From NCBI RefSeq assembly GCF_007483665.1, contig NZ_VIQO01000030.1:62001-126000 (forward strand): a stretch of DNA of 64,000 nucleotides, written 5' to 3'. Below, piece after piece: positions 1 to 64,000 of the stretch. How positions within the stretch are numbered: position 1 is the stretch's first letter; every line of letters begins with the position of its first letter. Position numbers and translations under genes: made by a program. The DNA is from Catellatospora sichuanensis (GTDB taxonomy: Bacteria > Actinomycetota > Actinomycetes > Mycobacteriales > Micromonosporaceae). Under the pieces are notes generated by a model. That model did not search any database and had not been told where the DNA came from. It saw only the letters and a list, made by a program, of their open reading frames with translations.

Positions 1-977
1 GCGGCGTTCGGCCGAGGTGTGAGGACGGTGGCCTCGGCGGATGACGCGCCGGTGGCGGCAAGGGCCGGTTCCACGAGCGTCGGGGCCAGTGGGGCACGCC
101 GCTGCACCACGGTTTCCTCGGCGGCGACGGGCCCCGACGCAGGTGCGGCGTTGCTGCGCAGGGCCGCGGCGACCTGCGCGATCGCGGTGCCGAACGCGGC
201 GGCCGACGCCCAGCGGTCACCCGGCTCGACGGCCAGGGCCCGCTCGACCAGGGCGGCCACGGGGCCGGGCACGTCGGGGCCGAGCGGCGGGGGAGTCTGG
301 TTGAGGCGCATCATGGCGGCCGCGAACGGGTTCTCGGCGGTGAACGGCCGCCTCCCGGACAGGCACTCGTAGGCGACGACGCCGAGGGCGTACACGTCGC
401 TGCGGGGTGTGGCCGGGTTGCCCAGCACCTGCTCCGGGGCCAGATAGGACAGGGTGCCGATGACCGCGCCGGTCGCGGTCAGCGCGGTCGCGCCGTCGCG
501 GCGGGCGATGCCGAAGTCGGTGAGCAGCAGTGTGCCGTCGGGGCGTACCAGCATGTTGCCGGGTTTGACGTCGCGGTGCACGATGCCGCGGCCGTGCACG
601 GCGTGCAGCGCGTCGGCGGCCTGACCGACCAGGTGCAGCGCGGGCGGCGCGGCGAGCCGGCCGTAGCGGGTCAGCACCTGGGACAGGGGTTCCCCGTCGA
701 CGAACTCCATAACCAGGAACGCGCCCTCGGGGCCGTGGTACAGATCGTGGATGGCGACCACGCCGCGGTGGTGGACCCCGGCCATCGCCCGTGCCTCGGC
801 CAGGAACCGGCGGGCGAAGTCGGCGTCGTCGGCGAGCGCGGGCAGCACCGTCTTCACCGCGACCGTCCGGCCCAGCAGTTCGTCGGTGGCCCGCCAGACC
901 TCGCCCATGCCGCCGGCGCCGATCCGCGCGTCCAGGCGGTAGCGGCCGTTGAGCCTCATGGGCTGGGTCGTGGTCAT
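1..977 (-). CDS. Serine/threonine protein kinase, partial (C-terminus outside window)
   Basis: Eukaryotic-type (PknB-like) kinase, read on the minus strand, running off the left edge so only about 325 residues are visible. It starts MTTTQPMRLNGRYRL, then has the glycine loop GAGGMGEV (about residues 19-26), the ATP-anchoring lysine in VAVK, the catalytic loop HRDVKPGN, the DFG motif and the APE motif, all intact. After the catalytic domain comes an Ala/Pro/Thr-rich stretch, probably the linker to a membrane segment or sensor domain that lies outside the window. An in-frame ATG nine bases upstream (986) is an alternative start; neither has a convincing ribosome binding site. It likely phosphorylates cytoplasmic targets in growth or envelope signalling; substrates cannot be told from sequence. 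Confidence 0.93.
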   Translation of the reverse strand, partial: MTTTQPMRLNGRYRLDARIGAGGMGEVWRATDELLGRTVAVKTVLPALADDADFARRFLAEARAMAGVHHRGVVAIHDLYHGPEGAFLVMEFVDGEPLSQVLTRYGRLAAPPALHLVGQAADALHAVHGRGIVHRDVKPGNMLVRPDGTLLLTDFGIARRDGATALTATGAVIGTLSYLAPEQVLGNPATPRSDVYALGVVAYECLSGRRPFTAENPFAAAMMRLNQTPPPLGPDVPGPVAALVERALAVEPGDRWASAAAFGTAIAQVAAALRSNAAPASGPVAAEETVVQRRAPLAPTLVEPALAATGASSAEATVLTPRPNA

Positions 978-1044
978 GCCAGACATTAAATCGAACGCCG
1001 CCGGCACGCCGTCGCGGGGAAGGCGGTGCGACTGTCAACGCCGA

Positions 1045-1090
1045 CGCTCACCTCATCTGCGATGTGGACACATCGAAGATGAGGTGAGCG
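1045..1090. terminator. Long interrupted hairpin
   Basis: The 13-base arm CGCTCACCTCATC is repeated inverted at 1078-1090, and inside it CGATGT (1060-1065) pairs with ACATCG (1070-1075) around a 4-base loop. The whole folds as one stem with a single 2x2 internal loop. It lies between the end of the membrane-protein gene and the start of the kinase gene, both on the minus strand, so it probably ends transcription of the former; no U-tract follows. Confidence 0.6.
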
Positions 1091-1166
1091 CGTGCGGAAC
1101 AGGTGTCTGCCGCCCACGTGACCGCCCTGCTCCGGCGGCCGGATGCCGTGGGCTACGGCCGTCGTG

Positions 1167-1730
1167 TCAGGACGCGGCGCTGCCGTCGCGGACGGCCGGG
1201 TCGCGTTTCGGAAAGACGGTGTAGTAGACGGGCCAGCCGATCAGCCAGATGCCGAGGACGAGGCTCAGGCGGCCGATCCAGCCCTGTAGCTCCGCGGTCC
1301 GGTCGGCGTCGCCGACGACCAGGATCGCCGCGCCGAGCAGGGCCACGGCGATCGCCCAGGCGATCAGGGCCTTGCCCCACTCACGCCATTCGTGGCGGGT
1401 GCGGGCCGGGCCGTAGCGGGGTGGCGGGACCGGCGCGGGCCCGCCGGCGAAGCGGTGGGCGAAGCGTACGTCGGCCCAGCGGACCATCGACGGGCCGAAC
1501 GCCACCGAGAAGCCCAGGTATGCCGCGGCGAGCCCGTGTGCCCAGGTGGCGGTCGCCCCACGGGACAGGTCGAGCGCGGTCGCGCCGAGCAGCACGAGAT
1601 CGGTGACGGGCACGCCGACCAGCAGCACGGTCGATACCCGCTGCCAGCGCAGCAGGTAGCGGGCGACCAGCCCGGCGCCGAGGATGACCCAGAAACCGAC
1701 CTCGCAGGCGGCGATGACGACCAGCAACAT
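1167..1730 (-). CDS. Hypothetical membrane protein, five predicted TM segments
   Basis: A 187-residue integral membrane protein of unknown function. Hydrophobic segments can be seen at about residues 1-22, 30-52, 60-85, 118-137 and 145-170, separated by short charged loops. I chose the ATG at 1730 (MLLVVIAACEVGFW) because the longer reading upstream is Pro/Arg-rich and overlaps the promoter of the divergent histidine kinase; no clear ribosome binding site precedes it, so it may be leaderless. No conserved catalytic motif is visible. It is divergent from the kinase/regulator pair at 1862-3699, which could hint at co-regulation but nothing more. Confidence 0.65.
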   Translation of the reverse strand: MLLVVIAACEVGFWVILGAGLVARYLLRWQRVSTVLLVGVPVTDLVLLGATALDLSRGATATWAHGLAAAYLGFSVAFGPSMVRWADVRFAHRFAGGPAPVPPPRYGPARTRHEWREWGKALIAWAIAVALLGAAILVVGDADRTAELQGWIGRLSLVLGIWLIGWPVYYTVFPKRDPAVRDGSAAS

Positions 1731-1861
1731 GATCCGATCATGTCCGGCTGCGGGGCGGCCCGCCTCGGCGTGCGGCATGAACCCGGCGTACACCGAAGGA
1801 TGTAGGCGGCCTCGGTCGCCGGCCGGTCGTGCCGGCCCGCGCGGTGTGCTGTGATCATCAG

Positions 1862-3046
1862 GTGACCGCACGCTGGCCATCCTGGCGCACCGACCTGGCG
1901 ATCAGCCTGGTCTCCTTCCTCGGCGGCCTGGTCCTGTACGCGGTCGGCGGCTGGCGCATGTTCTTCGGCGCGAGCCTGTGGTCCGACGCCCCGCACTGGG
2001 TGCTGCTGGTGCCGATGACGGTGATGGCGGGCTGCTGCCTGCTGCGGCGGCTGGCGCCGGGCACGGCCGAGGCGATCGGCGTGGTGGCGCTGGCCGCGGA
2101 CACGCTGCTGGGCGGCTCGCTCGGCACCGCGCTGATCTTCACGCAGGTCGTCTACGACGCGTGCGTCTACGGACGGCCGTGGCTGTGGCGCGCCAACCTC
2201 TTCGGCTGGGTCGCCGCCTCGGTGCTGGCCGCGGTGGCGGGCGTGGCCGCTTCCGGCAGCTGGCGCGGCGTCGTGCTGGGCCTGGTGGTGGCGCTGATCG
2301 CGGTGCTGCCGACGGTGACCGGCATCAGCGTCCGGCAGTATCGCGACCAGGCCCGTATCCAGCGGCTGCGGGCCGAGGAGACGGCCCGGCTGGCCGCCTG
2401 GGAACGTCGCCAGGCCGTCGCCGACGAGCGCGCCCGGATGGCCCGCGAGCTGCACGACGTGGTCGCCAACCAGCTCAGTGCCATCGCCATCCACGCCACG
2501 GCCGTGCTGTCCGCGCCCGACCTCAGCCCGCAACTGGTGCGCCAGGCCGTCACGCAGATCCGGGAGAGCAGTGTCTCGGGGCTGGCCGAGATGCGCCGGA
2601 TGATCGGCCTGCTGCGCGAGGACGGCGACGCCGGGCACGCCGATCCGGCCACCCGGCCCGGGCTGGCGTCGCTGCCGCAGCTGGTCGCGCAGGCGCGCGC
2701 TGACGGGCTCGCCGTCGACCTGCACGTGCGCGGCCTGGACCGGGCGCTGCCGGTCAGCGTCGACTTCGCCGCGCACCGGATCGTGCGGGAGAGCCTGACC
2801 AACGCGTGGAAGCACGGCGCGGGCGCGGCCGTGCTGCGCGTCGACGTCGACGCCGACCGGGTCCTGATCGAGACGGACAACGCGCTGCGGCCGGACGGGT
2901 CCACGCCGGGCAGTGGGCACGGCCTGATCGGCATGCGGGAACGGGCGGCGCTGCTGGGCGGCACGCTGACCGCCGGTGCCGAGGACGGCCGCTGGCGGCT
3001 GCGCGCGTCGCTGCCGGTGCGACACACCGAGGAGGCCGGGGTATGA
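1862..3046 (+). CDS. NarL-family sensor histidine kinase
   Basis: A 394-residue sensor kinase. The N-terminal half holds several membrane segments (about residues 12-31, 44-65, 71-95 and 110-155) with short external loops, typical of intramembrane-sensing kinases. A HisKA_3 dimerisation domain follows, with the phospho-acceptor His in ARELHDVVANQL (about residue 198), then an HATPase_c domain with the N-box ESLTNAWKHG and the glycine motif GHGLIGMRERA. I took the GTG at 1862; the reading can be extended to 1829 but without supporting signals. It overlaps its response regulator by ATGA (3043-3046), so the two are translationally coupled. The signal sensed is unknown. Confidence 0.9.
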   Translation: MTARWPSWRTDLAISLVSFLGGLVLYAVGGWRMFFGASLWSDAPHWVLLVPMTVMAGCCLLRRLAPGTAEAIGVVALAADTLLGGSLGTALIFTQVVYDACVYGRPWLWRANLFGWVAASVLAAVAGVAASGSWRGVVLGLVVALIAVLPTVTGISVRQYRDQARIQRLRAEETARLAAWERRQAVADERARMARELHDVVANQLSAIAIHATAVLSAPDLSPQLVRQAVTQIRESSVSGLAEMRRMIGLLREDGDAGHADPATRPGLASLPQLVAQARADGLAVDLHVRGLDRALPVSVDFAAHRIVRESLTNAWKHGAGAAVLRVDVDADRVLIETDNALRPDGSTPGSGHGLIGMRERAALLGGTLTAGAEDGRWRLRASLPVRHTEEAGV

Positions 3047-3699
3047 CGATCCGGGTGGTGGTCGCCGATGACCAGCCCGCGGTGCGGTCGGGCATCGTGC
3101 TGATCCTGGGTGCCCATCCCGACATCGAGGTCGTCGGCGAGGCGGCCGACGGTGCGCAGGCGGTCGAGCTGTGCCGCCGCAAGCGCCCCGACGTCGCCCT
3201 GCTCGACGTGCGCATGCCGGTGCTCGACGGCATCGCCGCGACCCGTGAGATCGTCGCGCAGCGGCTGGCCCAGGTCCTCATCCTGACCACCTTCGACCTC
3301 GACGAGTACGTCTTCGGTGGCCTGCGCGCCGGGGCGGCCGGCTTCCTGCTCAAGGACATCGAAGCCGGGGCACTTGCCGACGCGGTGCGCACCGTCGCGC
3401 GCGGCGACGCGATCATCGCGCCCGCGGCGACCCGCCGGCTGCTGGACCGGTTCCTGGCCGCGCCGCAGTGGACTGACCCGGCGGCCTCCCCCGACCTGGA
3501 CACCCTGACCGGACGGGAGCAGGAGGTGCTCGGCTGCCTCGGCGCGGGCATGTCCAACGGCGAGGTCTCGCACGCGCTGGCGATGGCCGAGGCGACCGTG
3601 AAGACCCACGTCAGCCGGATCCTGGCCAAGCTCGGCCTGCGCAGCCGGGTGCAGGCCGCGATCCTGGCCCGCGAGCGCGGCCTGCGCCCGCCGGACTGA
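3043..3699 (+). CDS. NarL/LuxR-type response regulator
   Basis: A 218-residue DNA-binding regulator, partner of the kinase that ends in the same ATGA. The receiver domain (residues 1-120) has the acidic pair in VVVADDQ, the phospho-acceptor Asp55 in LLDVRMP, the conserved Thr in LILTTFD and the Lys of LLKDIEAG. A LuxR-type helix-turn-helix spans about 150-212 (LTGREQEVLGCL through TVKTHVSRILAKL). Phosphorylation should trigger dimerisation and promoter binding; the targets may include the adjacent divergent membrane-protein gene, but this is inference from position. Confidence 0.92.
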   Translation: MTIRVVVADDQPAVRSGIVLILGAHPDIEVVGEAADGAQAVELCRRKRPDVALLDVRMPVLDGIAATREIVAQRLAQVLILTTFDLDEYVFGGLRAGAAGFLLKDIEAGALADAVRTVARGDAIIAPAATRRLLDRFLAAPQWTDPAASPDLDTLTGREQEVLGCLGAGMSNGEVSHALAMAEATVKTHVSRILAKLGLRSRVQAAILARERGLRPPD

Positions 3700-3797
3700 C
3701 TGCGCGTGCCGGGGCCGTTCATGAGCGGCGATGCCGGGGTGACAGGGGCGGAGTGGCGAGCGGACGTTTCCGTATATGTCAGCTAAAGTCGCCGCCC

Positions 3798-4214
3798 GTG
3801 TCCTATGACGTGATCGACAGGCTGCCGACGCTCGACGAATTCATCGCGGTCACCAGCGCGGTGGGCTGGCAGCACGCGTACGACCTCGATGCCCTGCCGC
3901 TGTCGCTGGAACGCACCCGGCACGCCGTCGTCGCGGTGCACGAGGGCGAGGTCGTCGGCGTCGGGCGGGTCCTCGGCGACGGAGCGATCTACTTCTACCT
4001 GCACGACATCGCGGTGCTGCCCGCCCACCAGGGGCGCGGTGTGGGCCGGGCGATCGTCACGGCGCTGGAGCGGTGGATCGCCACGCAGGCGGGTCCGCGC
4101 TCGTTCGTCGGGCTGTTCGCGGCGGGCGACTCGATGCGCCTGTACGAGACCTTCGGCTACCGCCAGGACCCGGCGATGACCGGGGTTTACCGGGTCGGGC
4201 CGTACCGGGGCTGA
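3798..4214 (+). CDS. GNAT-family N-acetyltransferase
   Basis: A protein of about 138 residues with the acetyl-CoA fold. The motif A region reads HDIAVLPAHQGRGVGRAIV, containing the Q/R-x-x-G-x-G pyrophosphate-binding loop, and the C-terminal SMRLYETFGYRQD is the usual motif-B helix and strand. The likely start is the GTG at 3798 (VSYDVIDRLPTLDEF); a GTG at 3753 would add 15 residues without homology-like content. The acceptor substrate cannot be told. It stands alone and converges on the chitinase gene. Confidence 0.85.
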   Translation: MSYDVIDRLPTLDEFIAVTSAVGWQHAYDLDALPLSLERTRHAVVAVHEGEVVGVGRVLGDGAIYFYLHDIAVLPAHQGRGVGRAIVTALERWIATQAGPRSFVGLFAAGDSMRLYETFGYRQDPAMTGVYRVGPYRG

Positions 4215-4220
4215 CCAGCC

Positions 4221-4259
4221 GGGCCCCGTCACCGCTGCGGTGAGGCGGTGACGGAGCCC
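4221..4259. terminator. Bidirectional terminator hairpin
   Basis: A 15-base arm GGGCCCCGTCACCGC pairs with GCGGTGACGGAGCCC (4245-4259) with one mismatch around a 9-base loop. It lies exactly between the convergent acetyltransferase and chitinase genes and can serve both strands. Confidence 0.75.
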
Positions 4260-4272
4260 GGGAACGTGCGGG

Positions 4273-5670
4273 TCAGCGGCCCTGCAGCGACTTCACGTTG
4301 TCGCCGAAGGTCCAGTTCTTCGACCCGTCCCAGTTGATGGACCAGGTCATCAGGCCCTTGAGCTGGCCGTTGAAGCTGTTCCACGACTGCGACACCAGCG
4401 ACGGCGACATGTAGCCGCCGCCGGCGCCGACCTGCGCGGGCAGGCCCGGGACCTGCTTGTCGTAGGGCACCCGGATGGTGGTGCCCTGGATGACCAGGCC
4501 GTTGTTGAGGCAGGTGGTCTGCGCGACGAAGCCCTGCACCGTGCCAGCCGAGTAGGAGTCGCCGGAGCAGCCGTACATGCTGCCGTTGTAGTACTGCATG
4601 TTCAGCCACCACAGCCGGCCGTTGTCGGCGTACTTCTTGATGATGGGCAGGTAGGAGCCCCAGATCGAGCCGTAGACGACGCTGCCGCCGGTGACGTACG
4701 CCGTCTCCGGGGCCATGGTGAGGCCGAAGTTCGACGGCATCTGCGCGAGCACGCCGTCGATGATGCGGATGAGGTTGGCCTGCGAGGTCGACAGCGTGTT
4801 GATGTTCCCGCTGCCGGTGAGGCCGGTCTCGATGTCGATGTCGATGCCGTCGAAGTTGTACTTCTTCAGCAGCGGCACGACGGTGGCGACGAACCGGTCG
4901 GCGACCGTGGACGAGCTGAGGTCGATACCGGCGGTGGCCCCGCCGATCGACATCAGGATGGTCAGGCCGGCCGCCTTGGCCGCGCACATCTCAGCCGGGG
5001 TGGCGACCTTCACGCCCGCGTCCATGCCGTCCTCCCACAGCACCGTGCCGTCGGAGCGGATGACCGGGAACGCCGCGTTGATGACGTTGTAGCCGTGCTG
5101 GCGGATGCGGGCGTCGGTGATCGGCGTCCAGCCGAACGGCGGGTGCACGCCGTTGGACGAGCCGTCCCAGTTCTCCCAGTACCCGTGCAGGACCTTGCCG
5201 GCCGGGCGGGATTTCACGGGGCACGTGGTGCCGCCGGGGGAGGTGGACGGCGATGGCGGCGGCGAGACCGACGGGGACGGCGACGGAGGCTTGGAGGGGG
5301 ACGCCGACGGGGACGGCGACGGCGGCCGGGACGGCGAGGCCGACGGCGACGGCGGGGTGCCGTCGCAGACGCCCAGGTCGGTCCAGAGTGAGGGGGTCGC
5401 CGCGGGGTTCCAGCCGGCGCCGACGTGGGCGGTGTGCGTCACGAGGGCGCGGTAGAGCCGGCCGTTGTAGGTGACCTGGGTGCCGGCGGTGTAGGTGTTG
5501 CCCTCGGCCCAGGCCGGAGCGGTGCAGGCGACGAGGGCGGCGACCGGGGTCGGAGCGGCCTGGCCGCTCGGCATGGATACGACCGCGACCGCGAGGGTGG
5601 CCGCCGCGCTGGTGGCGAGGGCGATCACCCAGCGCGCCGAGCGGCGCAGCGTGCGAGAGGAGTTCGGCAT
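4273..5670 (-). CDS. Secreted GH18 chitinase with CBM5/12 domain
   Basis: A 465-residue endo-acting chitinase. Order: basic N-terminus and signal peptide (about residues 1-38, ending SGQAA), a chitin-binding CBM5/12 domain (about 49-100, AWAEGNTYTAGTQVTYNG then WNP and the closing LWTDLGVC), a Pro/Ser-rich linker made of repeated PSPSASPS units (about 105-150), and a GH18 barrel (about 160-465) with the catalytic DGIDIDIE motif including the acid/base Glu. It is exported and hydrolyses beta-1,4-linked GlcNAc polymers. The ATG at 5670 (MPNSSRTLRR) is the natural start; no Shine-Dalgarno is obvious. The upstream region shares the ACTGTYAAT motif with two other hydrolase genes of the window. Confidence 0.95.
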   Translation of the reverse strand: MPNSSRTLRRSARWVIALATSAAATLAVAVVSMPSGQAAPTPVAALVACTAPAWAEGNTYTAGTQVTYNGRLYRALVTHTAHVGAGWNPAATPSLWTDLGVCDGTPPSPSASPSRPPSPSPSASPSKPPSPSPSVSPPPSPSTSPGGTTCPVKSRPAGKVLHGYWENWDGSSNGVHPPFGWTPITDARIRQHGYNVINAAFPVIRSDGTVLWEDGMDAGVKVATPAEMCAAKAAGLTILMSIGGATAGIDLSSSTVADRFVATVVPLLKKYNFDGIDIDIETGLTGSGNINTLSTSQANLIRIIDGVLAQMPSNFGLTMAPETAYVTGGSVVYGSIWGSYLPIIKKYADNGRLWWLNMQYYNGSMYGCSGDSYSAGTVQGFVAQTTCLNNGLVIQGTTIRVPYDKQVPGLPAQVGAGGGYMSPSLVSQSWNSFNGQLKGLMTWSINWDGSKNWTFGDNVKSLQGR

Positions 5671-5690
5671 GGCGTCATTATTAGGAAGCT

Positions 5691-5701
5691 TTACTGTCAA
5701 T
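5691..5701. promoter_or_regulatory. Putative operator shared by hydrolase genes (copy 1)
   Basis: TTACTGTCAAT, preceded by TTAGGAAGCT, lies 21-31 bases upstream of the chitinase start. Related sequences occur before the second chitinase (25438-25449) and the glucanase (45081-45090). Read on the gene strand it is ATTGACAGTAA. Confidence 0.4.
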
Positions 5702-5829
5702 GTCTATGGGTGGACGGATGCCAATATGCGCGTCCGTCGGATGTGGAGCCGCGTAACGGCCCGCAGTCGAGGTCAGGCGCTGCCGGGCGGCCCGGGTGAA
5801 CTCCGGACCGCCCGAGCCGATCGCGGGTG

Positions 5830-7098
5830 TCAGGCGGCGTGTGCCGCGTGCATACGTGTCCGCTCGGCCCACCGCACGACGTGGGGCGCGCCCAGTCCTA
5901 CCACGACGAAGACCCCGCCCATCAGCAGCCAGCCGGGCGCCCCCCAGGCGACGCAGAGCAGGCCGAGCACGGAGGGCGCCACCACGTTCGCGAGCCCCGT
6001 GCCGAACCCGGACACGCCGGTGTACTGGCCCTGGGCGTGCGCGGGCGCGAGCCGGAACTGCAACTCGAGCGAGGCGGCCGCGTGCCAGAGCTCGCCGACG
6101 GTGTGCGCGGCGATCCCGACGGTCAGCAGCACCACGGCGATCCATCCGGGTATCCCCGCCGTCGCCGCCATCAGTGCCATGCCGATCAGGAACGCCAGGC
6201 CGGAACGGCGCAGCGCACGGCCGGCGGCCGAGCCGGTGTCGATGCCCCGGCTCGCCCTGACCTGCAGAGCCGCGACCAGGGCGGTGTTGACGGCCACGGC
6301 CACCCCGATGAACCAGCGCGGCGCGTCGGTACGCAGCGTGATCCACAACGGCAGCGCGAAGACCAGCACCTGACCCTGGATCGACATGACGGCGTCGAGC
6401 CCGGTGACCACGAGGTAGGGAGCGTCCTTGAGGACCACCCAGCGACCCGACTCGGTCGGCGCCGGGACCGGCGGCAGTGACGGCAGCCGGGTGATGATCG
6501 CCGCGCACGCCACGAAACTCAGCGCGTTGCCCAGCACCAGAGCCAGGTATGCGGCACGCGTGTCCAGCTGCACCGCGGTGCCCGCCGCCAGCGCCCCGCA
6601 GCACCCGGCCAGGTTGGCGACCGAGCGCAGGTAGGAGCGGAACTCCGTCAGGTTCGTGCCGCCGAAGCCCCGCACCAGCGGCCCGCGAGCCGCCCCACCG
6701 GCGGAGTTGGCGAGCTGGGTCAGGCAGACCACCACGACGAACAACCAGAACGTGTGGACGAACACCAGCGACGCCATGGAGACGGCCCGGACGATCAGGG
6801 TGAGCAGGTAGATCTCACGGGGCCCGCGCCGGTCGGCGAGATGCCCGACCGGCATCCCGGCAAGCATGCCGACCAGGGCGGCGATCCCCATGCCCAGGGC
6901 GACCTTGGTCAGCGGCAGGCCGACCGAGCGGGTGAAGAAGAGCGCGGCGCTGGTCATGAAGACGCCGGTGCCGACCATGTTGACGAAGGTGGCCAGCGCG
7001 ATCACGCGCTGCGGGCCGTGATCGGGGATCAACCCTCGGCTGACCAGCCAGGATCGGTTCGGCGTCGGGGCGGTGGGTTGACTGGTGGTGGTCGTCAA
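5830..7098 (-). CDS. MFS transporter
   Basis: A 422-residue major facilitator protein with about 12 hydrophobic segments, starting at RVIALATFVNMVGTGVFMTSAALFF. The cytoplasmic loop between TM2 and TM3 carries GHLADRRGPREIYL, matching the family signature G-x-x-x-D-R-x-G-R. I prefer the TTG at 7098 (reading LTTTTSQPTAPTP) because GGGGGAAGGA lies about 10 bases upstream; an ATG at 7140 would add 14 residues and place this Shine-Dalgarno inside the gene. The substrate cannot be told; drug or metabolite efflux is the usual guess. It is downstream of, and on the same strand as, the aldo/keto reductase (69 bases apart). Confidence 0.85.
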   Translation of the reverse strand: MTTTTSQPTAPTPNRSWLVSRGLIPDHGPQRVIALATFVNMVGTGVFMTSAALFFTRSVGLPLTKVALGMGIAALVGMLAGMPVGHLADRRGPREIYLLTLIVRAVSMASLVFVHTFWLFVVVVCLTQLANSAGGAARGPLVRGFGGTNLTEFRSYLRSVANLAGCCGALAAGTAVQLDTRAAYLALVLGNALSFVACAAIITRLPSLPPVPAPTESGRWVVLKDAPYLVVTGLDAVMSIQGQVLVFALPLWITLRTDAPRWFIGVAVAVNTALVAALQVRASRGIDTGSAAGRALRRSGLAFLIGMALMAATAGIPGWIAVVLLTVGIAAHTVGELWHAAASLELQFRLAPAHAQGQYTGVSGFGTGLANVVAPSVLGLLCVAWGAPGWLLMGGVFVVVGLGAPHVVRWAERTRMHAAHAA

Positions 7099-7166
7099 GA
7101 GGTGCGGTTCCTTCCCCCGTGGAATGAAAACTGATCGCATCGAAATGGACGATGACCGGGCCGGGG

Positions 7167-8045
7167 CTACTCCAGGCCCGCCAGCTCGTCGGCCGACAGG
7201 GCCAGCGCCCCGGCGGCGATGTTCTCCACCAGGTGGTCCGGGTTGCCGGTGCCGGGGATGGCCAGCATGTGCGGCCCGCGGCTGAGCGTCCACGCGATGC
7301 GCACCTGCGCCGCGGTCGCGCCGTGAGCCTTCGCCACGGCCAGGATCGCGTCGTTGCGGGCGACGCCGCCGGATTCCTTGCCCTCGCCGGCGACCGAGTA
7401 GAACGGCACGAACGCGACGCCCTGCTCGCCGCAGACTCGCAGGAACTCGTCGTGCCTCCGCCAGGTGTCGACGCCGTACAGGTTCTGCACGCTCACCACC
7501 GGGGCGATGGCCTGCGCCTGGGGCAGATGCTGCGGCCGGACGTTGGACAGGCCCAGGTGCCGGATCAGTCCCGCATCGCGCAGCTCGGACAGCGCGCCGA
7601 AGTGCTCGGCGACCGACTCCAGGCCGTGCTGGCGCAGGTAGACGACGTCCAGGTGGTCGCGGCCCAGCTGGCGCAGGTTCTCCTCGACCTGCCCGCGCAG
7701 CTGGTCGGGCCGGGCCAGCGGCAGCCACTCGCCGGACGGATCACGGCCGGGCCCGACCTTCACCGCGATGACGACGTCGTCGGCGTACGGGGCCAGCGCC
7801 CGGTTGATCAGCTCGTTGGCCGAGCGCAGCGGCGAGAAGTAGAACGACGCCGTGTCGATGTGGTTCACGCCGAGCTCGACGGCGCGCCGCAGCACGCCGA
7901 TGACCCGGTCGCGGTCGCTGGACGAGTCGTAGCCGTAGTTGGCGCCGCCCGGCAGCCGCATCGCGCCGAATCCGATCCGGTTGACGGTCAGGTCACCGAG
8001 CGTCCAGGTGCCCGCAGAGCTCGCATTGATCAGGGGAGTAGGCAT
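7167..8045 (-). CDS. Aldo/keto reductase, PdxI (YdbC)-like
   Basis: A 292-residue NADPH-dependent reductase with the (beta/alpha)8 fold. It resembles E. coli pyridoxal reductase PdxI in layout: FTLG-like start TWTLGDLTVNRIGFGAMRL, GVNHIDTASFYF with the catalytic Asp and Tyr, the Lys in VIAVKVGPG, and IPGTGNPDHLVENIAA for the nucleotide tail. At the position of the usual active-site His it has Arg (DVVYLRQHG), which matches the DVVNLR of the PdxI subgroup rather than a loss. The ATG at 8045 (MPTPLINASS) is taken; a GTG at 8078 is possible. Substrate could be pyridoxal or another aldehyde; this is inference. Confidence 0.85.
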   Translation of the reverse strand: MPTPLINASSAGTWTLGDLTVNRIGFGAMRLPGGANYGYDSSSDRDRVIGVLRRAVELGVNHIDTASFYFSPLRSANELINRALAPYADDVVIAVKVGPGRDPSGEWLPLARPDQLRGQVEENLRQLGRDHLDVVYLRQHGLESVAEHFGALSELRDAGLIRHLGLSNVRPQHLPQAQAIAPVVSVQNLYGVDTWRRHDEFLRVCGEQGVAFVPFYSVAGEGKESGGVARNDAILAVAKAHGATAAQVRIAWTLSRGPHMLAIPGTGNPDHLVENIAAGALALSADELAGLE

Positions 8046-8287
8046 CGGCTGACCATAGTCAGCGCCACTGAGCTGCACAGTCCGTCAAGTGCCCGATGGC
8101 GCTACGCCAAGATCCTTGTTAAGTTATTAGTGTCGGGAGAGCGCTGCGACCGGGTGTTCGGGATCGCCGTTCCGGCAACGCCACCCTCCGATTCCGCCCT
8201 ACCATGAGGCGAACAGGGAGTTCAGGCTGGATTCGCCCGAGTCGGAGCGAGCGCCGTTCTCCGATCAGCTCAGCGAGGAACGCCACC

Positions 8288-9502
8288 ATGTCCGCTGGCA
8301 CCGACACGTCGGCCATCCGGCCGTTCCGGGTCGTGATCCCCGACACCGAACTCAAGGACCTGCAAGACCGGATCATGCACACGCGCTGGCCCGACGAGGA
8401 GACCGTCGACGACCAGTCGCAGGGCACGCAGCTGGCCACGATCCGCGAACTCGCCCGCTACTGGGTCGAGGAGTACGACTGGCGCAGGTGCGAGGCGCGG
8501 CTGAACTCCCTGCCGAACTTCCTCACCGAGATCGACGGGCTGGACATCCACTTCATCCACGTCCGGTCCAAGCACGAGAACGCTCTGCCGATCATCGTCT
8601 CGCACGGGTGGCCCTACTCGGTCGTCTCACTACTGAAGATCATCGAGCCGCTGACCGACCCGACCTCGTACGGCGGCAGCGCCGACGACGCCTTCCACGT
8701 GGTCATCCCCTCGCTGCCCGGATACGGGTTCTCCGGCAAGCCGACGACCACCGGCTGGGGCCCCGACCGCATCGGCCGCGCCTGGGCCGCGCTGATGACG
8801 CGCCTCGGCTACGACCGCTACGTCGCGCAGGGCGGCGACTGGGGCGCGATCGTCGTCGACCTGATGGCCGCGCAGGAGGTGGCCGGACTGGTCGGCATGC
8901 ACACCAACATGGCCTGTGTCGTGCCCGCCGAGATCGACAACCTGTTCCAGCAGAACATCGTCGGCGCCGCCGACGCGCTCGCGCACCTGCCGGCCGGACT
9001 GTCCGACGAGGAACGGGCCGCCTGCGAGCAGCTCGACTTCGTGTGGAAGCACGTCACGTACGCACTGCAGATGGGGTCGCGGCCGCAGACGCTGACCGGG
9101 CTGGCGGACTCGCCGACGTTCCTGGCGTCGTGGATGCTCGACCTCGACCCGAAGACCCTCGCGCTGATCTCACGGTCCTTCGCCGGTGTGCGCGAAGGCC
9201 TGACCCGCGACGACGTGCTCGACAACATCACGCTGTACTGGCTGACGAACACCGGTGTCTCCTCGGCGCGCCTGTACGCGGAGAACAGGTTCTCGTTCTT
9301 CGGCGTCAAGGGCGTGCAGATCCCGGTCGCCGTCAGCGTCTTCCCCGACGAGATCTACCTGCCGCCCAGAAGCTGGGCGGAGAAGGCGTACCCGAAGCTC
9401 GTCCACTACCACCGGCTGCCCGAGGGCGGACACTTCCCGGCCTGGGAGCAGCCGACGGCGTTCGTGGACGAGGTCCGCACCGGCCTGCGGTCGCTGCGGT
9501 AG
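8288..9502 (+). CDS. Epoxide hydrolase (EHN-type alpha/beta hydrolase)
   Basis: A 404-residue enzyme that opens epoxides to diols. The N-terminal EHN domain (about residues 10-110, PFRVVIPDTELKDLQDRI and TRWPDE) precedes an alpha/beta hydrolase fold. The oxyanion motif HGWP is at 106-109, the nucleophile Asp184 is in QGGDWGA, and the base His382 is in EGGHFPAWEQP; the acid is probably in SVFPDEIY. The ATG at 8288 is preceded by GAGGAA at a good distance, and upstream in-frame codons look non-coding. It is a stand-alone gene, convergent with the coiled-coil gene at 9520. Confidence 0.92.
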   Translation: MSAGTDTSAIRPFRVVIPDTELKDLQDRIMHTRWPDEETVDDQSQGTQLATIRELARYWVEEYDWRRCEARLNSLPNFLTEIDGLDIHFIHVRSKHENALPIIVSHGWPYSVVSLLKIIEPLTDPTSYGGSADDAFHVVIPSLPGYGFSGKPTTTGWGPDRIGRAWAALMTRLGYDRYVAQGGDWGAIVVDLMAAQEVAGLVGMHTNMACVVPAEIDNLFQQNIVGAADALAHLPAGLSDEERAACEQLDFVWKHVTYALQMGSRPQTLTGLADSPTFLASWMLDLDPKTLALISRSFAGVREGLTRDDVLDNITLYWLTNTGVSSARLYAENRFSFFGVKGVQIPVAVSVFPDEIYLPPRSWAEKAYPKLVHYHRLPEGGHFPAWEQPTAFVDEVRTGLRSLR

Positions 9503-9519
9503 GCCGGTGCTGCCGACGC

Positions 9520-10248
9520 TCAGGGGCGGCGGCGCTCCTGCGGCACCACCACGGCGGCCGGCTGGCGGCGTACCACCGCGGGCTGCTGGCGCTCCGACGG
9601 GACCGAGACGTCGGCGAGCTGCTCGTCGTCGTCCTCGGGCACCGGGTGCTCGTCCAGGTCGAGGGCGTCGAGCTGGCTGTTCATGAATTTGCGCAGCCGG
9701 GCCCGGTAGTCGCGGTCGAAGTTCTGCAGCGCCTCGATGCGCCGCTGCAGCACCGAGCGCTTGCCCTCCAGACTGCCGACCACGTCCTCGTACTGCTGCA
9801 GGGCGTCGCGCTCCAGGTCGTCGGCCTTCGCCTGGGCGGCATCGACGATCTTCGTCGCGGTGGCGCGCGCGTCGGCGACCATGTGCTCGGTCTCGCGGCG
9901 GGCGCTTTCGGCGTGGGACTGGGCCTCGCGGCTGATCTCCACGGCCTTGGCCTGCGCGGCGGCCTGGATCTGCGCCGCCTCCTGCCGGGCGCTCTCCACG
10001 ATGCCGCGCGCGTCGCGGGCCAGGTCGTCGGCCTTGGCCCGGGCGTCGCCCTTGATCCGGTCGGCTTCGGCCTGCGCGTTGGCGACGTGCTCGTCGGCGG
10101 TGCGCCGGGCCAGCACCAGCACCTGCAGCGCCTGCCGCTCCGCTTCCGGGTCGGCCAGCACGCTGCTGTTCTGCTGCTCCATCGGTTCGTTCTCCGCCGG
10201 GCCGCTGAACAGGCCCTTCACTCGACCCTTCAGCCGGTTGTCGGTCAT
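9520..10248 (-). CDS. DivIVA-like coiled-coil protein
   Basis: A 242-residue, Ala/Glu/Gln-rich protein with one long predicted coiled coil (about residues 35-190), made of heptads such as ADRIKGDARAKADDLARDAR. Its end, LQRRIEALQNFDRDYRARLRKF followed by MNSQLDALD, matches the conserved tail of actinobacterial DivIVA/Wag31 proteins, but the short N-terminal lipid-binding domain of DivIVA is missing. The C-terminus is acidic then Pro/Arg-rich. The ATG at 10248 has GAGGAGA upstream. It likely works as a cytoskeletal or polar-growth scaffold; the larger protein at 23924 has the complementary N-terminal part. Confidence 0.75.
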   Translation of the reverse strand: MTDNRLKGRVKGLFSGPAENEPMEQQNSSVLADPEAERQALQVLVLARRTADEHVANAQAEADRIKGDARAKADDLARDARGIVESARQEAAQIQAAAQAKAVEISREAQSHAESARRETEHMVADARATATKIVDAAQAKADDLERDALQQYEDVVGSLEGKRSVLQRRIEALQNFDRDYRARLRKFMNSQLDALDLDEHPVPEDDDEQLADVSVPSERQQPAVVRRQPAAVVVPQERRRP

Positions 10249-10547
10249 CGCAGGTTCTCCTCACCCCAGTGTTCGGACGCCGCGACTCCCGCCGGCCCGG
10301 GTCGACGTTCCCGCGCAGCTTGCACCGTCGAGAACAGCGCCGATGGTAGTCGCCCCGCCGCTGGCGGGGAAGGTGCGTCACCCGCTCCGCCGACCTGCGG
10401 GACACGCGGCCTGCACCTGCGTCGATGTGCGCACATCCCGACAGCCGAAGGCCGTCACGTCCCGTCGGGCACCGTGCCGTGCCGTGCCGGGCCCGCGGCG
10501 TGCCGCGCGCGCAGGTCGACGTCCAGGTCACTTGCCGGTCAGGGTGT
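10249..10547. other. Intergenic region with a perfect 14-bp palindrome
   Basis: About 300 bases without a convincing gene, upstream of the DivIVA-like gene. It holds GATGTGCGCACATC (10424-10437), a perfect palindrome about 180 bases before the start codon, possibly an operator. Nothing else recognisable. Confidence 0.4.
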
Positions 10548-10593
10548 GGAAGGGCACCTTCCACAACGCATGGCGTTGTGAAGGTGCCCTTCC
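10548..10593 (-). terminator. Terminator of the ABC exporter operon
   Basis: A 21-bp stem (one bulged base at about 10562) around the loop ATG, beginning only three bases after the permease stop codon. The arm starts GGAAGGGCACCTTC. It is a strong factor-independent type hairpin for a GC-rich genome, though without a U-run. Confidence 0.8.
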
Positions 10594-10595
10594 TT

Positions 10596-11453
10596 TCAGA
10601 CGTCGCGGCGGCGGATGGTGAGCACGGCGGGGATGAGGAGGAGCAGCGGCCAGGCGGCCAGGACGAGCCAGGACTCGGTGACGGTGGCGGGGTAGTAGCC
10701 GGGATGCGGTGGCGGCATCCAGTCGGTGGTCAGGCGGTTCCAGGCGATGCCGGGCATCAGGTGGCCCAGCTCGGCCGACCAGCGCTTGTCCGAGGAGAAC
10801 ATGGTCGGGAGCATCAGCAGCAGGAACGTGGCGGTGACCAGGGTGGTGGCGGTGTGCCGGATCAGCACGCCCAGGCACAGGCCGATCAGCGCGCAGACCG
10901 GGGCGAGCAGCGCCGACGCGGCGATGGCGCGCACCGACACCGGGTCGGTGACCGACACCGCGGCGTCGCGCCCGGCGAGGATCGCCTGCGAGACCGCGAA
11001 CGAGCCGCCGGCGATGAGCACGCCGGTCACGGTCCAGACCCCGGCCGTCACCACCGCCTTGGCCAGCACCACCGCGCCGCGGGCGGGCACCGCCGCCGTC
11101 GTGGTCCGGATCAGGCCGCTGCCGTACTCCGACACCACGGTGAGCGCGCCGAGGCTGGCGGCGACCAGCATGAGGGTCAGATAGCCCTCCTGCGGGAACG
11201 CGTCGCCAAGGGAGAACATGTGCTCCCGCTGCGTCTCGGGCTCGTAGAAGGGGAAGTTGTCGTAGTCGGCCTTGGCCGCCAGTGCGGCCGCTGCGACGAC
11301 GAACAGCGTGGCCAGGCCGAGCGTCCACGGGGTGGACCGCAGCGACCACAGCTTGATCCACTCTGCGGCGACCAGATCGGTGAAGCGGGCCCGCGGCGCG
11401 GCGGCGCGGGCGCGGGCGGCGGCAGGCGGGGCCGGGTGCAGGGACGTGGTCAT
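10596..11453 (-). CDS. ABC-2 type transporter permease
   Basis: A 285-residue membrane subunit of an ABC exporter. After an Ala/Arg-rich N-terminus it has ARFTDLVAAEWIKLWSLRSTPW, the usual start of ABC-2 permeases, then about six TM segments (about residues 45-60, 90-108, 130-152, 172-195, 203-222 and 258-275). It overlaps the ATPase gene by ATGA (11450-11453) and is the last gene before a strong hairpin. It probably pumps a peptide, drug or lipid; the divergent kinase/regulator pair at 12487 may control it. Confidence 0.88.
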   Translation of the reverse strand: MTTSLHPAPPAAARARAAAPRARFTDLVAAEWIKLWSLRSTPWTLGLATLFVVAAAALAAKADYDNFPFYEPETQREHMFSLGDAFPQEGYLTLMLVAASLGALTVVSEYGSGLIRTTTAAVPARGAVVLAKAVVTAGVWTVTGVLIAGGSFAVSQAILAGRDAAVSVTDPVSVRAIAASALLAPVCALIGLCLGVLIRHTATTLVTATFLLLMLPTMFSSDKRWSAELGHLMPGIAWNRLTTDWMPPPHPGYYPATVTESWLVLAAWPLLLLIPAVLTIRRRDV

Positions 11454-12355
11454 CGGGACCCGGCCAGGTGGTCGGCGTGACCGGCGGTGATCTCCATGAA
11501 GGCTTCCTCCAGGGTGGCGGTGCGGGTGGTCAGCTCGTGCAGCTCGACGGCGTTGGCGAAGGCGAGCGCGCCGACACGCTCGGCGGACAGCCCGCGTACG
11601 TCGAGGTGGCCGGGTGCGGCGTCGACGACGGCGCCCGCCGCGGTCAGCGCCGCGGCGAGCACGGCGGTCTGCGGGGTGCGCACGGTGACCAACTGCCCGG
11701 TGCCGCGGTCGGCGAACGTGCGCAGCGGATCGGCGGCGATGAGCCGGCCCTGGCCGATCACGACCAGGTGGTCGGCGGTGTGCTCCATCTCCGTCATCAG
11801 GTGGCTGGACAGGAACACGGTGCGGCCCTGCGCGGCCAGCCGCCGGAACAGGTGGCGCACCCAGCGCACGCCCTCCGGGTCCATGCCGTTGATCGGCTCG
11901 TCGAACATCAGCACCGGCGGGTCGCCCAGCAGCGCCGCCGCGATGCCCAGCCGCTGCTTCATACCCAGCGAGAAGCCGCCGACGCGGCGGTGCGCCGCGT
12001 CGGTCAGTCCCACCTCGGCCAGCACCTCGCCGACCCGCCGCCGGCCGATGCCGTTGCTGCGGGCCAGGGCACTCAGATGCGACGCGGCGCTGCGCCCGCC
12101 GTGCACCTGCTGCGCGTCGAGCAGCGCACCGACGTGATGCAGGCCACGCCGGTGCGTGCGGAACGGCACCCCGCCGACCGTCGCCGCGCCGCCGGTGGGC
12201 GCGTCCAGGCCCAGAATGACCCGCAGCGTGGTGGTCTTGCCCGCGCCGTTCGGGCCGAGGAAACCGGTGACGTGCCCGGGCCGCACCGTGAAGGACAGGT
12301 CGTCGACGGCGGTCTTGCCGCCGTAGCGCTTGGTCAGGCCGATGACTTCGATCAT
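11450..12355 (-). CDS. ABC transporter ATP-binding protein
   Basis: A 301-residue ATPase partner of the permease at 10596. Walker A GPNGAGKTT is near residue 37, the Q-loop and the signature FSLGMKQRLGIAAALLG near 130, Walker B VLMFDEPINGMDPEG follows, and the H-loop is in VFLSSHLMTEME. The C-terminal 80 residues form the extension common in exporters of the CcmA type. Signature LGMKQ instead of LSGGQ is usual in this subgroup. The start is ATG 12355 (MIEVIGLTKRYGG); the reading further upstream runs into the divergent promoter. Confidence 0.93.
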   Translation of the reverse strand: MIEVIGLTKRYGGKTAVDDLSFTVRPGHVTGFLGPNGAGKTTTLRVILGLDAPTGGAATVGGVPFRTHRRGLHHVGALLDAQQVHGGRSAASHLSALARSNGIGRRRVGEVLAEVGLTDAAHRRVGGFSLGMKQRLGIAAALLGDPPVLMFDEPINGMDPEGVRWVRHLFRRLAAQGRTVFLSSHLMTEMEHTADHLVVIGQGRLIAADPLRTFADRGTGQLVTVRTPQTAVLAAALTAAGAVVDAAPGHLDVRGLSAERVGALAFANAVELHELTTRTATLEEAFMEITAGHADHLAGSR

Positions 12356-12486
12356 GGGAACGATCCTGTCCGGCACGGCGGCCGCCCGCATCGGGCCGCG
12401 GACGGCAAGCGCGGGGCGGGCTGCATCCCGCAGGCGTACGCCCACGGGCCGATGCCGCACCTCGCTGAGCTGGCTACTCTCGCCGG

Positions 12487-13716
12487 GTGGATCCCCTCAC
12501 CCCCGGCCCGAAGGTCCGCCGATCCGCCGGTCCACGGTGGCGTGCCGTGGCGGCGTGGACCGGCGCGCTCGTGTCCCCGGTGCTGCTGTTCATCGTGATC
12601 ACCGACGGCGCCGGCGGCGGCAGCATCGACCTGGTGCCATGGCTGTCGGTGCGCCACCTGCTGCCCGCCCTGGCGCTGGCGCTGCCGTTCGCGCTGCTGC
12701 GCCGCCGACCGCTCGCCGCGCTCGGCCTGCTGCTGATCGGTTCCGCCGTGGCCACCGTCGCGACCCACACCGCGGAGGTCGCGTACCTCACCGACATGCG
12801 CTACCTGCAGATCATCGCCGTCGACCTCGCCGTGGCCGTCGTCGCGGCAAACCGGCCGCGGCGGGTCTCCGCCGCAGTGGCCTTCCTCACGCTGCTCGTC
12901 CAGGTCGTCATCGGCTACGGCAGCGGCCTGAACACGCCCGTCTTCGAGTTCGAGATCCCCACCCTGGCGATGGCTCTGACCTGGACCGTCGGCAGCTCGG
13001 TGCGGGGCCGCCGCGAGCACGCCGAGGCGATCCGGGTCCGGGCCGCGAGCCAGGCCACCACCGAGGAGCGGCTGCGCATCGCCCGGGAGCTGCACGACAT
13101 GGTCGCGCACAGCATCGGCGTCATCGCGATCCAGGCGGGCATGGGCCGCCGCGTCATCGACACCCAGCCCGCCGAGGCCCGCGACGCGTTGCAGGCCATC
13201 GAGGAGACCAGCCGCGAGACCCTCGCCGGGCTGCGGCGCGTGCTGGTCGGGCTGCGCCAGGACCGGCCCGCCGGACTCGCCCCGGCCGCGCCCGCGCCGG
13301 TGCTCGACGACCTGGACCGGCTGGTGGCCACCACCGCGGGCGCAGGGCTGCAGATCACGCTGGACCGGCGTGGCGAGCGGCGGCCGCTGCCCGGCGACAT
13401 CGAACTGTCCGCGTACCGGGTGGTGCAGGAGGCCGTCACCAACGTGGTGCGCCACGCGGCGACGCCGCGGTGCACGGTGACCGTCGACTACCGCGACACC
13501 GAACTGCGGCTGGAGGTAGCCGACTCCGGGCGGGGCAGCGCCGCGCCCGGAGCCGGCTACGGCATCACCGGGATGCGCGAGCGGGTGACCCTGCTCGGCG
13601 GCGAGTTCACCGCCGGGCCGCGCCCTGAGGGCGGCTGGCGGGTCACCGCACGGCTGCCGCTGCCCGAGCGGTCCGAGACGGTCATGCCGCACGGCGCAGG
13701 GGCGGGGGCGCGATGA
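12487..13716 (+). CDS. NarL-family sensor histidine kinase
   Basis: A 409-residue membrane kinase starting with GTG. Four or five TM segments fill residues 20-160, with short loops. HisKA_3 motif IARELHDMVAHSIGVIAIQ carries the phospho-acceptor His (about 203); the HATPase_c domain shows the N-box QEAVTNVVRHA and GYGITGMRERV. It overlaps its regulator by ATGA. It sits 131 bases from the divergent ABC exporter genes, an arrangement typical of systems where the regulator controls the exporter in response to envelope stress or antibiotics. Confidence 0.92.
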   Translation: MDPLTPGPKVRRSAGPRWRAVAAWTGALVSPVLLFIVITDGAGGGSIDLVPWLSVRHLLPALALALPFALLRRRPLAALGLLLIGSAVATVATHTAEVAYLTDMRYLQIIAVDLAVAVVAANRPRRVSAAVAFLTLLVQVVIGYGSGLNTPVFEFEIPTLAMALTWTVGSSVRGRREHAEAIRVRAASQATTEERLRIARELHDMVAHSIGVIAIQAGMGRRVIDTQPAEARDALQAIEETSRETLAGLRRVLVGLRQDRPAGLAPAAPAPVLDDLDRLVATTAGAGLQITLDRRGERRPLPGDIELSAYRVVQEAVTNVVRHAATPRCTVTVDYRDTELRLEVADSGRGSAAPGAGYGITGMRERVTLLGGEFTAGPRPEGGWRVTARLPLPERSETVMPHGAGAGAR

Positions 13717-14369
13717 CGGTCCGGGTGCTGCTCGCCGACGACCAGCCGCTGGTGCGGTCCGGGCTGCGGGTGCTGATCAACGAGACGCCCGACCTGGCCG
13801 TGGTCGCGGAGGCCGGCACGGGTGCCGACGCGGTCCGGCTGACCGCCGAGGCGCGTCCCGACGTGGTCGTGATGGACATCCGGATGCCCGGCATGGACGG
13901 CATCGAGGCCACCCGGCAGATCACCGCCGCATCGGGCCCGGCCCGGGTGCTCATGCTCACCACGTTCGACGAGGACGAGCACGTGTACGGCGCGCTGCGC
14001 GCCGGGGCCAGCGGGTTCCTGGTCAAGGACATGGCGCTCGACGACATCCTGGCCGCGATCCGCGTCGTCGCGGCCGGGGACGCCCTGATCGCGCCGAGCG
14101 TCACACGCCGGCTCATCGCGGACTTCGCGGCCGGGCCGGGCACCCCTCGTGCGGCACGCCCCGATCCCGGCATCACCGACCGGGAACGGGAGGTGCTCAC
14201 CCTGATCGGCCGCGGGCTGTCCAACGGCGAGATCGCCCAGGAGCTGTTCATCTCCCCGGCCACCGCGAAGTCGCACGTCGCGCGGCTGCTCGCCAAGCTG
14301 GCCGCCCGCGACCGCGTCCAGCTCGTCATCACCGCGTACGAGCTGGGCCTGGTCACGCCGCCGGGCTGA
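13713..14369 (+). CDS. NarL/LuxR-type response regulator
   Basis: A 218-residue response regulator coupled to the kinase before it. The receiver has LLADDQPLVRSG, the phospho-Asp in VVMDIRMPGMDG, LMLTTFD, and the conserved Lys in FLVKDMALD. The LuxR helix-turn-helix covers about 150-212 (ITDREREVLTLIGRGLSNGEIA). It is 218 residues like the regulator at 3043 and clearly related, so the two two-component pairs in this window probably share ancestry. The divergent ABC exporter is the likeliest target. Confidence 0.93.
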   Translation: MTVRVLLADDQPLVRSGLRVLINETPDLAVVAEAGTGADAVRLTAEARPDVVVMDIRMPGMDGIEATRQITAASGPARVLMLTTFDEDEHVYGALRAGASGFLVKDMALDDILAAIRVVAAGDALIAPSVTRRLIADFAAGPGTPRAARPDPGITDREREVLTLIGRGLSNGEIAQELFISPATAKSHVARLLAKLAARDRVQLVITAYELGLVTPPG

Positions 14370-14377
14370 CCCTCACG

Positions 14378-15094
14378 TCACCGGGTGTCGGCGGCCGAAC
14401 CGACCCGTCGGCCCGGGGCGAGACGCCGCAGCCAGCGCCGCAGCCGCGTGGGCCGGGCGGCGTCGACGGGCGAGGCCGCGCGCGCGGCGGCGTCGGCGGC
14501 CGCGCCGAAGAAGTCGCCGCCCTTGCGCCGCACGTCGTCGGTGCCCCACTCGCGCTTGCGCGGGGCCTTCGCCATCCGCGGGATGTGCTTGGCGCAGTGG
14601 ATGTACGCCTCCTGCACCTCGACCACCACCCAGCGCTCGGCCCGCCGCCCGGGGACCGGGTCGACCGGCAGGTCCGGGTACGCGGCCCGGGCAAGGTCGT
14701 CCTCCAGCACCGAGGCGCGGCCGTTGACGTGCAGCCCGATGACGTCGCTGACGAAGTCGACGAACAGCAGCCCCACGTGGCCGTTCTCGCTGATGTTGCC
14801 CAGGCTCGCCATCACCCCGTTGCCGCGGTACTCCGGCCAGGTCACGTGGGTGGCGTCGAGCACGTGCACGAAGCCCGCGGGCCCGGCCCGGAACGTGTTG
14901 TCGCACTCCCCGGCGGCGTCGGACGTCGCGACGAACATCATCTCCTGGCGCCGCACGAACGCGGTCATGCGCTCGTTGAGGTGGTCGAGCATCTGCTGGT
15001 CGTAGAAGCGCTGCGCCCGCCCGGCCGTCCCGTGCGCCTGCTGGAGGCGGCGTTCCCCGAACGAACCCTGCACCTTCTCGACGATCCGGGTCAT
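14378..15094 (-). CDS. Pyridoxamine 5'-phosphate oxidase-like FMN-binding protein
   Basis: A 238-residue protein of the split-barrel flavin family. It has QRFYDQQMLDHLNERMTAFV, then FVATSDAAGECDNTFRAG, GFVHVLDATHVTWPEYRGNG and the IGLHVNGRA strand, as in PNPOx-like proteins of actinobacteria with possible FMN or F420 binding. The last 60 residues are Arg/Ala-rich and variable. The ATG at 15094 has GGGGGA six bases upstream. It is not expected to be the vitamin B6 oxidase itself; a general oxidoreductase or heme/flavin-binding role is likelier. It converges on the response regulator with an 8-base gap. Confidence 0.8.
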   Translation of the reverse strand: MTRIVEKVQGSFGERRLQQAHGTAGRAQRFYDQQMLDHLNERMTAFVRRQEMMFVATSDAAGECDNTFRAGPAGFVHVLDATHVTWPEYRGNGVMASLGNISENGHVGLLFVDFVSDVIGLHVNGRASVLEDDLARAAYPDLPVDPVPGRRAERWVVVEVQEAYIHCAKHIPRMAKAPRKREWGTDDVRRKGGDFFGAAADAAARAASPVDAARPTRLRRWLRRLAPGRRVGSAADTR

Positions 15095-15196
15095 CTCGTC
15101 CCCCTTCGCCACACGCCCCAACGGGTGCGCCTGCGAACGAGATTCACGGACGGCGGACGGCCCGCGTCGCACAGCCGGTGCGACGCGGGCCAACGG

Positions 15197-15871
15197 TCAC
15201 CGCGCGGTACGCCGCCGGTGCACCAGCACGCCGCCCACGGCCAGCGCCGCCACCAGCCCGGCCAGCGCCCAGTAGGGCCAGGTCGGCGCGCTGGGCTCGG
15301 AGGGTCCGACGCTGGTCACGGTGGTCGCACCGACGGTGGCGGCGGGCTGCTGCGGCGGTGCGGTCTGCCCGAGCAGCAGCGGGTCGGGCTGGTTGGTCGG
15401 CGGCTGCCAGCCGGCCGGTGCGGGGGTCAGCTTGCCCTGGTAGTCGAAACGGATCTCACCGGTCACCTTGTCGCCGTCGGAGGCCACCGACAGGTAGGTG
15501 ATGGTGTAGACACCGGTCTGCGGCCAGTGCGACACGGGGATGACGGCCGGGAAGCCGGTGCGGTAGAGCTGCGGCTCCCAGTTGCCGTCGCGCAGCGTCA
15601 GCTCCTGTACCGGGCTGGGCAGGGGCTTGGGCTCGCCACCGGACCAGCCGTGGTCGACGCGGGTGCCGTCGGGGGCCTTCACCGTGAAGTACGCGGCCGG
15701 GTTCGCCCGCTCGGTGAAGACCAGCCGCACGCTCTCGCGGGGCTCGGTCAGCGTGCTGCGGTCCACGGGGTCGGAGAAGGCCAGCTGGCCGTGCGCCTGC
15801 GCGGGGGAGGGCAGCAGCACGGCCACGGCCACCGCGGCGAGAACGGCGGCGATCTTTCGAGACATGCGCAT
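15197..15871 (-). CDS. CopC-domain copper resistance-like secreted protein, membrane-anchored
   Basis: A 224-residue exported protein. A signal peptide (about residues 1-26, cleaving after AQA) exposes an N-terminal His in HGQLAFSDPVDRS, the copper ligand position of CopC proteins. A CopC-type beta sandwich follows to about 150 with VRLVFTERANPAAYFTV and a C-terminal DGDKVTGEIRFDYQG. Then come a Pro/Thr-rich linker and one TM helix (about 195-218, YWALAGLVAALAVGGVLV) with RRRR-like tail that anchors it. It likely binds copper outside the cell. Downstream of the DUF1501/DUF1800 genes on the same strand, 51 bases away. Confidence 0.82.
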   Translation of the reverse strand: MRMSRKIAAVLAAVAVAVLLPSPAQAHGQLAFSDPVDRSTLTEPRESVRLVFTERANPAAYFTVKAPDGTRVDHGWSGGEPKPLPSPVQELTLRDGNWEPQLYRTGFPAVIPVSHWPQTGVYTITYLSVASDGDKVTGEIRFDYQGKLTPAPAGWQPPTNQPDPLLLGQTAPPQQPAATVGATTVTSVGPSEPSAPTWPYWALAGLVAALAVGGVLVHRRRTAR

Positions 15872-15922
15872 GAAGCTAAGCCATCGCCGCCGTACGCACC
15901 ATCCCCCGCCGTCGCCTCAGGA

Positions 15923-17155
15923 TCACCACCAGTCCAGGCGGCCCTTCCAGCCGTTGAGCGCAGCCGCCGGGTCGGCCTGCAGGACACGGTCGAGTGCGCT
16001 GGCGTACACGTCGCGGAAGTCGGTCGTGTACTTCAGGTCCCCGTCGTCGAGGTCGGTCAGGCTGGGCTGCTCGCCGTAGAGCCCGCCCGGGATCGACTCG
16101 CCCAGTACGAACAGGTTGGACGCCGTGCCGTGGTCGGTGCCGTCGGAGGCGTTGGCCCGCACCCGGCGCCCGAACTCGGAGTAGACCAGCACCACCACGT
16201 CCTTGCCCGCCGGGTGGGCGGTGATCCGCTTGTAGAACGCGGTCACCCCCCGGTCCAGGTAGGACAGCAGCTGCTCCTGCAGGTTGCGCTCGTCGGCGTG
16301 GGTGTCGAAGCCGCCCAGCGACACCGAGAACATCCGGGTCGACACACCGGCCTCGATACACTGCGCGACCAGGTCGAGCTGCGCCTGCAGCCCGGCCAGG
16401 CCACCGGTGCCGGTCGCCGGGACCTTCTCGTCGTCACCGCCGTCGGTGTCGGTGTCGGCCTCCTTGACCTGCTGCGCCATCTCCCGCACCCGGGCCAGAT
16501 CACCGAAGCAGGCCGCGGCCCGGGCCTGCAGCGGCGGCTCCCCGGCCGACGGCTTGGCGAAACCGGCGAGCGCCTCGGCGGTCACCGCCTTGGGCAGCTT
16601 CGCGTCCGCCGCGCCGATCACCGCACCGGCACTGCGCTCCCCGGCCAGGAGCGGCGGCAGCACCTTCTCGAACGACACGGCCAGCCGCGGGTCGCCGCCC
16701 ACGCCGTCGAGCCAGCGCCCGATCCAGCCCGTGTTGCCTGGCCGCTCGGGGTTGGCTGTCTGCCAGATGTCCATCGAGCGGAAGTGGCTGCGGTCGGGCT
16801 TGGGGTAGCCGACGCCGCGCACGATCGCCAGCTTCTTGCCGCCGAACAGCTCGTGCAGCCCCTTCAGAGCCGGGTTCAGGCCCGTGCTGTCGTCCAGGCG
16901 CAGCACCTCACCGCCGTCGTAGGCCAGCTCGGGCCGGGCGTCCTGGTAGGCGCGGTCGGCGTGCGGGATGACGGTGTTGAGGCCGTCGTTGCCGCCGTAC
17001 AGCGTGATGACGACGAGCGTCTTCGCGCCCTCCGGACGGTCGCCGGAGGTGTCGAGGATGTCGGACAGGGCCAGCGTGGTCGCGCCGGCGGCCAGCGCCG
17101 CGCCGCCGACGACGCCGCTGGCGATCAGGAACCTGCGCCGGGTCGTGGTGTCCAT
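15923..17155 (-). CDS. DUF1501 family exported protein (Tat substrate)
   Basis: A 410-residue protein with a twin-arginine signal at the N-terminus (TTRRRFLIASGVVGGAAL). The DUF1501 body shows LVVITLYGGNDGLNTVIPH, the HFRSMDIWQTANP segment, SLGGFDTHADERNLQ and VVLVYSEFGRRVRANASDGTDHG, which line up with the sulfatase-like metal-binding fold assigned to this family. It starts at ATG 17155 after GAGGAGG. It lies 20 bases downstream of the DUF1800 gene; this pair is nearly always together in bacteria and its biochemical job is not settled. Confidence 0.9.
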   Translation of the reverse strand: MDTTTRRRFLIASGVVGGAALAAGATTLALSDILDTSGDRPEGAKTLVVITLYGGNDGLNTVIPHADRAYQDARPELAYDGGEVLRLDDSTGLNPALKGLHELFGGKKLAIVRGVGYPKPDRSHFRSMDIWQTANPERPGNTGWIGRWLDGVGGDPRLAVSFEKVLPPLLAGERSAGAVIGAADAKLPKAVTAEALAGFAKPSAGEPPLQARAAACFGDLARVREMAQQVKEADTDTDGGDDEKVPATGTGGLAGLQAQLDLVAQCIEAGVSTRMFSVSLGGFDTHADERNLQEQLLSYLDRGVTAFYKRITAHPAGKDVVVLVYSEFGRRVRANASDGTDHGTASNLFVLGESIPGGLYGEQPSLTDLDDGDLKYTTDFRDVYASALDRVLQADPAAALNGWKGRLDWW

Positions 17156-17175
17156 TAGGCGTCCTCCTCGAAGTC

Positions 17176-18495
17176 TCAGTGCACCGCGTACTCGGGGCTG
17201 ATCAGCCCCAGCACGGTCAGCTTCCGGGCGTCCTTGGCCGCGTCGTCCAGCACCGCCCGGGTCCGGTCGGTCCAGGCGTCCACGACCAGCAGCCGGGCCA
17301 GCGCGTCCGGGCGGCCCTTGACCGGGGCGGCCGACAGCCGCTCCAGGAACGCCGGGCTAGCCGCAGCGGACAGGGCCTGCGCCAGCTGCACCCGGGTCTG
17401 GGTGGCGAACGTGTTGAGCCAGGCCGTGCCCGACGGCCACCCGCCGACGCTCGGCGGTTTGAACGGCACCTGGTCGAGCCGGTTCAGGCCTTGGTAGAGC
17501 TGCTTGCGCTGCTTCATGCCGGTGTCGGTGCCGGTGGCGCCGAGCTGGCGCACCGCGCCGACCAGCCACTCCACCGGCTGCTTGACCAGCTGCCCGCCGG
17601 TGGTGGTGAACTGCTCGTCCAGCAGCAGCGCCCGGACCAGCGCGGTGACGTCGTGCCCGGTGAATGCGGCCGCGAGCCGGTCGCGTACGGCCGCGGGCAT
17701 GGGCTCGCCGGAGGCGAACCGGAACCACAGCCGCGCGGGCAGGAACGTCTTGGCGGCGGGCTGCGCCAGGATGGCCTCGGCCAGCGAGTCCGCGTCCAGC
17801 GGGCCGGTGCGGCCGAGCACGGTCTTCTCACCGGGGTCGTGGCGGGCCTGCTGGAAGGTGGCCGTGCCGTCGACCCGGTCCACGGTCCAGCCGGTCAGCG
17901 CCCGCGCCGCGGCCTTCACGTCGGCCTCGGTGTACGCACCGATGCCGAGCGTGAACAGCTCCATCAGCTCGCGGGCCAGGTTCTCGTTCGGAGCCTTGCG
18001 GGTGTTGCGCTGCCCGTCCAGCCAGTGGATCAGCGCGCCGTCGCGCAGCATCGCGCGCACCAGCATCCCGAAGTCACCCCGGCCGTCGCGCCGGAAGGTC
18101 TCCTGCTGGGCCAGCATCAGCCCGGCCGACTTGACCTTCTGCACGCTGGTGGCCCAGTGGCCGTGCCAGAAGAAGACCAGCTTCTCGGCGAGCTGGTGAT
18201 CCGCGGCGACCATGCGGTCGACCCACCAGTGGGTCAGCTGCTGCACCTGCTCCTTGCGGGCCTGCTGGGCACGCTGACGCTGCTCGCGGGTCGGCTTCTT
18301 GGGCAGGTTCGTGTAAGGGTCCGCGCCGAGTTTCGGGGCCGGCGTGCGGGCCGCGCCCCGGTCGGCGCCGCCCGGCGCGAGCAACTGCTCGACGGTCGCC
18401 TGATATCCGGCCTGCTCGGCCCGGTCCACCTCGTCGGCGGTGGGCCCGAACGTTGCCCTCCGCAGCAGGTGTGCGACCTTCTCCCGTTCCGCCAT
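17176..18495 (-). CDS. DUF1800 domain protein
   Basis: A 439-residue protein, first gene of the DUF1800/DUF1501 pair. It begins AEREKVAHLLRRATFGPTADEVD, the standard opening of the family, and later has KLVFFWHGHWATS, NENLARELMELFTLGIGAYTEADVKAAARALTGW and the C-terminal LGLISPEYAVH. No signal peptide is visible, so it may travel with, or mature, its Tat-exported partner. The motifs are complete, and length is near the family norm. Function is unknown beyond the association. Confidence 0.9.
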   Translation of the reverse strand: MAEREKVAHLLRRATFGPTADEVDRAEQAGYQATVEQLLAPGGADRGAARTPAPKLGADPYTNLPKKPTREQRQRAQQARKEQVQQLTHWWVDRMVAADHQLAEKLVFFWHGHWATSVQKVKSAGLMLAQQETFRRDGRGDFGMLVRAMLRDGALIHWLDGQRNTRKAPNENLARELMELFTLGIGAYTEADVKAAARALTGWTVDRVDGTATFQQARHDPGEKTVLGRTGPLDADSLAEAILAQPAAKTFLPARLWFRFASGEPMPAAVRDRLAAAFTGHDVTALVRALLLDEQFTTTGGQLVKQPVEWLVGAVRQLGATGTDTGMKQRKQLYQGLNRLDQVPFKPPSVGGWPSGTAWLNTFATQTRVQLAQALSAAASPAFLERLSAAPVKGRPDALARLLVVDAWTDRTRAVLDDAAKDARKLTVLGLISPEYAVH

Positions 18496-18585
18496 GCGCC
18501 GATCCTAGGCAGGTCGTCATCCGGATCGCGCCCGCAGCGTGTACGGGCAATGTAAGGCCACGGCGGGTGAAGGCGCGGTCACCGC

Positions 18586-19854
18586 TCAGCGGGACGGCTT
18601 GCGGTGCATGCGGTAGTGCAGCACGAGGAACGGCAGGCCGAAGACCCGGAACGCGTGCTCGGCCCGCAGCTGCCCGTCCTGCACGTACACGTCGAGGTCC
18701 TCGGCGAAGCCGTGCACGGCGGCCGTGGTCAACCGCCCGTCCTGCGGGTCGACGAGGCTCAGGTAGTGCCCGGGCTGGTCCAGCTTGCTGCGGCTGGTCA
18801 GCACCAGACCGCCGCCCGGCCGGGCCTGCGGCTCCAGGGTCGCCGTGAAACTCGCCTGCGGCAGCGGGAACCCGACGCTGACGTAACCGCGCCCGTCGTG
18901 CCGGTAGGTCGTGTAGACGCCGACGTAGATGGGCTCGTCGGTGTCGGCGAACGAGCGGATCCAGCCGCGGACGGTGATCGCGCCGTCCCGGCTGACGGTG
19001 TCGATCCGGCTGCGTACGCCCCGCTGCGTCTCGCGCTGGTTCATCGGCACGTTGGCCTGCCCCAGCGGCCGGGCGAGCAGGTTGCGGTAGAGCAGGTAAC
19101 CGGGCCGTACCCAGGCACGCCAGCGCGGCTCGATGTCGAGGGTGAACCGGGTGGTGTGCTCGTAGAACTCGCGTACCAGCGGGTCCACGCCGACCGGGTC
19201 GAAGCCTGGACCGGCCAGTTCGTCGAGTGAGGCGACGATGCCGACGTCGGGGGTGTCGGGTCGGTAGTCGCCGCCGAGTTCGGTCGCGAGGTCGGCGATG
19301 TAGCCGGTGCCGACGTAGCGGGTGCGGGCGGCCAGCGGCACCACGAACGGCAGCCGGGCCGGGTCGACCTGCTCGGCCAGCAGGCTCACCTGCGGGTCGC
19401 GGAACAGCAGGGCGGACAGCACCCGGAACGCGGCGACGGTCACCGCCGCGACGATCGCGGCGGGCACGCCCGCCATGGCCCAGCCGAGCGCCGCGCCGAC
19501 CAGCGGGCCTAGCACGACCTTGTGCGGGCGGATGCCCAGCAGCCCCGCGACGCCGCCGGCGATGACACCGACGAGCAGGGAGTTCGCGCCGATCGCGCCC
19601 AGCGCCCAACCGCAGGGTGCGGCCAGGGCGGCGCTCATGACGATGCGGGACCACAGCGCCGGGATCTCGCCCGGCCGCTGCCAGGCCCGTGCCAGCGCGT
19701 CGACCAGCCAGAGCAGGCACGCTCCGACGAGCGCGCCTGCCGCCATCGCCCCGGTGCCCCACGTCGCGGTCGACGCCACGCCCGCGACGGCACCGATCAG
19801 TGCCGCGAAGACGGCCGATCCACGGCGCTCAGGTGCCTCGGCTGCATCGTTCAC
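18586..19854 (-). CDS. Hypothetical membrane protein with soluble C-terminal domain
   Basis: A 422-residue protein of unknown function starting with GTG. The first 150 residues contain about five hydrophobic, Gly/Ala-rich helices (about 15-35, 37-52, 68-88, 90-106 and 115-145). The remaining 270 residues are soluble, with strand-like segments such as [20 protein letters not shown] and [14 protein letters not shown] and a closing HYRMHRK. I recognise no catalytic motif. It precedes the DUF1800 operon by 91 bases in the opposite order of transcription (its end faces the DUF1800 start), on the same strand. Confidence 0.7.
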
Positions 19855-19993
19855 CCGGGCAGGTTAGCGCGACGCTTCGCCCGCCGGGTGCGCGCCTTCG
19901 CGCCCGTCCGGCCTCGGCCGATGCACCGACGTCCACTGCGGACGGTCCGGGCGGGGGGGGCGGCCCGGCGGCCGGCCTGTGCCGCTGCCCGGA

Positions 19994-20039
19994 CATGCAG
20001 GCGGCGGCCACCGGGGTTCCGGTGGCCGCCGCCTGCATG
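19994..20039. terminator. Perfect 21-bp hairpin
   Basis: Two perfect 21-base arms (19994-20014 and 20019-20039) around the loop GGTT. The arm starts CATGCAGGCGGCGGCC. It lies after the stop of the ABC permease (minus strand) and just beside the dispersed 50-bp repeat, so it may be a terminator or part of a repeat element. Confidence 0.7.
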
Positions 20040-20045
20040 ATGCGC

Positions 20046-20095
20046 GGTGACTTTGCTCTGCACCCATTCGCTTGCTCTGCACCCACCGGCGCAAC
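20046..20095. repeat. Dispersed 50-bp repeat, copy 1
   Basis: This stretch recurs at 62236-62285 with a single C-to-T difference. Inside it GCTCTGCACCCA occurs twice, 20 bases apart. Copy 1 ends 12 bases from the stop of the ABC permease; copy 2 ends 45 bases before the polyprenyl synthase. Both are intergenic and have inverted repeats beside them. Confidence 0.85.
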
Positions 20096-20107
20096 GGCGG
20101 GCGAGGC

Positions 20108-20893
20108 TCAGCGCACGCCGTCGCGGTTGTAGCGGGCGCGGGCCCAGTAGAAGCAGCCCACGGTGATGACCACCATCCAGGCCACGGCCAGCCAGGCGCT
20201 GTTGCCGATGCCGGTGCCCAGCAGCAGGCCGCGCACGGTCTCCATGACGGGGGTGAACGGCTGGTACTCGGCGACCCAGCCGACGGCCTGCGGCATGGAG
20301 TCGGTGGGCACGAATCCGCTGCCCAGGAACGGCAGCAGGATCAGCGGCATGGGCAGGTTGCTGGCCGACTCGACGGTGCGCGCAGTCAGCCCGCAGGCCA
20401 CGCCGAACCAGACGCAGGCGAACGAGACCAGGGTCAGCAGCCCGGCCGCGGCGACCCACTCGACCGGCGTCGCGTTCGGACGGAAACCGACGGCCACCGC
20501 CACACCGACGACGACGGCCAGGGCGACGACCAGCTGGATCAGGTTGCCCAGCACGTGCCCGGTCAGCACCGAGGGCCGGAAGATGGCCATGGTACGGAAC
20601 CGGGCGATGATGCCCTCGGTCATGTCCTGCGCCACCCCGATCGCGGTGAGCTGCGGCGCGCTGGCGATGGCGAGCAGCAGGATGCCCGGGGTGACGTAGT
20701 TGGCGTAGGCCGCCCGGCCGCCGCCCGCGGCGATGCCGTCGCCCAGGGTGCCGCCGAAGACGTACACGAACAGCAGCAGCATGATGACCGGGATCCCGAT
20801 GAGGAACGCGATCATCGGGTAGCGGCGGGCGCGCAGCAGGTAGCGCCGCAGCATGGTGGTCGAGTCCCGCAGGGCGTACGCGGTGGTGCTCAT
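20108..20893 (-). CDS. ABC-2 permease, DrrB-like
   Basis: A 261-residue membrane subunit of the daunorubicin-resistance exporter type. It has six hydrophobic segments (about residues 28-48, 65-85, 105-130, 140-165, 175-195, 230-250) and the family features FGGTLGDG in the first outer loop, ITPGILLLAIASA-like VTPGILLLAI and the charged EGIIARFRTMAIFRPSVL coupling loop. It overlaps its ATPase by ATGA. Last gene of what looks like an RHH regulator, DUF4097, ATPase, permease unit. Confidence 0.9.
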   Translation of the reverse strand: MSTTAYALRDSTTMLRRYLLRARRYPMIAFLIGIPVIMLLLFVYVFGGTLGDGIAAGGGRAAYANYVTPGILLLAIASAPQLTAIGVAQDMTEGIIARFRTMAIFRPSVLTGHVLGNLIQLVVALAVVVGVAVAVGFRPNATPVEWVAAAGLLTLVSFACVWFGVACGLTARTVESASNLPMPLILLPFLGSGFVPTDSMPQAVGWVAEYQPFTPVMETVRGLLLGTGIGNSAWLAVAWMVVITVGCFYWARARYNRDGVR

Positions 20894-21855
20894 CGGTTGC
20901 TCGCTCCTTCGAGGGTGGCGGCGGTGTCGGGCCGGCCGGTGAGGGTGAGGAAGACGTCGTCGAGGTCGGGGGTGTGCACGGTCAGCTCGGCGATCTCGAC
21001 GGCGGCGCCGTCGAGCCGGTCGAGCACCTCGCGCAGCGAGCGCACGCCGCCGTCGCTGGGCACCTGCAGGGTCAGCGCGTCGTCGTCGCGCGTCAACGTG
21101 CCGAATACGCGGGCGGCGGACTCCAATTCGGCCGGTCCCGCGAATCGGAGCCGGATGTGGCCACCGGGGATGAGCCGCTTGAGCTCCGCCGGGGTGCCCT
21201 CGGCGATGATCCGCCCGTGGTCGAGCAGGGCGACCCGGTCGGCGAGCTGATCCGCCTCCTCCAGGTACTGCGTGGTCAGGAAGATGGTGACGCCGCCCGC
21301 GACCAGGTTGCGGATGCTGTCCCACATGGTGCGGCGGCTGCGCGGGTCCAGGCCGGTGGTCGGCTCGTCGAGGAAGACCACCCGCGGGCTGCCGACCAGG
21401 GTCATGGCCAGGTCGAGCCGGCGCTTCATACCGCCGGAGTAGGTCGTGACCGGCGTGCCGGCCGCCTCGGTCAGGTCGAAGCGCTCCAGCAGGTCGGCGA
21501 CGCGGCGTCGGCCCTCGCGCCGGTCCAGATGGTTCAGGTCGGCCATCAGGGCCAGGTTCTCCGCGCCGGTGAGGTAGTTGTCCACCGCGGAGAACTGGCC
21601 GGTGAGGCCGATCGCGGCGCGGACGTCGTCGGGGTGGGTGGCCGGGTCGTGACCCGCCACCCGGATCCGGCCCGCGTCGGGGCGCAGCAGCGTGGACAGG
21701 ATGTTGACGGCGGTGGTCTTGCCGGCTCCGTTGGGGCCGAGCAGGGAGAAGACGGTGCCGGTGGGGACGTGCAGGTCGATGCCGTCCAGGACGGTCTTGT
21801 CGCCGTACGCCTTGCGCAGGCCGGTGACCTCGATGGCGTTCTCGGGGGTGGGCAT
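20890..21855 (-). CDS. ABC transporter ATP-binding protein, DrrA-like
   Basis: A 321-residue ATPase of the daunorubicin-resistance exporter type. Walker A GPNGAGKTTAVNIL, signature YSGGMKRRLDLAMTLVG, Walker B VVFLDEPTTGLDPRSR and H-loop FLTTQYLEEADQL are all present, followed by the about 80-residue DrrA C-terminal domain ending PDLDDVFLTLTG. The ATG at 21855 is preceded by AAAGGA six bases upstream. In relatives this gene directly follows a DUF4097 gene; here 327 bases of relic-like DNA separate them, so its transcription may now start in that stretch. Confidence 0.93.
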   Translation of the reverse strand: MPTPENAIEVTGLRKAYGDKTVLDGIDLHVPTGTVFSLLGPNGAGKTTAVNILSTLLRPDAGRIRVAGHDPATHPDDVRAAIGLTGQFSAVDNYLTGAENLALMADLNHLDRREGRRRVADLLERFDLTEAAGTPVTTYSGGMKRRLDLAMTLVGSPRVVFLDEPTTGLDPRSRRTMWDSIRNLVAGGVTIFLTTQYLEEADQLADRVALLDHGRIIAEGTPAELKRLIPGGHIRLRFAGPAELESAARVFGTLTRDDDALTLQVPSDGGVRSLREVLDRLDGAAVEIAELTVHTPDLDDVFLTLTGRPDTAATLEGASNR

Positions 21856-21869
21856 GTTCGTCCTTTCAG

Positions 21870-22197
21870 CAGAGCCTCTGTGGAACCCCGGCCATTCACG
21901 GCTGGGAGGAAACGGATCGCCTGCGGAGCAGGGCAGGGAAAGCCGGTTCGCCGCCAGGCGGACAGGCGTAGACCAGCCGCGTCGCGCAAGCGAACATGCG
22001 TGCTGACTTCTTTGGGTCACGGCGTAGGTCCCCACGCACCCGCGCAAGCGGGGAACGGCTGTCGCGGGCCGTCGATGCCATGACTCTTGCGGCCCCGGTT
22101 CCCCGGGGCTGGGGCGCAGTCAACCGCCCGCACGTGGCCTGACCTCGCAGCCAGCGAGGAAGAGATCCACAAGCCTGCCCATTCATGGGCGGGTAGT
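21870..22197. mobile_element. Probable IS200/IS605-type 3'-end relic
   Basis: About 330 gene-free bases between DUF4097 and its expected downstream ATPase gene. Two hairpins read in the same direction resemble the right ends and omega-RNA 3' ends of tnpB elements: CCCGGCC pairing with GGCTGGG (21887-21906) followed by AGGAAACG, and CCTGCCCAT with ATGGGCGGG (22178-22197) followed by TAGTTGAC. The second hairpin covers the DUF4097 stop codon. No transposase reading frame survives. The identification rests on pattern memory and on the broken operon; another kind of insertion is possible. Confidence 0.4.
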
Positions 22198-23088
22198 TGA
22201 CGAACGGTGGATGAGGATGTCGCCCCAGGAGGTCCGGGCGCGCACCTCGACGCGCTCGTCGGACTCCTCCGGGCCGGGGACGTTGTCGAGGGAGTTGCGC
22301 ACCGTGCCGGTGGACTTCAGGTCCATCCAGACGGCGGTGCCGGTCGGGATGCCGACCTCGATGCGCCCGGCGGAGGTCTCCAGCACGTGCGTGCCGCGCA
22401 CCGCGGCACCGACGCGGATGTCGCCGTACGCGGTCTTCGCGGTGAGCCCGGCCTCGGCCCGCTCGACGGCGACGTCGCCGTTGGCGGTCTTGGCGCTTAG
22501 TTCGGCCACGGCCCGCCCGACGGCGATGTGGCCGTCCGCTCCGTTGATCCGGCCGGTGCCGGTGATCGTGCCGACCTCGCAGCCGCCGGTCGAGCTCTTG
22601 ATGACGGCGTTACCGGCGACGAGCCCGACGCGGGTGCGCCCGGCGCCGGTGGTGAGTTCGGCGTCGCCGAGCACCCGGTCGGCGCTGATCTCCCCGGCGC
22701 CGGTGTTGGCGCGCAGGCGCCCGGTCTGCCCGAAGTACAGCCGGCCGTAGCCGGTGGAGAACCGGCAGTCGCCCAGCGGCCCGTCGGCCTGCAGGTCGCC
22801 CATGCCGGTGTCACCGTCGAGCGACGAGCCGGCGGGCAGGTGGATCTCCACGTCGAGGGATCCGGGCCGGCCCAGCAGCGTGTTGAGGTGCTTCGGCGTC
22901 TTCACCAGCAGGTGGCCGTCGGCGTACTCCACGCGGGTCTGCTCGGCGAGCCGGACGGACTTGGCGCTGTTGTTGGCGGGGCGCACCTCGACCACGGTGT
23001 CGGCGCGTTCGGTGGCCACGATCCGGATGTCGGCGGCGATGACGCTGATGGACACGGTGATCGGCTCAGGTGTGTCGAAGGTGGGCAT
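22183..23088 (-). CDS. DUF4097 family beta-repeat protein
   Basis: A 301-residue protein made of short repeated strands, as in DUF4097 (putative adhesin) proteins: GDTGMGDLQADGPLGDCRF, STGYGRLYFGQTGRL, NTGAGEISADRVLGDAEL, TTGAGRTRVGLVAGNAV and similar units of about 20 residues form a right-handed beta-solenoid-like array. It has no signal peptide or TM segment. ATG 23088 follows GGGA. It is 68 bases downstream of the RHH regulator and, in relatives, is co-transcribed with a DrrAB exporter. Its C-terminus (SSTTRP) ends inside the relic-like DNA, so the original end may have been replaced. Confidence 0.85.
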   Translation of the reverse strand: MPTFDTPEPITVSISVIAADIRIVATERADTVVEVRPANNSAKSVRLAEQTRVEYADGHLLVKTPKHLNTLLGRPGSLDVEIHLPAGSSLDGDTGMGDLQADGPLGDCRFSTGYGRLYFGQTGRLRANTGAGEISADRVLGDAELTTGAGRTRVGLVAGNAVIKSSTGGCEVGTITGTGRINGADGHIAVGRAVAELSAKTANGDVAVERAEAGLTAKTAYGDIRVGAAVRGTHVLETSAGRIEVGIPTGTAVWMDLKSTGTVRNSLDNVPGPEESDERVEVRARTSWGDILIHRSSTTRP

Positions 23089-23156
23089 GGTGGTTCCCTC
23101 GCATCGGTCTGGTCGGTGAATCCGCGGATGGGCGGGGTGGGCGGGCGCCGCGACTG

Positions 23157-23672
23157 TCAGCGGGCCCAGCCGGTGTACCGCTGGCCGAGGTCGGTGCCTC
23201 CGGGGCGGGCGGTCGGCCGCGGCGCGGCGGCGGTGTCCAGTGCCGCCGCGGCAGCCCGGACCAGCCACGCGTTGGCCGACAGCCGCTCGCGGGCGGCCGC
23301 CTCGTCGATGCGCGCCTTCAACTCGTCGGGCAGGCGCAGGTTGATCCGCGAGGTCGCGCCCTTCTCCCCGGCGGTGTCGTCCCAGGTCGGCGTGGCGGCG
23401 GGCGCCGGCGGGTACTCGTCGGGCGGAGCCTGGCGGGTGTTGACCACGAAGGCGGGGTTGAGCCCCCGCAGGCGCACCTCGACCGAGCCGGGTGCGAGTT
23501 CGCGGGTGATCTCGTCGGCCGCGGCCGAGAGCGCCTCGAGCAGCGTGAGCCGGATGGCCGACTCCAGCGGCACGGCAAGGCGCTCGGCGAGGGCGCGGGC
23601 CTCCTCGCCGCCGGTCTCGGCGGCGACGGCCAGCTCGGCTCGGAGCTTCTCCACGTACGGCGTCAGTTCCAT
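23157..23672 (-). CDS. HicB/Arc-type ribbon-helix-helix regulator
   Basis: A 171-residue protein. The N-terminal half (MELTPYVEKLRAELAVAAETGG through about residue 95) is helical, with a strand VEVRLRGLNPAFVV; residues about 107-150 form a ribbon-helix-helix DNA-binding domain, SRINLRLPDELKARIDEAAARERLSANAWLVRAA. The C-terminus is disordered. It is the first gene of the DUF4097 and ABC set and probably represses it. Tandem 11-bp repeats cover its start codon, fitting an RHH autorepressor. HicB is normally an antitoxin, but no HicA toxin is next to it. Confidence 0.85.
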   Translation of the reverse strand: MELTPYVEKLRAELAVAAETGGEEARALAERLAVPLESAIRLTLLEALSAAADEITRELAPGSVEVRLRGLNPAFVVNTRQAPPDEYPPAPAATPTWDDTAGEKGATSRINLRLPDELKARIDEAAARERLSANAWLVRAAAAALDTAAAPRPTARPGGTDLGQRYTGWAR

Positions 23673-23702
23673 GGCACCACTATGGCACCACTATGGTGCC
23701 AT
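23671..23702 (-). promoter_or_regulatory. Tandem 11-bp operator at the RHH gene start
   Basis: ATGGCACCACT is repeated exactly at 23671-23681 and 23682-23692, and the inverted half ATGGTGCCAT follows at 23693-23702. The spacing is one helical turn, the arrangement bound by ribbon-helix-helix dimers side by side. The repeats run over the ATG of the gene at 23672, so binding would block transcription or translation initiation. Confidence 0.65.
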
Positions 23703-23923
23703 AGGCAAGCCGACGTGGCTCATTTGCGGTGCCAACGTGTCCGGCGGGCCCCGATCCGACACAAACGTGAACGGTCGGTGGACTGGTGGCGGGGCGGGGT
23801 GACGGCGAACATAGGGACGCCGGTACCGTCTGCGGATGCGCAGGCGGGTACGCCGCCGCACCGCCATCCCCGCGGCGCGGCTCCCGCCGGCCGACGCGTT
23901 CGTGATCTGTGGAAGGAAGACGT

Positions 23924-25342
23924 ATGTCTCAGGGCGAGGACGTACTCGCACTACGCGACGACCTGGCGGCACGGCCCGACTTCGAGGTCACGCTGCGCGG
24001 CTACGACAAGCGGCAGGTCGAGCAGTACATCGCGCGTATCAACGCCGAGGTGTCGTCGCTGTCGGCCGAGCGCGAGCGGGCGCTCGGGCAGGTCCGCGAC
24101 CTCACCGAGCGGCTGAAGCGCCAGCACGTCGACCTGTCCGAGCTGGCGGAGCTGCGCCAGCGCCCGGCGGCGCAGGTCGAGCGGGCCTCCTTCCGCCACC
24201 TGGGCCCGATGGTGGACCAGATCCTGGAGCTCGCCGAGAAGCAGGCCGAGGCGATCACCACCACCACGGCCCAGCAGATGGCGCACCACAAGGACGAGGC
24301 GGAGAAGATCCTCGCCGACGCCCGGGAGCAGGCCGACCGGCTGCGCACCGAGAGCGAGGGCGCCCTGGAGCGCGCCGAGCAGGAGCTCAAGCGGGTGCAC
24401 GACCAGAACGCCCAGCAGGCCGAGCACGCCCGTGCCGAGGCCGACGCCCTGGTCGAGGCCGCCCGGGTGCGGGTGCAGCAGGAGGTCGAGGCCGCCCGCG
24501 CGCAGACCCAGCAGGAGGTCTCGCAGTGGAAGGCCAACGTCGAGCGCGAGCTCGTCGAGCTGCGCGCGGCCGCCGAGCGTGAGCTGGCCGGCCAGCGCAC
24601 CGCGGTGAACCAGAAGAACGCCGCGCTGCACGCCGAGGCCCAGCAGCACGCGGCTGACCTGCGCCGCCGCGCCGACGACCAGAACGCCGCCCACCAGCAG
24701 CAGCTCACCGTCGTGCAGCAGGAGATCCGGGCCCGCCGCCAGGCGCTGGCCCAGCTGCAGGCCGAGCTGGACATCGCCCAGCAGCGCCTGGTGCAGTCGC
24801 GCCAGGACGGCGCCACCGCCGAGCGTGACGTGGCCCAGCTGCAGCAGCGCCTCAGCGAGACCACCCAGGAGCTCAGCCACGAGCTGCACCGGCTGGAGGA
24901 GGCCCGGCGTGCGGCCGAGTCCGCCGAGCGCCACGCCGTGGCGGTGCGGGCCCGGGTGCAGCGCGAGGCCGAGCGGGTGGCCAACCTCGCCGCCGCGGCC
25001 GTCATGGCCGCCGCCGTGGGCGGCGTCGAGACCGGCGAGTACCCGCGTGTGCAGATGCGCCCGAACCCCCGCCACTCGGCGGCCGAGCCCGAGGAGCCCG
25101 AGGCGCTCGCCGAGCCCGCGGAGCTGCCCGAGGCGGCGCAGCAGGCCGAAGCCGTGCCGGAGGAGCAGCCGCAGGCCGAGCAGGCCGGCGAGGACGAGCC
25201 GGCCGAGGACGAGGTGGAGCAGCAGCGCCACGAGGGCGACCCCGAGCTCGCCGAGTACGCCAACGGCCGCCGCGACAGCGAGATCGCGGTCCCCGCGCAG
25301 CGTATGCCGCTGCCGGAGCGGGTCGGCGCGGACGCCGAGTAG
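23924..25342 (+). CDS. Large DivIVA-like coiled-coil protein
   Basis: A 472-residue protein. The N-terminus (about residues 18-50, FEVTLRGYDKRQVEQYIARI) is the DivIVA-type membrane-curvature domain with its conserved Tyr-Asp and the start of a coiled coil. A very long coiled coil rich in Ala, Glu, Gln and Arg fills about 40-370, with heptads such as RVQQEVEAARAQTQQEVSQW. The last 100 residues are acidic and Pro-rich. The ATG at 23924 follows GGAAGGAAG. Such proteins, often misnamed cellulose-binding, act in polar growth and filament assembly like Streptomyces FilP and Scy. A strong terminator follows. Confidence 0.85.
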   Translation: MSQGEDVLALRDDLAARPDFEVTLRGYDKRQVEQYIARINAEVSSLSAERERALGQVRDLTERLKRQHVDLSELAELRQRPAAQVERASFRHLGPMVDQILELAEKQAEAITTTTAQQMAHHKDEAEKILADAREQADRLRTESEGALERAEQELKRVHDQNAQQAEHARAEADALVEAARVRVQQEVEAARAQTQQEVSQWKANVERELVELRAAAERELAGQRTAVNQKNAALHAEAQQHAADLRRRADDQNAAHQQQLTVVQQEIRARRQALAQLQAELDIAQQRLVQSRQDGATAERDVAQLQQRLSETTQELSHELHRLEEARRAAESAERHAVAVRARVQREAERVANLAAAAVMAAAVGGVETGEYPRVQMRPNPRHSAAEPEEPEALAEPAELPEAAQQAEAVPEEQPQAEQAGEDEPAEDEVEQQRHEGDPELAEYANGRRDSEIAVPAQRMPLPERVGADAE

Positions 25343-25356
25343 TCACGTACCAGCAG

Positions 25357-25391
25357 CACAGGCCCGCTCATCGAAGGTGAGCGGGCCTGTG
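25357..25391 (+). terminator. Terminator after the DivIVA-like gene
   Basis: A perfect 14-bp stem, CACAGGCCCGCTCA with its complement at 25378-25391, around a 7-base loop, 14 bases after the stop codon. Confidence 0.85.
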
Positions 25392-25437
25392 TCGTCGGTG
25401 TACCGTCCCAATCGGTGGGAATTAATAGTAAGGCTTA

Positions 25438-25449
25438 TTGACTGTTAAT
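25438..25449. promoter_or_regulatory. Putative operator shared by hydrolase genes (copy 2)
   Basis: TTGACTGTTAAT, preceded by AGTAAGGCTTA, in a short AT-rich patch 60-71 bases before the second chitinase. TTGAC-T-GTTAA is itself a near palindrome. It shares ACTGTYAAT with the upstream regions of the first chitinase and the glucanase. Confidence 0.4.
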
Positions 25450-25508
25450 TATCGACCCGCGACGATCCCAGGAGAACGGCTCCCCCGTGTCCTGAGATCG
25501 GAGCTTCG

Positions 25509-27437
25509 ATGAACAGACTGCGAACAGCGGCGGCGGCCCTGGCCACCGCGCTGATCACCACTTTCGCGGTGGCGGCGCTGCCCGCCCCCGCCACCGCCGC
25601 CGAAGTGCTCGTCAACGGCGGCTTCGAGTCAGGCGCGCTGTCGCCGTGGACCTGCACCGGCGGCCTGGGCAGCGTCGTGTCCACGCCCGTGCGCACCGGC
25701 ACGAAGGCGCTGCAGGGCGCGGCGAGCGCCTCCGACAACGCCAAGTGCAGCCAGACCGTCTCCGTCGTCTCCGGCACCCAGTACACGCTGTCGGCCTGGG
25801 TCCGCGGCAGCTACGTCTACCTCGGCGTCAACGGCGGGTCGTCCACCTGGACCCCGAACGCCACCAACTGGACCCAGCTCACCCTGACCTTCACCGCCGC
25901 CAGCAGCTCCGTCCAGGTCTACCTGCACGGCTGGTACGGCACCGGCACCTACTTCGCCGACGACGTCTCCCTGCAGGGCCAGGGCGGCACCGGGCCCACC
26001 GTGCCCGGCGCGCCCGGCACCCCGTCCGCCGGCTCGATCACCAACACCTCGGTGGCGCTGTCCTGGGGCGCGTCGTCGGGCACGGTCACCGGATACCGGG
26101 TGTACGAGGGCAGCACCGTGCGCGCCACCGTCACCGGCACCTCGGCCACCATCAGCGGGCTGGGCGCGTGCACCACGCACACCTACGCCGTCGCGGCGTA
26201 CAACAGCGCCGGCGAGTCACCGCGCTCGGGCAACGTCACCGTCACCACCACCGGCTGCGGCACCGGCGTGCCGGGCACCCCCGGCAACGTCACCGTCGGC
26301 GGCGCGACCAACAGCTCGCTGAACGTCGGCTGGAGCGCCTCGTCCGGCACGGTCACCGGATACCGGGTGTACGAGGGCAGCACCGTGCGCGCCACCGTCA
26401 CCGGCACCAGCGCCACCATCACCGGCCTGGCCACCTGCTCCAGCCACACCTACACCGTGCGCGCCTACAACGGCACAGGCGAGTCCCCGGCATCGGCCGC
26501 CGCGTCCGGCACCACCACCGGGTGCACCACCGGCACCCTGCCCAAGCACCTGCTCACCGGGTACTGGCAGAACTTCGTCAACGGGGCCACCCCGCTGCGG
26601 CTGTCGTCCGTGCCCACCACGTACGACATCGTCGCGGTCGCCTTCGCCGACGCCGTGTCCGGAACCCCCGGCGCGGTCACCTTCAACGTCGACTCCGGGC
26701 TGTCCTCGGCGGTCGGCGGCTACACCAACGCCCAGTTCCGCACCGACGTCGCCACCCTGAAGGCCCGCAACCAGCGCGTCATCCTGTCCGTCGGCGGCGA
26801 GCTCGGCTCCGTCTCCGTCAACAGCTCCGCCGCGGCGACCAACTTCGCCAACAGCCTCTACACCCTGATCACCGACTTCGGCTTCAACGGCGTCGACATC
26901 GACCTGGAGAACGGCCTCAACGCGACCTACATGGAGCAGGCGCTGCGCAACCTGCGCTCCCGCGTCGGATCCGGCCTGATCATCACGATGGCGCCGCAGA
27001 CCATCGACATGCAGTCCACAGGGGCGGGCTACTTCTCGCTCGCGCTCAACATCCGCGACATCCTGACCATCGTGCACACCCAGTTCTACAACTCGGGCAG
27101 CATGCTCGGCTGCGACCAGCAGTTCGCGTACTCGCAGGCCACGGTCAACTTCCTCACCGCGCTGGCCTGCATCCAGCTGCAGTCGGCGCTGCGGCCCGAC
27201 CAGATCGCGCTCGGCCTGCCCGCCACCACCCAGGCCGCGGGCGGCGGCTACGTCAACCCGTCCGTGGTCAACAACGCGCTGAACTGCCTGGCCGCCGGCA
27301 CCAACTGCGGCAGCTTCGTCCCGCCGGCGCGCTGGCCCACGATCCGCGGCGCGATGACGTGGTCGATCAACTGGGACGCGTCCAACGGCTACAACTTCGC
27401 CAACACGGTGCACAACCACCTGGTGTCGATGCCGTAG
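25509..27437 (+). CDS. Secreted multidomain GH18 chitinase (CBM, two FnIII, GH18)
   Basis: A 642-residue exported chitinase. Signal peptide about residues 1-30 (ending ATAAE); CBM16/CBM4-like sandwich about 32-155 (LVNGGFESGALSPWTCTGGL through TYFADDVSLQG); two fibronectin type III domains about 165-248 and 257-338; GH18 barrel about 345-642. The catalytic motif is FNGVDIDLENG, with DxxDxDxE complete. The two FnIII domains share a 63-base identical stretch, a sign of recent duplication. ATG 25509 follows GGAG. Together with the first chitinase it suits growth on fungal or arthropod chitin, the FnIII modules spacing catalyst from binding domain. Confidence 0.95.
   Translation: MNRLRTAAAALATALITTFAVAALPAPATAAEVLVNGGFESGALSPWTCTGGLGSVVSTPVRTGTKALQGAASASDNAKCSQTVSVVSGTQYTLSAWVRGSYVYLGVNGGSSTWTPNATNWTQLTLTFTAASSSVQVYLHGWYGTGTYFADDVSLQGQGGTGPTVPGAPGTPSAGSITNTSVALSWGASSGTVTGYRVYEGSTVRATVTGTSATISGLGACTTHTYAVAAYNSAGESPRSGNVTVTTTGCGTGVPGTPGNVTVGGATNSSLNVGWSASSGTVTGYRVYEGSTVRATVTGTSATITGLATCSSHTYTVRAYNGTGESPASAAASGTTTGCTTGTLPKHLLTGYWQNFVNGATPLRLSSVPTTYDIVAVAFADAVSGTPGAVTFNVDSGLSSAVGGYTNAQFRTDVATLKARNQRVILSVGGELGSVSVNSSAAATNFANSLYTLITDFGFNGVDIDLENGLNATYMEQALRNLRSRVGSGLIITMAPQTIDMQSTGAGYFSLALNIRDILTIVHTQFYNSGSMLGCDQQFAYSQATVNFLTALACIQLQSALRPDQIALGLPATTQAAGGGYVNPSVVNNALNCLAAGTNCGSFVPPARWPTIRGAMTWSINWDASNGYNFANTVHNHLVSMP
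26079..26408 (+). repeat. Duplicated 63-bp segments in the FnIII domains
   Basis: Bases 26079-26141 and 26346-26408 are identical (63/63) and lie 267 bases apart, one FnIII domain apart. They code for the strand region around GYRVYEGSTVRATVTGT. The perfect match at DNA level points to recent duplication or gene conversion. Confidence 0.85.
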
Positions 27438-27593
27438 CCGCCGACGTCACGAGGGTCCGCCTTCGGGGTGGTCCGGCACCGCGAACTCGGTGCCGGACCG
27501 CCCCCGGTCGATCTTCGAGTGGGGACCGCGCGCAGGAGCCGAAGCCGTTTCGGCTATCGTGCGCGAGCACGCTACTCCGACCGAAGGACCAGC

Positions 27594-29921
27594 ATGACGT
27601 CGGCGCAGTCCCCCCTCGTCGCCTCCGGCGCGCTCGACATACCCACGCAGCGCGAGCCCGCGCCGGCGGAAGCCGCCGAGCCGCAGGCGCCGCCGAAGGC
27701 CGCCGAGCCGCAGGCGCCACCGAAGGGCGCCGAGCCGCAGACGCCGCCGAAGGCCGCCGAGCCGCAGGCGCCGCCGAAGGCATCCGAGCCCGTGGCGCAT
27801 CCGTTCCGCGGGGACGTCGCCGGGCTGCGCGCCGTCGCCGTCGGGCTGGTCCTGCTCTACCACGCCGGCGTGCCGTTCCTGCCCGGTGGCTTCGTCGGCG
27901 TCGACGTCTTCTTCGTCATCTCCGGCTTCCTGATCACCGGACAGCTGCTCAAAGAGGTCGAGCGCACCGGACGGGTGTCGCTGGCGGGCTTCTACGCCCG
28001 CCGCGCGAAGCGGATCCTGCCGGCGGCCGCGATCGTCCTGGTGGCGACCGCGGGCCTGGTCTGGCGGTTCGCGCCCAGAACCCTCTGGGAGGACACCGCG
28101 GGCGACATCGTCAGCGCCGCCCTGTACGTCGTCAACTGGCGTTTCTCCGACCGGGCGGTCGACTATCTCGCCGAGCACACGCAGCCCTCGCCGGTGCAGC
28201 ATTTCTGGTCGCTGGCGGTGGAGGAGCAGTTCTACATCGTCTGGCCACTGCTGATCATCCTTGCGGTGCTGGCGTCGCGCCTGCTGCGCAGCGGCATCAA
28301 GCCGACGCTCTGGGTCGCGTTGCTGGTCGTGCTGGTGCCGTCGTTCGTCTGGTCCGTCCTCGAGACCGCCTCGTCGCCTGCGCAGGCGTTCTTCGCGTCC
28401 ACGACCCGGATGTGGGAACTGGCCGTCGGTGCGGGCGTCGCGCTCGCCGGAGCGGCGTGCGCGCGGATTCCGCGGCCGGCCGCCATCACGGCGGGCTGGC
28501 TCGGGTTGGCGGCCGTCGTCGCCGCCGGGGTGCTGGTCACCGCCGAAACGGCGTGGCCCGGTCACGCCGCCGCCCTGCCGACGCTCGGCACCGCCGCCGT
28601 GCTGGCCGCGGGCGCCGCGGCAGGCCGGTCGGGGCCGGTCGCGCTGCTCGGCATCCGGCCCATGCGCTGGGTCGGCGACCTCTCCTACTCCCTCTACCTG
28701 TGGCACTGGCCGCTGCTGATGGTCGCGACCGCGCACTGGCAGGGCCTGTCCACCGGTCAGGGCCTGGCGATCACGGCCGCCTCGGTCGTGCCCGCGTGGC
28801 TGACGTACCGGCTGGTGGAGAACCCGCTGAGATACTCGACGGCGATCTCCGGCTCGTCGCGGCTGGCGCTGAGCCTGGGTGCCAACTTCACGCTGGTCGG
28901 CGTCAGCGCCGGCCTTGCCCTGATGCTGGTCTTCGCGAACGTGAGCACCGGTCCGAGCCTCGCGGAGGAGTCCGCGCCCGTGGACGGCCCGGTGGTCGTG
29001 CTACCTCCCGTGGACGTCGCCCTTCCCCCGGTCCTCACCGGCGGGCCCGAGCGGCGGCCGCTGGGCGCAGGGGTGCTCGGCATCAACCCGCTCGGCGATC
29101 CCCGAGGGCAGGTGACGGACCGGGTCCCGGTGATGTTCCCCGAGCCGCTGGTGGCCCGCCAGGACCTGCCCGACACCTACCGCGACAAGTGCCACCAGAG
29201 CCGCGCGGGCGCCAAACTGCTCTCGTGCACCTTCGGCGATCCTTCTTCGACCACGGAGGTGGTCCTGGCAGGGGACTCGAAGGTGGAGCAGTGGCTGCCC
29301 GCGTTCCAGATGCTGGCCGCGAAGAACCGCTGGAAGATCGTCACCTACATCAAGTCGTCCTGCGGGTTCGCGTCCGCTGAGCACCTGGTCAACGACATCC
29401 CGGGCAGGCCTTACCCGACCTGTACCGAATGGAACCGGGCGCTGCTGGCGAAGCTGGTCGCCGACCGCCCCGAGTACGTGGTCACCTCGCAGTACACCGG
29501 CACGGCCGCCGACGGCGCCGGGCAGCAGAGCGTCGAGGCGATGGTCGCGGGGATGCGTACGTCCTGGACGGCGCTCACCGAGGTCGGCACGAAGGTGATC
29601 CTGCTGGCGAACACCCCCGATCCCGGCATGATCGTCTACGAGTGCATCGACCAGAATCGCAACCGGCTGTCGGCGTGCGTGTTCGACCGCGCCCGCCACG
29701 ACGCCGACCGGGGTTACCGGACGCAGCGGGAGGCCGCGTCCGGCACCGGCGTGCCGGTCATCGACCTGTTCGACGCGATCTGCCCGGTCGGGCCGTGCGC
29801 CCCGGTCATCGGCAACGTGATCGTGTACCGCGAGTCGTCTCACCTGACCGCGACTTACGTCAGGACGATGGCGCCGCGGCTCGCGGTCGCGCTGACCGGG
29901 GCCGGGCTGCCCACCGGCTGA
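27594..29921 (+). CDS. Acyltransferase-3 (OafA/YrhL-like) with C-terminal SGNH domain
   Basis: A 775-residue membrane O-acyltransferase. Residues 1-65 are cytoplasmic and hold repeats of AEPQAPPKA. The AT3 domain (about 70-420) has FRGDVAGLRAVAVGLVLLYHAG with the catalytic His, VDVFFVISGFLITGQL, YARRAKRILPAA and SLAVEEQFYIVWP, and about ten TM helices. After a linker an SGNH-like domain (about 530-775) shows VVLAGDSKVEQWLPAFQ with the Ser of block I (GDS) and near the end YRESSHLTATYVRTMAP, matching the DxxH block, although the Asp position reads Ser. It probably acetylates a surface glycan or lipid. ATG 27594 follows GAAGGA. Confidence 0.92.
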   Translation: MTSAQSPLVASGALDIPTQREPAPAEAAEPQAPPKAAEPQAPPKGAEPQTPPKAAEPQAPPKASEPVAHPFRGDVAGLRAVAVGLVLLYHAGVPFLPGGFVGVDVFFVISGFLITGQLLKEVERTGRVSLAGFYARRAKRILPAAAIVLVATAGLVWRFAPRTLWEDTAGDIVSAALYVVNWRFSDRAVDYLAEHTQPSPVQHFWSLAVEEQFYIVWPLLIILAVLASRLLRSGIKPTLWVALLVVLVPSFVWSVLETASSPAQAFFASTTRMWELAVGAGVALAGAACARIPRPAAITAGWLGLAAVVAAGVLVTAETAWPGHAAALPTLGTAAVLAAGAAAGRSGPVALLGIRPMRWVGDLSYSLYLWHWPLLMVATAHWQGLSTGQGLAITAASVVPAWLTYRLVENPLRYSTAISGSSRLALSLGANFTLVGVSAGLALMLVFANVSTGPSLAEESAPVDGPVVVLPPVDVALPPVLTGGPERRPLGAGVLGINPLGDPRGQVTDRVPVMFPEPLVARQDLPDTYRDKCHQSRAGAKLLSCTFGDPSSTTEVVLAGDSKVEQWLPAFQMLAAKNRWKIVTYIKSSCGFASAEHLVNDIPGRPYPTCTEWNRALLAKLVADRPEYVVTSQYTGTAADGAGQQSVEAMVAGMRTSWTALTEVGTKVILLANTPDPGMIVYECIDQNRNRLSACVFDRARHDADRGYRTQREAASGTGVPVIDLFDAICPVGPCAPVIGNVIVYRESSHLTATYVRTMAPRLAVALTGAGLPTG
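27672..27779 (+). repeat. Four tandem 27-bp units in the acyltransferase N-terminus
   Basis: Units at 27672-27698, 27699-27725, 27726-27752 and 27753-27779 differ by only a few bases and code for nine-residue AEPQAPPKA repeats; a degenerate fifth unit follows. Contiguous, in frame and without spacers, so a coding minisatellite and not a CRISPR array. Confidence 0.9.
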
Positions 29922-29991
29922 CACCGCGTCCGCGCCGTCGGGCGCGGCCGGTCCGGCGCCGCCCGGCCCGTCGCGAGCCGGCACCGGCCGG

Positions 29992-30957
29992 TCATCCGAC
30001 GGTTAGGACGATCTTGCCGCGGGCGTGGTCGGTGTCGAGGGCGCGGAAGACGTCGGCGGCCTCCGACAGGGGGCGGGTGCGTTCGATGACGGGCGTGATC
30101 CGGCCCGCGGCGACCAGCGTGGCGAGGTGGTCCAGGTCGGCGGTGTCCCGGCGGGCGGCCACGACACGCAGCCGCGGCCGGGTCACCGCGCCCAGCGCGG
30201 TCACCTTCAGCAGGTGCGGCAGCGGGCCGAGCACCCGGCCACCCGCGCCGCTGGAGGACAGGTACACCCCGCCCGGCGCGAGCACCCGGCGCAAGGCCGC
30301 GAGCCGGTGGCCGCCGGCCAGGTCGAGGACGACGTCGTAGCTGCGGTCGCCCCGGGTGAAGTCCTCGCGCGTGTAGTCGACGACGTCGGCGCCCAGCGAG
30401 CGCACCAGTTCGGCGTTGCGGGTGCTGCACACGCCGGTGACCTGCGCGCCGAGGTCGACGGCCAGCTGCACGGCGAACGTGCCGACGCCGCCGGAGGCCC
30501 CGTTGACCAGCACCCGGCTGCCCGCCGTGACGCCGCCCAGGCGCAGTGCCTGCAGCGCGGTGGTCGCGGCCACGGGCAGCGTCGCCGCCTGCTCGAAGCC
30601 CACCCCGGCGGGCTTGCGGGCCAGGTGGTCGGCGGGCGCGGCGACGTACTCGGCGAAGCCACGCTGGTCCATCTCGCCGAACACCTCGTCACCGGGCTGC
30701 CAGCGGGTCACCTTCGCGCCGACCTCGACGACCGTGCCGGCCACGTCGCGGCCCAGGATCGTCACCCGCGGCCTGCGCAGGCCCCAGAACAGCCGGATGA
30801 AGGTGGGTTCACCTCGCAGCGCCACCCGGTCGCCGAAGTTGAGCGAGCAGGCGTGCACGCGCACCAGCACCTGCTCCGGCCCGACCGCGGGCCGCGGCAC
30901 CTCAATGCAGCGCAGCACGTCGGCGGAGCCGTACCTGTCACGGACGATCGCTTTCAC
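29992..30957 (-). CDS. Zinc-free medium-chain (quinone-type) NADP-dependent oxidoreductase
   Basis: A 321-residue MDR-family reductase. GroES-like N-terminal domain with VRVHACSLNFGDRVALRG, then the nucleotide fold with VLVNGASGGVGTFAVQLA (the GxGxxG-type site, here GASGGVG) and the family end PLSEAADVFRALDTDHARGKIVLTV. The zinc ligands of alcohol dehydrogenases are absent, as in quinone oxidoreductases and reticulon-4-interacting-type proteins. The start is GTG 30957 with GGAGAT five bases upstream. It reduces quinones or activated alkenes, substrate unknown. Stand-alone gene. Confidence 0.9.
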   Translation of the reverse strand: MKAIVRDRYGSADVLRCIEVPRPAVGPEQVLVRVHACSLNFGDRVALRGEPTFIRLFWGLRRPRVTILGRDVAGTVVEVGAKVTRWQPGDEVFGEMDQRGFAEYVAAPADHLARKPAGVGFEQAATLPVAATTALQALRLGGVTAGSRVLVNGASGGVGTFAVQLAVDLGAQVTGVCSTRNAELVRSLGADVVDYTREDFTRGDRSYDVVLDLAGGHRLAALRRVLAPGGVYLSSSGAGGRVLGPLPHLLKVTALGAVTRPRLRVVAARRDTADLDHLATLVAAGRITPVIERTRPLSEAADVFRALDTDHARGKIVLTVG

Positions 30958-31126
30958 GGGGATCTCCTCATCTCTGGGGCACGCCACCGGTCCCGGCGGC
31001 CGCGCTGTCGGGCTACGCAAGGTCAGGGCAAGGGGCGAGCGGTGTTCAGCAGCGGAGGGCACGGACGAGCGGTGCTCGGCGGCAGGGGCGAGCGATTGCG
31101 GCGGCGCACGGCCGGGCGAGCTGTGT

Positions 31127-32068
31127 TCAGCGGTGGCGGGCCTGGCCGAGTCCGTCGGTGACGGCGTGCAGCAGGCTGAGCGAGGACATGGCGACCAGGC
31201 CGATCCCGATCCACCGTGTCGTGTCCGGACTCCACCCTGCCGCGGCGACGAAGGCCGGGTTGAGCACCCGGTCGGTCGTGACGAGCCAGATCAGCGTCAG
31301 CGGGGCCGCGACCTCGACCAGTGCACCGGACAGCGCCAGCGGCACGCTCCAGCGGGCGTAGTGCCGGGCGAACGCGAATCCGAGCCCGGCCAGCCCCACG
31401 GCGAGGAAGGCGTACACCACGCCGGTCTGCCACAGCCACGGCGACAGCAGGCCGATCGGCTCGCCCGCCGCGTCGCTGCGCGTGCTGACCACCGGGGTCA
31501 GCAGCACGAACGTGCAGAAGAGCACGGTCACCACGGTCAGTGTCGCCAGTTCCGCGTACCGGGCCCGTCGGCTCGGCCGTTCCGGCAGCGCGTCGATGCT
31601 CCACGGCCGGGCGGCGCCGGGACGCAGACGGGGCAGCCGGTCGAGGGCCGCGAACGCCAGCGTGGTCCAGCAGACGATGTGGACGGCCGTGGTGAACGCC
31701 GCCGACAGCGCGTCACCGGCCAGGGTCAGCGCGTCCTCGCCGCGCAGCGCCCGGACCAGGCCCACCCCGGCGGCGGCCGCGGGCACCACCGTGGCCAGCA
31801 GTATCGCGAGCAGGCGGGTGTAGTCGTGGTAGAGCGCCGGGCCGATCAGGTGCAGCGGCCGGTCGGCGTATCCGGCGGCGAGCCGGGAGGGGTCGCCCAG
31901 CTCGGTCAGCACCTCGATCTCGGCGGCGGCGGGGTCGCCGCCCGCCTCGACCCGGTCGTCGACGGCGTCGGCGATCGCGGTGCGCAGTTCCTTCTCGATG
32001 TCGGCGCGCTGGCGGCCGGGCAGGCGGCGCAGCGTGGCGTCCACGTAGCGGTCGGTGAGGGTGGTCAT
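31127..32068 (-). CDS. HAAS-domain (permease prefix-like) membrane protein
   Basis: A 313-residue protein that starts with a helical HAAS-type domain (about residues 1-75: LTDRYVDATLRRLPGRQRADIEKELRTAIADAVDD), followed by about seven TM helices (about 88-108, 120-142, 178-200, 215-238, 248-270, 285-305). Such proteins are regularly encoded directly behind a PadR repressor; here the two overlap by four bases (ATGA). The function is unknown, though a membrane stress or permease-regulating role is thought likely. Expression is presumably controlled by the PadR protein through the operator at 32411. Confidence 0.82.
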   Translation of the reverse strand: MTTLTDRYVDATLRRLPGRQRADIEKELRTAIADAVDDRVEAGGDPAAAEIEVLTELGDPSRLAAGYADRPLHLIGPALYHDYTRLLAILLATVVPAAAAGVGLVRALRGEDALTLAGDALSAAFTTAVHIVCWTTLAFAALDRLPRLRPGAARPWSIDALPERPSRRARYAELATLTVVTVLFCTFVLLTPVVSTRSDAAGEPIGLLSPWLWQTGVVYAFLAVGLAGLGFAFARHYARWSVPLALSGALVEVAAPLTLIWLVTTDRVLNPAFVAAAGWSPDTTRWIGIGLVAMSSLSLLHAVTDGLGQARHR

Positions 32069-32400
32069 GGCCGGCCTTTCAGTGCGCGGAATGCGGCGTC
32101 GAGGGCGTCCCAGTCGCGGCCCAGCGTGTCGGCGAGCTGCTCGCCTTCGGCGCTGGTGCGGTAGAACTTGCGTGGCCGGGCCTCGTCGGTGTTCCAGTCG
32201 CTGGTCAGCAGCCCCTGCTTCTCCAGGCGGCGCAGCAGCGGATAGAGGGTGTTCGCGTCGACCGCGAAGCCGCGCTGCTCCAGCAGGTCGAGCAGCGCGT
32301 ATCCGTAATTGGCCTGCCTCAGCACGAGCAGGCAGGCCAGCACGACGGTGCCTCGGCGCAGTTCCTGCAGGTGCGTCGAGAGCTGCTCGTCGTTAACCAT
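32065..32400 (-). CDS. PadR-family transcriptional regulator
   Basis: A 111-residue winged-helix repressor. It shows LQELRRGTVVLACLLVLRQANYGYALLDLLEQRGFAVDANTLYPLLRRLEKQGLLTSDW, the full PadR N-terminal domain with the recognition helix at TLYPLLRRLE, and a short C-terminal helix for dimerisation. It overlaps the downstream HAAS membrane-protein gene. A 21-bp palindrome-like site lies 11 bases before its start, so it probably represses itself and its partner until a ligand binds. Confidence 0.93.
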   Translation of the reverse strand: MVNDEQLSTHLQELRRGTVVLACLLVLRQANYGYALLDLLEQRGFAVDANTLYPLLRRLEKQGLLTSDWNTDEARPRKFYRTSAEGEQLADTLGRDWDALDAAFRALKGRP

Positions 32401-32410
32401 ACGTCACACG

Positions 32411-32431
32411 ATAGTGTGTGCCACACAGTAT
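32411..32431 (-). promoter_or_regulatory. Putative PadR operator
   Basis: ATAGTGTGTG and CACACAGTAT flank a single C; nine of ten positions pair. The site sits 11-31 bases upstream of the padR-type start codon, where autorepression would act. Confidence 0.6.
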
Positions 32432-32514
32432 GGCAACAGACTTCATGGTCCATCCGCTGACGGTTTTCCGTCAGTCAACGGAAAGGGGAGTGGCTGGTCG
32501 GCATCATGTGCGCC

Positions 32515-33126
32515 ATGAAGCCATCGGGCCCCCTCGCCGCACTCGTCCTCGCAGTCGCCCTCGCCACTGCTGCCTGCACCGCCGACACCCCTGGGACCAC
32601 ACCGGCATCCAGCGGCGCGCCGGGCGCCGCTCCTTCGGTGACCAGCGTCGCTCCTTCGGCGGGCACCGCCGCGGGCGACCGGGACGGCTGCCTGACCGGC
32701 AAGTGGACGGCCGACGTGGACGCCATGGCCAAGGCGGCCGCCCGGCTGGGCGGCGGCGAGGGCAAGGGCTCCGGCAGCATCACCCTGGAGTTCGCCGACC
32801 AGATGACCATCGCGTACGACGACGCGGTCATCTCGATCAAGTCCACCGTGTCCGGCTCGGCCGTCGAGGCCAAGATGACCATCAACGGCTCGGCGACCAG
32901 CACCACCTACACGACCAAGGACGGAAAGATCGCAGGCGTGATGCCCGGCGGCAAGATCACCACCAAGTCGGTCATGACCATGAACGGCGTCGAGACACCG
33001 ATGCCCGCCGCGGCGTTCGACGGCAACCTCGACCTGTCCAAGAACACGGTGTCCTACACCTGTTCCGGCAGCAAGGCGGAGCTGAGCAACGGCTACGTCA
33101 GCTGGCCGCTGACGAAGGTCTCCTGA
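32515..33126 (+). CDS. Lipoprotein of unknown function
   Basis: A 203-residue exported lipoprotein. Signal peptide with lipobox LATAAC; the lipidated Cys is about residue 21, followed by a Ser/Thr/Pro-rich tether (to about 58). The mature domain (about 60-203) has alternating strands (SITLEFADQMTIAYDDAV, VEAKMTINGSATSTTYTTKDGKI) and a pair of Cys, one in DGCLTGKW and one in SYTCSGSKAEL, which could form a disulfide. It resembles lipocalin-like or DUF-type beta-barrel lipoproteins of actinobacteria. The ATG at 32506 is an alternative start. Confidence 0.8.
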   Translation: MKPSGPLAALVLAVALATAACTADTPGTTPASSGAPGAAPSVTSVAPSAGTAAGDRDGCLTGKWTADVDAMAKAAARLGGGEGKGSGSITLEFADQMTIAYDDAVISIKSTVSGSAVEAKMTINGSATSTTYTTKDGKIAGVMPGGKITTKSVMTMNGVETPMPAAAFDGNLDLSKNTVSYTCSGSKAELSNGYVSWPLTKVS

Positions 33127-33138
33127 CCGGACCCCGCC

Positions 33139-33174
33139 CGGGCAGCCGGGCGGTCGAGGACCGCCGGCTGCCCG
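33139..33174. terminator. Bidirectional terminator hairpin
   Basis: CGGGCAGCC at 33139 pairs with GGCTGCCCG ending at 33174, and the inner GGCGGTC pairs with GACCGCC, with one bulged base. It lies between the convergent lipoprotein and SUFU-domain genes. Confidence 0.75.
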
Positions 33175-33187
33175 TACCGTTCCAGGG

Positions 33188-34228
33188 TCAACCGACCTCG
33201 GCCACGACCGCCCCGCTCTGGTCGCGGATCTGCGACCGGACGATCCGGACGGTCAGTTCCGGCGCGGCGGCCAGCCGGTGCTCCCCGGCCGCGGGCCGCA
33301 GCAGGCCGGTCAGTTCCGCCAGCACCTCGGGCGTGAGCTGCAGGTCCAGCGGGCCGTCGGCCTTCTGGGACATGGTGAGCCGGGTCCCGGGCCGGATGTG
33401 CACCCCGCTCTCCGGGCCGGCGAGGTACAGGTCGCGGCCGAACGGCAGCCGGGCCGCCAGCACCCGCCCGATCCGGGCGGCGGCGTTTGCCCCGACGGTC
33501 ACCGTGGTGGTGCCGTCCTGCTGCTGCCAGCTCGCCTCCGCCACGAACAGGGCGCCGGTCGAGGATCCGTCGTCGCGCACGCCGTGGGAGATCGCCGCGG
33601 CGACCTCGGCGTCGCCGGTGAGGTCGCCGCGGTCGAGGTCGGTGACCAGCAGCGGCAGCCGGGGCCGCAGTGCCTCGAGCAGGCGCAGCGCGTCCCACTG
33701 CTCGATGACCGCGTATTCCTCCAGGGTGAGGCCGACGACCTGCAGGAACCGCACCTGTCCGTGCGGGGTGTCGATGACGCCGAGTTCAGGGTCGTCGGTG
33801 AAGGCGGCGGCGCGGATGGCGGTGTCCGGCCGCTCGCACACGGGCCCGTTGAGGTCGAGGTGGTGTCCGGGCCCGAAGCCGTTGCCCGAACCGAACACGT
33901 ATCGGGCCAGGGCCTGCAGGAAGTTCGCCGCCCACAGCGGCGGCTCGTCCTCGCCGGACGTGCGGGCCACCCGGAAGGTGAACTCGAAGCCCCAGCCCGA
34001 CTGCTCCGGGTCGTCCCACTCCTTGGTGTACAGCTCGGACATGCCGTAACTGACCAGGTGCCAATGGTCGTCACGGCGGTAGAAGCTCACGCCGTCGAGC
34101 GGGCCCGGCCCGCCCAGCCTCCACTTGATCGGCGTGCCGAAGTGCTGCGGCTCGACGCCCGGGTAGAGCCGGTCCAGCGCTGCGGTGACGGCGTCCCAGC
34201 CCGGGTAGTCCTCGGTGTCGTCGGTCAT
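33188..34228 (-). CDS. Suppressor-of-fused (SUFU) domain protein
   Basis: A 346-residue cytoplasmic protein. It begins GWDAVTAALDRLYPGVEPQHFGTPIKWRLGG and continues with PLDGVSFYRRDDHWHLVSYGMSELY and SGWGFEFTFRV, the characteristic bacterial SUFU domain (about residues 10-190). The second half (about 200-346) is a further alpha/beta region without a name. Bacterial SUFU proteins often serve as immunity partners of polymorphic toxins, but no toxin gene is next to it. ATG 34228 is chosen (MTDDTEDYPGW) as the domain starts there; an upstream in-frame ATG at 34303 lies in the regulatory region of the ArsR gene. Confidence 0.85.
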   Translation of the reverse strand: MTDDTEDYPGWDAVTAALDRLYPGVEPQHFGTPIKWRLGGPGPLDGVSFYRRDDHWHLVSYGMSELYTKEWDDPEQSGWGFEFTFRVARTSGEDEPPLWAANFLQALARYVFGSGNGFGPGHHLDLNGPVCERPDTAIRAAAFTDDPELGVIDTPHGQVRFLQVVGLTLEEYAVIEQWDALRLLEALRPRLPLLVTDLDRGDLTGDAEVAAAISHGVRDDGSSTGALFVAEASWQQQDGTTTVTVGANAAARIGRVLAARLPFGRDLYLAGPESGVHIRPGTRLTMSQKADGPLDLQLTPEVLAELTGLLRPAAGEHRLAAAPELTVRIVRSQIRDQSGAVVAEVG

Positions 34229-34299
34229 GGGCGGTGACTTTACGGATGGGGTCCGCCTTTCGGGGTACGGGTTGCGGAGGGGGGCCGTGAGGTGCATAC

Positions 34300-34331
34300 T
34301 CAACTTGTCGGTTGATTAACCGGATGGTTGA
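34300..34331 (+). promoter_or_regulatory. Putative ArsR operator
   Basis: TCAAC at 34300 pairs with GTTGA at 34311-34315; the near palindrome GGTTGATTAACC (34310-34321) and a second GGTTGA (34326-34331) follow. The cluster of GTTGA half sites ends 14 bases before the regulator start codon. Confidence 0.5.
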
Positions 34332-34345
34332 ATAGAGAGGCGGAC

Positions 34346-34684
34346 ATGGACCGACTGAGCCTGGTCTTCGCGGCGCTGGCCGACCCGACCCGACGGGCGA
34401 TCCTCGCCCGCCTGGCCGACGGCGACGCCACCGTGAACCAGCTCGCCGAGCCGTTTCCGATCAGCCTCCAGGCGGTCTCCAAGCATCTGAAGGTGCTGGA
34501 GCAGGCGGGCCTGATCACCCGCGGCCGGGACGCGCAGTGGCGGCCCTGCCGACTGGAGGCGGCTCCGCTGCGCGACATCTCGGCGTGGGCGGAGCAATAC
34601 CGCCGATTCTGGGACGAGCGCTACGACCGGCTGGACGACTACCTGCGGACCCTGCAGACGGGTCCCACCACAGAGGAGAAGTGA
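34346..34684 (+). CDS. ArsR-family transcriptional regulator
   Basis: A 112-residue winged-helix repressor. It has RLSLVFAALADPTRRAILARLADGDATVNQLAEPFPISLQAVSKHLKVLEQAGLITRGRDAQWRPCRL, the standard fold with recognition helix SLQAVSKHLKVLE. There is no CxC metal site, which fits the subgroup always paired with an SRPBCC (AHSA1-like) gene, as here one base downstream. It probably represses its own two-gene operon through the GTTGA repeats in front of it. ATG 34346 is preceded by a purine-rich AGAGAGG. Confidence 0.93.
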   Translation: MDRLSLVFAALADPTRRAILARLADGDATVNQLAEPFPISLQAVSKHLKVLEQAGLITRGRDAQWRPCRLEAAPLRDISAWAEQYRRFWDERYDRLDDYLRTLQTGPTTEEK

Positions 34685-34685
34685 G

Positions 34686-35162
34686 ATGGGCGAGACCAAG
34701 ACCCTGGACGTCAAGCTGCAGGGCGACCTCGAGATCGTGATGACGCGCAGCTTCGACGCGCCCCTGGCACTGGTCTGGGAGGTGCACACCAAGGCCGAGC
34801 ACCTGAAGAAGTGGTGGGCGCGTGGCCACGAGGCAGACATCACCGAGTTCGACTTCCGGCCCGGCGGCAAGTGGCGCATCGTCGAGCACGGCGACAACGG
34901 CGAGGAGTGGGCCTTCCGCGGCGAGGTCCGCGAGATCGTGCCCATGGAACTGATCGTGCAGACCTTCGAGTGGGAGGGCCTGCCCGGCCACATCTCCGTC
35001 GAGCGGCTCGTCTTCGAGCACAAGGACGGCAAGACCACGCTCACCGGCACGTCGACGTTCGCCAACAAGGAGGACCGGGACGGCATGGTCGCCTCCGGCA
35101 TGGAGGGCGGCGCCAACGAGTCCTACCAGGCGCTGGACGCGTACCTCAAGACGCTGGCCTGA
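34686..35162 (+). CDS. SRPBCC (AHSA1/START-like) protein
   Basis: A 158-residue helix-grip protein: MTRSFDAPLALVWEVHTKAEHLKKWW, FDFRPGGKWRIVEHG, EIVPMELIVQTFEWEG and the long C-terminal helix ESYQALDAYLKTLA. It is the partner of the ArsR regulator directly before it. Members bind hydrophobic ligands; a role as ligand carrier or detoxifier released from repression is plausible but unproven. A terminator hairpin follows. Confidence 0.92.
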   Translation: MGETKTLDVKLQGDLEIVMTRSFDAPLALVWEVHTKAEHLKKWWARGHEADITEFDFRPGGKWRIVEHGDNGEEWAFRGEVREIVPMELIVQTFEWEGLPGHISVERLVFEHKDGKTTLTGTSTFANKEDRDGMVASGMEGGANESYQALDAYLKTLA

Positions 35163-35171
35163 CCGGCGCGG

Positions 35172-35207
35172 CGGCCCGCACCGACGGACGTCCGCCGGTG
35201 CGGGCCG
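35172..35207. terminator. Bidirectional terminator hairpin
   Basis: CGGCCCGCACCG (35172-35183) pairs perfectly with CGGTGCGGGCCG (35196-35207) across a 12-base loop, between convergent genes. Confidence 0.8.
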
Positions 35208-35214
35208 TGCCGTC

Positions 35215-36681
35215 TCAGTTGCGCGCGCCGCCCAGGCCGAGCAGCGCCGCCAGGCCGAGTGCGCTGCGCGGGGCGTACGGCATCCGCCACAGCCCGCCGT
35301 GCGCCGCGCCCTGCGCCTCCTCCTGCCACACGTGCTCTCGCACCGGCGGGGGATTGCGCAGGTCGTGCACCAGCAGCGCGGCCATCAGCGTGTTGGACGT
35401 CGCCGGTTCGAACACCTCCACGCCGAACGCCGGCGCGCCCGCGTACGCCGCGGCCAGCACCCGGTTCTTCACCACCGAGCGGGTCCGGGTCGGCGGCGCG
35501 ACCTTGAGGCTGACCGTCGCGCCCTCGTGTCGGGCCACCGCCGCCCGCCACCGCTGCAGCCGCTTGGCCAGGGCGTAGTTCGGACCCTGTTGCGCCACGA
35601 GGCTGTCGCAGATGCCCGGGTCGGCCTCGGGCGGATAGTTGCGCCGCAGCAGCCGCCCCGCCGACAGCATCCGCAGCGGCCCGCGCAGCGTACGCAGCGT
35701 CGACGGCTGCCGGTACTTCTCGTCGGCCTGGGCGACCGCCTCGCCGGGCGCGGCGAACACGTCCGTCGGGGTGGCCAGGAACGCCAGCGCCGTGTCCGGG
35801 CGCTGCCCGCGCAGGTGCTCGGTCAGCGCGTCCACCGCGGCGCAGACGCGCACATTGGTCGCTCCGTCCGCATAGACGTAGTTGCCGACCACCAGCCGGC
35901 CGTCCACGCCGAGCAGCCAGTCCGCGACCGTGGGCAGCTGGTGCAGCAGGTCCGCGCCGGCGACCTCGGCCAGGTCCGCGTGGTCGCGGCGCGCGGCGGC
36001 GACCGGGATGCGCAGCCGGCCCCCGTACCGCCGGGCGGTCTCCAGCAGGCCCCGCCACAGCTGCGGCCGCGGCAGGTCGACCGCGACCACCTCGCCGCCC
36101 CAGCGCAGCAGCGAATGCGTCGGGCCCATCTCGGCGCCCGCGCCCAGCGCCACCACCCGCACGTCGGACAGGTCCAGCCAGTCCGGATTGGCGGCCACCG
36201 CCCGCACCGCTTCCGCGCAGCTCGGCTCCACGACCCCGGCGGCGACCCACGCATCCAGCTGCCGGGCCAGCGCGTCGCCGCGCAGCCGCTCACCCCGGTA
36301 CGGCAGGGACAGCTCGCGGTCCACGTCACCGTCGCCGCCGACCGTCACCGTGCCCAGCTCGGTGGACGGGTCAGGCTTGCGCTCGAACGCCTCCGTCAGG
36401 CCGATCTCGCCGTCCTCGGCCACCACCCGCATCCGCCGATGCAGCGACGCCAGGCCGGCCGCCGCGCTGCCGCGCGCGGCGTCACCGGAGGTCAGACCCG
36501 CCTCGACCAGCCGCCGGAAGTGCACCAGGTAGTCGGTGCGCCAGTTGGTCTCGTGCTCGGCCGCGCGGGCGCCGACCGGGTCCACCGGCCGCAGCGCGTC
36601 GGCGACCACCGCCCGTCCCAGCGCGGACGTGCTGCGCTCGGTGCCGCTGCTGACGGGGAAGACCACCCCGGACGATGCCAT
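35215..36681 (-). CDS. Conserved hypothetical protein with Rossmann-like motif
   Basis: A 488-residue cytoplasmic protein I do not recognise. In the middle it shows VRVVALGAGAEMGPTHSLLRWGG followed by VVAVDLPRP, which resembles a nucleotide- or SAM-binding GxGxxxG loop with an acidic residue ending the second strand. Before this lies a region with DRELSLPYRGERLRGDALARQLDAWVAAGVVEPSCAEAV, and after it VVGNYVYADGATNVRVCAAVDAL. The C-terminus contains HVWQEEAQGAAHGG. ATG 36681 follows AAGGAG. A methyltransferase- or dehydrogenase-like enzyme is possible; no closer call is justified. Confidence 0.7.
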   Translation of the reverse strand: MASSGVVFPVSSGTERSTSALGRAVVADALRPVDPVGARAAEHETNWRTDYLVHFRRLVEAGLTSGDAARGSAAAGLASLHRRMRVVAEDGEIGLTEAFERKPDPSTELGTVTVGGDGDVDRELSLPYRGERLRGDALARQLDAWVAAGVVEPSCAEAVRAVAANPDWLDLSDVRVVALGAGAEMGPTHSLLRWGGEVVAVDLPRPQLWRGLLETARRYGGRLRIPVAAARRDHADLAEVAGADLLHQLPTVADWLLGVDGRLVVGNYVYADGATNVRVCAAVDALTEHLRGQRPDTALAFLATPTDVFAAPGEAVAQADEKYRQPSTLRTLRGPLRMLSAGRLLRRNYPPEADPGICDSLVAQQGPNYALAKRLQRWRAAVARHEGATVSLKVAPPTRTRSVVKNRVLAAAYAGAPAFGVEVFEPATSNTLMAALLVHDLRNPPPVREHVWQEEAQGAAHGGLWRMPYAPRSALGLAALLGLGGARN

Positions 36682-36790
36682 CGTGCCGCTCCTTCGCCTG
36701 GCCGCGGCGGGTGCGGGCCGCGTCGAGCGCGGACACTATCGCTAAGCTGGGCGGTGGGCAACGACAGCCCGCCGCCGGACCGCCGTGGCG

Positions 36791-37882
36791 TCAGTCTCGC
36801 GGATCATCGCCGGACGCGGGCACCGACCGGGCGGCCAGCCGTCGCCGGAAGTGGTCGTTGCCGTTGCGGGCGTCGAACCGCCCGGCGAGGTCGTTCGCGA
36901 TCGCCGCCAGCTCGTCGCACAGGGCCCCGACGGTGGTCTCCGGGTCGCCGCCACGCCGCCCGTCACGTACGACCGCGCCACCGTGCCCGGTCTCGGCCAG
37001 CCCGCGCAGCACCATCACCGCGCCCGAGGCGAACTCCATGGTCTGGAACGGTGACGGCGAGCCGTCCAGCCAGGGCAGATGGCGCTCCACCAGTTCGAGC
37101 CCGCGCACCTCGTTGCCGGTCAGCCCGAAGTACACCAGGTGCAGGCCGATGCCGTGCAACCAGTTCGCATCGCGCATGCCGGGATAGGCGCGCCGCTGCG
37201 CCTCCCGTGCCCCGTCCAGGTCGCCCGTCCGCACATACGGCAGCAGGGCATGGCTGAGCAGCCAGGACGGCTGGCCGTGGCAGGTGAGGTGCTTCGACTT
37301 CTCGGTGAGCTCGACCGCCCTGGCGAACTGGCCGGTCTCCTCGTAACACTCGATGAGGTACGACGGCACGCAGGCGTTGCAGCTCGACATCCGGTCGGGC
37401 TCGGCGACGAGGAAACGGTCGTGCCAGGACAGCGCCGCGTCGTGGTCGCCCAGGTGCAGCGCGACGTACATCCGCAACTGGTAGATCGCGTGCATGCGGT
37501 AGCCGGAGCTGCGCAGATGCCGCTCGGCGTCGTCGAAGACCTGCTCGATCTGCGTGCGTGCGACAGCCGGGAATCGCACCAGGTTCATGGGTGCGTAAAC
37601 CAGCAGCCGCAGCAGCCGCTGGTGCTGCCACGGCGTGACGACCTCCGGGCTGCGCTCGAGCGTGGCCAGGCACATCGCCATTGCGAGCAGCTTGCGCTGG
37701 GTCTGCCCGGCACGCACGTAGTCGCCCATCGCGTCGAGCCGGGCGTTGAAGGCGAAGGCGTCCAGGCCGGCGGCGTCGGCAAGGCGGATCACCTCGTCCA
37801 GGCGCTCGCACTTCGCTCTGCCGGCGGGCATGGATCTCGCCTCGTTCAGCGCGGCGGCCAGGTCCCGCTCGGTGTGCACCAT
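36791..37882 (-). CDS. Hypothetical protein with TPR-like helical repeats
   Basis: A 363-residue soluble protein, all-helical by appearance. Paired helices of 30-40 residues recur, for example LRMYVALHLGDHDAALSWHDRFLVAE, SYLIECYEETGQFARAVELTEKS and LLPYVRTGDLDGAREAQRRAYPGM, in the manner of tetratricopeptide proteins. It starts at ATG 37882 without a clear ribosome binding site. No enzymatic motif. It lies 45 bases after the P-loop kinase gene on the same strand, so they may be co-transcribed. Confidence 0.65.
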   Translation of the reverse strand: MVHTERDLAAALNEARSMPAGRAKCERLDEVIRLADAAGLDAFAFNARLDAMGDYVRAGQTQRKLLAMAMCLATLERSPEVVTPWQHQRLLRLLVYAPMNLVRFPAVARTQIEQVFDDAERHLRSSGYRMHAIYQLRMYVALHLGDHDAALSWHDRFLVAEPDRMSSCNACVPSYLIECYEETGQFARAVELTEKSKHLTCHGQPSWLLSHALLPYVRTGDLDGAREAQRRAYPGMRDANWLHGIGLHLVYFGLTGNEVRGLELVERHLPWLDGSPSPFQTMEFASGAVMVLRGLAETGHGGAVVRDGRRGGDPETTVGALCDELAAIANDLAGRFDARNGNDHFRRRLAARSVPASGDDPRD

Positions 37883-37927
37883 GGCCGGAGCGTACCGGCG
37901 GCACATCACCGGTCGATGTCCAGCAGC

Positions 37928-38464
37928 TCAGTCTGCGCGGGCCGCGGTGATCCGGCCGGCCAGGGCGGCCACGTCGACCGGGCCGGTGGTGTCGACCCGG
38001 TGCAGGGTGCCCACGCCGAGCGGGGCCGCTGCGGCCGCCCAGGCCGCGAACCGCACCCCGCTGTCGACGAGCGTGTCGCGGTGCACCGGGTGACGGCCGG
38101 GCGCACGGGACTCGTACCGCCGCCGGGCGACCTCGACGGGCGCGTCGCACCAGACCTCGTGGACGGTCGCCGGATCGACCTCGGCGCGGGCCAGGCCCGC
38201 GAGCACGACGCCACGCAGCTGTGCCAGCCACGGCGACTCGAGCACCGCGCCGCCCGGTGCGTACGCGAGCAGTGTCCAGAGCGTCTCGCCGGCGGCGACG
38301 CCCAGCGAGCGGCTCCACTCGGCGCCCTGCCCCGGCAGATGATCGGCGAGGGTCTCCTTCACCGCGTCCTTGGCGAAGACGGGCAGCCGCAGCGCGCGGC
38401 CGAGCTCCCGCGCCAGGGTCGTCTTCCCCGCACCGGGAAGGCCGTTCACCAGCACTACAAGCAC
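37928..38464 (-). CDS. P-loop kinase-like AAA ATPase
   Basis: A 178-residue nucleotide-binding protein. It starts (GTG) directly at the P-loop strand: LVVLVNGLPGAGKTTLARELG, with Walker A GLPGAGKTT, then FAKDAVKETLAD, LESPWLAQLR and VWCDAPVEVARRRYESR, the layout of Zeta-toxin/polynucleotide- or gluconate-kinase-like enzymes, where the last segment is the lid with Arg residues. It probably phosphorylates a small molecule or nucleic acid end. It is divergent from a HAD-family gene at 38603, which could be a functional counterpart (phosphatase). Confidence 0.8.
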   Translation of the reverse strand: MLVVLVNGLPGAGKTTLARELGRALRLPVFAKDAVKETLADHLPGQGAEWSRSLGVAAGETLWTLLAYAPGGAVLESPWLAQLRGVVLAGLARAEVDPATVHEVWCDAPVEVARRRYESRAPGRHPVHRDTLVDSGVRFAAWAAAAAPLGVGTLHRVDTTGPVDVAALAGRITAARAD

Positions 38465-38602
38465 GTGCGGATGCTACCGGCCGGATGTAGCCCTCGCCCG
38501 CCACGCGCGTCCGCCGACCAGCCGTTCGCCTTGCCCGGCAGGCCGGACGGCGGCAGACTGGCTGTCGGCAGTGGACAGACGGCCGAGGAGGGGATCGCGC
38601 TG

Positions 38603-39172
38603 GTGCGGCGGGAACGGAAGGCCGTGGCGGGTGTGCCGATCTGGCTGCTGGACATCGACGGTGTCATCAACGCGGTCACCGATCTGCCGGATCGCCGCGT
38701 CTGGCCGGACCACGAATGGGTCCGGACCACCGCGCCCAGCAACCACGACCTCGAGTGGCCCATCCTCGCCGCGACGCCCGTGCTGGACTTCCTGCGCCGC
38801 GTCCACGAGCACGGCCGCGCCGAGATCTGGTGGCACAGCACCTGGCAGCACCACTCCGTCAACGTCGGCACCGCACTGGGTCTGCCGGCCTGGCCGGTGC
38901 GCGAGTGCCCCGAGTTCGGATCCCAGGACACCGCCCTGGCGACACCGCTGGCCAGGACGAAGCAGACCTGGTGGAAGCTGCCCGCGGCGCAGCGGGTGCT
39001 TGAGGAGGGCCGCCCGCTGCTGTGGACCGACGACGACGTACGCCACCAGCTGCGCGGCGCCGACACCAGGCCGTGGGGCAACCGGGCGCTGGTGGTGGCC
39101 CCGCCGGTGGAGGCCGGTTTGACGCCGCGTCAGCTGCGCCGCATCGATCGCTGGCTCTCCAGGTGGGCCTGA
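38603..39172 (+). CDS. HAD-like protein (HAD_SAK-type)
   Basis: About 189 residues with a haloacid dehalogenase fold. Motif I is WLLDIDGVINAV (DxDG), motif II lies near IWWHSTWQHHSVNVG (the conserved S/T then W), and motif III/IV near RPLLWTDDDVR with paired Asp. This pattern matches the HAD domains found in Swiss-army-knife RNA repair systems and free-standing actinobacterial relatives. The start is uncertain; GTG 38603 with GAGGAGG upstream is preferred. A phosphatase acting on nucleic acid ends or metabolites is possible; substrate unknown. Confidence 0.75.
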   Translation: MRRERKAVAGVPIWLLDIDGVINAVTDLPDRRVWPDHEWVRTTAPSNHDLEWPILAATPVLDFLRRVHEHGRAEIWWHSTWQHHSVNVGTALGLPAWPVRECPEFGSQDTALATPLARTKQTWWKLPAAQRVLEEGRPLLWTDDDVRHQLRGADTRPWGNRALVVAPPVEAGLTPRQLRRIDRWLSRWA

Positions 39173-39235
39173 CCCACCCCTACGTACCGTGTATTGCTGC
39201 GGTACCCTCCGTGTGTCTTATGTGGAGGGTGGTCG

Positions 39236-39718
39236 ATGAATAGTGGTCCGAGCGTCCAGGACAGGGCGGCCCACGCCGGATTCGGCAGCCTGCTGCAGCG
39301 GTACGGCACCCGGCCGGTGGCGCAGCTGCTCATCGCCCCGATCGTGGCCGTGACCACGCTGGTGCTGGGCTTCGGTGCGGACATCGTGCCCTACCAGATC
39401 GCCGGCACCGTGATCACCGTCGGCCTGCTCGTTCAGGCCATGCTGATCCGCCGCAACCGGACCATCCACGTGTTCGAGCGGGGCATGATCACGGTCGGCG
39501 CACTCGGCCGGGTGCAGCACGTGGTGACCTGGCACGAGGTGGCCTACGTCGAAGGCGTCACCGTCAACACCAGCAACGGCGCGTTCACCACCACCCGGCG
39601 CGACTTCACCGTGCACTTGCCCGGCGGCAGGGTCCGGTTCAACGACCTCCTGGTGGCCGACGGCGACCGGCTCGCCGCCCACATCGCCCTGCGGGCCGGG
39701 CAGCGCCGCCTGTTCTGA
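39236..39718 (+). CDS. Hypothetical membrane protein with cytoplasmic PH-like domain
   Basis: A 160-residue protein with two TM helices (about residues 28-45 and 52-70, LLIAPIVAVTTLVLGFG and IAGTVITVGLLVQAML) and a small C-terminal beta-rich domain (about 72-150: RTIHVFERGMITVGALGRVQHVVTWHEVAYVEG). This layout resembles DUF6585-type and bacterial PH-domain proteins. ATG 39236 is preceded by GGAGGGT at a good distance. Function unknown. Confidence 0.7.
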   Translation: MNSGPSVQDRAAHAGFGSLLQRYGTRPVAQLLIAPIVAVTTLVLGFGADIVPYQIAGTVITVGLLVQAMLIRRNRTIHVFERGMITVGALGRVQHVVTWHEVAYVEGVTVNTSNGAFTTTRRDFTVHLPGGRVRFNDLLVADGDRLAAHIALRAGQRRLF

Positions 39719-39894
39719 CCGCCTGCGAGAAGCGGGCACCCCGGCCTCTCGGCGGCCCCGTTGCCAGCCGGCTATGCCCTCACCTCGCAGATGTGGTTCG
39801 GTCACCGTTCGCGGACCGGCCGCGGTTGCGGCCCGCCGTGGCGACTACGATGACGTCTGCTGATCAGGGCATTGTTGCGGGGGAGTGGTCTGTG

Positions 39895-40590
39895 ATGAGC
39901 GGCCTGCACACGATCGACACCGGCGTGCTCGACGACCCGGCCGGGGCAGCGCTGTCCGGCCCGCACGCCGTGTTCGCCCGTCGGCACGGTCAGGCGGCCT
40001 GCTACGACCCGGCCGTGACACCGTTTGCCGCGCTGCCGGCGGGCGCCGACACGCAGGCGTGGGACGATCTCGCGGCGCTGGTCGGTCCGGATGGCAGGGC
40101 CGTGGTCATCGGCGACTGCCCCGTGCCGGCGGGCTGGCAGATCACCTGGCAGGACGAGGTCGTCCAGCTGGTCGACGCCACGATCGCGGTCGCGGACGAG
40201 CCCGCGGCGGTGCCGCTGGGCACGGCCGACGTCCCGGAGATGCTCGACCTGGTCGAACGCACCAAGCCGGGGCCGTTTCTCGCCCGCACGCTCGAAATGG
40301 GTACCTACCTCGGCATCAGGCAGGACGGCAGGCTAGTGGCGATGGCCGGGGAGCGCATGCATCCACCGGGTTTCACCGAGATCAGTGCGGTTTGTACCGA
40401 CCCTGCATACCGCGGGCAGGGGCTGGCCACCCGGCTCATCCGGGCGGTCGCCGCGGGCGTGCGGCGGCGCGGCGAGACGCCGTTCCTGCACGCGGCCAGC
40501 GACAACACCAGCGCGATCCGGCTCTACGAGGCGATGGGCTTCGCGGTCCGGCGGCAGCTCACCTTCACCGTCGTGGTCGCGCCGAGCTGA
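39895..40590 (+). CDS. GNAT-family N-acetyltransferase
   Basis: About 231 residues. The C-terminal GNAT fold (about 105-231) has TYLGIRQDGRLVAMAGERM, then ISAVCTDPAYRGQGLATRLIRAVAAGV with the R-G-Q-G-L-A acetyl-CoA loop, and NTSAIRLYEAMGFAVRRQLTF. The N-terminal 100 residues are a degenerate second GNAT-like repeat, as in the FR47-type proteins. The target amine is unknown. Its last 26 bases overlap the end of the convergent P-loop gene. Confidence 0.87.
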   Translation: MSGLHTIDTGVLDDPAGAALSGPHAVFARRHGQAACYDPAVTPFAALPAGADTQAWDDLAALVGPDGRAVVIGDCPVPAGWQITWQDEVVQLVDATIAVADEPAAVPLGTADVPEMLDLVERTKPGPFLARTLEMGTYLGIRQDGRLVAMAGERMHPPGFTEISAVCTDPAYRGQGLATRLIRAVAAGVRRRGETPFLHAASDNTSAIRLYEAMGFAVRRQLTFTVVVAPS

Positions 40591-41128
40591 CCGGGCTCAG
40601 CTCGTCGAGCCAGCGGTCCAGCTCGGCCGGAGTGCGGAACAGCAGCACCTGGGGGCCGGGGGAGTCCGCGGCCCACCGGCGCATCCGGCGGCGCTTGCGA
40701 CCGAACGACGCGAAGTGCCACAGGATGATCGACTCGGAGGACAGCACGCTGCCGAGCGTCTCGCGGTTGCCGTTGCAGATGACCTCTCCGGTGGAGACCA
40801 GCCGCGCGGTGCGCCGCAGCAGCCGCCGCAGCGTCAGCCCGCGGGAGAAGTCCAGGCCGATGACCAGGTCGGCGGAGGCGAGCGGGACGTCGAGCCAGTC
40901 CTTGTACGCGCCGTCGAGGATCCAGGACTTCCGCCGGCAGACCGCCGCGATCCGGTCCCGCTGCACCGGCATCGGGACCTCTTTCCAGCCTGGCTCCCAG
41001 GTCATCTCGTCGACCGGCTGCCAGGGCAGGCCCAACCGCCGGGAGAGCTCCAGGGCGAGGGTGGACTTGCCCGCCCCGTACACCCCGTAGATCAGGATCT
41101 TCTGCGGAAAGGGGCGGCTCGCGGTCAC
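40565..41128 (-). CDS. P-loop kinase, adenylate-kinase topology (FlaR/shikimate kinase-like)
   Basis: A 187-residue nucleotide-binding protein. ILIYGVYGAGKSTLALELSRRLGLP carries Walker A GVYGAGKST; WILDGAYKDWLDVPLASADLVIGLDFSR is the classical W-x-x-D-G-x-Y segment of topology-modulation proteins (DNA topology modulation/FlaR-like), and TLRRLLRRTAR is the lid. It starts with GTG 41128; a longer reading from an ATG at 41165 would run into the operator palindrome. Function in vivo unknown. It shares its promoter region with the divergent TetR gene. Confidence 0.82.
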   Translation of the reverse strand: MTASRPFPQKILIYGVYGAGKSTLALELSRRLGLPWQPVDEMTWEPGWKEVPMPVQRDRIAAVCRRKSWILDGAYKDWLDVPLASADLVIGLDFSRGLTLRRLLRRTARLVSTGEVICNGNRETLGSVLSSESIILWHFASFGRKRRRMRRWAADSPGPQVLLFRTPAELDRWLDELSPVSSARPRR

Positions 41129-41156
41129 CGGCCGAGCGTAGCGGGCGCCCGCACGA

Positions 41157-41183
41157 AACAACATATGTTGTTCTTTGAACAAC
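41157..41183. promoter_or_regulatory. TetR operators in the divergent promoter
   Basis: AACAACATATGTTGTT (41157-41172) is a perfect 16-bp palindrome; GTTGTTC and GAACAAC (41167-41183) form a second inverted repeat that overlaps it. The two sites lie between the P-loop kinase and the TetR gene, 18 bases before the regulator start codon, and likely bind it. Confidence 0.7.
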
Positions 41184-41200
41184 CATCGTAGTATCGCTTC

Positions 41201-41794
41201 ATGTCGAATCGACGTGACCTGCTTCTGGACGCCGCGATCTCGCTGCTGGGCGAGCGCGGGATGCACGGGCTCACGCACCGCGCCGTCGACACCCAGGCCG
41301 GGCTGCCGTCCGGCTCGGCGGCGAACTACTTCAGCACTCGGGACGCCCTGCTCGACGCGCTGGTGGAACGCGTCGCCGACCGCGAACGCGACAACTGGGA
41401 CCAGCTGTGGGCGGCCCGCTGCCCGACCACCCCCGCCGAGCTTGCCGACGCGCTGGCCGAGTTCGCCCACCAGGCCACCGGCCCGCATCGCGCGCTGACG
41501 CTGGCCCGCTACGCCGTGCTCGTCGAGGCGGCCCACCGGCCGCCGCTGCGGGCGCAGCTCGCCGCCGTCGGTGGGCGAGTGCGGGCGCACTTCCTCACCT
41601 GGATACGCGTGTCCGGTTCCACCGACCTGGAGCGGGACGCGCCGATCATCATGAACTGCTGGACCGGCCTGGTCCTGCACCAGCTGTCCTACCCGAACCC
41701 GAACTTCGACCCCCTCGGGCAGCTCGGCCCGCTCGTCGCCGCACTGTTCCCCGGCCGGTCGCCACGTGGAAAGCGAGGCAGTCATGGACCGTGA
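41201..41794 (+). CDS. TetR-family transcriptional regulator
   Basis: A 197-residue repressor. The N-terminal helix-turn-helix is RRDLLLDAAISLLGERGMHGLTHRAVDTQAGLPSGSAANYFSTRDALLDALVER (residues 4-57), matching the family; the rest is the helical ligand domain, with TGPHRALTLARYAVLVEAAHRPPLR. It overlaps the next gene by 11 bases, so they form an operon. Strong palindromes in front of it suggest autoregulation; it may also control the divergent kinase-like gene. Confidence 0.93.
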   Translation: MSNRRDLLLDAAISLLGERGMHGLTHRAVDTQAGLPSGSAANYFSTRDALLDALVERVADRERDNWDQLWAARCPTTPAELADALAEFAHQATGPHRALTLARYAVLVEAAHRPPLRAQLAAVGGRVRAHFLTWIRVSGSTDLERDAPIIMNCWTGLVLHQLSYPNPNFDPLGQLGPLVAALFPGRSPRGKRGSHGP

Positions 41795-42425
41795 TCAGGT
41801 ATGGCAGGCCATCGACGCGCATCGGCAGGGCGTCGCCGATCTACTCGATCAGCTGTCCGATGAGGACTGGCGGCTTCCGTCACTGTGCGCGGGCTGGACC
41901 GTGCGCGACGTCGCCGCGCACCTGACCCTGCAGCAGATAGGGCTAGGTGACGTCCTGCGCGAGCTGCCGTACGTACGCCCCCACGGCATGAACCGGCTGA
42001 TCCTCGACATGGCCCACCGCCGCGCAGCACTGCCCACCGCGGAACTCGTCGCGCGTATCCGCGCCACGATCGGCTCGCGCCGGCACAACCTCGGCGTCAC
42101 GCCGCTGGAGACACTGATCGACATCCTGGTGCACAGCCAGGACATCGCGGTCCCGGTGGGTCGCCGGCTCGCCCTGGACCCAGCCGCCGCGGGCACCGCC
42201 GCGACCCGGGTGTGGGCGCTGAACTGGCCGTTCCGAGCACGCCGGCGGATGGCGGGCTTTCGGCTGACCGCGACCGACACGGACTGGGCCATGGGCGAGG
42301 GAGCCGAGGTCAGCGCCCCGATCGAGGCGATCCTGCTGGTGCTCACCGGGCGGCTGACGGCCCTTCCCGACCTGTCGGGTGCCGGATCCGCGGCGCTCGC
42401 CGCACGGCTGTCGGTTGCGGCCTGA
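41784..42425 (+). CDS. Maleylpyruvate isomerase/DinB-family mycothiol-dependent protein
   Basis: About 213 residues. The N-terminal DinB-like four-helix bundle (about 1-140) has WQAIDAHRQGVADLLDQLSDEDWRLPSLCAGWTVRDVAAHLTLQQIG, with the conserved metal-binding His in AAHL, and a later His pair in DILVHSQDIAVPVGR. This is the MDMPI family, whose members use mycothiol, the thiol of actinobacteria. It is co-transcribed with the TetR regulator and probably detoxifies or isomerises a compound that the repressor senses. Confidence 0.88.
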   Translation: MDRDQVWQAIDAHRQGVADLLDQLSDEDWRLPSLCAGWTVRDVAAHLTLQQIGLGDVLRELPYVRPHGMNRLILDMAHRRAALPTAELVARIRATIGSRRHNLGVTPLETLIDILVHSQDIAVPVGRRLALDPAAAGTAATRVWALNWPFRARRRMAGFRLTATDTDWAMGEGAEVSAPIEAILLVLTGRLTALPDLSGAGSAALAARLSVAA

Positions 42426-42443
42426 GTCGGCCGTCGGACGCGT

Positions 42444-43112
42444 TCAGCGGACGCCGAGCCGCAGGCGCTCGGTGAGGTCGTCGATGCCCAGGTAGAGGTA
42501 CGCCGTCTGGTATTGCAGGTTGCCGAACAGCCGGGCCTCGCCGCGATAGATCGCCAGCAGGCTGTCCTTGCCCCGCCACCAGCCGTCGGCGACGCCCGCC
42601 ACCTCGGGCACAGGGCGCATCCGGTATCGCTCGGGCAGCCCGTCGATCCTGGTCCCGGTGGCCATGCGCACCTCGGCGGGCAGGCCGTCGGCGAGGTGCC
42701 GCAGCGCGGCGGCTTCCACCCAGCCCTCGACCGAGCCGTGCAGCGGCACCCAGGTGCCTTCCGCGACGATGCCGAAGTGTCCTGCGCCGTCGACCACGAA
42801 CCCGTAGGCCGTGGCCGATCGTGGAGCCCCGGCGGTGAAACAGGGGCCGAGGTCTTCTGCGACGGAAGGGTCGTCGGCGTCGAGCACACGCGGACCGCCT
42901 TCGTACTCAGGCGTGGGCGGCAGCTCCAGCCCGCCCCACCGGGCCTGGTAGGCGGCCAGGTGCTCGATCGCGTCGGCGGCTCGGCCGTCACGGTGCCAGT
43001 GTCGCCGGTGCTGCTCGGCCGACCATGTCTCGCGCCGGATCGCGTGCGCGGTCAGGTAGGCCCGAGCCCGCCTGGTCAGGCCGCTCGGGATGCGGAGCCC
43101 GCGTCCGCTCAT
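42444..43112 (-). CDS. Conserved hypothetical protein
   Basis: A 222-residue soluble protein I cannot name. It begins with a basic helical part (RRARAYLTAHAIRRETWSAEQHRRHW), followed by segments with aromatic residues, YGFVVDGAGHFGIVAEGTWVPLHGSVEGWVEAAAL and WWRGKDSLLAIYRGEARLFG, that look like the SMI1/KNR4 or SUKH immunity fold, though I cannot show it. ATG 43112 overlaps the end of a 39-residue zinc-ribbon reading frame (43109-43228) by ATGA, so the two are probably translated together. Confidence 0.7.
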   Translation of the reverse strand: MSGRGLRIPSGLTRRARAYLTAHAIRRETWSAEQHRRHWHRDGRAADAIEHLAAYQARWGGLELPPTPEYEGGPRVLDADDPSVAEDLGPCFTAGAPRSATAYGFVVDGAGHFGIVAEGTWVPLHGSVEGWVEAAALRHLADGLPAEVRMATGTRIDGLPERYRMRPVPEVAGVADGWWRGKDSLLAIYRGEARLFGNLQYQTAYLYLGIDDLTERLRLGVR

Positions 43113-43228
43113 GGCCGGAAGGCGCCCACGGTCCGGCAACTGCGGCAGATCAGGCCGGTGGCGACGCACTCGGGGCACCGTGGTGCGGTCGGTCTGCCAG
43201 ACGCGCCGGGATGGATGTTGCGGGTCAC
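43109..43228 (-). CDS. Small zinc-ribbon protein, 39 residues
   Basis: A short frame on the minus strand starting with GTG 43228 and reading VTRNIHPGASGRPTAPR, then CPECVATGLICRSC. The four Cys form C-x2-C-x6-C-x2-C, a zinc knuckle. Its stop overlaps the next start codon by ATGA, which supports translation. No Shine-Dalgarno is visible before the GTG, so it could be leaderless or the Cys motif could be an N-terminal piece of the downstream gene separated by a frame change. Confidence 0.5.
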   Translation of the reverse strand: MTRNIHPGASGRPTAPRCPECVATGLICRSCRTVGAFRP

Positions 43229-43386
43229 CGCGTCAGGTTACCGAGGAGGGGTGACCTTTTTCGATGGTCGCGATGCGGCACCTTACATTGACTGTCGCAA
43301 CTGGACTGGTCATGATGATCGAGGGATCGGTTGAATCGTCAACTTCGATGCCACCTTGGTTCCTCGCGCCCGGAAGGAGAAATCTC

Positions 43387-43695
43387 GTGCACCGTTCCTC
43401 GATCAAGCGTCGCGTCACGGCCGCGGTCGGTGTGGCGGCCGCAGCGGCAGCATTGCTGGCGGCAGCCGCTGTACCTGCGATGGCCGACACTGCCAAGGAG
43501 TTCACCGGTGGCGGCCGCGGCCCCACGGCGGCATCGGCCATCCAGGCCGCCGCCTGGGACGCCGAGGCGTCGGCCGGTGCCGAACAGCTCTACACCTGCG
43601 TCCAGACCGGACAGCCCGGCGTGTGGGAGGTCTTCGACCACCCCTACTTCGGCCACGTCTTCTTCGCTGAGGTCACGGTGTCCTGCACCCCGTGA
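43387..43695 (+). CDS. Small secreted protein
   Basis: About 102 residues, start GTG 43387 with AAGGAGA eight bases upstream. A typical signal peptide (HRSSIKRRVTAAVGVAAAAAALLAAAAVPAMA, about residues 2-35) is followed by a 65-residue mature part with GGGRGPTAASAIQAAAWDAEASAGAEQLYTC and two Cys that could bridge (Cys in YTCVQ and VSCTP). No recognised domain; the length and AxAxxQAA helix resemble small secreted actinobacterial proteins with unknown roles. A perfect terminator hairpin follows. Confidence 0.75.
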   Translation: MHRSSIKRRVTAAVGVAAAAAALLAAAAVPAMADTAKEFTGGGRGPTAASAIQAAAWDAEASAGAEQLYTCVQTGQPGVWEVFDHPYFGHVFFAEVTVSCTP

Positions 43696-43706
43696 GGCCG
43701 AATTGT

Positions 43707-43745
43707 GCCTCGTCTCCCGGATTCGGCGCATCCGGGAGACGAGGC
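43707..43745. terminator. Bidirectional terminator hairpin
   Basis: A perfect 16-bp stem, GCCTCGTCTCCCGGAT pairing with 43730-43745, around a 7-base loop, between the convergent secreted-protein and glucanase genes. Confidence 0.85.
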
Positions 43746-43760
43746 GGTCGGTGACGACGG

Positions 43761-45014
43761 TCAGCCCTTGCGCCACTTCTGGGCGCCGGTGCCGTTGCAG
43801 GTGTAGAGCTGCAGTTTCACGCCGTTGGCGGTGCCTGCGGCGGTGACGTCGACGCACTTGTTGGCCTGGATGTTCACCAGGTCGCCAGCTCCGCTGAGGA
43901 CGAACTTCTGCGCGCCGGTGCCGTTGCAGTCGTAGAGCTGGATGGCCGCGCCGTCGGCCGACGAGCCGGCCGCGACGTCCATGCACTTGCCCAGCGCCCG
44001 CAGGCTGCCGTCGGCCTCGAAGGACCACCGCTGTGCGCCGGTGCCGTTGCAGTCCCAGATCTGCAGCCGGCTTCCGTTGGCGGTGTTGGAACTGGGGATG
44101 TCGATGCAGCGGTTGCTGCCCTGGCCGATGAGCGGGGTGCCGCCGGTGGGCGGGGTGCCGCCGTCCTGGGCGAAGACCCGGACGTAGTCGACGACCATCG
44201 ACTGCGGGAACACGGTGCTGCCGTCGGGGGAGCCGGGCCAGTTGCCGCCCACCGCCACGTTCAGGATCATGAAGAACGGGTGGTCGAAGACCCAGTGGTT
44301 GCTGCCCGCGTCGGCGCGGGTCTTGCGGGAGTACTGGATGCCGTCGATGTACCAGGTCACCGAGTCGGGTGCCCAGTCCACGGTGTAGGTGTGGAAGGCG
44401 TCGGCCAGCCGCGCTCCGCCCGGCAGGGTGTACTGGCCGGTCAGCGAGCAGCAGCCGGAGTAGCCGGGGCCGTGCAGGCTGCCGTGGACGGTGCCGGGCT
44501 CGCGGCCGATGTTCTCCATGATGTCGATCTCGCCGCTGTTGGGCCACGGGTTGGTGCCGATGTCGCTGCCGAGCATCCAGAACGCGGGCCAGATGCCGTT
44601 GCCGCGCGGGATCTTGATGCGGGCCTCGTACCGGCCGTAGGTCTGGGTGAACCGGTCGGCGGTGAGCAGGCGCGCGGAGGTGTACTGGCAGCTGCCGTAC
44701 CAGCAGCCGTAGCCGGCGGGGTTCTCCCGGCGGGCGGTGATGACGAGGTTGCCCGCGCCGTCGTGGACCGCGTTGCTGGTGCTGTTGGTGTAGTACTGCA
44801 GTTCGTTGTTGCCCCAGCCGCCGCCGCCGATGTCGAACTTCCACTTGCTGCCGTTGACGGGCGTGCCGGCGGCCGCGTTGAACTCGTCGGACCAGGTCTG
44901 CGGGCCGACGGCGAGGGCGGGGGTGGCGGTGATGACGGTGGCGGGCACGGTGAGGCCGGCGGCGGCGAGCGCGGCCACGGTCAGCCGGGCCAGCAGTCGG
45001 GTCGTTCTACGCAT
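43761..45014 (-). CDS. Secreted GH16 endo-beta-glucanase with ricin-type lectin domain
   Basis: A 417-residue exported glucanase (laminarinase type). Signal peptide about residues 1-35 (ending ALA); GH16 domain about 38-285 with the catalytic motif GEIDIMENIG (nucleophile and acid/base Glu) and supporting WSDEFN, GIWPAFWMLG and HTYTVDWAP; short linker; ricin-B lectin (about 295-417) with three repeats, each ending CNGTGAQRW or a variant (QxW). It cleaves beta-1,3(-1,4)-glucan outside the cell and binds glycans by the lectin. ATG 45014 follows GGGAGG. A CelR-like palindrome 120 bases upstream suggests repression relieved by oligosaccharides. Confidence 0.95.
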   Translation of the reverse strand: MRRTTRLLARLTVAALAAAGLTVPATVITATPALAVGPQTWSDEFNAAAGTPVNGSKWKFDIGGGGWGNNELQYYTNSTSNAVHDGAGNLVITARRENPAGYGCWYGSCQYTSARLLTADRFTQTYGRYEARIKIPRGNGIWPAFWMLGSDIGTNPWPNSGEIDIMENIGREPGTVHGSLHGPGYSGCCSLTGQYTLPGGARLADAFHTYTVDWAPDSVTWYIDGIQYSRKTRADAGSNHWVFDHPFFMILNVAVGGNWPGSPDGSTVFPQSMVVDYVRVFAQDGGTPPTGGTPLIGQGSNRCIDIPSSNTANGSRLQIWDCNGTGAQRWSFEADGSLRALGKCMDVAAGSSADGAAIQLYDCNGTGAQKFVLSGAGDLVNIQANKCVDVTAAGTANGVKLQLYTCNGTGAQKWRKG

Positions 45015-45080
45015 GGGACTACCTCCCAGGAGCGTGCGAGGCGTGCTACCAGGCGTTCCGGGCAGAACACATATGGTAAG

Positions 45081-45090
45081 CACTGTTAAT
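45081..45090. promoter_or_regulatory. Putative operator shared by hydrolase genes (copy 3)
   Basis: CACTGTTAAT, preceded by TGGTAAG and followed by AAATTGACA, lies 67-76 bases upstream of the glucanase start in an AT-rich patch. It shares ACTGTYAAT with copies at 5691-5701 and 25438-25449. Confidence 0.4.
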
Positions 45091-45133
45091 AAATTGACAA
45101 CCGTCACGTTAGGACGGAGTCGCGCCCCCGTCA

Positions 45134-45147
45134 AGAGAGCGCTCTCT
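45134..45147. promoter_or_regulatory. LacI/CelR-type operator
   Basis: AGAGAGCGCTCTCT is a perfect 14-bp palindrome 120-133 bases upstream of the glucanase start. Its core GAGCGCTC is the core of the CelR operator (TGGGAGCGCTCCCA) known from Thermobifida and Streptomyces cellulase genes, so a LacI-family repressor is the likely binder. Confidence 0.7.
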
Positions 45148-45245
45148 ATGAGATCGACTCAGCTCCGATGTGGAGTGTGATCATGGCCGTACGCGACGTG
45201 GTCGCGGCGGCGGTACGCGCCGGCTGAAGCGGGTATGCGTCTGCC

Positions 45246-45512
45246 ATGAACACGCAGAAGGTCGTCTACAAGCCGATCGGGATGGTGAGCGGCGTTGTGG
45301 CCGGTGCCGTCGCCGGGGTGGCGTTCAAACAGGTCTGGCGGATCGTCTCCGGCAAACGCGAGGCGCCGCACGCCACCGACCCGACGAAGGGTTGGACCGA
45401 GATCCTGCTCGCCGCGGCGCTGCAGGGTGCGGTCTTCGGACTGGTCAAAGCCGCCGTCGACCGCGGCGGCGCGCACGGCGTCAAGGCGCTCACCGGCAGC
45501 TGGCCGGACTGA
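45246..45512 (+). CDS. DUF4235 small membrane protein
   Basis: An 88-residue protein of the actinobacteria-specific DUF4235 family. It shows YKPIGMVSGVVAGAVAGVAFKQVWRIVSGKREAPHATD and ILLAAALQGAVFGLVKAAVDRGGA, two hydrophobic helices (about residues 12-32 and 52-70) flanking a conserved W-R-x-x-S-G loop. Function is not known. A terminator follows. Confidence 0.9.
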   Translation: MNTQKVVYKPIGMVSGVVAGAVAGVAFKQVWRIVSGKREAPHATDPTKGWTEILLAAALQGAVFGLVKAAVDRGGAHGVKALTGSWPD

Positions 45513-45530
45513 GCGGCTTGTCGTACCCGA

Positions 45531-45556
45531 GGGCTCCGTTCGGTGGAACGGGGCCC
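45531..45556 (+). terminator. Terminator after the DUF4235 gene
   Basis: GGGCTCCGTTC pairs with GAACGGGGCCC (one G-T pair) around a GGTG loop, 18 bases after the stop codon, followed by TT. Confidence 0.8.
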
Positions 45557-45621
45557 TTGACCATGTGCGGGTCGAGCCGTTCAACTTCGCCGGAAAAATC
45601 TTGAGAATTGTGCGGCGCGGA

Positions 45622-45648
45622 TGTCGAAGGCGCGCGGCCGGCGGTGTC
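45622..45648 (+). promoter_or_regulatory. Possible ECF42-type promoter
   Basis: TGTCGA at 45622-45627, the -35 described for ECF42 sigma factors, is followed 17 bases later by TGTC (45645-45648), which resembles the expected -10. The start codon of the DGPF gene is 77 bases further. The -10 match is weak. Confidence 0.4.
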
Positions 45649-45724
45649 TACCCGGTGAGAGGGTGGCGGGACAGGCCCGACGGGCGGCCGCCGCCACCAC
45701 GGATCGCCAGGAGGAGTTACGGAC

Positions 45725-46120
45725 ATGAAGTACATGATCATGATGCACACGGGTCAGAACGCCACCGAGGGCATCGTGAACTGGTCGCAGCAGGACGTGA
45801 AGCGGCACCTCGAGTTCCAGCACGACTTCGACCGCGAGCTGCGCGAGGCCGGCGAGATGGTCTTCAACGAAGGACTGACCTTCCCCGACCAGGCCCGCAT
45901 CGTGCGCCACGACGGCAAGGGCGCACCCGCCGTCACCGACGGCCCGTTCCCCGAGGCCAAGGAGTTCCTGATCGGCTTCTGGATCGTCGACTGCGCGAGC
46001 CCCGACCGGGCGTACGAGATCGCGGCCAAGGCGTCATCCGCGCCCGGCAAGGACGGCGAGCCGCTCGGCATCCCGATCGAGGTGCGCCCGATCGTGGGCC
46101 CGCCGCCGGCCGACGCCTGA
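45725..46120 (+). CDS. YCII/DGPF-domain protein
   Basis: A 131-residue protein of the YciI-like fold. It has MKYMIMMHTGQNATEG, FQHDFDRELREAGEMVFNEGLTFPDQARIV, and the signature DGPFPEAKEFLIGFWIVDC. Such DGPF genes are the regular partners of ECF42 sigma factors, and the sigma gene starts six bases after this one ends. Its molecular role is unknown; it may be part of the response that the sigma factor switches on. Confidence 0.93.
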   Translation: MKYMIMMHTGQNATEGIVNWSQQDVKRHLEFQHDFDRELREAGEMVFNEGLTFPDQARIVRHDGKGAPAVTDGPFPEAKEFLIGFWIVDCASPDRAYEIAAKASSAPGKDGEPLGIPIEVRPIVGPPPADA

Positions 46121-46126
46121 CCTGCG

Positions 46127-47350
46127 ATGACCGACCGGCCGATCGAGGACCTGCTGCGCGAACTCGCGCCGCGGGTCCTCGCCGTGGTCGCGCGCAAGTA
46201 CCGCGACTTCGACACCGCCGAGGACGCCGTGCAGGAGGCGCTGCTCGCGGCGCATCTGCACTGGCCGTCCGAAGGGCTGCCGGACAGCCCGGAGGCGTGG
46301 CTCGTCGCCACCGCCTCCCGGCGGCTGATCAACATGTGGCGAGGCGACGACGCCCGCCGCCGCCGAGAGGAGCGGGACTGGGAGCCCGTGGCGGCGGCCG
46401 CCGCGGATGCGCCCGGCGGCGACCGCGACGACACGCTGCAGCTGCTGTTCATGTGTACCCACCGCGCGCTGACGCCCGCGTCGGCGATCGCGCTGACGCT
46501 GCGCGCGGTCGGCGGCCTCACCACTACTGAGATCGCCGCCGCGTTCCTGGTCCCGGAGGCCACCATGGGCCAGCGGATCAGCCGCGCCAAGCAGCGCGTG
46601 CACGCCTCCGGCGAGCCGTTCCGGCTGCCGTCGGGCGAGCAGTGGCGGCCCCGGCTCGACGCCGTGCTGCACGTGCTCTACCTGATCTTCAGTGAGGGGT
46701 ACGCCAGCAGCGGCGGCGGCGAGCTGGTGCGCACCGACCTGTCCAAGGAGGCGATCCGGCTCACCCGGGAGGTGCACCGCCTGCTGCCGCACGAGCCCGA
46801 GGTCGCCGGGCTGCTGGCGTTGATGCTGCTCAACGACGCCCGCCGCGACGCGCGCACCGGCCCGCACGGGGAGCTGATCCCGCTGCCCGAGCAGGACCGC
46901 GCCCGCTGGAACCGGGCGGCCATCGCCGAGGGGGTCGACCTGGTCAGCGCCGCGCTGCGGCAGCGCGCCGTCGGGCCGTACCAGCTGCAGGCGGCGATCG
47001 CCGCGGTGCACGACGAGGCCGCCGCGGCCGGCGAGACCGACTGGCCGCAGATCCTCGCGCTGTACGGCGTACTGGAGCGCATCCAGCCCAACCCGATGGT
47101 CACCCTCAACCGCGCCGTCGCCCTGGCCATGGTCGACGGCCCGCAGGCGGGCCTGAAGGTGCTGGACACGCTCGACGAGCAGCTGCCCGGCCATTACCGC
47201 CTGGCCGCCGTGCGCGGTCACCTGCTGGAGATGGCCGGCGACCGCCCGGCCGCGATCGAGCAGCTGCGTTCTGCCGCGGTCGGCACGTCCAGCGCCCCCG
47301 AGCTGCGGTACCTGCTGACCGAGATCGGCCGCCTGCGCGACGGATCCTGA
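46127..47350 (+). CDS. ECF42-group RNA polymerase sigma factor
   Basis: A 407-residue sigma factor. Region 2 (about residues 8-75) has VLAVVARKYRDFDTAEDAVQEALLAAHLHW; region 4 (about 110-165) has LTLRAVGGLTTTEIAAAFLVPEATMGQRISRAKQRV. A long C-terminal extension (about 175-407, DUF6596/TPR-like, ending with LAAVRGHLLEMAGDRPAAIEQL) is the hallmark of ECF42 and takes the place of an anti-sigma factor. It is encoded directly after its DGPF partner, with the expected TGTCGA promoter in front of both. Confidence 0.9.
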   Translation: MTDRPIEDLLRELAPRVLAVVARKYRDFDTAEDAVQEALLAAHLHWPSEGLPDSPEAWLVATASRRLINMWRGDDARRRREERDWEPVAAAAADAPGGDRDDTLQLLFMCTHRALTPASAIALTLRAVGGLTTTEIAAAFLVPEATMGQRISRAKQRVHASGEPFRLPSGEQWRPRLDAVLHVLYLIFSEGYASSGGGELVRTDLSKEAIRLTREVHRLLPHEPEVAGLLALMLLNDARRDARTGPHGELIPLPEQDRARWNRAAIAEGVDLVSAALRQRAVGPYQLQAAIAAVHDEAAAAGETDWPQILALYGVLERIQPNPMVTLNRAVALAMVDGPQAGLKVLDTLDEQLPGHYRLAAVRGHLLEMAGDRPAAIEQLRSAAVGTSSAPELRYLLTEIGRLRDGS

Positions 47351-47456
47351 CCGGGTCGGCGAGCAGGGCTTCGTTATCGGCTCGTTATGCGGCTCCGTAA
47401 AGGTGGCAGGTTCGCCCAGGCGTATAGCGGTCGCCAGTGAGCCGGCGCTACCGATC

Positions 47457-47963
47457 ATGAAAGAGACCGTGGACGACTTCGCAGACTTCTTCCGGGCGCG
47501 ACGTGACGTCGCGTACCGCACCGTGTTCGTGGCCGTGGGCGACCGCGCCGGCGCCGAGGACGCGGTCGCCGAGGCGTTCGCCCGGGCGTATCAGCACTGG
47601 GCATCGGTGCGCGATCACCCCAACCCGACCGCCTGGGTCATCCGGACGGCGCTGAACGTGTCGCGGTCCTGGTGGCGTCGGCGGAGGAAGGAGTTCCTCA
47701 CCGCGGAGGGGCCCGAGCCGGGTGCCCGGCCGTTGTCCGAGGACCCGCTGGACGACGCGCTGACGGCCGCAGTCATGACGCTGTCGAGGCGGCAGCGCGA
47801 GGTGGTGGCGCTGCGCGTGCTCGCGGACCTGAGCGCGGACGAGACCGGGCGATTGCTCGGGATCACTGCCGCGACGGTCCACGTCCACCTGCACCGCGCC
47901 CTGGCGGCGCTGCGCGGGGCACTCGGTGAGCAGGCTGCGACCGTTACGGAGGCGCGACGATGA
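47457..47963 (+). CDS. ECF sigma factor (SigE-like)
   Basis: A 168-residue extracytoplasmic-function sigma factor. Region 2: FADFFRARRDVAYRTVFVAVGDRAGAEDAVAEAFARAYQHW with VRDHPNPTAWVIRTALNVSRSWWRRRR; region 4: LSRRQREVVALRVLADLSADETGRLLGITAATVHVHLHRALAALR. Both domains are complete and it has no extension. The ATG at 47457 is chosen over a GTG-type reading from 47403. It overlaps the next gene by ATGA, which codes for a membrane protein and is the obvious candidate for its regulator. Confidence 0.9.
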   Translation: MKETVDDFADFFRARRDVAYRTVFVAVGDRAGAEDAVAEAFARAYQHWASVRDHPNPTAWVIRTALNVSRSWWRRRRKEFLTAEGPEPGARPLSEDPLDDALTAAVMTLSRRQREVVALRVLADLSADETGRLLGITAATVHVHLHRALAALRGALGEQAATVTEARR

Positions 47964-49132
47964 CCCTGACCGACGAAGAGCTGAGCGGCCTGATCTCGAC
48001 GAGGTTCGGCGACGGCTCCCTGCCGGCCGGCCTGGAGCAGGTGGAGCGGCGTGGGCGGCAGCGCCGCCGCCGGGCACGGATCGCGACGGCGGCGGCCGCC
48101 GTGGTCGGGCTGGCCGGACTGGCCGGCGTCACGGCGTACGGGCTCGACCGGCACGAGCAGGCCGAGCGGGTCGCGGCGTTCAACCGGAGCTGCCAGGCGG
48201 CCTACACGGCCGAGGCCGCCAGGACGGGCCGGGCGGCGCAGCTGCCGACCACGCTCGAGGAACCGCTGCTCGAACTGCAGCGCGGCGACGCGCGTTTCCG
48301 GCTCTACACCGCCGCTCCCGGGCCGCTCCGTTCAATGATCTTCGACTGTGCGCGGGCCGCCGACGGATCGGTCTCGGGCCGGATCTCGTACGGGCAGACC
48401 ACCGCGATGGAGCTCGACCAGCCCCTCACCGCGTACCGGGATCATCTGCCGGACGGCACGGTGGCGATCGTGGCGCGCCTGCGCGATCCGGCCGGGGTGG
48501 TCTCGGTGACTCCCACGAGAGGGGACGTGCAGACGGCGCAGCGAGACGGGTTCGCCGTGGTGTGGGGTCCGGCGGCGGCGCTGGCCGATGCGGCGCTGAC
48601 CGTGGGCGACAGCAGCCTTGACCTGGCCCGCGACGCGCTGTCCGTGACTGCGACGTTCCAGGAGGAGGAGTTCGACCGATACTGCCTGCGGGCGCTGGAC
48701 CAGCGCCTGGAGCTGAACGGTGCGACGCGGGCCCTGACCGCGCGCCACGGGGACAGCTGGGCGCTGCAGATCTACCGGGCCGACAGGGCCATCGCCCTGT
48801 GCTCCTGGACCAACCTGGCCGACGACCCGGAGAACGGCGTGTCCTACCACGGTCCGATCCTGGGGCTCGGCTCGGCGACCAACATCGGGCCGGGTTCGAT
48901 CCTGGGGGGCTCGGACAGGGACGAGTCATGGCTGGCCGGTCTCACGCTGCCGGGCACGGAGCGGGTGGAGGTCGTCGGGGAGGACGGCAGCCGGGTGCAG
49001 GCCCAGCTCGGCGACGGTGTCTACCTGGCGCGGGTGCCGAGTGGCGTGAGGTACGAGACGACCGTCATCACGACCGCGACCACGGTCCACACGTTCGCGA
49101 GGGGCAAGACGACGACGCAGCGACCGCGCTGA
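47960..49132 (+). CDS. Membrane protein, partner of the ECF sigma factor
   Basis: A 390-residue protein with a short cytoplasmic N-terminus (about residues 1-38, ending RRGRQRRRRAR), one TM helix (about 40-60, IATAAAAVVGLAGLAGVTAYGL) and a large extracytoplasmic domain (about 65-390). The N-terminus lacks the HxxxCxxC of zinc anti-sigma factors, yet its position (ATGA-coupled behind the sigma gene) and topology fit an anti-sigma or sensor role. The outer domain has strand-rich parts such as LDLARDALSVTATFQEEEF and is not recognised. A perfect 24-bp hairpin follows. Confidence 0.75.
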   Translation: MTLTDEELSGLISTRFGDGSLPAGLEQVERRGRQRRRRARIATAAAAVVGLAGLAGVTAYGLDRHEQAERVAAFNRSCQAAYTAEAARTGRAAQLPTTLEEPLLELQRGDARFRLYTAAPGPLRSMIFDCARAADGSVSGRISYGQTTAMELDQPLTAYRDHLPDGTVAIVARLRDPAGVVSVTPTRGDVQTAQRDGFAVVWGPAAALADAALTVGDSSLDLARDALSVTATFQEEEFDRYCLRALDQRLELNGATRALTARHGDSWALQIYRADRAIALCSWTNLADDPENGVSYHGPILGLGSATNIGPGSILGGSDRDESWLAGLTLPGTERVEVVGEDGSRVQAQLGDGVYLARVPSGVRYETTVITTATTVHTFARGKTTTQRPR

Positions 49133-49191
49133 TCGTGCCGCGGCTGGGCCACGCCCACGGGCGGCACTCAGCCGGCACTGCCGGTATGTCG

Positions 49192-49249
49192 CCGTGGGGC
49201 GTATGCATCTCGGGACGGGTTCATATCCCGAGATGCATACGCCCCACGG
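49192..49249. terminator. Perfect 24-bp hairpin between convergent genes
   Basis: Arms 49192-49215 and 49226-49249 are perfect inverted copies (24 bp) around a 10-base loop. It sits between the membrane-protein gene and the ECF41-like gene. The arm begins CCGTGGGGCGTATGCATCTC. Longer and more exact than an ordinary terminator; it may be a mobile repeat used as one. Confidence 0.8.
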
Positions 49250-49273
49250 CATTCGTGGCCGGTGGTCCCGGCC

Positions 49274-50149
49274 TTAGATGATCGACACGTCCAGGTCGGC
49301 GAGCCGGTCCTTGTCGGCGGTGAGGTCGATGGCGGCGATGCGGCCGCCGACGATGGTGAAGGCCAGTACCACACGCACCTTGCCGCCCGGCGCCCAGACC
49401 GCATTGACGACGCCGTCGACCAGCGCGGTACGCGCCTCGGCGGCCATGCCGTTCCAGTACCCGGCGACGGTGGCCGCGCCGCGCTTCTCACCGGTCGAGC
49501 CGTAGGACACGGCGGTCGCGTCGGCGCGCATCACCACGTCGGGGTCGAGCGCGGTGAGCAGCGCCTCGAAGCGGCCTTCGCGGGCGGCGGACAGGAACGC
49601 CTCGACCACCTCGCGGCGGCGGGCCTGGTCGACGTCGCCGGTCGGGGCCTGCCCCTGCACCCGGCGGCGGGCGCGGCTGGCCAGCTGCCGGGCCGCGTCG
49701 GGCGACTTGCCGATGACCGGGGCGAGCTCGTCGAACGGCACCGCGAACATGTCGTGCAGCACGAACGCCAGCCGCTCGGCGGGGGTGAGCGTGTCGAGCA
49801 CGACCAGCAGCGCGAGCCCGATGGAGTCGGCGAGCACCGCCTCCTGCTCGGGGTCGGCCCCGGCGGTGGCGCCGACGGGTGGCAGGTCGGTGTCGGCGGC
49901 GTCGTCGAACAGGTCCTCGCGCCGGGTGCTGCGTGAGCGCAGCATGTCCAGGCAGATCCGGCCGACCACGGTGGTCAGCCAGCCGCTGAGGTTGCCGACC
50001 TCGCTGACGTCGGTACGGCTCAGTCGCAGCCAGGTCTCCTGTACGGCGTCGTCGGCCTCGGCCGAGGAGCCGAGCATCCGCAGCGCCACCGCACGCAGCC
50101 GTCCCCGGTCCTGTTCGAAGCGTTCGGCCAGCCGGTCCTGCTCGTCCAT
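49274..50149 (-). CDS. ECF41-like sigma factor with SnoaL-type C-terminal domain
   Basis: A 291-residue sigma factor. Region 2: FEQDRGRLRAVALRMLGSSAEADDAVQETWLRLS; region 4: LTPAERLAFVLHDMFAVPFDELAPVIGKSPDAARQLASRARRRV; then a SnoaL-like fold (about 170-291) as in ECF41/SigJ, which regulates activity from within. The linker motif WLPEP of ECF41 is only partly kept (DLPPV). ATG 50149 follows GGGGAGG. A divergent AhpD-like gene, at 50295, is the regular partner, and both have promoters of the ECF41 consensus, so the factor should activate itself and that gene. Confidence 0.88.
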   Translation of the reverse strand: MDEQDRLAERFEQDRGRLRAVALRMLGSSAEADDAVQETWLRLSRTDVSEVGNLSGWLTTVVGRICLDMLRSRSTRREDLFDDAADTDLPPVGATAGADPEQEAVLADSIGLALLVVLDTLTPAERLAFVLHDMFAVPFDELAPVIGKSPDAARQLASRARRRVQGQAPTGDVDQARRREVVEAFLSAAREGRFEALLTALDPDVVMRADATAVSYGSTGEKRGAATVAGYWNGMAAEARTALVDGVVNAVWAPGGKVRVVLAFTIVGGRIAAIDLTADKDRLADLDVSII

Positions 50150-50198
50150 GTCGTACGTACCTCCCCGAACCGTCATGAATAGTGATCCAGGCCACATC

Positions 50199-50225
50199 TG
50201 TCACATCTTCGGAAAGCGGCCCGTC
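50199..50225 (+). promoter_or_regulatory. ECF41 promoter towards the AhpD-like gene
   Basis: TGTCACA at 50199-50205, then 16 bases, then CGTC at 50222-50225: the consensus -35 and -10 of ECF41 sigma factors. It faces the CMD gene at 50295. Confidence 0.8.
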
Positions 50226-50233
50226 ATACCGAT

Positions 50234-50260
50234 GACGAACGAGATCGGGCCGATGTGACA
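50234..50260 (-). promoter_or_regulatory. ECF41-type promoter towards the sigma gene
   Basis: On the minus strand TGTCACA (50260-50254), 16 bases, then CGTC (50237-50234). It is the mirror copy of the plus-strand promoter at 50199, in the same intergenic region, so the sigma factor probably drives its own gene as well. Confidence 0.75.
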
Positions 50261-50294
50261 GGCCCGGCGACATCAAGATCCTAATGGAGGAGCC

Positions 50295-50753
50295 ATGCAG
50301 TCCCGGATGACCAACCCCGCCGCCCTGCTGCCGGACGCCGTGAAGGGCATCAACCTGATCTACAAGGCCGCCCACTCCGCGGGCCTGGCCAAGTCGACGT
50401 TGGACCTGGTGCACCTGCGCGCCAGCCAGATCAACGGCTGCAGCGCGTGCGTCGACTCCGGCGCCCGCGGCATGCGCAAGGCCGGGGAGACCGACGAGCG
50501 GCTGTTCGCGGTCGCGGCCTGGCGCGAGACCGACTACTTCACCGAGGCCGAGCGCGCCGCGCTGGACCTCGCCGAGCACGCCACCCGGCTGGCCGACAAG
50601 GCCGACCCGGTGCCGGACCACGTCTGGGAGGCGGCCGCCAAGCACTTCGGCGAGGCCGAGCTCGCCTCACTGGTGCTGTGGATCGCGACGACGAACTTCT
50701 TCAACCGGCTGAACGCGGTCACCCGCCAGCCGGCCGGCCAGAACTGGGGCTGA
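50295..50753 (+). CDS. Carboxymuconolactone decarboxylase (AhpD-like) protein
   Basis: A 152-residue protein of the CMD/AhpD family. LRASQINGCSACVDSGARGMRKAG carries the CxxC pair (Cys49, Cys52), the redox site of AhpD-type peroxidase adaptors. The His that normally follows four residues after the second Cys is Gly here (CSACVDSG), so proton relay may be altered or peroxidase activity low. It is the standard ECF41 partner and starts 69 bases after the -10 of a consensus promoter. It likely reduces or isomerises a toxic product during oxidative stress. Confidence 0.9.
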   Translation: MQSRMTNPAALLPDAVKGINLIYKAAHSAGLAKSTLDLVHLRASQINGCSACVDSGARGMRKAGETDERLFAVAAWRETDYFTEAERAALDLAEHATRLADKADPVPDHVWEAAAKHFGEAELASLVLWIATTNFFNRLNAVTRQPAGQNWG

Positions 50754-51765
50754 GCTGCGGCACGGGGCCGTCGGTACGGCCCCGCCGCAGCCCGGCGGTC
50801 CGGCGGCCGGTCGCCAGCCGGGCCAGCGCCGCAGCAGCGGCCTGGATGCGCAGCCGCCGGGTGACATCCGGCCGGGCCGCCACGGCCAGGCTGTGCTCGG
50901 GGTGACGGGCCCCGCAGACCGCGCCGACGATCGTGGCCACGGTGCGGGCCTGCCCGCCCATCATCATCGCGTACCGGATGGCGGCGACCGGGTCGTCAGG
51001 GTGGCGCAGGAACGCCGTCAGCGCGGCGGGCACGCAGCGCAGTGCGGTGCCGCCCGCGCCGACCGTCGCGGCCGCGTCGGCCGGGGCGCTGCGATGGCGG
51101 ACCAGGGTCTGCACCTCGCCCATCGCGGCCCGGAACTCGCTGGTCCGCAGCTGCGCGGTGACCAGGTCGAGGAACGCGTACTTGTCGGCGGGCGCGAGCG
51201 GCTGCCCGCGCGCGGCCAGGGCCACCGCGGTCGCCGTCGCGGCGGCCGCGTCCCGGGCCAGCGGATGGCTGTGCGTGATGCCGGCCGTGCGGCGGGCCAG
51301 CGCCGCGACCGCGCCGACACCCGCGTCGGGCAGCAGGCCGATCGCGCCCGCCCGCACCGCGGCGACGCTGCCATAGCTGCCCTGTCCGTCGTGGACGGTC
51401 GGGGCGACCTGCGACCAGCGCACGCCCCGGCGCACCGCGGACAGCACCCGCGCGGTGCCGGTGTCGGCCAGTTCGGGCCGGTCCGGCCACTCCCGGGCCA
51501 GCTCCAGGGCCAGCACGTCGTCGTGCACCCGGCCCGCGTGCCGGCCCAGGTGCTCGGCGAGTATCAGCAGCTGGGTCGCGGCCGCGCTGGGCGGCGACTG
51601 CCGGGCGTGCCCGGCGCGGGCCGCGCGCAGCACCGCCTCCACCTGTGCCGGATCCGGCACGGTGGCCCCGTGCAGGGGAGCGGCCACCAGGTCGGCGCGG
51701 GCTGCCATGAGCATGCAGCCGTGCGCCCGGCGCAGCAGCTGCGGATGGTCGAGCATCGCTGTCAC
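50719..51765 (-). CDS. ADP-ribosylglycohydrolase-like protein, probably inactive
   Basis: A 348-residue protein with the DraG fold. Segments such as HGCMLMAARADLVAAPLHG (family: GLAVGDALGAP), THSHPLARDAAAATATAVAL and DPVAAIRYAMMMGGQARTVATIVGAVCGARH align with the family. However the metal-binding D-x-D of the last segment (usually GGDxDT) reads GGQART, and the first Asp motif GDALG is also changed, so the two-Mg catalytic centre seems lost. The GTG at 51765 or ATG at 51756 is the start. It ends inside the coding end of the convergent AhpD-like gene (35-base overlap). It may bind rather than cleave ADP-ribose. Confidence 0.75.
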   Translation of the reverse strand: MTAMLDHPQLLRRAHGCMLMAARADLVAAPLHGATVPDPAQVEAVLRAARAGHARQSPPSAAATQLLILAEHLGRHAGRVHDDVLALELAREWPDRPELADTGTARVLSAVRRGVRWSQVAPTVHDGQGSYGSVAAVRAGAIGLLPDAGVGAVAALARRTAGITHSHPLARDAAAATATAVALAARGQPLAPADKYAFLDLVTAQLRTSEFRAAMGEVQTLVRHRSAPADAAATVGAGGTALRCVPAALTAFLRHPDDPVAAIRYAMMMGGQARTVATIVGAVCGARHPEHSLAVAARPDVTRRLRIQAAAAALARLATGRRTAGLRRGRTDGPVPQLSPSSGRPAGG

Positions 51766-51828
51766 GGCGGATCTTCTTTCCTTCCGTTGCCGCCCGCCGC
51801 CCGGATCCCTCCGGGCGGCGGGCGTCGC

Positions 51829-53292
51829 TCACGGCCGGCCCGGCCGGGACGCGGTGCGTCCGGGTGCGCCGCCGGGGATCGTGCCCGGGTGCTCGGCGCG
51901 GTCGGGGAAGGCGGGCCGGGTGTGGCCGGGGGTGGCCGGCAGCCGCCGCGGGCGGGCGCCCACCTGGACGGGAACCACCGAGGCGCGGGCGCGCACCACA
52001 GCGAGCACGTGCTGTGCCCAGCTGTCCATGCCCGGGTCGGCAGGTGCCGGACCGGCCAGCGGCGCGGGTCCGCATCGCCCCACGGCCGCCGCGACGGCGT
52101 CGGCGTAGGCGGCCGTGTCGTGTGGGTTGACCACGATCGCCCCGAGTACCTCCGCGGCGTCGCTGGTCAGCTCGCTGAGCACGACGGTCGCGCCACGCGC
52201 ACCGCGCGCCGCGACGAACTCGTGCGCCAGGTTCACCGCGCCGTGGTGCACCGGGGTGGCCAGCAGACCGTCGCAGGCCAGATACAGCGCGGCCAGCTCG
52301 CGGCGGTCGGGGTTGTCGCGCACGTAGTGCACCACGGCCTGGCCCACGTTGGCGTGGGTGCCGTTGATCTTCGCGATCAGGCGGTCCACCCGCTCTCGCT
52401 GTTCCAGCTCGTCGGGGGTGTACGGGTCGCCGCACGCCACGTGCAGCAGCGACACCGTGCCGGGCTCCGGCCGGTGCTCGGCCAGGAACCGGTCGAACGC
52501 GTGCAGGCGCTGCTCGACGGCGTCGGCGGGATCCCAGCCGGCGATCGACAGCAGCACCGGCCCGTCGACCCGCATCGCGTCGCGGATCTGCGCGGCACGC
52601 TCGCGCACCTGCGGCAGCCGGGCCAGCCGCCGCATACCGGCGGTGTCGGCGGGCAGCGCGCAGGCCAGTACCCGAACCCGGTGGTTGCCGACCGCGATCT
52701 GGTTGTCGCGCACCGGCAGGCCGTGCACACGACCGGCCAGGTCGAGCAGGTTGTCCACCGCGCGGCGGTGCGGCAGCGCGACGACGTCTGCGCCGAGCAG
52801 GCCGGCCAGCAGCTCGCGGTGCTCGGGCAGCCGGGCGAACGACTCCGCGGGCGGGAACGCGCTGTGCAGGTGCACGGCGGTGGCGAGGTCGGGCCGCAGC
52901 CGGCGCAGCAGGCGCGGCAGCAGCTGGAGCTGGTGGCCGTGCACCCAGACCGTGCCGCCGAGCGCCGCGGACCCGGCCACCGCGTCGGCGATGGCGATGT
53001 TGGCCTGCTCGTACGCCTCGAACCAGCCGGGCGGGAACTCGGCGGGCTGGTGGTGGTACAGCGCGCGCAGCAGGCCCGCGCCCAGTCGGGCGTCCTCGGT
53101 GTCGGCGTCGACGTGCAGCGCGTCGGGGTCGGGCGGGTTCACGCCGTCGGGCACGGCCGCCCAGGCGCCGCCGTGTGCCGCCACGAAGGGGCGCAGCGAG
53201 GCCAGCGCGACGTCCACGTGGTCGCTGCTGTCGTCGGGGTCTGCGGCGGGCACCCGGTCTCCGGCCACGATCAGGTCGTAGCGCGCGGTCAC
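51829..53292 (-). CDS. Trehalose-6-phosphate synthase (GT20)-like protein, catalytic residues missing
   Basis: A 487-residue protein with the two-Rossmann OtsA layout, e.g. VWVHGHQLQLLPRLLRRLRPDLATAVHLHSAFPPAE, REERLIAK-like RVDRLIAKINGTH, VVHYVRDNPDRRELAALYLACDGLLATPV and SELTSDAAEVLGAIVVNPHD. Compared with OtsA, HDYHL is HGHQL (residues 118-122), the R-x-D-Y-x-K-G substrate/phosphate loop is AGWDPADA (about 251-258), and R-x-D-G-M-N-L is HHGAVNL. So the UDP-glucose and phosphate-handling residues are absent and it is unlikely to make trehalose phosphate. It starts with GTG and is coupled (GTGA) to the STAS gene before it. The C-terminal 60 residues are disordered. Confidence 0.75.
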   Translation of the reverse strand: MTARYDLIVAGDRVPAADPDDSSDHVDVALASLRPFVAAHGGAWAAVPDGVNPPDPDALHVDADTEDARLGAGLLRALYHHQPAEFPPGWFEAYEQANIAIADAVAGSAALGGTVWVHGHQLQLLPRLLRRLRPDLATAVHLHSAFPPAESFARLPEHRELLAGLLGADVVALPHRRAVDNLLDLAGRVHGLPVRDNQIAVGNHRVRVLACALPADTAGMRRLARLPQVRERAAQIRDAMRVDGPVLLSIAGWDPADAVEQRLHAFDRFLAEHRPEPGTVSLLHVACGDPYTPDELEQRERVDRLIAKINGTHANVGQAVVHYVRDNPDRRELAALYLACDGLLATPVHHGAVNLAHEFVAARGARGATVVLSELTSDAAEVLGAIVVNPHDTAAYADAVAAAVGRCGPAPLAGPAPADPGMDSWAQHVLAVVRARASVVPVQVGARPRRLPATPGHTRPAFPDRAEHPGTIPGGAPGRTASRPGRP

Positions 53293-53648
53293 AGGACCAC
53301 CTGCCCGGCCGGGGTCAGCGCCACGTTCGCATACGGCAACAGCTGCATGATCCGGTCGACCTTGGCCAGCCGCAGCGCGCGCCGGGCTCGCTCGGACGGC
53401 GAGCGCAGGGCCACGGCGCCGCCGTCGCGCACCGCGCGCCGGTGGGTGTCCATCAGCAGCAGGATCCCCGCCGCGTCGATCGTGTCGCAGTCGGCCAGGT
53501 CGACGACGATCTGCTGGGGACGCAGTGCCAACGCCTCTTCGAGCAGACGGTGCAACTCCGGTGCGGCCTGCGCATCCAGATCGCCCTTGACCTGTACCTC
53601 GACCAACGGCACTGCCTGTGCCGCGGTCGCCGGGACCATGTCTTCCAC
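53289..53648 (-). CDS. STAS-domain protein (anti-sigma factor antagonist-like)
   Basis: A 119-residue single STAS domain. It reads VPLVEVQVKGDLDAQAAPELHRLLEEALALRPQQIVVDLADCDTIDAAGILLLMDTHRRA; in the phosphorylation loop DTIDAAG has no Ser at the position usually modified (D-S-x-G), so it may not respond to a kinase. GTG 53648 has AAGGAGG upstream; ATG 53639 is an alternative. Coupled to the trehalose-phosphate-synthase-like gene by overlap; probably a partner or regulator of it, or of a sigma/anti-sigma pair elsewhere. Confidence 0.8.
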   Translation of the reverse strand: MEDMVPATAAQAVPLVEVQVKGDLDAQAAPELHRLLEEALALRPQQIVVDLADCDTIDAAGILLLMDTHRRAVRDGGAVALRSPSERARRALRLAKVDRIMQLLPYANVALTPAGQVVL

Positions 53649-53748
53649 CTGGAAACCTCCTTGCCGGTGAGTGCAGCCATTCCCCACCCGGCGCGCAGAT
53701 AACCCTGGAAACGATGACAGTTGTGTGACAAATCCCCAAGCGGGGGCG

Positions 53749-53773
53749 GGCCACCCGGTTTCACCGGGTGGCC
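53749..53773 (-). terminator. Terminator of the ThuA gene
   Basis: GGCCACCCGGT (53749-53759) pairs perfectly with ACCGGGTGGCC (53763-53773) across a TTC loop, 13 bases after the stop codon of the minus-strand gene. Confidence 0.8.
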
Positions 53774-53785
53774 GGCCCCCCAGAA

Positions 53786-54955
53786 CTATGGGCTGACCAG
53801 GTCGAACTGCTCCCACGGGCCGATCGCGGTGCGGTTGGCGATCAAGGCCGCCGCGCCACCGTTCTCTGCGACGACGTACTTCCCGTTCGCCTGGGCCCGC
53901 AAACTCACCGAGCCGTTGGAGTTGCGGATCAGTGCGAAGGTCTCCCAGCCGCCGACCGCGGTCCGGTTGGCGATGAGGGGGTTCGCGCCCGCGTTGTCCG
54001 CGCAGACGTAACGCGCGTTGACCAGGGCACGCAGCGCGATGTTGCCGCCGCCCCGGTCGATCATCTCGAACCGCTCGGCGTTGCCGGCGGCGTTGGCGCT
54101 GGCGATCAGCGCGCCCGCCCCGCCGTTGGGGGCGGTGACGAACTTGCTGTTGGCCCGCGCCCGCAGGCTGATCCCGGGGGCCGGGGGCGTGCCCGGGGAG
54201 CAGTCGGCGGCGACCGCGCCGGCGGCGATCTGGATGCCGCCGAGCAGCATGCGAGTGAAGTTGCTGTCGGTGTAGCTCGCCTCGGTGTGGCCGAGGCCGG
54301 TGTACCAGGCCCGGCCGCCGCCGTAGTTCTGGCACCAGGTGATGGGGTGGTCGCCCATGTTGCCGCCGGTGTAGCTGCCCTCGTTGAGGTTCATCAGCAC
54401 GCGTACGGCCGAGCGCGGGTTGGTGCGGTAGTTGTACCACTCGTCGCTGCGCGTCCAGGTCGCCGGCAGATGTGCGGTCGAGACGTTGACCGGCGGTTCG
54501 ACGCGCAACTGCGCGTTCTGGATGGCGGGGTGGGAGTGGAAGTACGCCCCGACCAGCCCGCCGTACCAGGGCCAGTCGTACTCGGTGTCGGATGCGGCGT
54601 GCACGCCCACGTAGCCGCCGCCCGCGGCGATGTAGTTCTGGAACGCCGTCTGCTGGGTCGCGTTGAGCACGTCGCCGGTGGTCGACAGCCAGATGACGGC
54701 CTGGAACTGGGCCAGGTTCGCCGCGGTGAACTGGCCGGCATCCTCGGTGGCGGTCACCGTGAAACCGTTCGCGCTGCCGAGTGCCTGGATCGCGGCGATG
54801 CCGTTGGGGATGGACGAGTGGCGGAAGCCGGCGGTCTTCGAGAAGACCAGCACCTTGGTCAGCGGGGCGGCCGACGCGGGGGTCGCCGGCGCGAACAGCG
54901 TCGTCGCCAGGACCGTTGCCAGGCCGGCGACCAGGGACAGTACGCGTTTTCGCAT
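53786..54955 (-). CDS. Secreted ThuA-domain protein with fascin-like C-terminal repeats
   Basis: A 389-residue exported protein. Signal peptide about residues 1-30; ThuA/trehalose-utilisation glutamine-amidotransferase-like domain about 32-245, with VLVFSKTAGFRHSSIPNGIAAIQALG, VIWLSTTGDVLNATQQTAFQNYIAAGGGYVGVHAASDTEYDWPWY and GRAWYTGLGHTEASY; then three beta-trefoil/fascin-like repeats (about 255-389), each with an ANGKYV or ARYV strand. The fold is used by sugar-modifying or carbohydrate-binding proteins; the repeats may bind glycans. ATG 54955 follows AAGGAG. Its role with trehalose is only a name tradition. Confidence 0.88.
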   Translation of the reverse strand: MRKRVLSLVAGLATVLATTLFAPATPASAAPLTKVLVFSKTAGFRHSSIPNGIAAIQALGSANGFTVTATEDAGQFTAANLAQFQAVIWLSTTGDVLNATQQTAFQNYIAAGGGYVGVHAASDTEYDWPWYGGLVGAYFHSHPAIQNAQLRVEPPVNVSTAHLPATWTRSDEWYNYRTNPRSAVRVLMNLNEGSYTGGNMGDHPITWCQNYGGGRAWYTGLGHTEASYTDSNFTRMLLGGIQIAAGAVAADCSPGTPPAPGISLRARANSKFVTAPNGGAGALIASANAAGNAERFEMIDRGGGNIALRALVNARYVCADNAGANPLIANRTAVGGWETFALIRNSNGSVSLRAQANGKYVVAENGGAAALIANRTAIGPWEQFDLVSP

Positions 54956-55371
54956 GTGGCTCGCTCCTTCGATGAGGGTAGCGCGGTGGGCGGGTGCGGA
55001 CCGGCGGACGCCGTGAGGCGCGCGGGTCGGGACAGCCGTACGCGCGGGCGAAGGCCACGCAGGGGTTCGGCGACCAGACATGGCGCGTCCTCGGGGGCGT
55101 GGGCACGCCCCTGCTGACGGCATTCCCGGGTTCTCACCCGCGAACCGGAGCCGGTCGCCGAAACTCGGTTCCGATATCTATCGACGTCGAATCCTATAGG
55201 AATCTGTCGGACGGGGGAAGACTGCCTCGACAACTTTCCGCCCCGCGATCCTCTGATTTGCTCATTCGCACGAAACTTTTGCTAGATCAGAAAAAAGTAC
55301 GTGTTTCTATCTAGAAACTTTTGCAGATCTAGATTTAATATGGCCGCCACGAACGCGTTACAGGAGGCCCT
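54956..55371. promoter_or_regulatory. Regulatory region of the ebo-like operon
   Basis: A gene-free 416 bases, GC-rich to about 55170 and markedly AT-rich after it. Features: TCCTATAGGA (55192-55201); GAAACTTTTGC at 55272-55282 and again at 55314-55324, 42 bases apart; the inverted repeat GTTTCTA-TC-TAGAAAC (55303-55318). The GAAAC/TTTC pattern resembles operators of LacI-family sugar repressors. The ino-type gene starts with GTG at 55372 after AGGAGG. Confidence 0.6.
55192..55201. promoter_or_regulatory. Palindrome TCCTATAGGA (copy 1)
   Basis: A perfect 10-bp palindrome within AATCCTATAGGAAT, also found at 63533-63542 in front of the secreted glycosidase-like gene. Possible common operator. 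Confidence 0.45.
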
Positions 55372-56613
55372 GTGCGTACTGGTATCTGGCTCGTCGGCGC
55401 CCGCGGCTCAGTCGCGGTCACCAGCATCGTCGGCGCGCTGGCGGTGCGGGCCTCGCTCGCCGACCCGGTCGGCTGCGTCACCGAACTGCCCCCGCTGCGC
55501 CACCCGGCGCTACCGGCCCTATCCGACCTGGTCTTCGGCGGCCACGACGTGTCCTGTGTGGCCCTCGTAAAGAAGGCACACTCGCTCGTCGCGGCCGGCG
55601 TGCTGCCCGCGGCGGTGGTCGCCGCCGTCACCGACGAGCTGGCCGCCGTCGAACCCGACGTGCGGCACGCGCCCGACGGGACCACCCAGCACGACACCAT
55701 CAGCCGCATCGCCGCCGATCTCGTGGACTTCCGCGAACGCCACGGGCTCGCCCGCGTCGTCGTGGTGAACGTGTCCTCGACCGAAGCCATACCCGCCGAC
55801 CATCCCGCGTTCGCCGACGCCGCCGCGCTCGCCGCGGCACTGCACCACGAGCAGGTGCTGCCGCCCAGCGCCCGGTACGCCTACGCCGCGTTCACCGCGG
55901 GCTGCTCCTATGTCGACTTCACCCCGTCCACCGGGGCCCGGCTGCCCGCGCTCGACCAGCTCGCGGCGCGGCACGGCGTGCCGTACGCGGGCAGCGACGG
56001 CAAGACCGGCGAGACCCTGCTCAAGTCGGTGCTCGCACCGATGTTCGCGATGCGCAACCTGCAGGTGCGGTCCTGGTCGGGCACCAACCTGCTCGGCGGC
56101 GGCGACGGCGCGACGCTGGCCCGGCCGGAGGCCAACGCGGCCAAGGTCGCCAGCAAGCAGCGGGTGCTGCGGGAGACGCTCGGCTACGAGCCGGAGGGGC
56201 ACACCCGCATCGACTACGTGCCCGACATCGGCGACCTGAAGACCGCCTGGGACCTCATCACCTTCAGCGGCTTCCTCGGCAGCCGCATGCGGCTCGAGTT
56301 CACCTGGCACGGCTGCGACTCGGCGCTGGCCGCGCCGCTCGTGCTGGACCTGGCCCGGCTCACCGCCGCCGCGCACCGGCTGGGCCGCTCCGGCCCGCTG
56401 CCGGAGCTGGCCTTCTTCTTCAAGGACCCGATCGGCGAGGTTCCGCACGGCCTGGCCGAGCAGTGGCGCGACCTGTGCAGCTGGGTGCAGAGCTGGCAGG
56501 TGCCCGGCGACGAGCCGGTGGCCGCGGACGCGCCGGGCGGCCCGGACACGCAGGCCCGCGCCGAGGCGCAAGCACCCATCCGCCCGGCCGAGCCGGACGG
56601 CGAAACGTCATGA
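55372..56613 (+). CDS. myo-Inositol-1(3)-phosphate synthase family enzyme
   Basis: A 413-residue NAD-dependent cyclase. GIWLVGARGSVAVTSIVGALAV is the NAD loop; TFAAGCSYVDFTPSTGARLP-like AGCSYVDFTPS, GSDGKTGETLLKSVLAPMFAMRNLQV, WSGTNLLGGGDGATLA and YVPDIGDLKTAWDLITFSGFLG are family landmarks of a distinct actinobacterial clade. It converts a sugar phosphate (glucose-6-phosphate in the known reaction) into a cyclitol phosphate. The C-terminus has a variable, Ala/Glu-rich tail of about 40 residues. It leads the operon and overlaps EboC by ATGA. EboD, the cyclase usual in such clusters, is absent, so this enzyme probably provides the cyclic core. Confidence 0.9.
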   Translation: MRTGIWLVGARGSVAVTSIVGALAVRASLADPVGCVTELPPLRHPALPALSDLVFGGHDVSCVALVKKAHSLVAAGVLPAAVVAAVTDELAAVEPDVRHAPDGTTQHDTISRIAADLVDFRERHGLARVVVVNVSSTEAIPADHPAFADAAALAAALHHEQVLPPSARYAYAAFTAGCSYVDFTPSTGARLPALDQLAARHGVPYAGSDGKTGETLLKSVLAPMFAMRNLQVRSWSGTNLLGGGDGATLARPEANAAKVASKQRVLRETLGYEPEGHTRIDYVPDIGDLKTAWDLITFSGFLGSRMRLEFTWHGCDSALAAPLVLDLARLTAAAHRLGRSGPLPELAFFFKDPIGEVPHGLAEQWRDLCSWVQSWQVPGDEPVAADAPGGPDTQARAEAQAPIRPAEPDGETS

Positions 56614-57452
56614 AGCTGCGCGATCTGGCACAGCTGGTCCGCGCACCGGCTGCGCTGTCGGTGCCCGGTGACGCGATCGCCGGGGCGACCGCCGCCGGCA
56701 CGCTGGACGCGCGCACCGCCGGCATCGCGGCCGCGTCGGTCTGCCTGTACTGGGGCGGCATGGCCGCCAACGACTGGGCCGACCGGGAGCTCGACGCCGT
56801 CGAGCGGCCCGAGCGGCCCATCCCGTCCGGGCGGATCAGCGCCGACACCGCGCTGGCCGTGGCGGGCGGCCTCACCGTGGCCGGCCTGGCCCTGGCCGCG
56901 GCCAGCGGCGGCAAGCGCACCCTGGCCACCGCGGGCCTGCTCGCCGGCGCGGTGTGGGCCTACGACGTGAAGTGGAAGAACTCCCCGGCCGGGCCGGCCG
57001 GCATGGCGCTGTGCCGGGGACTGGACGTGCTGCTCGGCGCGAGCACCGGCGACCTGCGCAAGGCCGCCCGCCCCGCACTGGCCGTCGCCGCACACACCTA
57101 CGCGGTCACCGCGCTCTCGCGGCGGGAGGTCAGCGGCACCGACCGGGTGCTGCCCGCGCTGACCATGACCGCGACCGCGGCGGTGGCCACGCACGCCGCG
57201 GGCCGCTCCGGCGGCTGGCTGCCCGCGGTGCTGGCCGGCTGGTACGCCACGCGGTTCGGCAAGGCCCAGCGCGAGGTGCTGCGCCACCCCGACGCGGGCC
57301 GGGTGCGCGCCGCGGTCGGGGCAGGGATCACCTCCCTGCCCGCACTGCAGGGCGCGCTCATCGCACGGGACGGGAAACCGCTGGTCGGAGCCGCGGTCGC
57401 GACCGCCGCCCCGGCCGGCGCCAAGCTGGCGAGGATGGTGTCACCCACATGA
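56610..57452 (+). CDS. eboC: EboC-like UbiA-family prenyltransferase
   Basis: A 280-residue membrane prenyltransferase with about seven to eight TM segments. The first Asp-rich motif is NDWADRELD (about residues 50-58) in GGMAANDWADRELDAVERPERPIPSGRIS; the second acidic site is around YDVKWKNSP, weaker than in UbiA. It should attach a polyprenyl chain to an acceptor inside the membrane. In the ebo cluster this is EboC; the polyprenyl diphosphate synthase at 62331 could supply the donor, and the cyclase before it the acceptor. Both neighbours overlap it by ATGA. Confidence 0.9.
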   Translation: MKLRDLAQLVRAPAALSVPGDAIAGATAAGTLDARTAGIAAASVCLYWGGMAANDWADRELDAVERPERPIPSGRISADTALAVAGGLTVAGLALAAASGGKRTLATAGLLAGAVWAYDVKWKNSPAGPAGMALCRGLDVLLGASTGDLRKAARPALAVAAHTYAVTALSRREVSGTDRVLPALTMTATAAVATHAAGRSGGWLPAVLAGWYATRFGKAQREVLRHPDAGRVRAAVGAGITSLPALQGALIARDGKPLVGAAVATAAPAGAKLARMVSPT

Positions 57453-58753
57453 GCCTGCGATTCGGATACGGCACCAACGGCTTCGCCAACCACCGGCTGG
57501 CCGACGCGCTCGACGTCATCGCCGAGCTGGGCTACGCGGGCGTCGCGCTGACGCTCGACCACGCGCACCTGGACCCGTACGCCCCGGATGTGAAGGACCA
57601 GGTCGCCCGGACCGCGCGGCTGCTCGCCGAGCGGGAGCTGGGCGTGGTCGTGGAGACCGGGGCGCGCTACCTGCTCGACCCTCGGCGCAAGCACGCGCCG
57701 ACCTTCCTGCACGACGACGCCCACCGCCGGGTCGACTTCCTGAAACGGGCGATCGACATCGCCGAAGGGCTGAACGCCGAGGCGGTGTCGTTCTGGGCGG
57801 GTGTGCGCCCGGCCCACGTGTCCGCCGAAGTCGCCTGGCAGCTGCTGGCCGAGGGCTGCGCCGAGGTCGTCGGCTACGCCGCCGAGCGTGGTGTGGCAGC
57901 GGGCTTCGAGCCCGAGCCGGGCATGCTGGTCGAGACGCTCGCCGACTGGGCGCGGCTGCGCGAGCTGGTCGGCGCGGACCTCAAGCTGACCCTCGACATC
58001 GGGCACTGCCGCGCCAACGAGCCCACCGACGTCGCCGAGTGCGTGCGTATCGCCGGACCGCACCTGGTCAACGTGCAGATCGACGACATGCGCCGCGGTG
58101 TGCACGAGCACCTCGAATTCGGCGCGGGCGAGATCGACTTTCCGCCGGTGCTGCGGGCGCTGGCCGAGACCGGATACCGCGGCCTGGTCGCCGTCGAGCT
58201 GCCCCGGCACTCGCACGCCGCACCCGACGTCGCGGCCCGGTCACTGACCTTCCTGCGCGCCGCACAGTGGCTCGGCGAGGCGCTCGGCCAGCTCGCCCGT
58301 GACCCCGCCGCGATCGCGACGCTGCTGCCCGCGGCCCGCCGCCGGGTCGGCCGCGCCGCCGCCGAGGACGCCCGGGTGCGCCTGCTCGGCGCCGTCGAGC
58401 TCACCCCGGACGCGGCCGCGGAGCTCTACCGCTACGGCGACAACGACGAGAAGCGGGCGGTGCTGCTCGCCTGCCCGCAGCCGGACCTGGTCCGCGACGC
58501 GTTGCGCAGCAACGACACCCGGCTGGTGGCCGCCGCGCTCGGCCCCGCCGCCCGGGACCTGCCCGACGCCGAATGGCGGCAGGGCGTGCTCAAGAGCGTG
58601 TTCATGGGCCTGCCGCTGTCCGGCGTCGACGGACTGGCGTTACGGGCCGACGCCGAGCTGGGCCGGATGCTCGCGGCGCTGCGCCGCGAGCGCGAGGCGG
58701 CCGGCCGCACCATGCCCGACGACGCCGTCGACCTCCTGGAGAGGCTGCATTGA
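57449..58753 (+). CDS. eboA: TIM-barrel sugar isomerase/epimerase fused to EboA
   Basis: A 434-residue two-domain protein. Residues 1-275 are a xylose-isomerase-like AP-endonuclease-2 barrel (RFGYGTNGFANHRLADALDVIAELGYAGVALTLDHAHLDPY, GFEPEPGMLVETLADW, TLDIGHCRANEP, NVQIDDMRRGVHEHLEFGAGEIDFPP), with metal-binding Glu, Asp and His in place. Residues about 290-434 are the EboA domain: RVRLLGAVELTPDAAAELYRYGDNDEKRAVLLACPQPDL and LKSVFMGLPLSGVDGL. In other phyla these are separate genes. The fusion implies that EboA works beside the isomerase. It overlaps EboC by ATGA and the TatD gene by one base. Confidence 0.88.
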   Translation: MSLRFGYGTNGFANHRLADALDVIAELGYAGVALTLDHAHLDPYAPDVKDQVARTARLLAERELGVVVETGARYLLDPRRKHAPTFLHDDAHRRVDFLKRAIDIAEGLNAEAVSFWAGVRPAHVSAEVAWQLLAEGCAEVVGYAAERGVAAGFEPEPGMLVETLADWARLRELVGADLKLTLDIGHCRANEPTDVAECVRIAGPHLVNVQIDDMRRGVHEHLEFGAGEIDFPPVLRALAETGYRGLVAVELPRHSHAAPDVAARSLTFLRAAQWLGEALGQLARDPAAIATLLPAARRRVGRAAAEDARVRLLGAVELTPDAAAELYRYGDNDEKRAVLLACPQPDLVRDALRSNDTRLVAAALGPAARDLPDAEWRQGVLKSVFMGLPLSGVDGLALRADAELGRMLAALRREREAAGRTMPDDAVDLLERLH

Positions 58754-59601
58754 TGCGCATCTTCGATCCGCACATCCACATGACCTCGCGCACCACCGAC
58801 GACTATGAGCGGATGGCGGCGGCCGGTGTGCGAGCGCTGGTCGAGCCGGCTTTCTGGCTCGGCCAGCCCCGCACCAACCCCGGCTCGTTCACCGACTACT
58901 TCGACGCGCTCATCGGCTGGGAGCCGTTCCGGGCGAGCCAGTACGGCATCGCGCACCACTGCACCATCGCGCTGAACCCGAAGGAGGCCAACGACCCGCG
59001 CTGCCGCGAGGTGCTGGCCCTGCTGCCGCGCTACCTGGAAAAGGACCGGGTGGTCGCGGTCGGCGAGACCGGGTACGACTCGATGACGCCGGAGGAGGAC
59101 GAGGTGTTCGCGGCGCAGCTGCAGCTGGCCCGCGCGCACGGGCTGCCCGCGCTCGTGCACACCCCGCACCGGGACAAGGTCGTCGGCACCCGGCGCAGCC
59201 TCGACGTGGTCAAGGAGTCCGGCATCGACCCCGGCCTGGTCGTGCTCGACCACCTGAACGAGCCGACCGTCGGCGAGGTCGCCGGCAGCGGCTGCTGGAT
59301 GGGCTTCTCCATCTACCCCGACACCAAGATGTCACCGGACCGCATGGTCGCCATCCTGCGCGAGTACGGCCTGGAGCGGATGCTGGTCAACTCCGCCGCC
59401 GACTGGGGCAAGTCCGATCCGCTGCTCACCCTGCGCACCGGTGAGGCGATGCTGGCGGCCGGGTTCAGCGACGACGACGTGGACCGGGTCCTGTGGCGCA
59501 ACCCGGTCGAGTTCTACGGCCAGTCCGGCCGCCTCGACCTCGACGAGGCCGACACCGAGGCCACCTTCGCGGGCAACTCGATCCTGCGCGGGGGTTCGTG
59601 A
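58753..59601 (+). CDS. eboB: EboB, TatD-family metal-dependent hydrolase
   Basis: A 282-residue barrel hydrolase. FDPHIHMTSRT is the metal-binding HxH, VVAVGETGYDSM holds the Glu, LPALVHTPHRD the third His, LDHLNEPT the fourth, and LVNSAADWGKSDPLL the final Asp. TatD-like proteins in ebo clusters (EboB) differ from the nuclease family and probably act on a small metabolite or lipid-linked intermediate. Overlaps both neighbours by one base (TGATG), so translation is continuous across the operon. Confidence 0.9.
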   Translation: MRIFDPHIHMTSRTTDDYERMAAAGVRALVEPAFWLGQPRTNPGSFTDYFDALIGWEPFRASQYGIAHHCTIALNPKEANDPRCREVLALLPRYLEKDRVVAVGETGYDSMTPEEDEVFAAQLQLARAHGLPALVHTPHRDKVVGTRRSLDVVKESGIDPGLVVLDHLNEPTVGEVAGSGCWMGFSIYPDTKMSPDRMVAILREYGLERMLVNSAADWGKSDPLLTLRTGEAMLAAGFSDDDVDRVLWRNPVEFYGQSGRLDLDEADTEATFAGNSILRGGS

Positions 59602-60719
59602 TGCGGCTGCGCGACGCCGACGGCGCGACGGTGCACCTGGCGTACTGCACGAACGTGCACGCCGCGGAGGACTTCGACGGGGTGCTGTCCCAGCTGGACC
59701 GCTTCGCCGTGCCGGTGCGCGAGCGGCTCGGCGTCGACCTGCTCGGGCTCGGCCTGTGGCTGGCCGCCCCGGTCGCGCGGGCCCTGGCCGAGCAGCCGCA
59801 GCTGCGCGGCAAGCTGCGGCGCGAGCTGACCGCGCGGGGGCTGGAGACGGTGACGCTCAACGGCTTCCCGTACCAGGCGTTCCAGGCGCCGGTGGTCAAG
59901 CACGACGTGTACCTGCCGGACTGGACCGACCCGCGTCGCCTGCGCTACACCCTGGATCTGGCGCTGGTGCTCGCCGAGCTGCTGCCCGACGACGCGGCCC
60001 GCGGCTCCATCTCGACGCTGCCGCTGGCCTGGCGCGAGCCGTGGGACCGCAGGCGCTTCCGGGCCGCCAAGGCGCAGCTGGACGAGCTGGCCGCGGGCCT
60101 GGCCCAGGGCGAACGCCCGATCCGGGTCGCGCTGGAGCCCGAGCCAGGCTGCGTGGTGGAGTCCACCGACCAGGCCGTCGCGGCGCTGTCTGCGGTGGCC
60201 AGCGAGCACCTGGGCGTCTGCGTCGACCTGGCGCACCTGGCCTGCGGCTGGGAGGACCCGGTCGACGCGGTGGCGAAACTGAAGGCGGCCGGGGTCGCCG
60301 TGGTCAAGGTGCAGGTCTCGCAGGCCCTGGAGGTCGAGGACCCGGAAGCGGCCCGGCAGGTACTGGCGGCGTACGCCGAACCGCGTTTCCTGCACCAGAC
60401 CCGCAGCTCGGCCGGCGAGCGCTTCGACGACCTGCCGCAGGCCCTGGCCTCCGACGCGCCCGGACCGTGGCGCATCCACTTCCACGCGCCGCTGCACGCC
60501 GCCGCGCTCGAACCGCTGCGCACCAGCTCCACGGTGCTGCGCGAGGGCCTGGCGGCACTGCTGACCAACAGCGACTGCGACCACTTCGAGGTCGAGACGT
60601 ACACCTGGGACGTGCTGCCGCCGTCGGCCCGCCCCGTCGACGACGCCGGGCTGGCCGAGGGCATCGCCGCCGAGCTCGCCTTCGCCCGCGACCAGTTCGC
60701 CGCCCTGGGGGTCTCGTGA
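59601..60719 (+). CDS. eboE: EboE, metabolite-traffic xylose-isomerase-like protein
   Basis: A 372-residue barrel protein of the EboE family. It has VHLAYCTNVHAAEDFDGVLSQLDRF at the start, VTLNGFPYQAFQAPVVKHDVYLPDWTD, VALEPEPGCVVESTDQAV, VCVDLAHLACGWEDP, KVQVSQALEVED and RIHFHAPLHAA, with the residues that coordinate metal in relatives (Glu, Asp, His, Glu). It is annotated as a metabolite-traffic protein in other bacteria because ebo genes are needed for export of a natural-product precursor to the periplasm in cyanobacteria. It overlaps EboF by four bases (GTGA). Confidence 0.9.
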   Translation: MRLRDADGATVHLAYCTNVHAAEDFDGVLSQLDRFAVPVRERLGVDLLGLGLWLAAPVARALAEQPQLRGKLRRELTARGLETVTLNGFPYQAFQAPVVKHDVYLPDWTDPRRLRYTLDLALVLAELLPDDAARGSISTLPLAWREPWDRRRFRAAKAQLDELAAGLAQGERPIRVALEPEPGCVVESTDQAVAALSAVASEHLGVCVDLAHLACGWEDPVDAVAKLKAAGVAVVKVQVSQALEVEDPEAARQVLAAYAEPRFLHQTRSSAGERFDDLPQALASDAPGPWRIHFHAPLHAAALEPLRTSSTVLREGLAALLTNSDCDHFEVETYTWDVLPPSARPVDDAGLAEGIAAELAFARDQFAALGVS

Positions 60720-62089
60720 ACAAGCCACTCGTCGTGCTGAACGTGGTCGGGCTGACGCCCCGGCTGCTGGCGCACATGCCCCGGCTGCGCGCCGCGTTCG
60801 CCGGCGGGTTCACCGCCCGGCTCGACCCGGTCGTGCCCGCGGTGACCTGCTCGGTGCAGGCGACCTTCCTCACCGGCGAGACCCCGGCCGGGCACGGCAT
60901 CGTCGGCAACGGCTGGTACTTCCGCGACCTCGGCGAGGTGCTGCTGTGGCGCCAGAGCCACGCGCTGGTCGGCGGAGAGCGGGTCTGGGACGCGGTGCGC
61001 CGGGACCGGCCCGGCTACACCGTGGCCAACATCTGCTGGTGGTATGCCATGGGCGCGGACGTCGACTGGACCATCACGCCACGGCCGATCTACCGCGCCG
61101 ACGGCCGCAAGGACCCCGACTGCTACACCGTCCCGGCGGAACTGCACGACGAGCTGCCGACGTTCCCGCTGTTCAGCTACTGGGGGCCGGGCGCGGGCAT
61201 CGCCTCCTCGGCCTGGATCGCCGCAGCGGCGGTGCACGTGATGGCCACCCGCAACCCGGACCTGACCCTGGTGTACGTCCCGCACCTCGACTACGACCTG
61301 CAGCGTTTCGGCCCGTCCGCGCCGCAGGCGGCGGCCGCCGCCGCCGAGCTGGACGCCACGCTCGGCCCGCTGCTCGACGCCGCCGCCGCGCGGGGTGCCG
61401 CCGTCGTCGCGCTGTCGGAGTACGGCATCACCGACGTGTCCCGTCCGGTGCACGTCAACCGGGTGCTGCGCGCCGCGGGGCTGCTGCAGGTGCACACCCA
61501 GGACGGCATGGAATACCTGGACCCGTGGACCTCGCGCGCCTTCGCGGTCGCCGACCACCAGGTCGCCCACGTGTACGTGCGCGATCCCGCGGACATCGCC
61601 GCAGTGGCGAAGCTGTGCGCCGAGCTGCCCGGCGTCGGGCAGGTGCTCGACGAGTCCGGCAAGGCCGGGCAGGGCCTGGACCACGAGCGCAGCGGCGAAC
61701 TGGTGCTGCTGGCCGAGCCGGATTCCTGGTTCACCTACTACTACTGGCTCGACGACGAGCGCGCACCGGACTTCGCCACCCACGTGGAGATCCACCGCAA
61801 GCCCGGCTACGACCCCGCGGAACTGCTGTTCGACCCTTCCGGTCCGGGTGCGGCCAAGGGGCGGGCGGCCAAGGCGCTGGTGCGCAAGAAGCTCGGTATG
61901 CGATACCGGATGAATGTCGTCGGCCTGGACGCCGGAGCGGACGCGATCCGCGGCTCGCACGGCCTGCTCCCGCCCGGCCCGGACGACGCCCCGGTGCTCC
62001 TGTGCACCGACCCCGCCGCGGCCGTCGACCGCATCGCCGCCACCGACGTGAAAGCCCTCCTCCTCCGCCTGTCCGGCGGCCCGTCATGA
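60716..62089 (+). CDS. eboF: EboF, alkaline-phosphatase-superfamily phosphodiesterase
   Basis: A 457-residue enzyme of the nucleotide pyrophosphatase/phosphodiesterase type, starting with GTG 60716. It lacks a signal peptide: LVVLNVVGLTPRLLAHMPRL. The nucleophile Thr/Ser lies in VPAVTCSVQATFLTG, metal ligands in YVPHLDYDLQRFG and ALSEYGITDVSRPVHVN, and the last His in IRGSHGLLP. Members hydrolyse phosphodiesters or pyrophosphates, here perhaps removing a phosphate from a lipid-linked intermediate. It ends the tight block; 241 bases with repeats separate it from the polyprenyl synthase. Confidence 0.9.
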   Translation: MNKPLVVLNVVGLTPRLLAHMPRLRAAFAGGFTARLDPVVPAVTCSVQATFLTGETPAGHGIVGNGWYFRDLGEVLLWRQSHALVGGERVWDAVRRDRPGYTVANICWWYAMGADVDWTITPRPIYRADGRKDPDCYTVPAELHDELPTFPLFSYWGPGAGIASSAWIAAAAVHVMATRNPDLTLVYVPHLDYDLQRFGPSAPQAAAAAAELDATLGPLLDAAAARGAAVVALSEYGITDVSRPVHVNRVLRAAGLLQVHTQDGMEYLDPWTSRAFAVADHQVAHVYVRDPADIAAVAKLCAELPGVGQVLDESGKAGQGLDHERSGELVLLAEPDSWFTYYYWLDDERAPDFATHVEIHRKPGYDPAELLFDPSGPGAAKGRAAKALVRKKLGMRYRMNVVGLDAGADAIRGSHGLLPPGPDDAPVLLCTDPAAAVDRIAATDVKALLLRLSGGPS

Positions 62090-62122
62090 CGCCCCGCCTG
62101 CGCGCCGGGCGGCTCCGGTCCT

Positions 62123-62182
62123 GCAGTTTCGGGGAAACTGCGCGAATGCGGGCGGTCGATGGTGCAGTTTCCCCGAAACTGC
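62123..62182. repeat. Nested inverted repeat
   Basis: GCAGTTTCGGGGAAACTGC (62123-62141) and its exact reverse complement (62164-62182), 22 bases apart. Each copy is itself a hairpin with 8-bp arms GCAGTTTC/GAAACTGC. It could be a terminator of the eboF block or a small repeat element; the 50-bp dispersed repeat begins 53 bases later. Confidence 0.8.
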
Positions 62183-62235
62183 GGTTCACCCCGTGGGGGG
62201 TGCGGTGGTGGGAGGGGCGGGTGGAGTTCCCGTGT

Positions 62236-62285
62236 GGTGACTTTGCTCTGCACCCATTTGCTTGCTCTGCACCCACCGGCGCAAC
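62236..62285. repeat. Dispersed 50-bp repeat, copy 2
   Basis: The second copy of the sequence at 20046-20095; 49 of 50 bases match. It lies 45 bases before the polyprenyl-synthase start codon, after eboF and its inverted repeat. Confidence 0.85.
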
Positions 62286-62330
62286 ACGTGGCCGCCGGGT
62301 GTTCGAGCCTGTGCGGGCCGGGGGTGCGCC

Positions 62331-63413
62331 GTGACGCTCGCGCCTGCGCCGACGCCGCTGGCGGCGCGCATCGACGCGGTGCTGGCCGGGTTCGTGGACG
62401 GGCAGCGGCTACTGTGGCCGGACGATGAGTTGCGGCCGATGCTGGACACGGTGCGGCGGTTCATCCTCACCGGTGGCAAGCGGCTGCGGCCGGCGTTCTG
62501 CTACTGGGCCTGGCGCGGGGTTGCCGCGCCCGAGGATCGGGGCGAGGACCAGGCGGCGGTGACCGCGGGCGCGGCGCTGGAGCTGTTCCACTGCTTCGCG
62601 CTGATCCACGACGACATCATCGACGCGGGCAGCCGCCGCCGCGGCCAGCCGTCCCTGCACGAGGAGTTCGCCGCGGCGCACGCGCGGCACGGCTGGCGCG
62701 GTGACGCGCGCTCGTTCGGCCGCAACACCGCGCTGCTCTGCGGGGACCTGTGCGCGATGTGGGCGGAGGAGCTGTTGGCCGGCTGCCCGGCCGGGCCGGT
62801 GCGGCTGGCCCAGGCGCAGCGGCTGTTCGCGGTGATGCGGGCCGAGGCGGTGGCGGGGGAGTACCTGGAGGTCGTCGCGCAGGCGATGGGCGACTTCGGG
62901 TCTGGCGCGCGGCAGCGGGCGGCACGGGTGATGCAGCTGAAGACGGCCCGGTACTCGGTGGTGCGACCGCTGCAGATCGGGGCCGTGCTGGCGGGGGCGA
63001 GCGACGCGGCGCTGGACGGGCTGGCGGCGTTCGGGGAGCCGCTGGGGGAGGCGTTCCAGTTGCGTGACGACGTGCTGGGGGTGTTCGGCGATCCGACGCG
63101 CACCGGCAAGTCGGTGCTGGACGACCTGCGCCAGGCCAAGCCGACGACGCTGCTGGCGGAGGCGTTCGCGCGGGGGGATGTCCGATCGCGTGCGGTGCTG
63201 TCGGCACACGTGGGGGCTGCGGGTCTGGACGAGGCGGGCGCGGCGCGGGTGCGTGCGGTGATGGCGGAGTCGGGGGCGCTGGCCGCGGTGGAGGAGCGGA
63301 TCGCGGCGGCCCGCGCCGAGGCGCTGCGGGCGCTGGAGTTCCTGGATGTGGCGGAGGAGTCGCGGCAGGCGCTGGGGGCGCTGGCCGACTTCGTGGCGAG
63401 CAGATCGGTGTGA
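62331..63413 (+). CDS. Polyprenyl (geranylgeranyl-type) diphosphate synthase
   Basis: A 360-residue trans-prenyltransferase starting with GTG 62331 after GGGGGTG. It has GKRLRPAFCYWAW, the first Asp-rich motif LIHDDIIDAGSRRRG (DDxxD, about residue 95), the LQIGAVLAGAS helix and the second motif FQLRDDVLGVFGDPTRTGKSVLDDLRQAKPTTLL. It adds isopentenyl units to an allylic diphosphate; chain length cannot be read with certainty. It follows the ebo-like block by 241 bases and probably provides the donor for EboC. The reading upstream (from 62262) covers the repeat and is not coding. Confidence 0.88.
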   Translation: MTLAPAPTPLAARIDAVLAGFVDGQRLLWPDDELRPMLDTVRRFILTGGKRLRPAFCYWAWRGVAAPEDRGEDQAAVTAGAALELFHCFALIHDDIIDAGSRRRGQPSLHEEFAAAHARHGWRGDARSFGRNTALLCGDLCAMWAEELLAGCPAGPVRLAQAQRLFAVMRAEAVAGEYLEVVAQAMGDFGSGARQRAARVMQLKTARYSVVRPLQIGAVLAGASDAALDGLAAFGEPLGEAFQLRDDVLGVFGDPTRTGKSVLDDLRQAKPTTLLAEAFARGDVRSRAVLSAHVGAAGLDEAGAARVRAVMAESGALAAVEERIAAARAEALRALEFLDVAEESRQALGALADFVASRSV

Positions 63414-63532
63414 GGCACCAGATCGCGGAGAGCTGACCGGGATGACGGCGAAGCAACAGGATCGCTCACATTTCCACTGAGGTCACCAATTTCCATATAA
63501 GCAGCGACATGTCTTAACCTGATCTTCATCTA

Positions 63533-63542
63533 TCCTATAGGA
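63533..63542. promoter_or_regulatory. Palindrome TCCTATAGGA (copy 2)
   Basis: Part of the longer perfect palindrome TATCCTATAGGATA (63531-63544), 66-75 bases before the secreted glycosidase-like gene. Same core as 55192-55201. Confidence 0.5.
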
Positions 63543-63607
63543 TATTTCATACACGGTTCGGTAACAGGACCGAAACTCTGCCCCCACATTCGCGGAGGTT
63601 TTCCCCC

Positions 63608-64000
63608 ATGAACCTCAGCAAGTCGTTACGCCTGGCCCTCGCGGCGGTCCTCGCCGCGGGCCTGAGCGCGGCCGTCCCCGCCGCGCCCGCCCTGGCATCG
63701 CCGACCGATGCCGCCTTCAACTCCTCCACCGGCGCCCTCAACGTCAACTACGCCGGCTACCTGTCCAAGCACGACCTCGTATACAACCGCCAGAACACCA
63801 ACCCGCTGCACGGGCTCACCGTCGGCAACGGCCGCACCGGAGCCATGGTCTGGTCCCAGAACGGGATCACCGCGCAGGTGTCCGGCGTGGACCTGTCGCA
63901 GCAGTCGGCCTTCGCGGCCGGTCTGCTCAACTTCAACACCAGCCCGGCCATCGACGCCGGGTCGAGCACCTTCCAGCAGCGGCTGTCGCTCTACGACGGC
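63608..64000 (+). CDS. Secreted glycosidase-like (GH95-type N-terminal) protein, partial
   Basis: Only the first 131 residues are inside the window. A signal peptide (about residues 1-31, ending PALA) is followed by YLSKHDLVYNRQNTNPLHGLTVGNGRTGAMVWSQNGITAQVSGVDLSQQSAF and FNTSPAIDAG, the opening of a GH95/GH65-type N-terminal beta-sandwich (alpha-fucosidase-like) or the DUF5703-like relatives. It probably hydrolyses a glycan outside the cell. A TCCTATAGGA palindrome precedes it, so its expression may respond to the same sugar as the ebo-like operon. ATG 63608 is preceded by no strong Shine-Dalgarno (GGAGGTTTTCCCCC). Confidence 0.8.
   Translation, partial: MNLSKSLRLALAAVLAAGLSAAVPAAPALASPTDAAFNSSTGALNVNYAGYLSKHDLVYNRQNTNPLHGLTVGNGRTGAMVWSQNGITAQVSGVDLSQQSAFAAGLLNFNTSPAIDAGSSTFQQRLSLYDG

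Follow-up and report, generated by a model that had tools for sequence, protein, structure and literature searches.

A myo-inositol-1-phosphate synthase homologue and a TIM-barrel protein as a probable substitute for EboD in actinobacterial and planctomycete ebo gene sets

In the ebo operon of Catellatospora sichuanensis, the cyclase EboD is probably replaced by two proteins, an Ino1-like, archaeal-type myo-inositol-1-phosphate synthase and a TIM-barrel protein related to keto-sugar epimerases and IolE (here called TIM). Together they would form a non-homologous, two-enzyme substitute that supplies the cyclitol prenylated by EboC. Co-occurrence, synteny and conserved residues point to this substitution; its chemistry and product we infer. 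In actinobacteria, Ino1 and TIM are fixed parts of an EboD-less operon, and in planctomycetes they travel together, exclude EboD and switch with it repeatedly. The ebo genes are a widespread, poorly understood bacterial gene set, and the enzyme swap hints at the kind of molecule that they make: with one enzyme exchanged for two unrelated ones whose reaction types are well known, the choice of missing building block shrinks to a cyclitol that both routes can reach.

The window, a stretch of 64,000 nucleotides, contains six genes on the + strand that form an operon at positions 55372-62089, each start overlapping the preceding stop by one to four bases. The first gene, ino (55372..56613, GTG start), is followed by an eboC-like gene for a UbiA prenyltransferase of the SCO3242 family (56610..57452), a gene for a TIM-EboA fusion (57449..58753), an eboB-like gene for a TatD-family metal hydrolase (58753..59601), eboE, whose product is a TIM barrel with a keto-sugar epimerase fold (59601..60719), and an eboF-like gene for a phosphodiesterase of the alkaline-phosphatase superfamily (60716..62089, GTG start). 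Gene coordinates and family matches thus bear out the six translationally overlapping genes of the original prediction. The same gene order is found in many actinobacterial genera, and the window genome itself has a second Ino1-type ebo cluster.

The ino product matches PF07994 (161 bits) and PF01658 (108 bits), so both the NAD-binding and the catalytic domain are present, and it scores 26 bits with the mycothiol INO1 model TIGR03450, below the cut-off of 638. The eboC product is a UbiA protein (PF01040) whose top NCBIfam model is NF045897, 'SCO3242 family prenyltransferase' (355 bits, cut-off 260); with the EboC model NF035940 it reaches 131 bits, below the cut-off of 250. In the fusion, a TIM barrel of the AP_endonuc_2 family (PF01261, 135 bits) occupies about residues 1-285, and the EboA domain (NF035938, 116 bits, cut-off 50) lies C-terminal to it at residues 306-429; the named equivalog models examined for the barrel all score far under their cut-offs. 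EboE matches NF035939 at 405 bits (cut-off 250). The eboB product belongs to TatD (PF01026) and matches Deinococcus EboB at 205 bits, and the eboF product is a PF01663 phosphodiesterase that, as a query, matches non-actinobacterial plasmids, for example those of Ketogulonicigenium, Deinococcus and Azospirillum; no EboB- or EboF-specific profile matched these two products. Like the classical ebo operon (eboA-F; PMC5133447, PMC6282210), the window has an EboA domain, a TatD hydrolase, a UbiA prenyltransferase, EboE and a PF01663 enzyme in one operon. Unlike it, the window lacks EboD, has Ino1 and an additional TIM barrel instead, and encodes an EboC that falls under the NCBIfam EboC cut-off.

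The closest structure match of the ebo Ino1 is the A. fulgidus inositol-phosphate synthase (1u1i, 238 bits), which it resembles over most of its length and at the nine active-site positions examined. The window enzyme differs from it in being linked to ebo genes and in standing apart in the Ino1 tree, which was built without the short pieces L271, L277 and L171. The nine active-site columns are identical in all 57 archaeal-type rows of the alignment; two are those mutated in PDB entries, with residue numbers counted from the alignment, and the remaining seven are further active-site positions. Alignment to 1u1i, 3qvw and 3qvx shows that the lysines altered in the latter two entries are kept. 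Based on these matches, the ino product is predicted to be a myo-inositol-1-phosphate synthase, converting glucose 6-phosphate into inositol phosphate.

EboE occurs in 14 of 296 Actinomycetota genomes, and Ino1 matches of at least 313 bits occur in 13 of the 296, all within these 14 (Fisher 8.5e-22, which takes no account of relatedness, the threshold having been chosen after a gap down to 235 bits was visible). Counted among the 75 EboE loci collected are the window, the second cluster of its genome and ten further loci from Catellatospora; every EboE piece differs from the others, although 15 pairs lie above 97%. Ino1 is present in 63 of the 66 loci (65 actinobacterial) that reach 6 kb upstream, and an EboD-like gene in none of the 75. 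Two loci outside this set, L040 (a decayed-looking block in genome G279, with no adjacent Ino1) and the planctomycete L102, are both without Ino1 and would count as two more. One cluster (L028) has no adjoining Ino1, and the same genome holds another cluster that does. In G279, the ebo block lies on one contig and Ino1 and TIM on another; because its EboE lacks the middle part, the block may be decayed and this genome is kept out of the supporting evidence. Conservation across loci (63/66) and genomes (13/14) rejects the objection that Ino1 had come to lie next to the block by chance in a single genome. An unrelated NAD-dependent cyclase is indeed found where EboD is missing, as had been predicted, but the substitute is probably the pair of Ino1 and TIM. 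Neighbouring NRPS condensation-domain and ScyE genes, sought over the collected loci, were found only in their source loci.

TIM has E154, D183, E250 and other residues invariant in 101 of 101 sequences, while a fourth position is Q, H or another residue; by analogy, we take the three acidic residues to be metal ligands. Its predicted structure has a pLDDT of 88.7, and epimerases rank top among its matches. With the fold and metal-ligand residues of the AP_endonuc_2 keto-sugar epimerases and IolE, TIM is probably a metal-dependent, keto-sugar-epimerase-like protein, and both it and Ino1 appear to keep their active-site residues. TIM and EboA domains are both found in 71 of the 75 loci, fused in 19 and in separate frames in 52. 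The fusion of EboA to a sugar isomerase, considered as the key novelty, is rejected in that role: it is real in the window but a side issue, being the minority form (19/71) and already mentioned in 2016, with data not shown (PMC5133447). The partner that matters alongside Ino1 is the TIM protein rather than the fusion.

The window genome (G000) was also searched for an EboD encoded elsewhere. PF01761 gives a strong match on contig C37, which is AroB, and a 23-bit match on C12, with no EboD found. The best tblastn scores of EboD are 109 bits (C37) and 51 bits (C12), against 407-430 bits when Azospirillum EboD is run against four other loci that carry EboD; the C37 gene doubled as the AroB reference, which makes its own AroB score circular. 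Both searches thus reject an EboD-type gene elsewhere in this genome, the other objection to which the original prediction was exposed. In the ebo genomes of five further actinobacteria (G204, G128, G268, G279 and G300), PF01761 has seven matches, none of them EboD. Six are better as AroB. The remaining one (G204, L170/L184) reaches 117 with the EboD model and 86 with the AroB model, against 674-710 for two true EboD sequences; these two are part of the EboD model itself, and the AroB model consists of one sequence.

In planctomycete genomes, the ebo genes are often scattered. From 188 genomes with an EboE match, 41 were examined, hand-picked among matches of at least 283 bits (without G348 and G337, which also rank in the top 30), and 40 of them, all except G351, were searched for EboD, Ino1 and TIM; 30 of these have no EboD in the stretch around EboE (G296 and G484 included) and 10 do. 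EboD is present in 17, Ino1 in 21 and TIM in the same 21; two (G361 and G430) have EboE with neither cyclase, and none has both intact. The associations, EboD with Ino1 (p=1.9e-9) and Ino1 with TIM (p=7.6e-12), hold for these hand-picked genomes and ignore relatedness, as does that for the 30 not chosen for EboD near EboE (7 EboD, 21 Ino1, 2 neither; p=1.8e-5). In G484, EboD lies about 16 kb from the EboE stretch on the same contig. The EboE tree, with G351, G361 and G430 unlabelled, needs seven switches between EboD and Ino1, at least four on well-supported branches; a tree-corrected test has only four independent pairs, each of which goes the expected way (p=0.125). Physical linkage is found in some loci: Ino1 adjoins EboC in 5 of 22, and EboC-TIM-EboF is seen in 3 of 21. 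Among 246 planctomycetes, TIM is weakly associated with strong EboE matches alone (84/150 versus 37/96, p=0.009). Its association with any EboE match (111/188 versus 10/58, p=1.4e-8) comes from a split made after the first had been seen, the 111 and 10 being read off the listed genomes and the 188 being the EboE match tally. Since TIM is also present in 10 planctomycete genomes that lack an EboE match, and Ino1 with TIM in a different operon without EboE in six actinobacterial genomes, the pair is not specific to ebo. Planctomycetes with ebo genes but without eboD were reported in 2016, with draft assemblies named as a caveat (PMC5133447); Ino1 and TIM may offer an explanation for them.

Ino1-type ebo clusters are thus not solely actinobacterial, and one is also found on a Gemmatirosa (Gemmatimonadota) plasmid, which carries TIM, Ino1, EboC, EboF, EboB and EboE, with no EboD on that record. 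In all, 12 plasmid records were inspected, 11 fetched from the 48 with an EboE match plus the second plasmid of Salipiger. In clusters from three other phyla, EboD is present in all eight fetched, without an Ino1 or TIM match. As a point against the substitution, the EboD cluster of Ketogulonicigenium is adjoined by an annotated sugar phosphate isomerase, which does not match TIM, and by two Gfo/Idh genes.

In the proposed pathway, Ino1 would convert glucose 6-phosphate into inositol phosphate, TIM would epimerise or dehydrate the cyclitol, perhaps in an oxidised form, and EboC would place a prenyl chain on a hydroxyl, in the way that the related DGGGP synthase prenylates a polyol phosphate. 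EboE, EboB and EboF would then process the product, which may act in metabolite export as a carrier in the membrane or as a cofactor. Ino1 yields an alcohol that keeps its phosphate, and an EboD-type enzyme yields a phosphate-free ketone; for the two products to be the same, a dehydrogenase and a phosphatase would be required, and these are not obvious in the operon. A role in metabolite export has been reported for ebo in Nostoc punctiforme (PMC6282210), and both the prenyl-cyclitol product and the role as a lipid carrier had been proposed before (PMC5133447 of 2016, PMC6282210 of 2018); for the substitution of EboD by Ino1 and TIM, no report was found in the open-access literature of the one library searched. 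A precedent is the BE-40644 pathway (PMC5133447), in which a cyclitol is likewise prenylated, presumably by a UbiA-type enzyme, as is predicted for the window. The BE-40644 cyclitol differs in its origin: an enzyme of the EboD superfamily makes it from sedoheptulose 7-phosphate. Against cyclitol prenylation, the sole EboC homologue to have been assayed transfers a farnesyl group to quinolines, in a paper whose text contains neither the word inositol nor the word cyclitol (PMC9235831).

The differences in chemistry between the two unrelated cyclases give some weight to a reading that is unlikely but has a real chance of being right, namely that the cyclitol of Ino1 and TIM differs from that of EboD and the ebo machinery takes either head group, giving different final products. 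The window EboC with its own NCBIfam model (NF045897 at 355 bits; EboC model 131, cut-off 250) and the service of Ino1 and TIM in a non-ebo operon agree with it, but the repeated switching in planctomycetes with EboE kept suggests interchangeable products. A bolder form of the substitution, which we hold only tentatively and as somewhat more doubtful still, is that EboD and the pair are interchangeable routes from glucose 6-phosphate to one six-carbon, inosose-type cyclitol. EboD would hence be closer in kind to 2-deoxy-scyllo-inosose synthase than to the cyclases that use sedoheptulose 7-phosphate, and the ebo products of cyanobacteria, algae, planctomycetes and actinobacteria would all belong to a single, so far undescribed family of prenylated carrier lipids that resemble inositol. 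EboD matches PDB entries of several kinds (dehydroquinate synthases, the 4p53 cyclase, 2-deoxy-scyllo-inosose synthase), and these relatives do not tell its candidate substrates apart. With the Ino1, TIM and EboD variants, specific enzymes and substrates become available for assay, and a complementation test becomes possible.

It is improbable that Ino1 simply sits in the operon, making inositol phosphate for ordinary lipid or thiol synthesis, and that actinobacterial ebo needs no cyclitol. Ino1 is a common housekeeping enzyme whose examined active-site residues are kept here, and G268 has no PF01658 gene besides its ebo copy; however, the window genome also has a mycothiol-type Ino1 on C12, the ebo Ino1 stands apart in the tree, and neither the exclusion of EboD nor the link to TIM among unlinked planctomycete genes would be explained. 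Least probable is the use of another sugar phosphate or the making of another ring size. In its favour, a divergent Ino1 homologue in the PDB, the five-membered-cyclitol-phosphate synthase 6k96, matches at 46 bits; against it, the top-ranking A. fulgidus enzyme reaches 238 bits, and the lysines replaced in entries 3qvw and 3qvx are kept.

Comparable genes are SCO3242 and SCO3243 of Streptomyces coelicolor, whose remaining ebo genes presumably lie at SCO3238-SCO3241. In the calcium-dependent antibiotic (CDA) region, SCO3242, after which the NCBIfam family of the window EboC is named, appears as a transferase and SCO3243, next in number, as a myo-inositol phosphate synthase (PMC3610822). In the gene listing of that source, both are counted as CDA cluster genes with no ebo link drawn, in which they differ from their window counterparts.

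The polyprenyl diphosphate synthase gene (62331..63413, + strand; PF00348) that had been predicted as a nearby member does follow eboF in the window, across a gap of 241 bp that holds two 19-base palindromes (62123..62182, no strand assigned), and is possibly a separate unit. It is rejected as a core part: present in 30 of the 75 loci, it is absent from the rest and from the second cluster of the window genome. In 26 of the 75 it follows eboF on the same strand, and all 26 belong to the window's family, so far as their genera can be assigned; it is a lineage-specific addition.

The window carries a six-gene ebo-type operon on the plus strand (55372-62089), with neighbouring gene ends overlapping by 1-4 bases. 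The gene order is an archaeal-type myo-inositol-1-phosphate-synthase-like gene (Ino1), an EboC-like gene, a TIM-barrel protein of the keto-sugar-epimerase/IolE type (TIM) fused to an EboA domain, an EboB-like gene, EboE and an EboF-like gene. The family-level assignment of each gene is backed by Pfam and NCBIfam. The window EboC scores 355 bits with the NCBIfam 'SCO3242 family prenyltransferase' model, which it passes, and 131 bits with the NCBIfam EboC model, under the cut-off of 250. A polyprenyl diphosphate synthase gene lies 241 bp beyond the EboF-like gene. The window is part of contig C21 of a 9.45 Mb genome, and its closest named relatives by EboE belong to Catellatospora.

EboD, the sugar-phosphate cyclase of the classical ebo set, has no orthologue in the window's genome by PF01761 profile and EboD tblastn searches, since PF01761 finds only one strong match, an AroB, and one weak match, and EboD queries score 109 and 51 bits on these two, while Azospirillum EboD scores 407-430 bits on four other EboD loci. 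The genome therefore holds no detectable EboD elsewhere that would speak against the original prediction, in which Ino1 replaces EboD. Of its four PF01658 proteins, one is encoded in the window and one on C4; C12 has a mycothiol-type copy, and C3 a divergent copy. The C4 copy belongs to a second ebo cluster (L025, G000:C4:258000-277000, genes at about 6600-13900 in the locus) with the same order, Ino1, EboC, TIM-EboA, EboB, EboE and EboF, and 52-82% identity to the window cluster gene by gene, lowest in the EboA domain. Catellatospora vulcania, paridis and coxensis (L060, L066, L086) have an EboE near-identical to that of this second cluster (98% across some 200 residues), and they have the window-type cluster too. 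A distant EboE-like protein (67 bits; L026:8106-9065, G000:C11) is encoded near an apparent ABC transporter gene.

EboE was found in 14 of the 296 sampled Actinomycetota genomes, 13 exceeding the model cut-off. The window Ino1 matches 198 of the same genomes at E 1e-3; matches of at least 313 bits, a line placed after viewing the scores at the observed gap (the next is 235), occur in 13 genomes, every one among the 14 with EboE. In the fourteenth, G279, Ino1 scores 230 bits and sits on a different contig. The ebo block of G279 (L040, G279:C21) has an EboE without its middle and neither TIM nor Ino1, and an Ino1-TIM pair lies side by side on another contig (L142, G279:C26). A wider set of 75 EboE loci combines 57 of the 58 found by scanning named genomes with 15 that come from the sample and the window's genome and three on Streptomyces plasmids. 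Ino1 is present in 63 of the 66 loci whose DNA extends 6 kb or more upstream of EboE, so it does not stand beside the block by chance in one genome, and none of the 75 has an EboD-like gene scoring 60 bits or above. These counts bear out Ino1 in place of EboD; the second half of the replacement, TIM, had been missed. The three loci without Ino1 are a second cluster whose genome carries a complete one as well (L028), an EboE found alone where the contig piece stops right behind it (L081), and a planctomycete locus (L099). Grouped by label, L045-L102 fall into 25 genera or unclassified groups, and Ino1 turns up at least once in 20 of them; the remaining five are Cellulomonas, Nonomuraea and Plantactinospora, whose loci all have little upstream DNA, and two planctomycetes. 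The fusion of EboA to TIM, stressed in the original prediction, exists in the window and is the minority form (19 fused and 52 separate among 71 loci with both found). By score, no EboD is among the PF01761 matches of six actinobacterial ebo genomes (G000, G204, G128, G268, G279 and G300). One locus of G204 (L184, G204:C1:3224000-3240000) encodes a homologue of sugar-phosphate cyclases that fits neither AroB nor EboD clearly, in surroundings that read like a sugar-derived natural product cluster.

Outside Actinomycetota, all eight annotated clusters fetched, from three phyla (Azospirillum, two Salipiger plasmids, Deinococcus, Mycetohabitans, Ketogulonicigenium, Aureibacter and Roseivivax), contain an annotated 3-dehydroquinate synthase gene that matches EboD queries, and none of these EboD-type clusters has an Ino1 or TIM match. 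Two EboD proteins match NF004852 (571 and 531 bits). Beside the Ketogulonicigenium cluster are an annotated sugar phosphate isomerase/epimerase and two Gfo/Idh oxidoreductases. Twelve of 48 plasmid records matching EboE were fetched; the unannotated Gemmatirosa plasmid carries TIM, Ino1, EboC, EboF, EboB and EboE, with no PF01761 match on the plasmid itself.

Planctomycetota contain both types. At E 1e-3, 188 of 246 genomes have an EboE match, which exceeds the cut-off in 156, and the ebo genes are frequently scattered. Forty genomes were hand-picked from EboE matches of at least 283 bits, 30 without and 10 with EboD in the region retrieved around that gene, and were searched whole. EboD is present in 17 (at least 269 bits; two additional 143-bit matches, presumed AroB, are not counted), and Ino1 (at least 216 bits) and TIM (at least 190 bits) are each present in 21, in identical sets of genomes. 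EboD together with intact Ino1 occurs in none of the 40; G361 and G430 have neither despite EboE. Besides EboD, G452 carries an Ino1-like piece of 149 bits (L278, C3) bearing two stops, perhaps the remnant of a switch. With kinship ignored, Fisher's test gives 1.9e-9 for EboD against Ino1 (3.8e-8 with G452 scored as both; 1.8e-5 in the 30 genomes not chosen for EboD) and 7.6e-12 for Ino1 with TIM (1.7e-10 with G452). Mapped onto a 61-row EboE tree, the EboD/Ino1 label takes seven changes, six inside planctomycetes, and at least four of the seven fall on starred branches. In each of four independent planctomycete pairs, EboD and Ino1 run in opposite directions (p=0.125, the lowest value that four pairs can reach). 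By co-occurrence, Ino1 with TIM stands as the alternative to EboD among ebo genes. The link is physical too in some planctomycetes, since EboC adjoins Ino1 in 5 of 22 Ino1 loci and the order EboC-TIM-EboF occurs in 3 of 21 TIM loci (1.5 kb flank visible in both). L300, L301 and L311, from planctomycetes with merely weak EboE matches, have EboC-TIM-EboF and, upstream of it, another gene weakly similar to TIM that may be a divergent EboE.

TIM is found in 121 of the 246 planctomycete genomes: 111 are among the 188 that match EboE at all, and 10 among the 58 that do not. Ino1 and TIM are a portable pair serving ebo and at least one other operon, because six actinobacterial genomes without EboE (G076, G053, G065, G152, G237 and G173) carry both about 6 kb apart. 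In one such locus (L140) the genes between the two encode a methyltransferase, a Gfo/Idh oxidoreductase, a YcaO protein and two products that match no Pfam family; a glycosyltransferase is also present by reading, and these loci (L140, L141, L143-L146) resemble a natural-product pathway.

The best solved relative of the window Ino1 is the A. fulgidus inositol-phosphate synthase (1u1i, 238 bits). The structures 3qvw and 3qvx differ from 1u1i by lysine-to-alanine at two positions, and the window Ino1 has lysine at both. Across the 57 archaeal-type rows examined, 39 of them ebo-linked, nine active-site columns do not vary. In a quick, midpoint-rooted tree, a 100% branch parts the ebo copies from the other archaeal-type copies (18 rows), and another such branch sets off the mycothiol-type copies. 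The ebo copies of actinobacteria and planctomycetes (38 rows) unite at 86%, with Gemmatirosa beside them. The sequence relatives of TIM are MJ1311 and IolE (about 40 bits). The best 50 Foldseek matches of its model (mean pLDDT 88.7) are mostly keto-sugar 3-epimerases and UlaE, with YcjR, a 3-keto-glucoside 4-epimerase, among them and IolE last, and all 101 sequences compared share residues E154, D183, H186 and E250. The EboE model (pLDDT 93.0) falls in the same fold group, with IolE and AsbF (3-dehydroshikimate dehydratase) among its best 50 structural matches. The best solved match of the window EboC is DGGGP synthase 6m31, weak at 25 bits; EboB matches the uncharacterised AF_1765, and EboF weakly matches a phosphonoacetate hydrolase.

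The Ino1-TIM ebo cluster is a widespread, little-noticed variant of a known system, and it bears on the nature of the ebo product. PMC5133447 already proposes an isoprenoid-cyclitol product, mentions EboA fusion in Actinobacteria as 'data not shown', and describes planctomycete ebo genes as unclustered, with eboD missing in two of three planctomycetes and draft quality as a caveat; the word 'inositol' is absent from that text. Among the matches listed in the open-access literature, as far as their excerpts extend, none links ebo with Ino1, or with TIM beyond the fusion. According to PMC6282210, mutants of each gene of the five-gene cluster lose scytonemin monomer export and a lipid carrier is proposed, eboD lying outside that analysis; an EboC homologue is reported to farnesylate quinolines (PMC9235831). 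We infer that both routes supply a cyclitol. Ino1 would convert glucose 6-phosphate to an inositol phosphate, TIM may rework an oxidised form of it, since its relatives epimerise or dehydrate ketones beside hydroxyls, EboC would prenylate the cyclitol, and EboE, EboB and EboF would complete the product. That Ino1 and TIM yield another head group than EboD is a serious rival, because the same product from both routes would also require oxidation and phosphate loss, for which the operon offers EboF at most; the EboD superfamily gives a phosphate-free product, according to PMC5133447.

The upstream flanks of many actinobacterial clusters (L056 and others) contain, by eye, an apparent sugar ABC transporter, a Gfo/Idh oxidoreductase and a ROK-type regulator. 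One Streptomyces plasmid has an annotated ScyD/ScyE family gene (L157:4207-5406) just upstream of its Ino1-type cluster, a neighbour absent from the remaining fetched loci; ScyE has a periplasmic role in Nostoc scytonemin synthesis. Another (L158) has an annotated condensation-domain protein and a SARP regulator near its Ino1-type ebo cluster (1-695 and 19841-21080). In the window, two 19-base palindromes with 8-base arms and 3-base loops, GGG in one and CCC in the other, lie between eboF and the polyprenyl synthase gene (62123-62182). They recur in three of seven other Catellatospora loci inspected (L045, L048 and L049, 1-3 copies each) and are absent from L046, L047, L050 and L083, a patchy occurrence that suggests perhaps a small mobile or terminator-like element. 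Upstream of ino (55272-55332), two copies of the direct repeat GAAACTTTTGC at a distance of 42 bases form a possible operator together with an imperfect inverted repeat.
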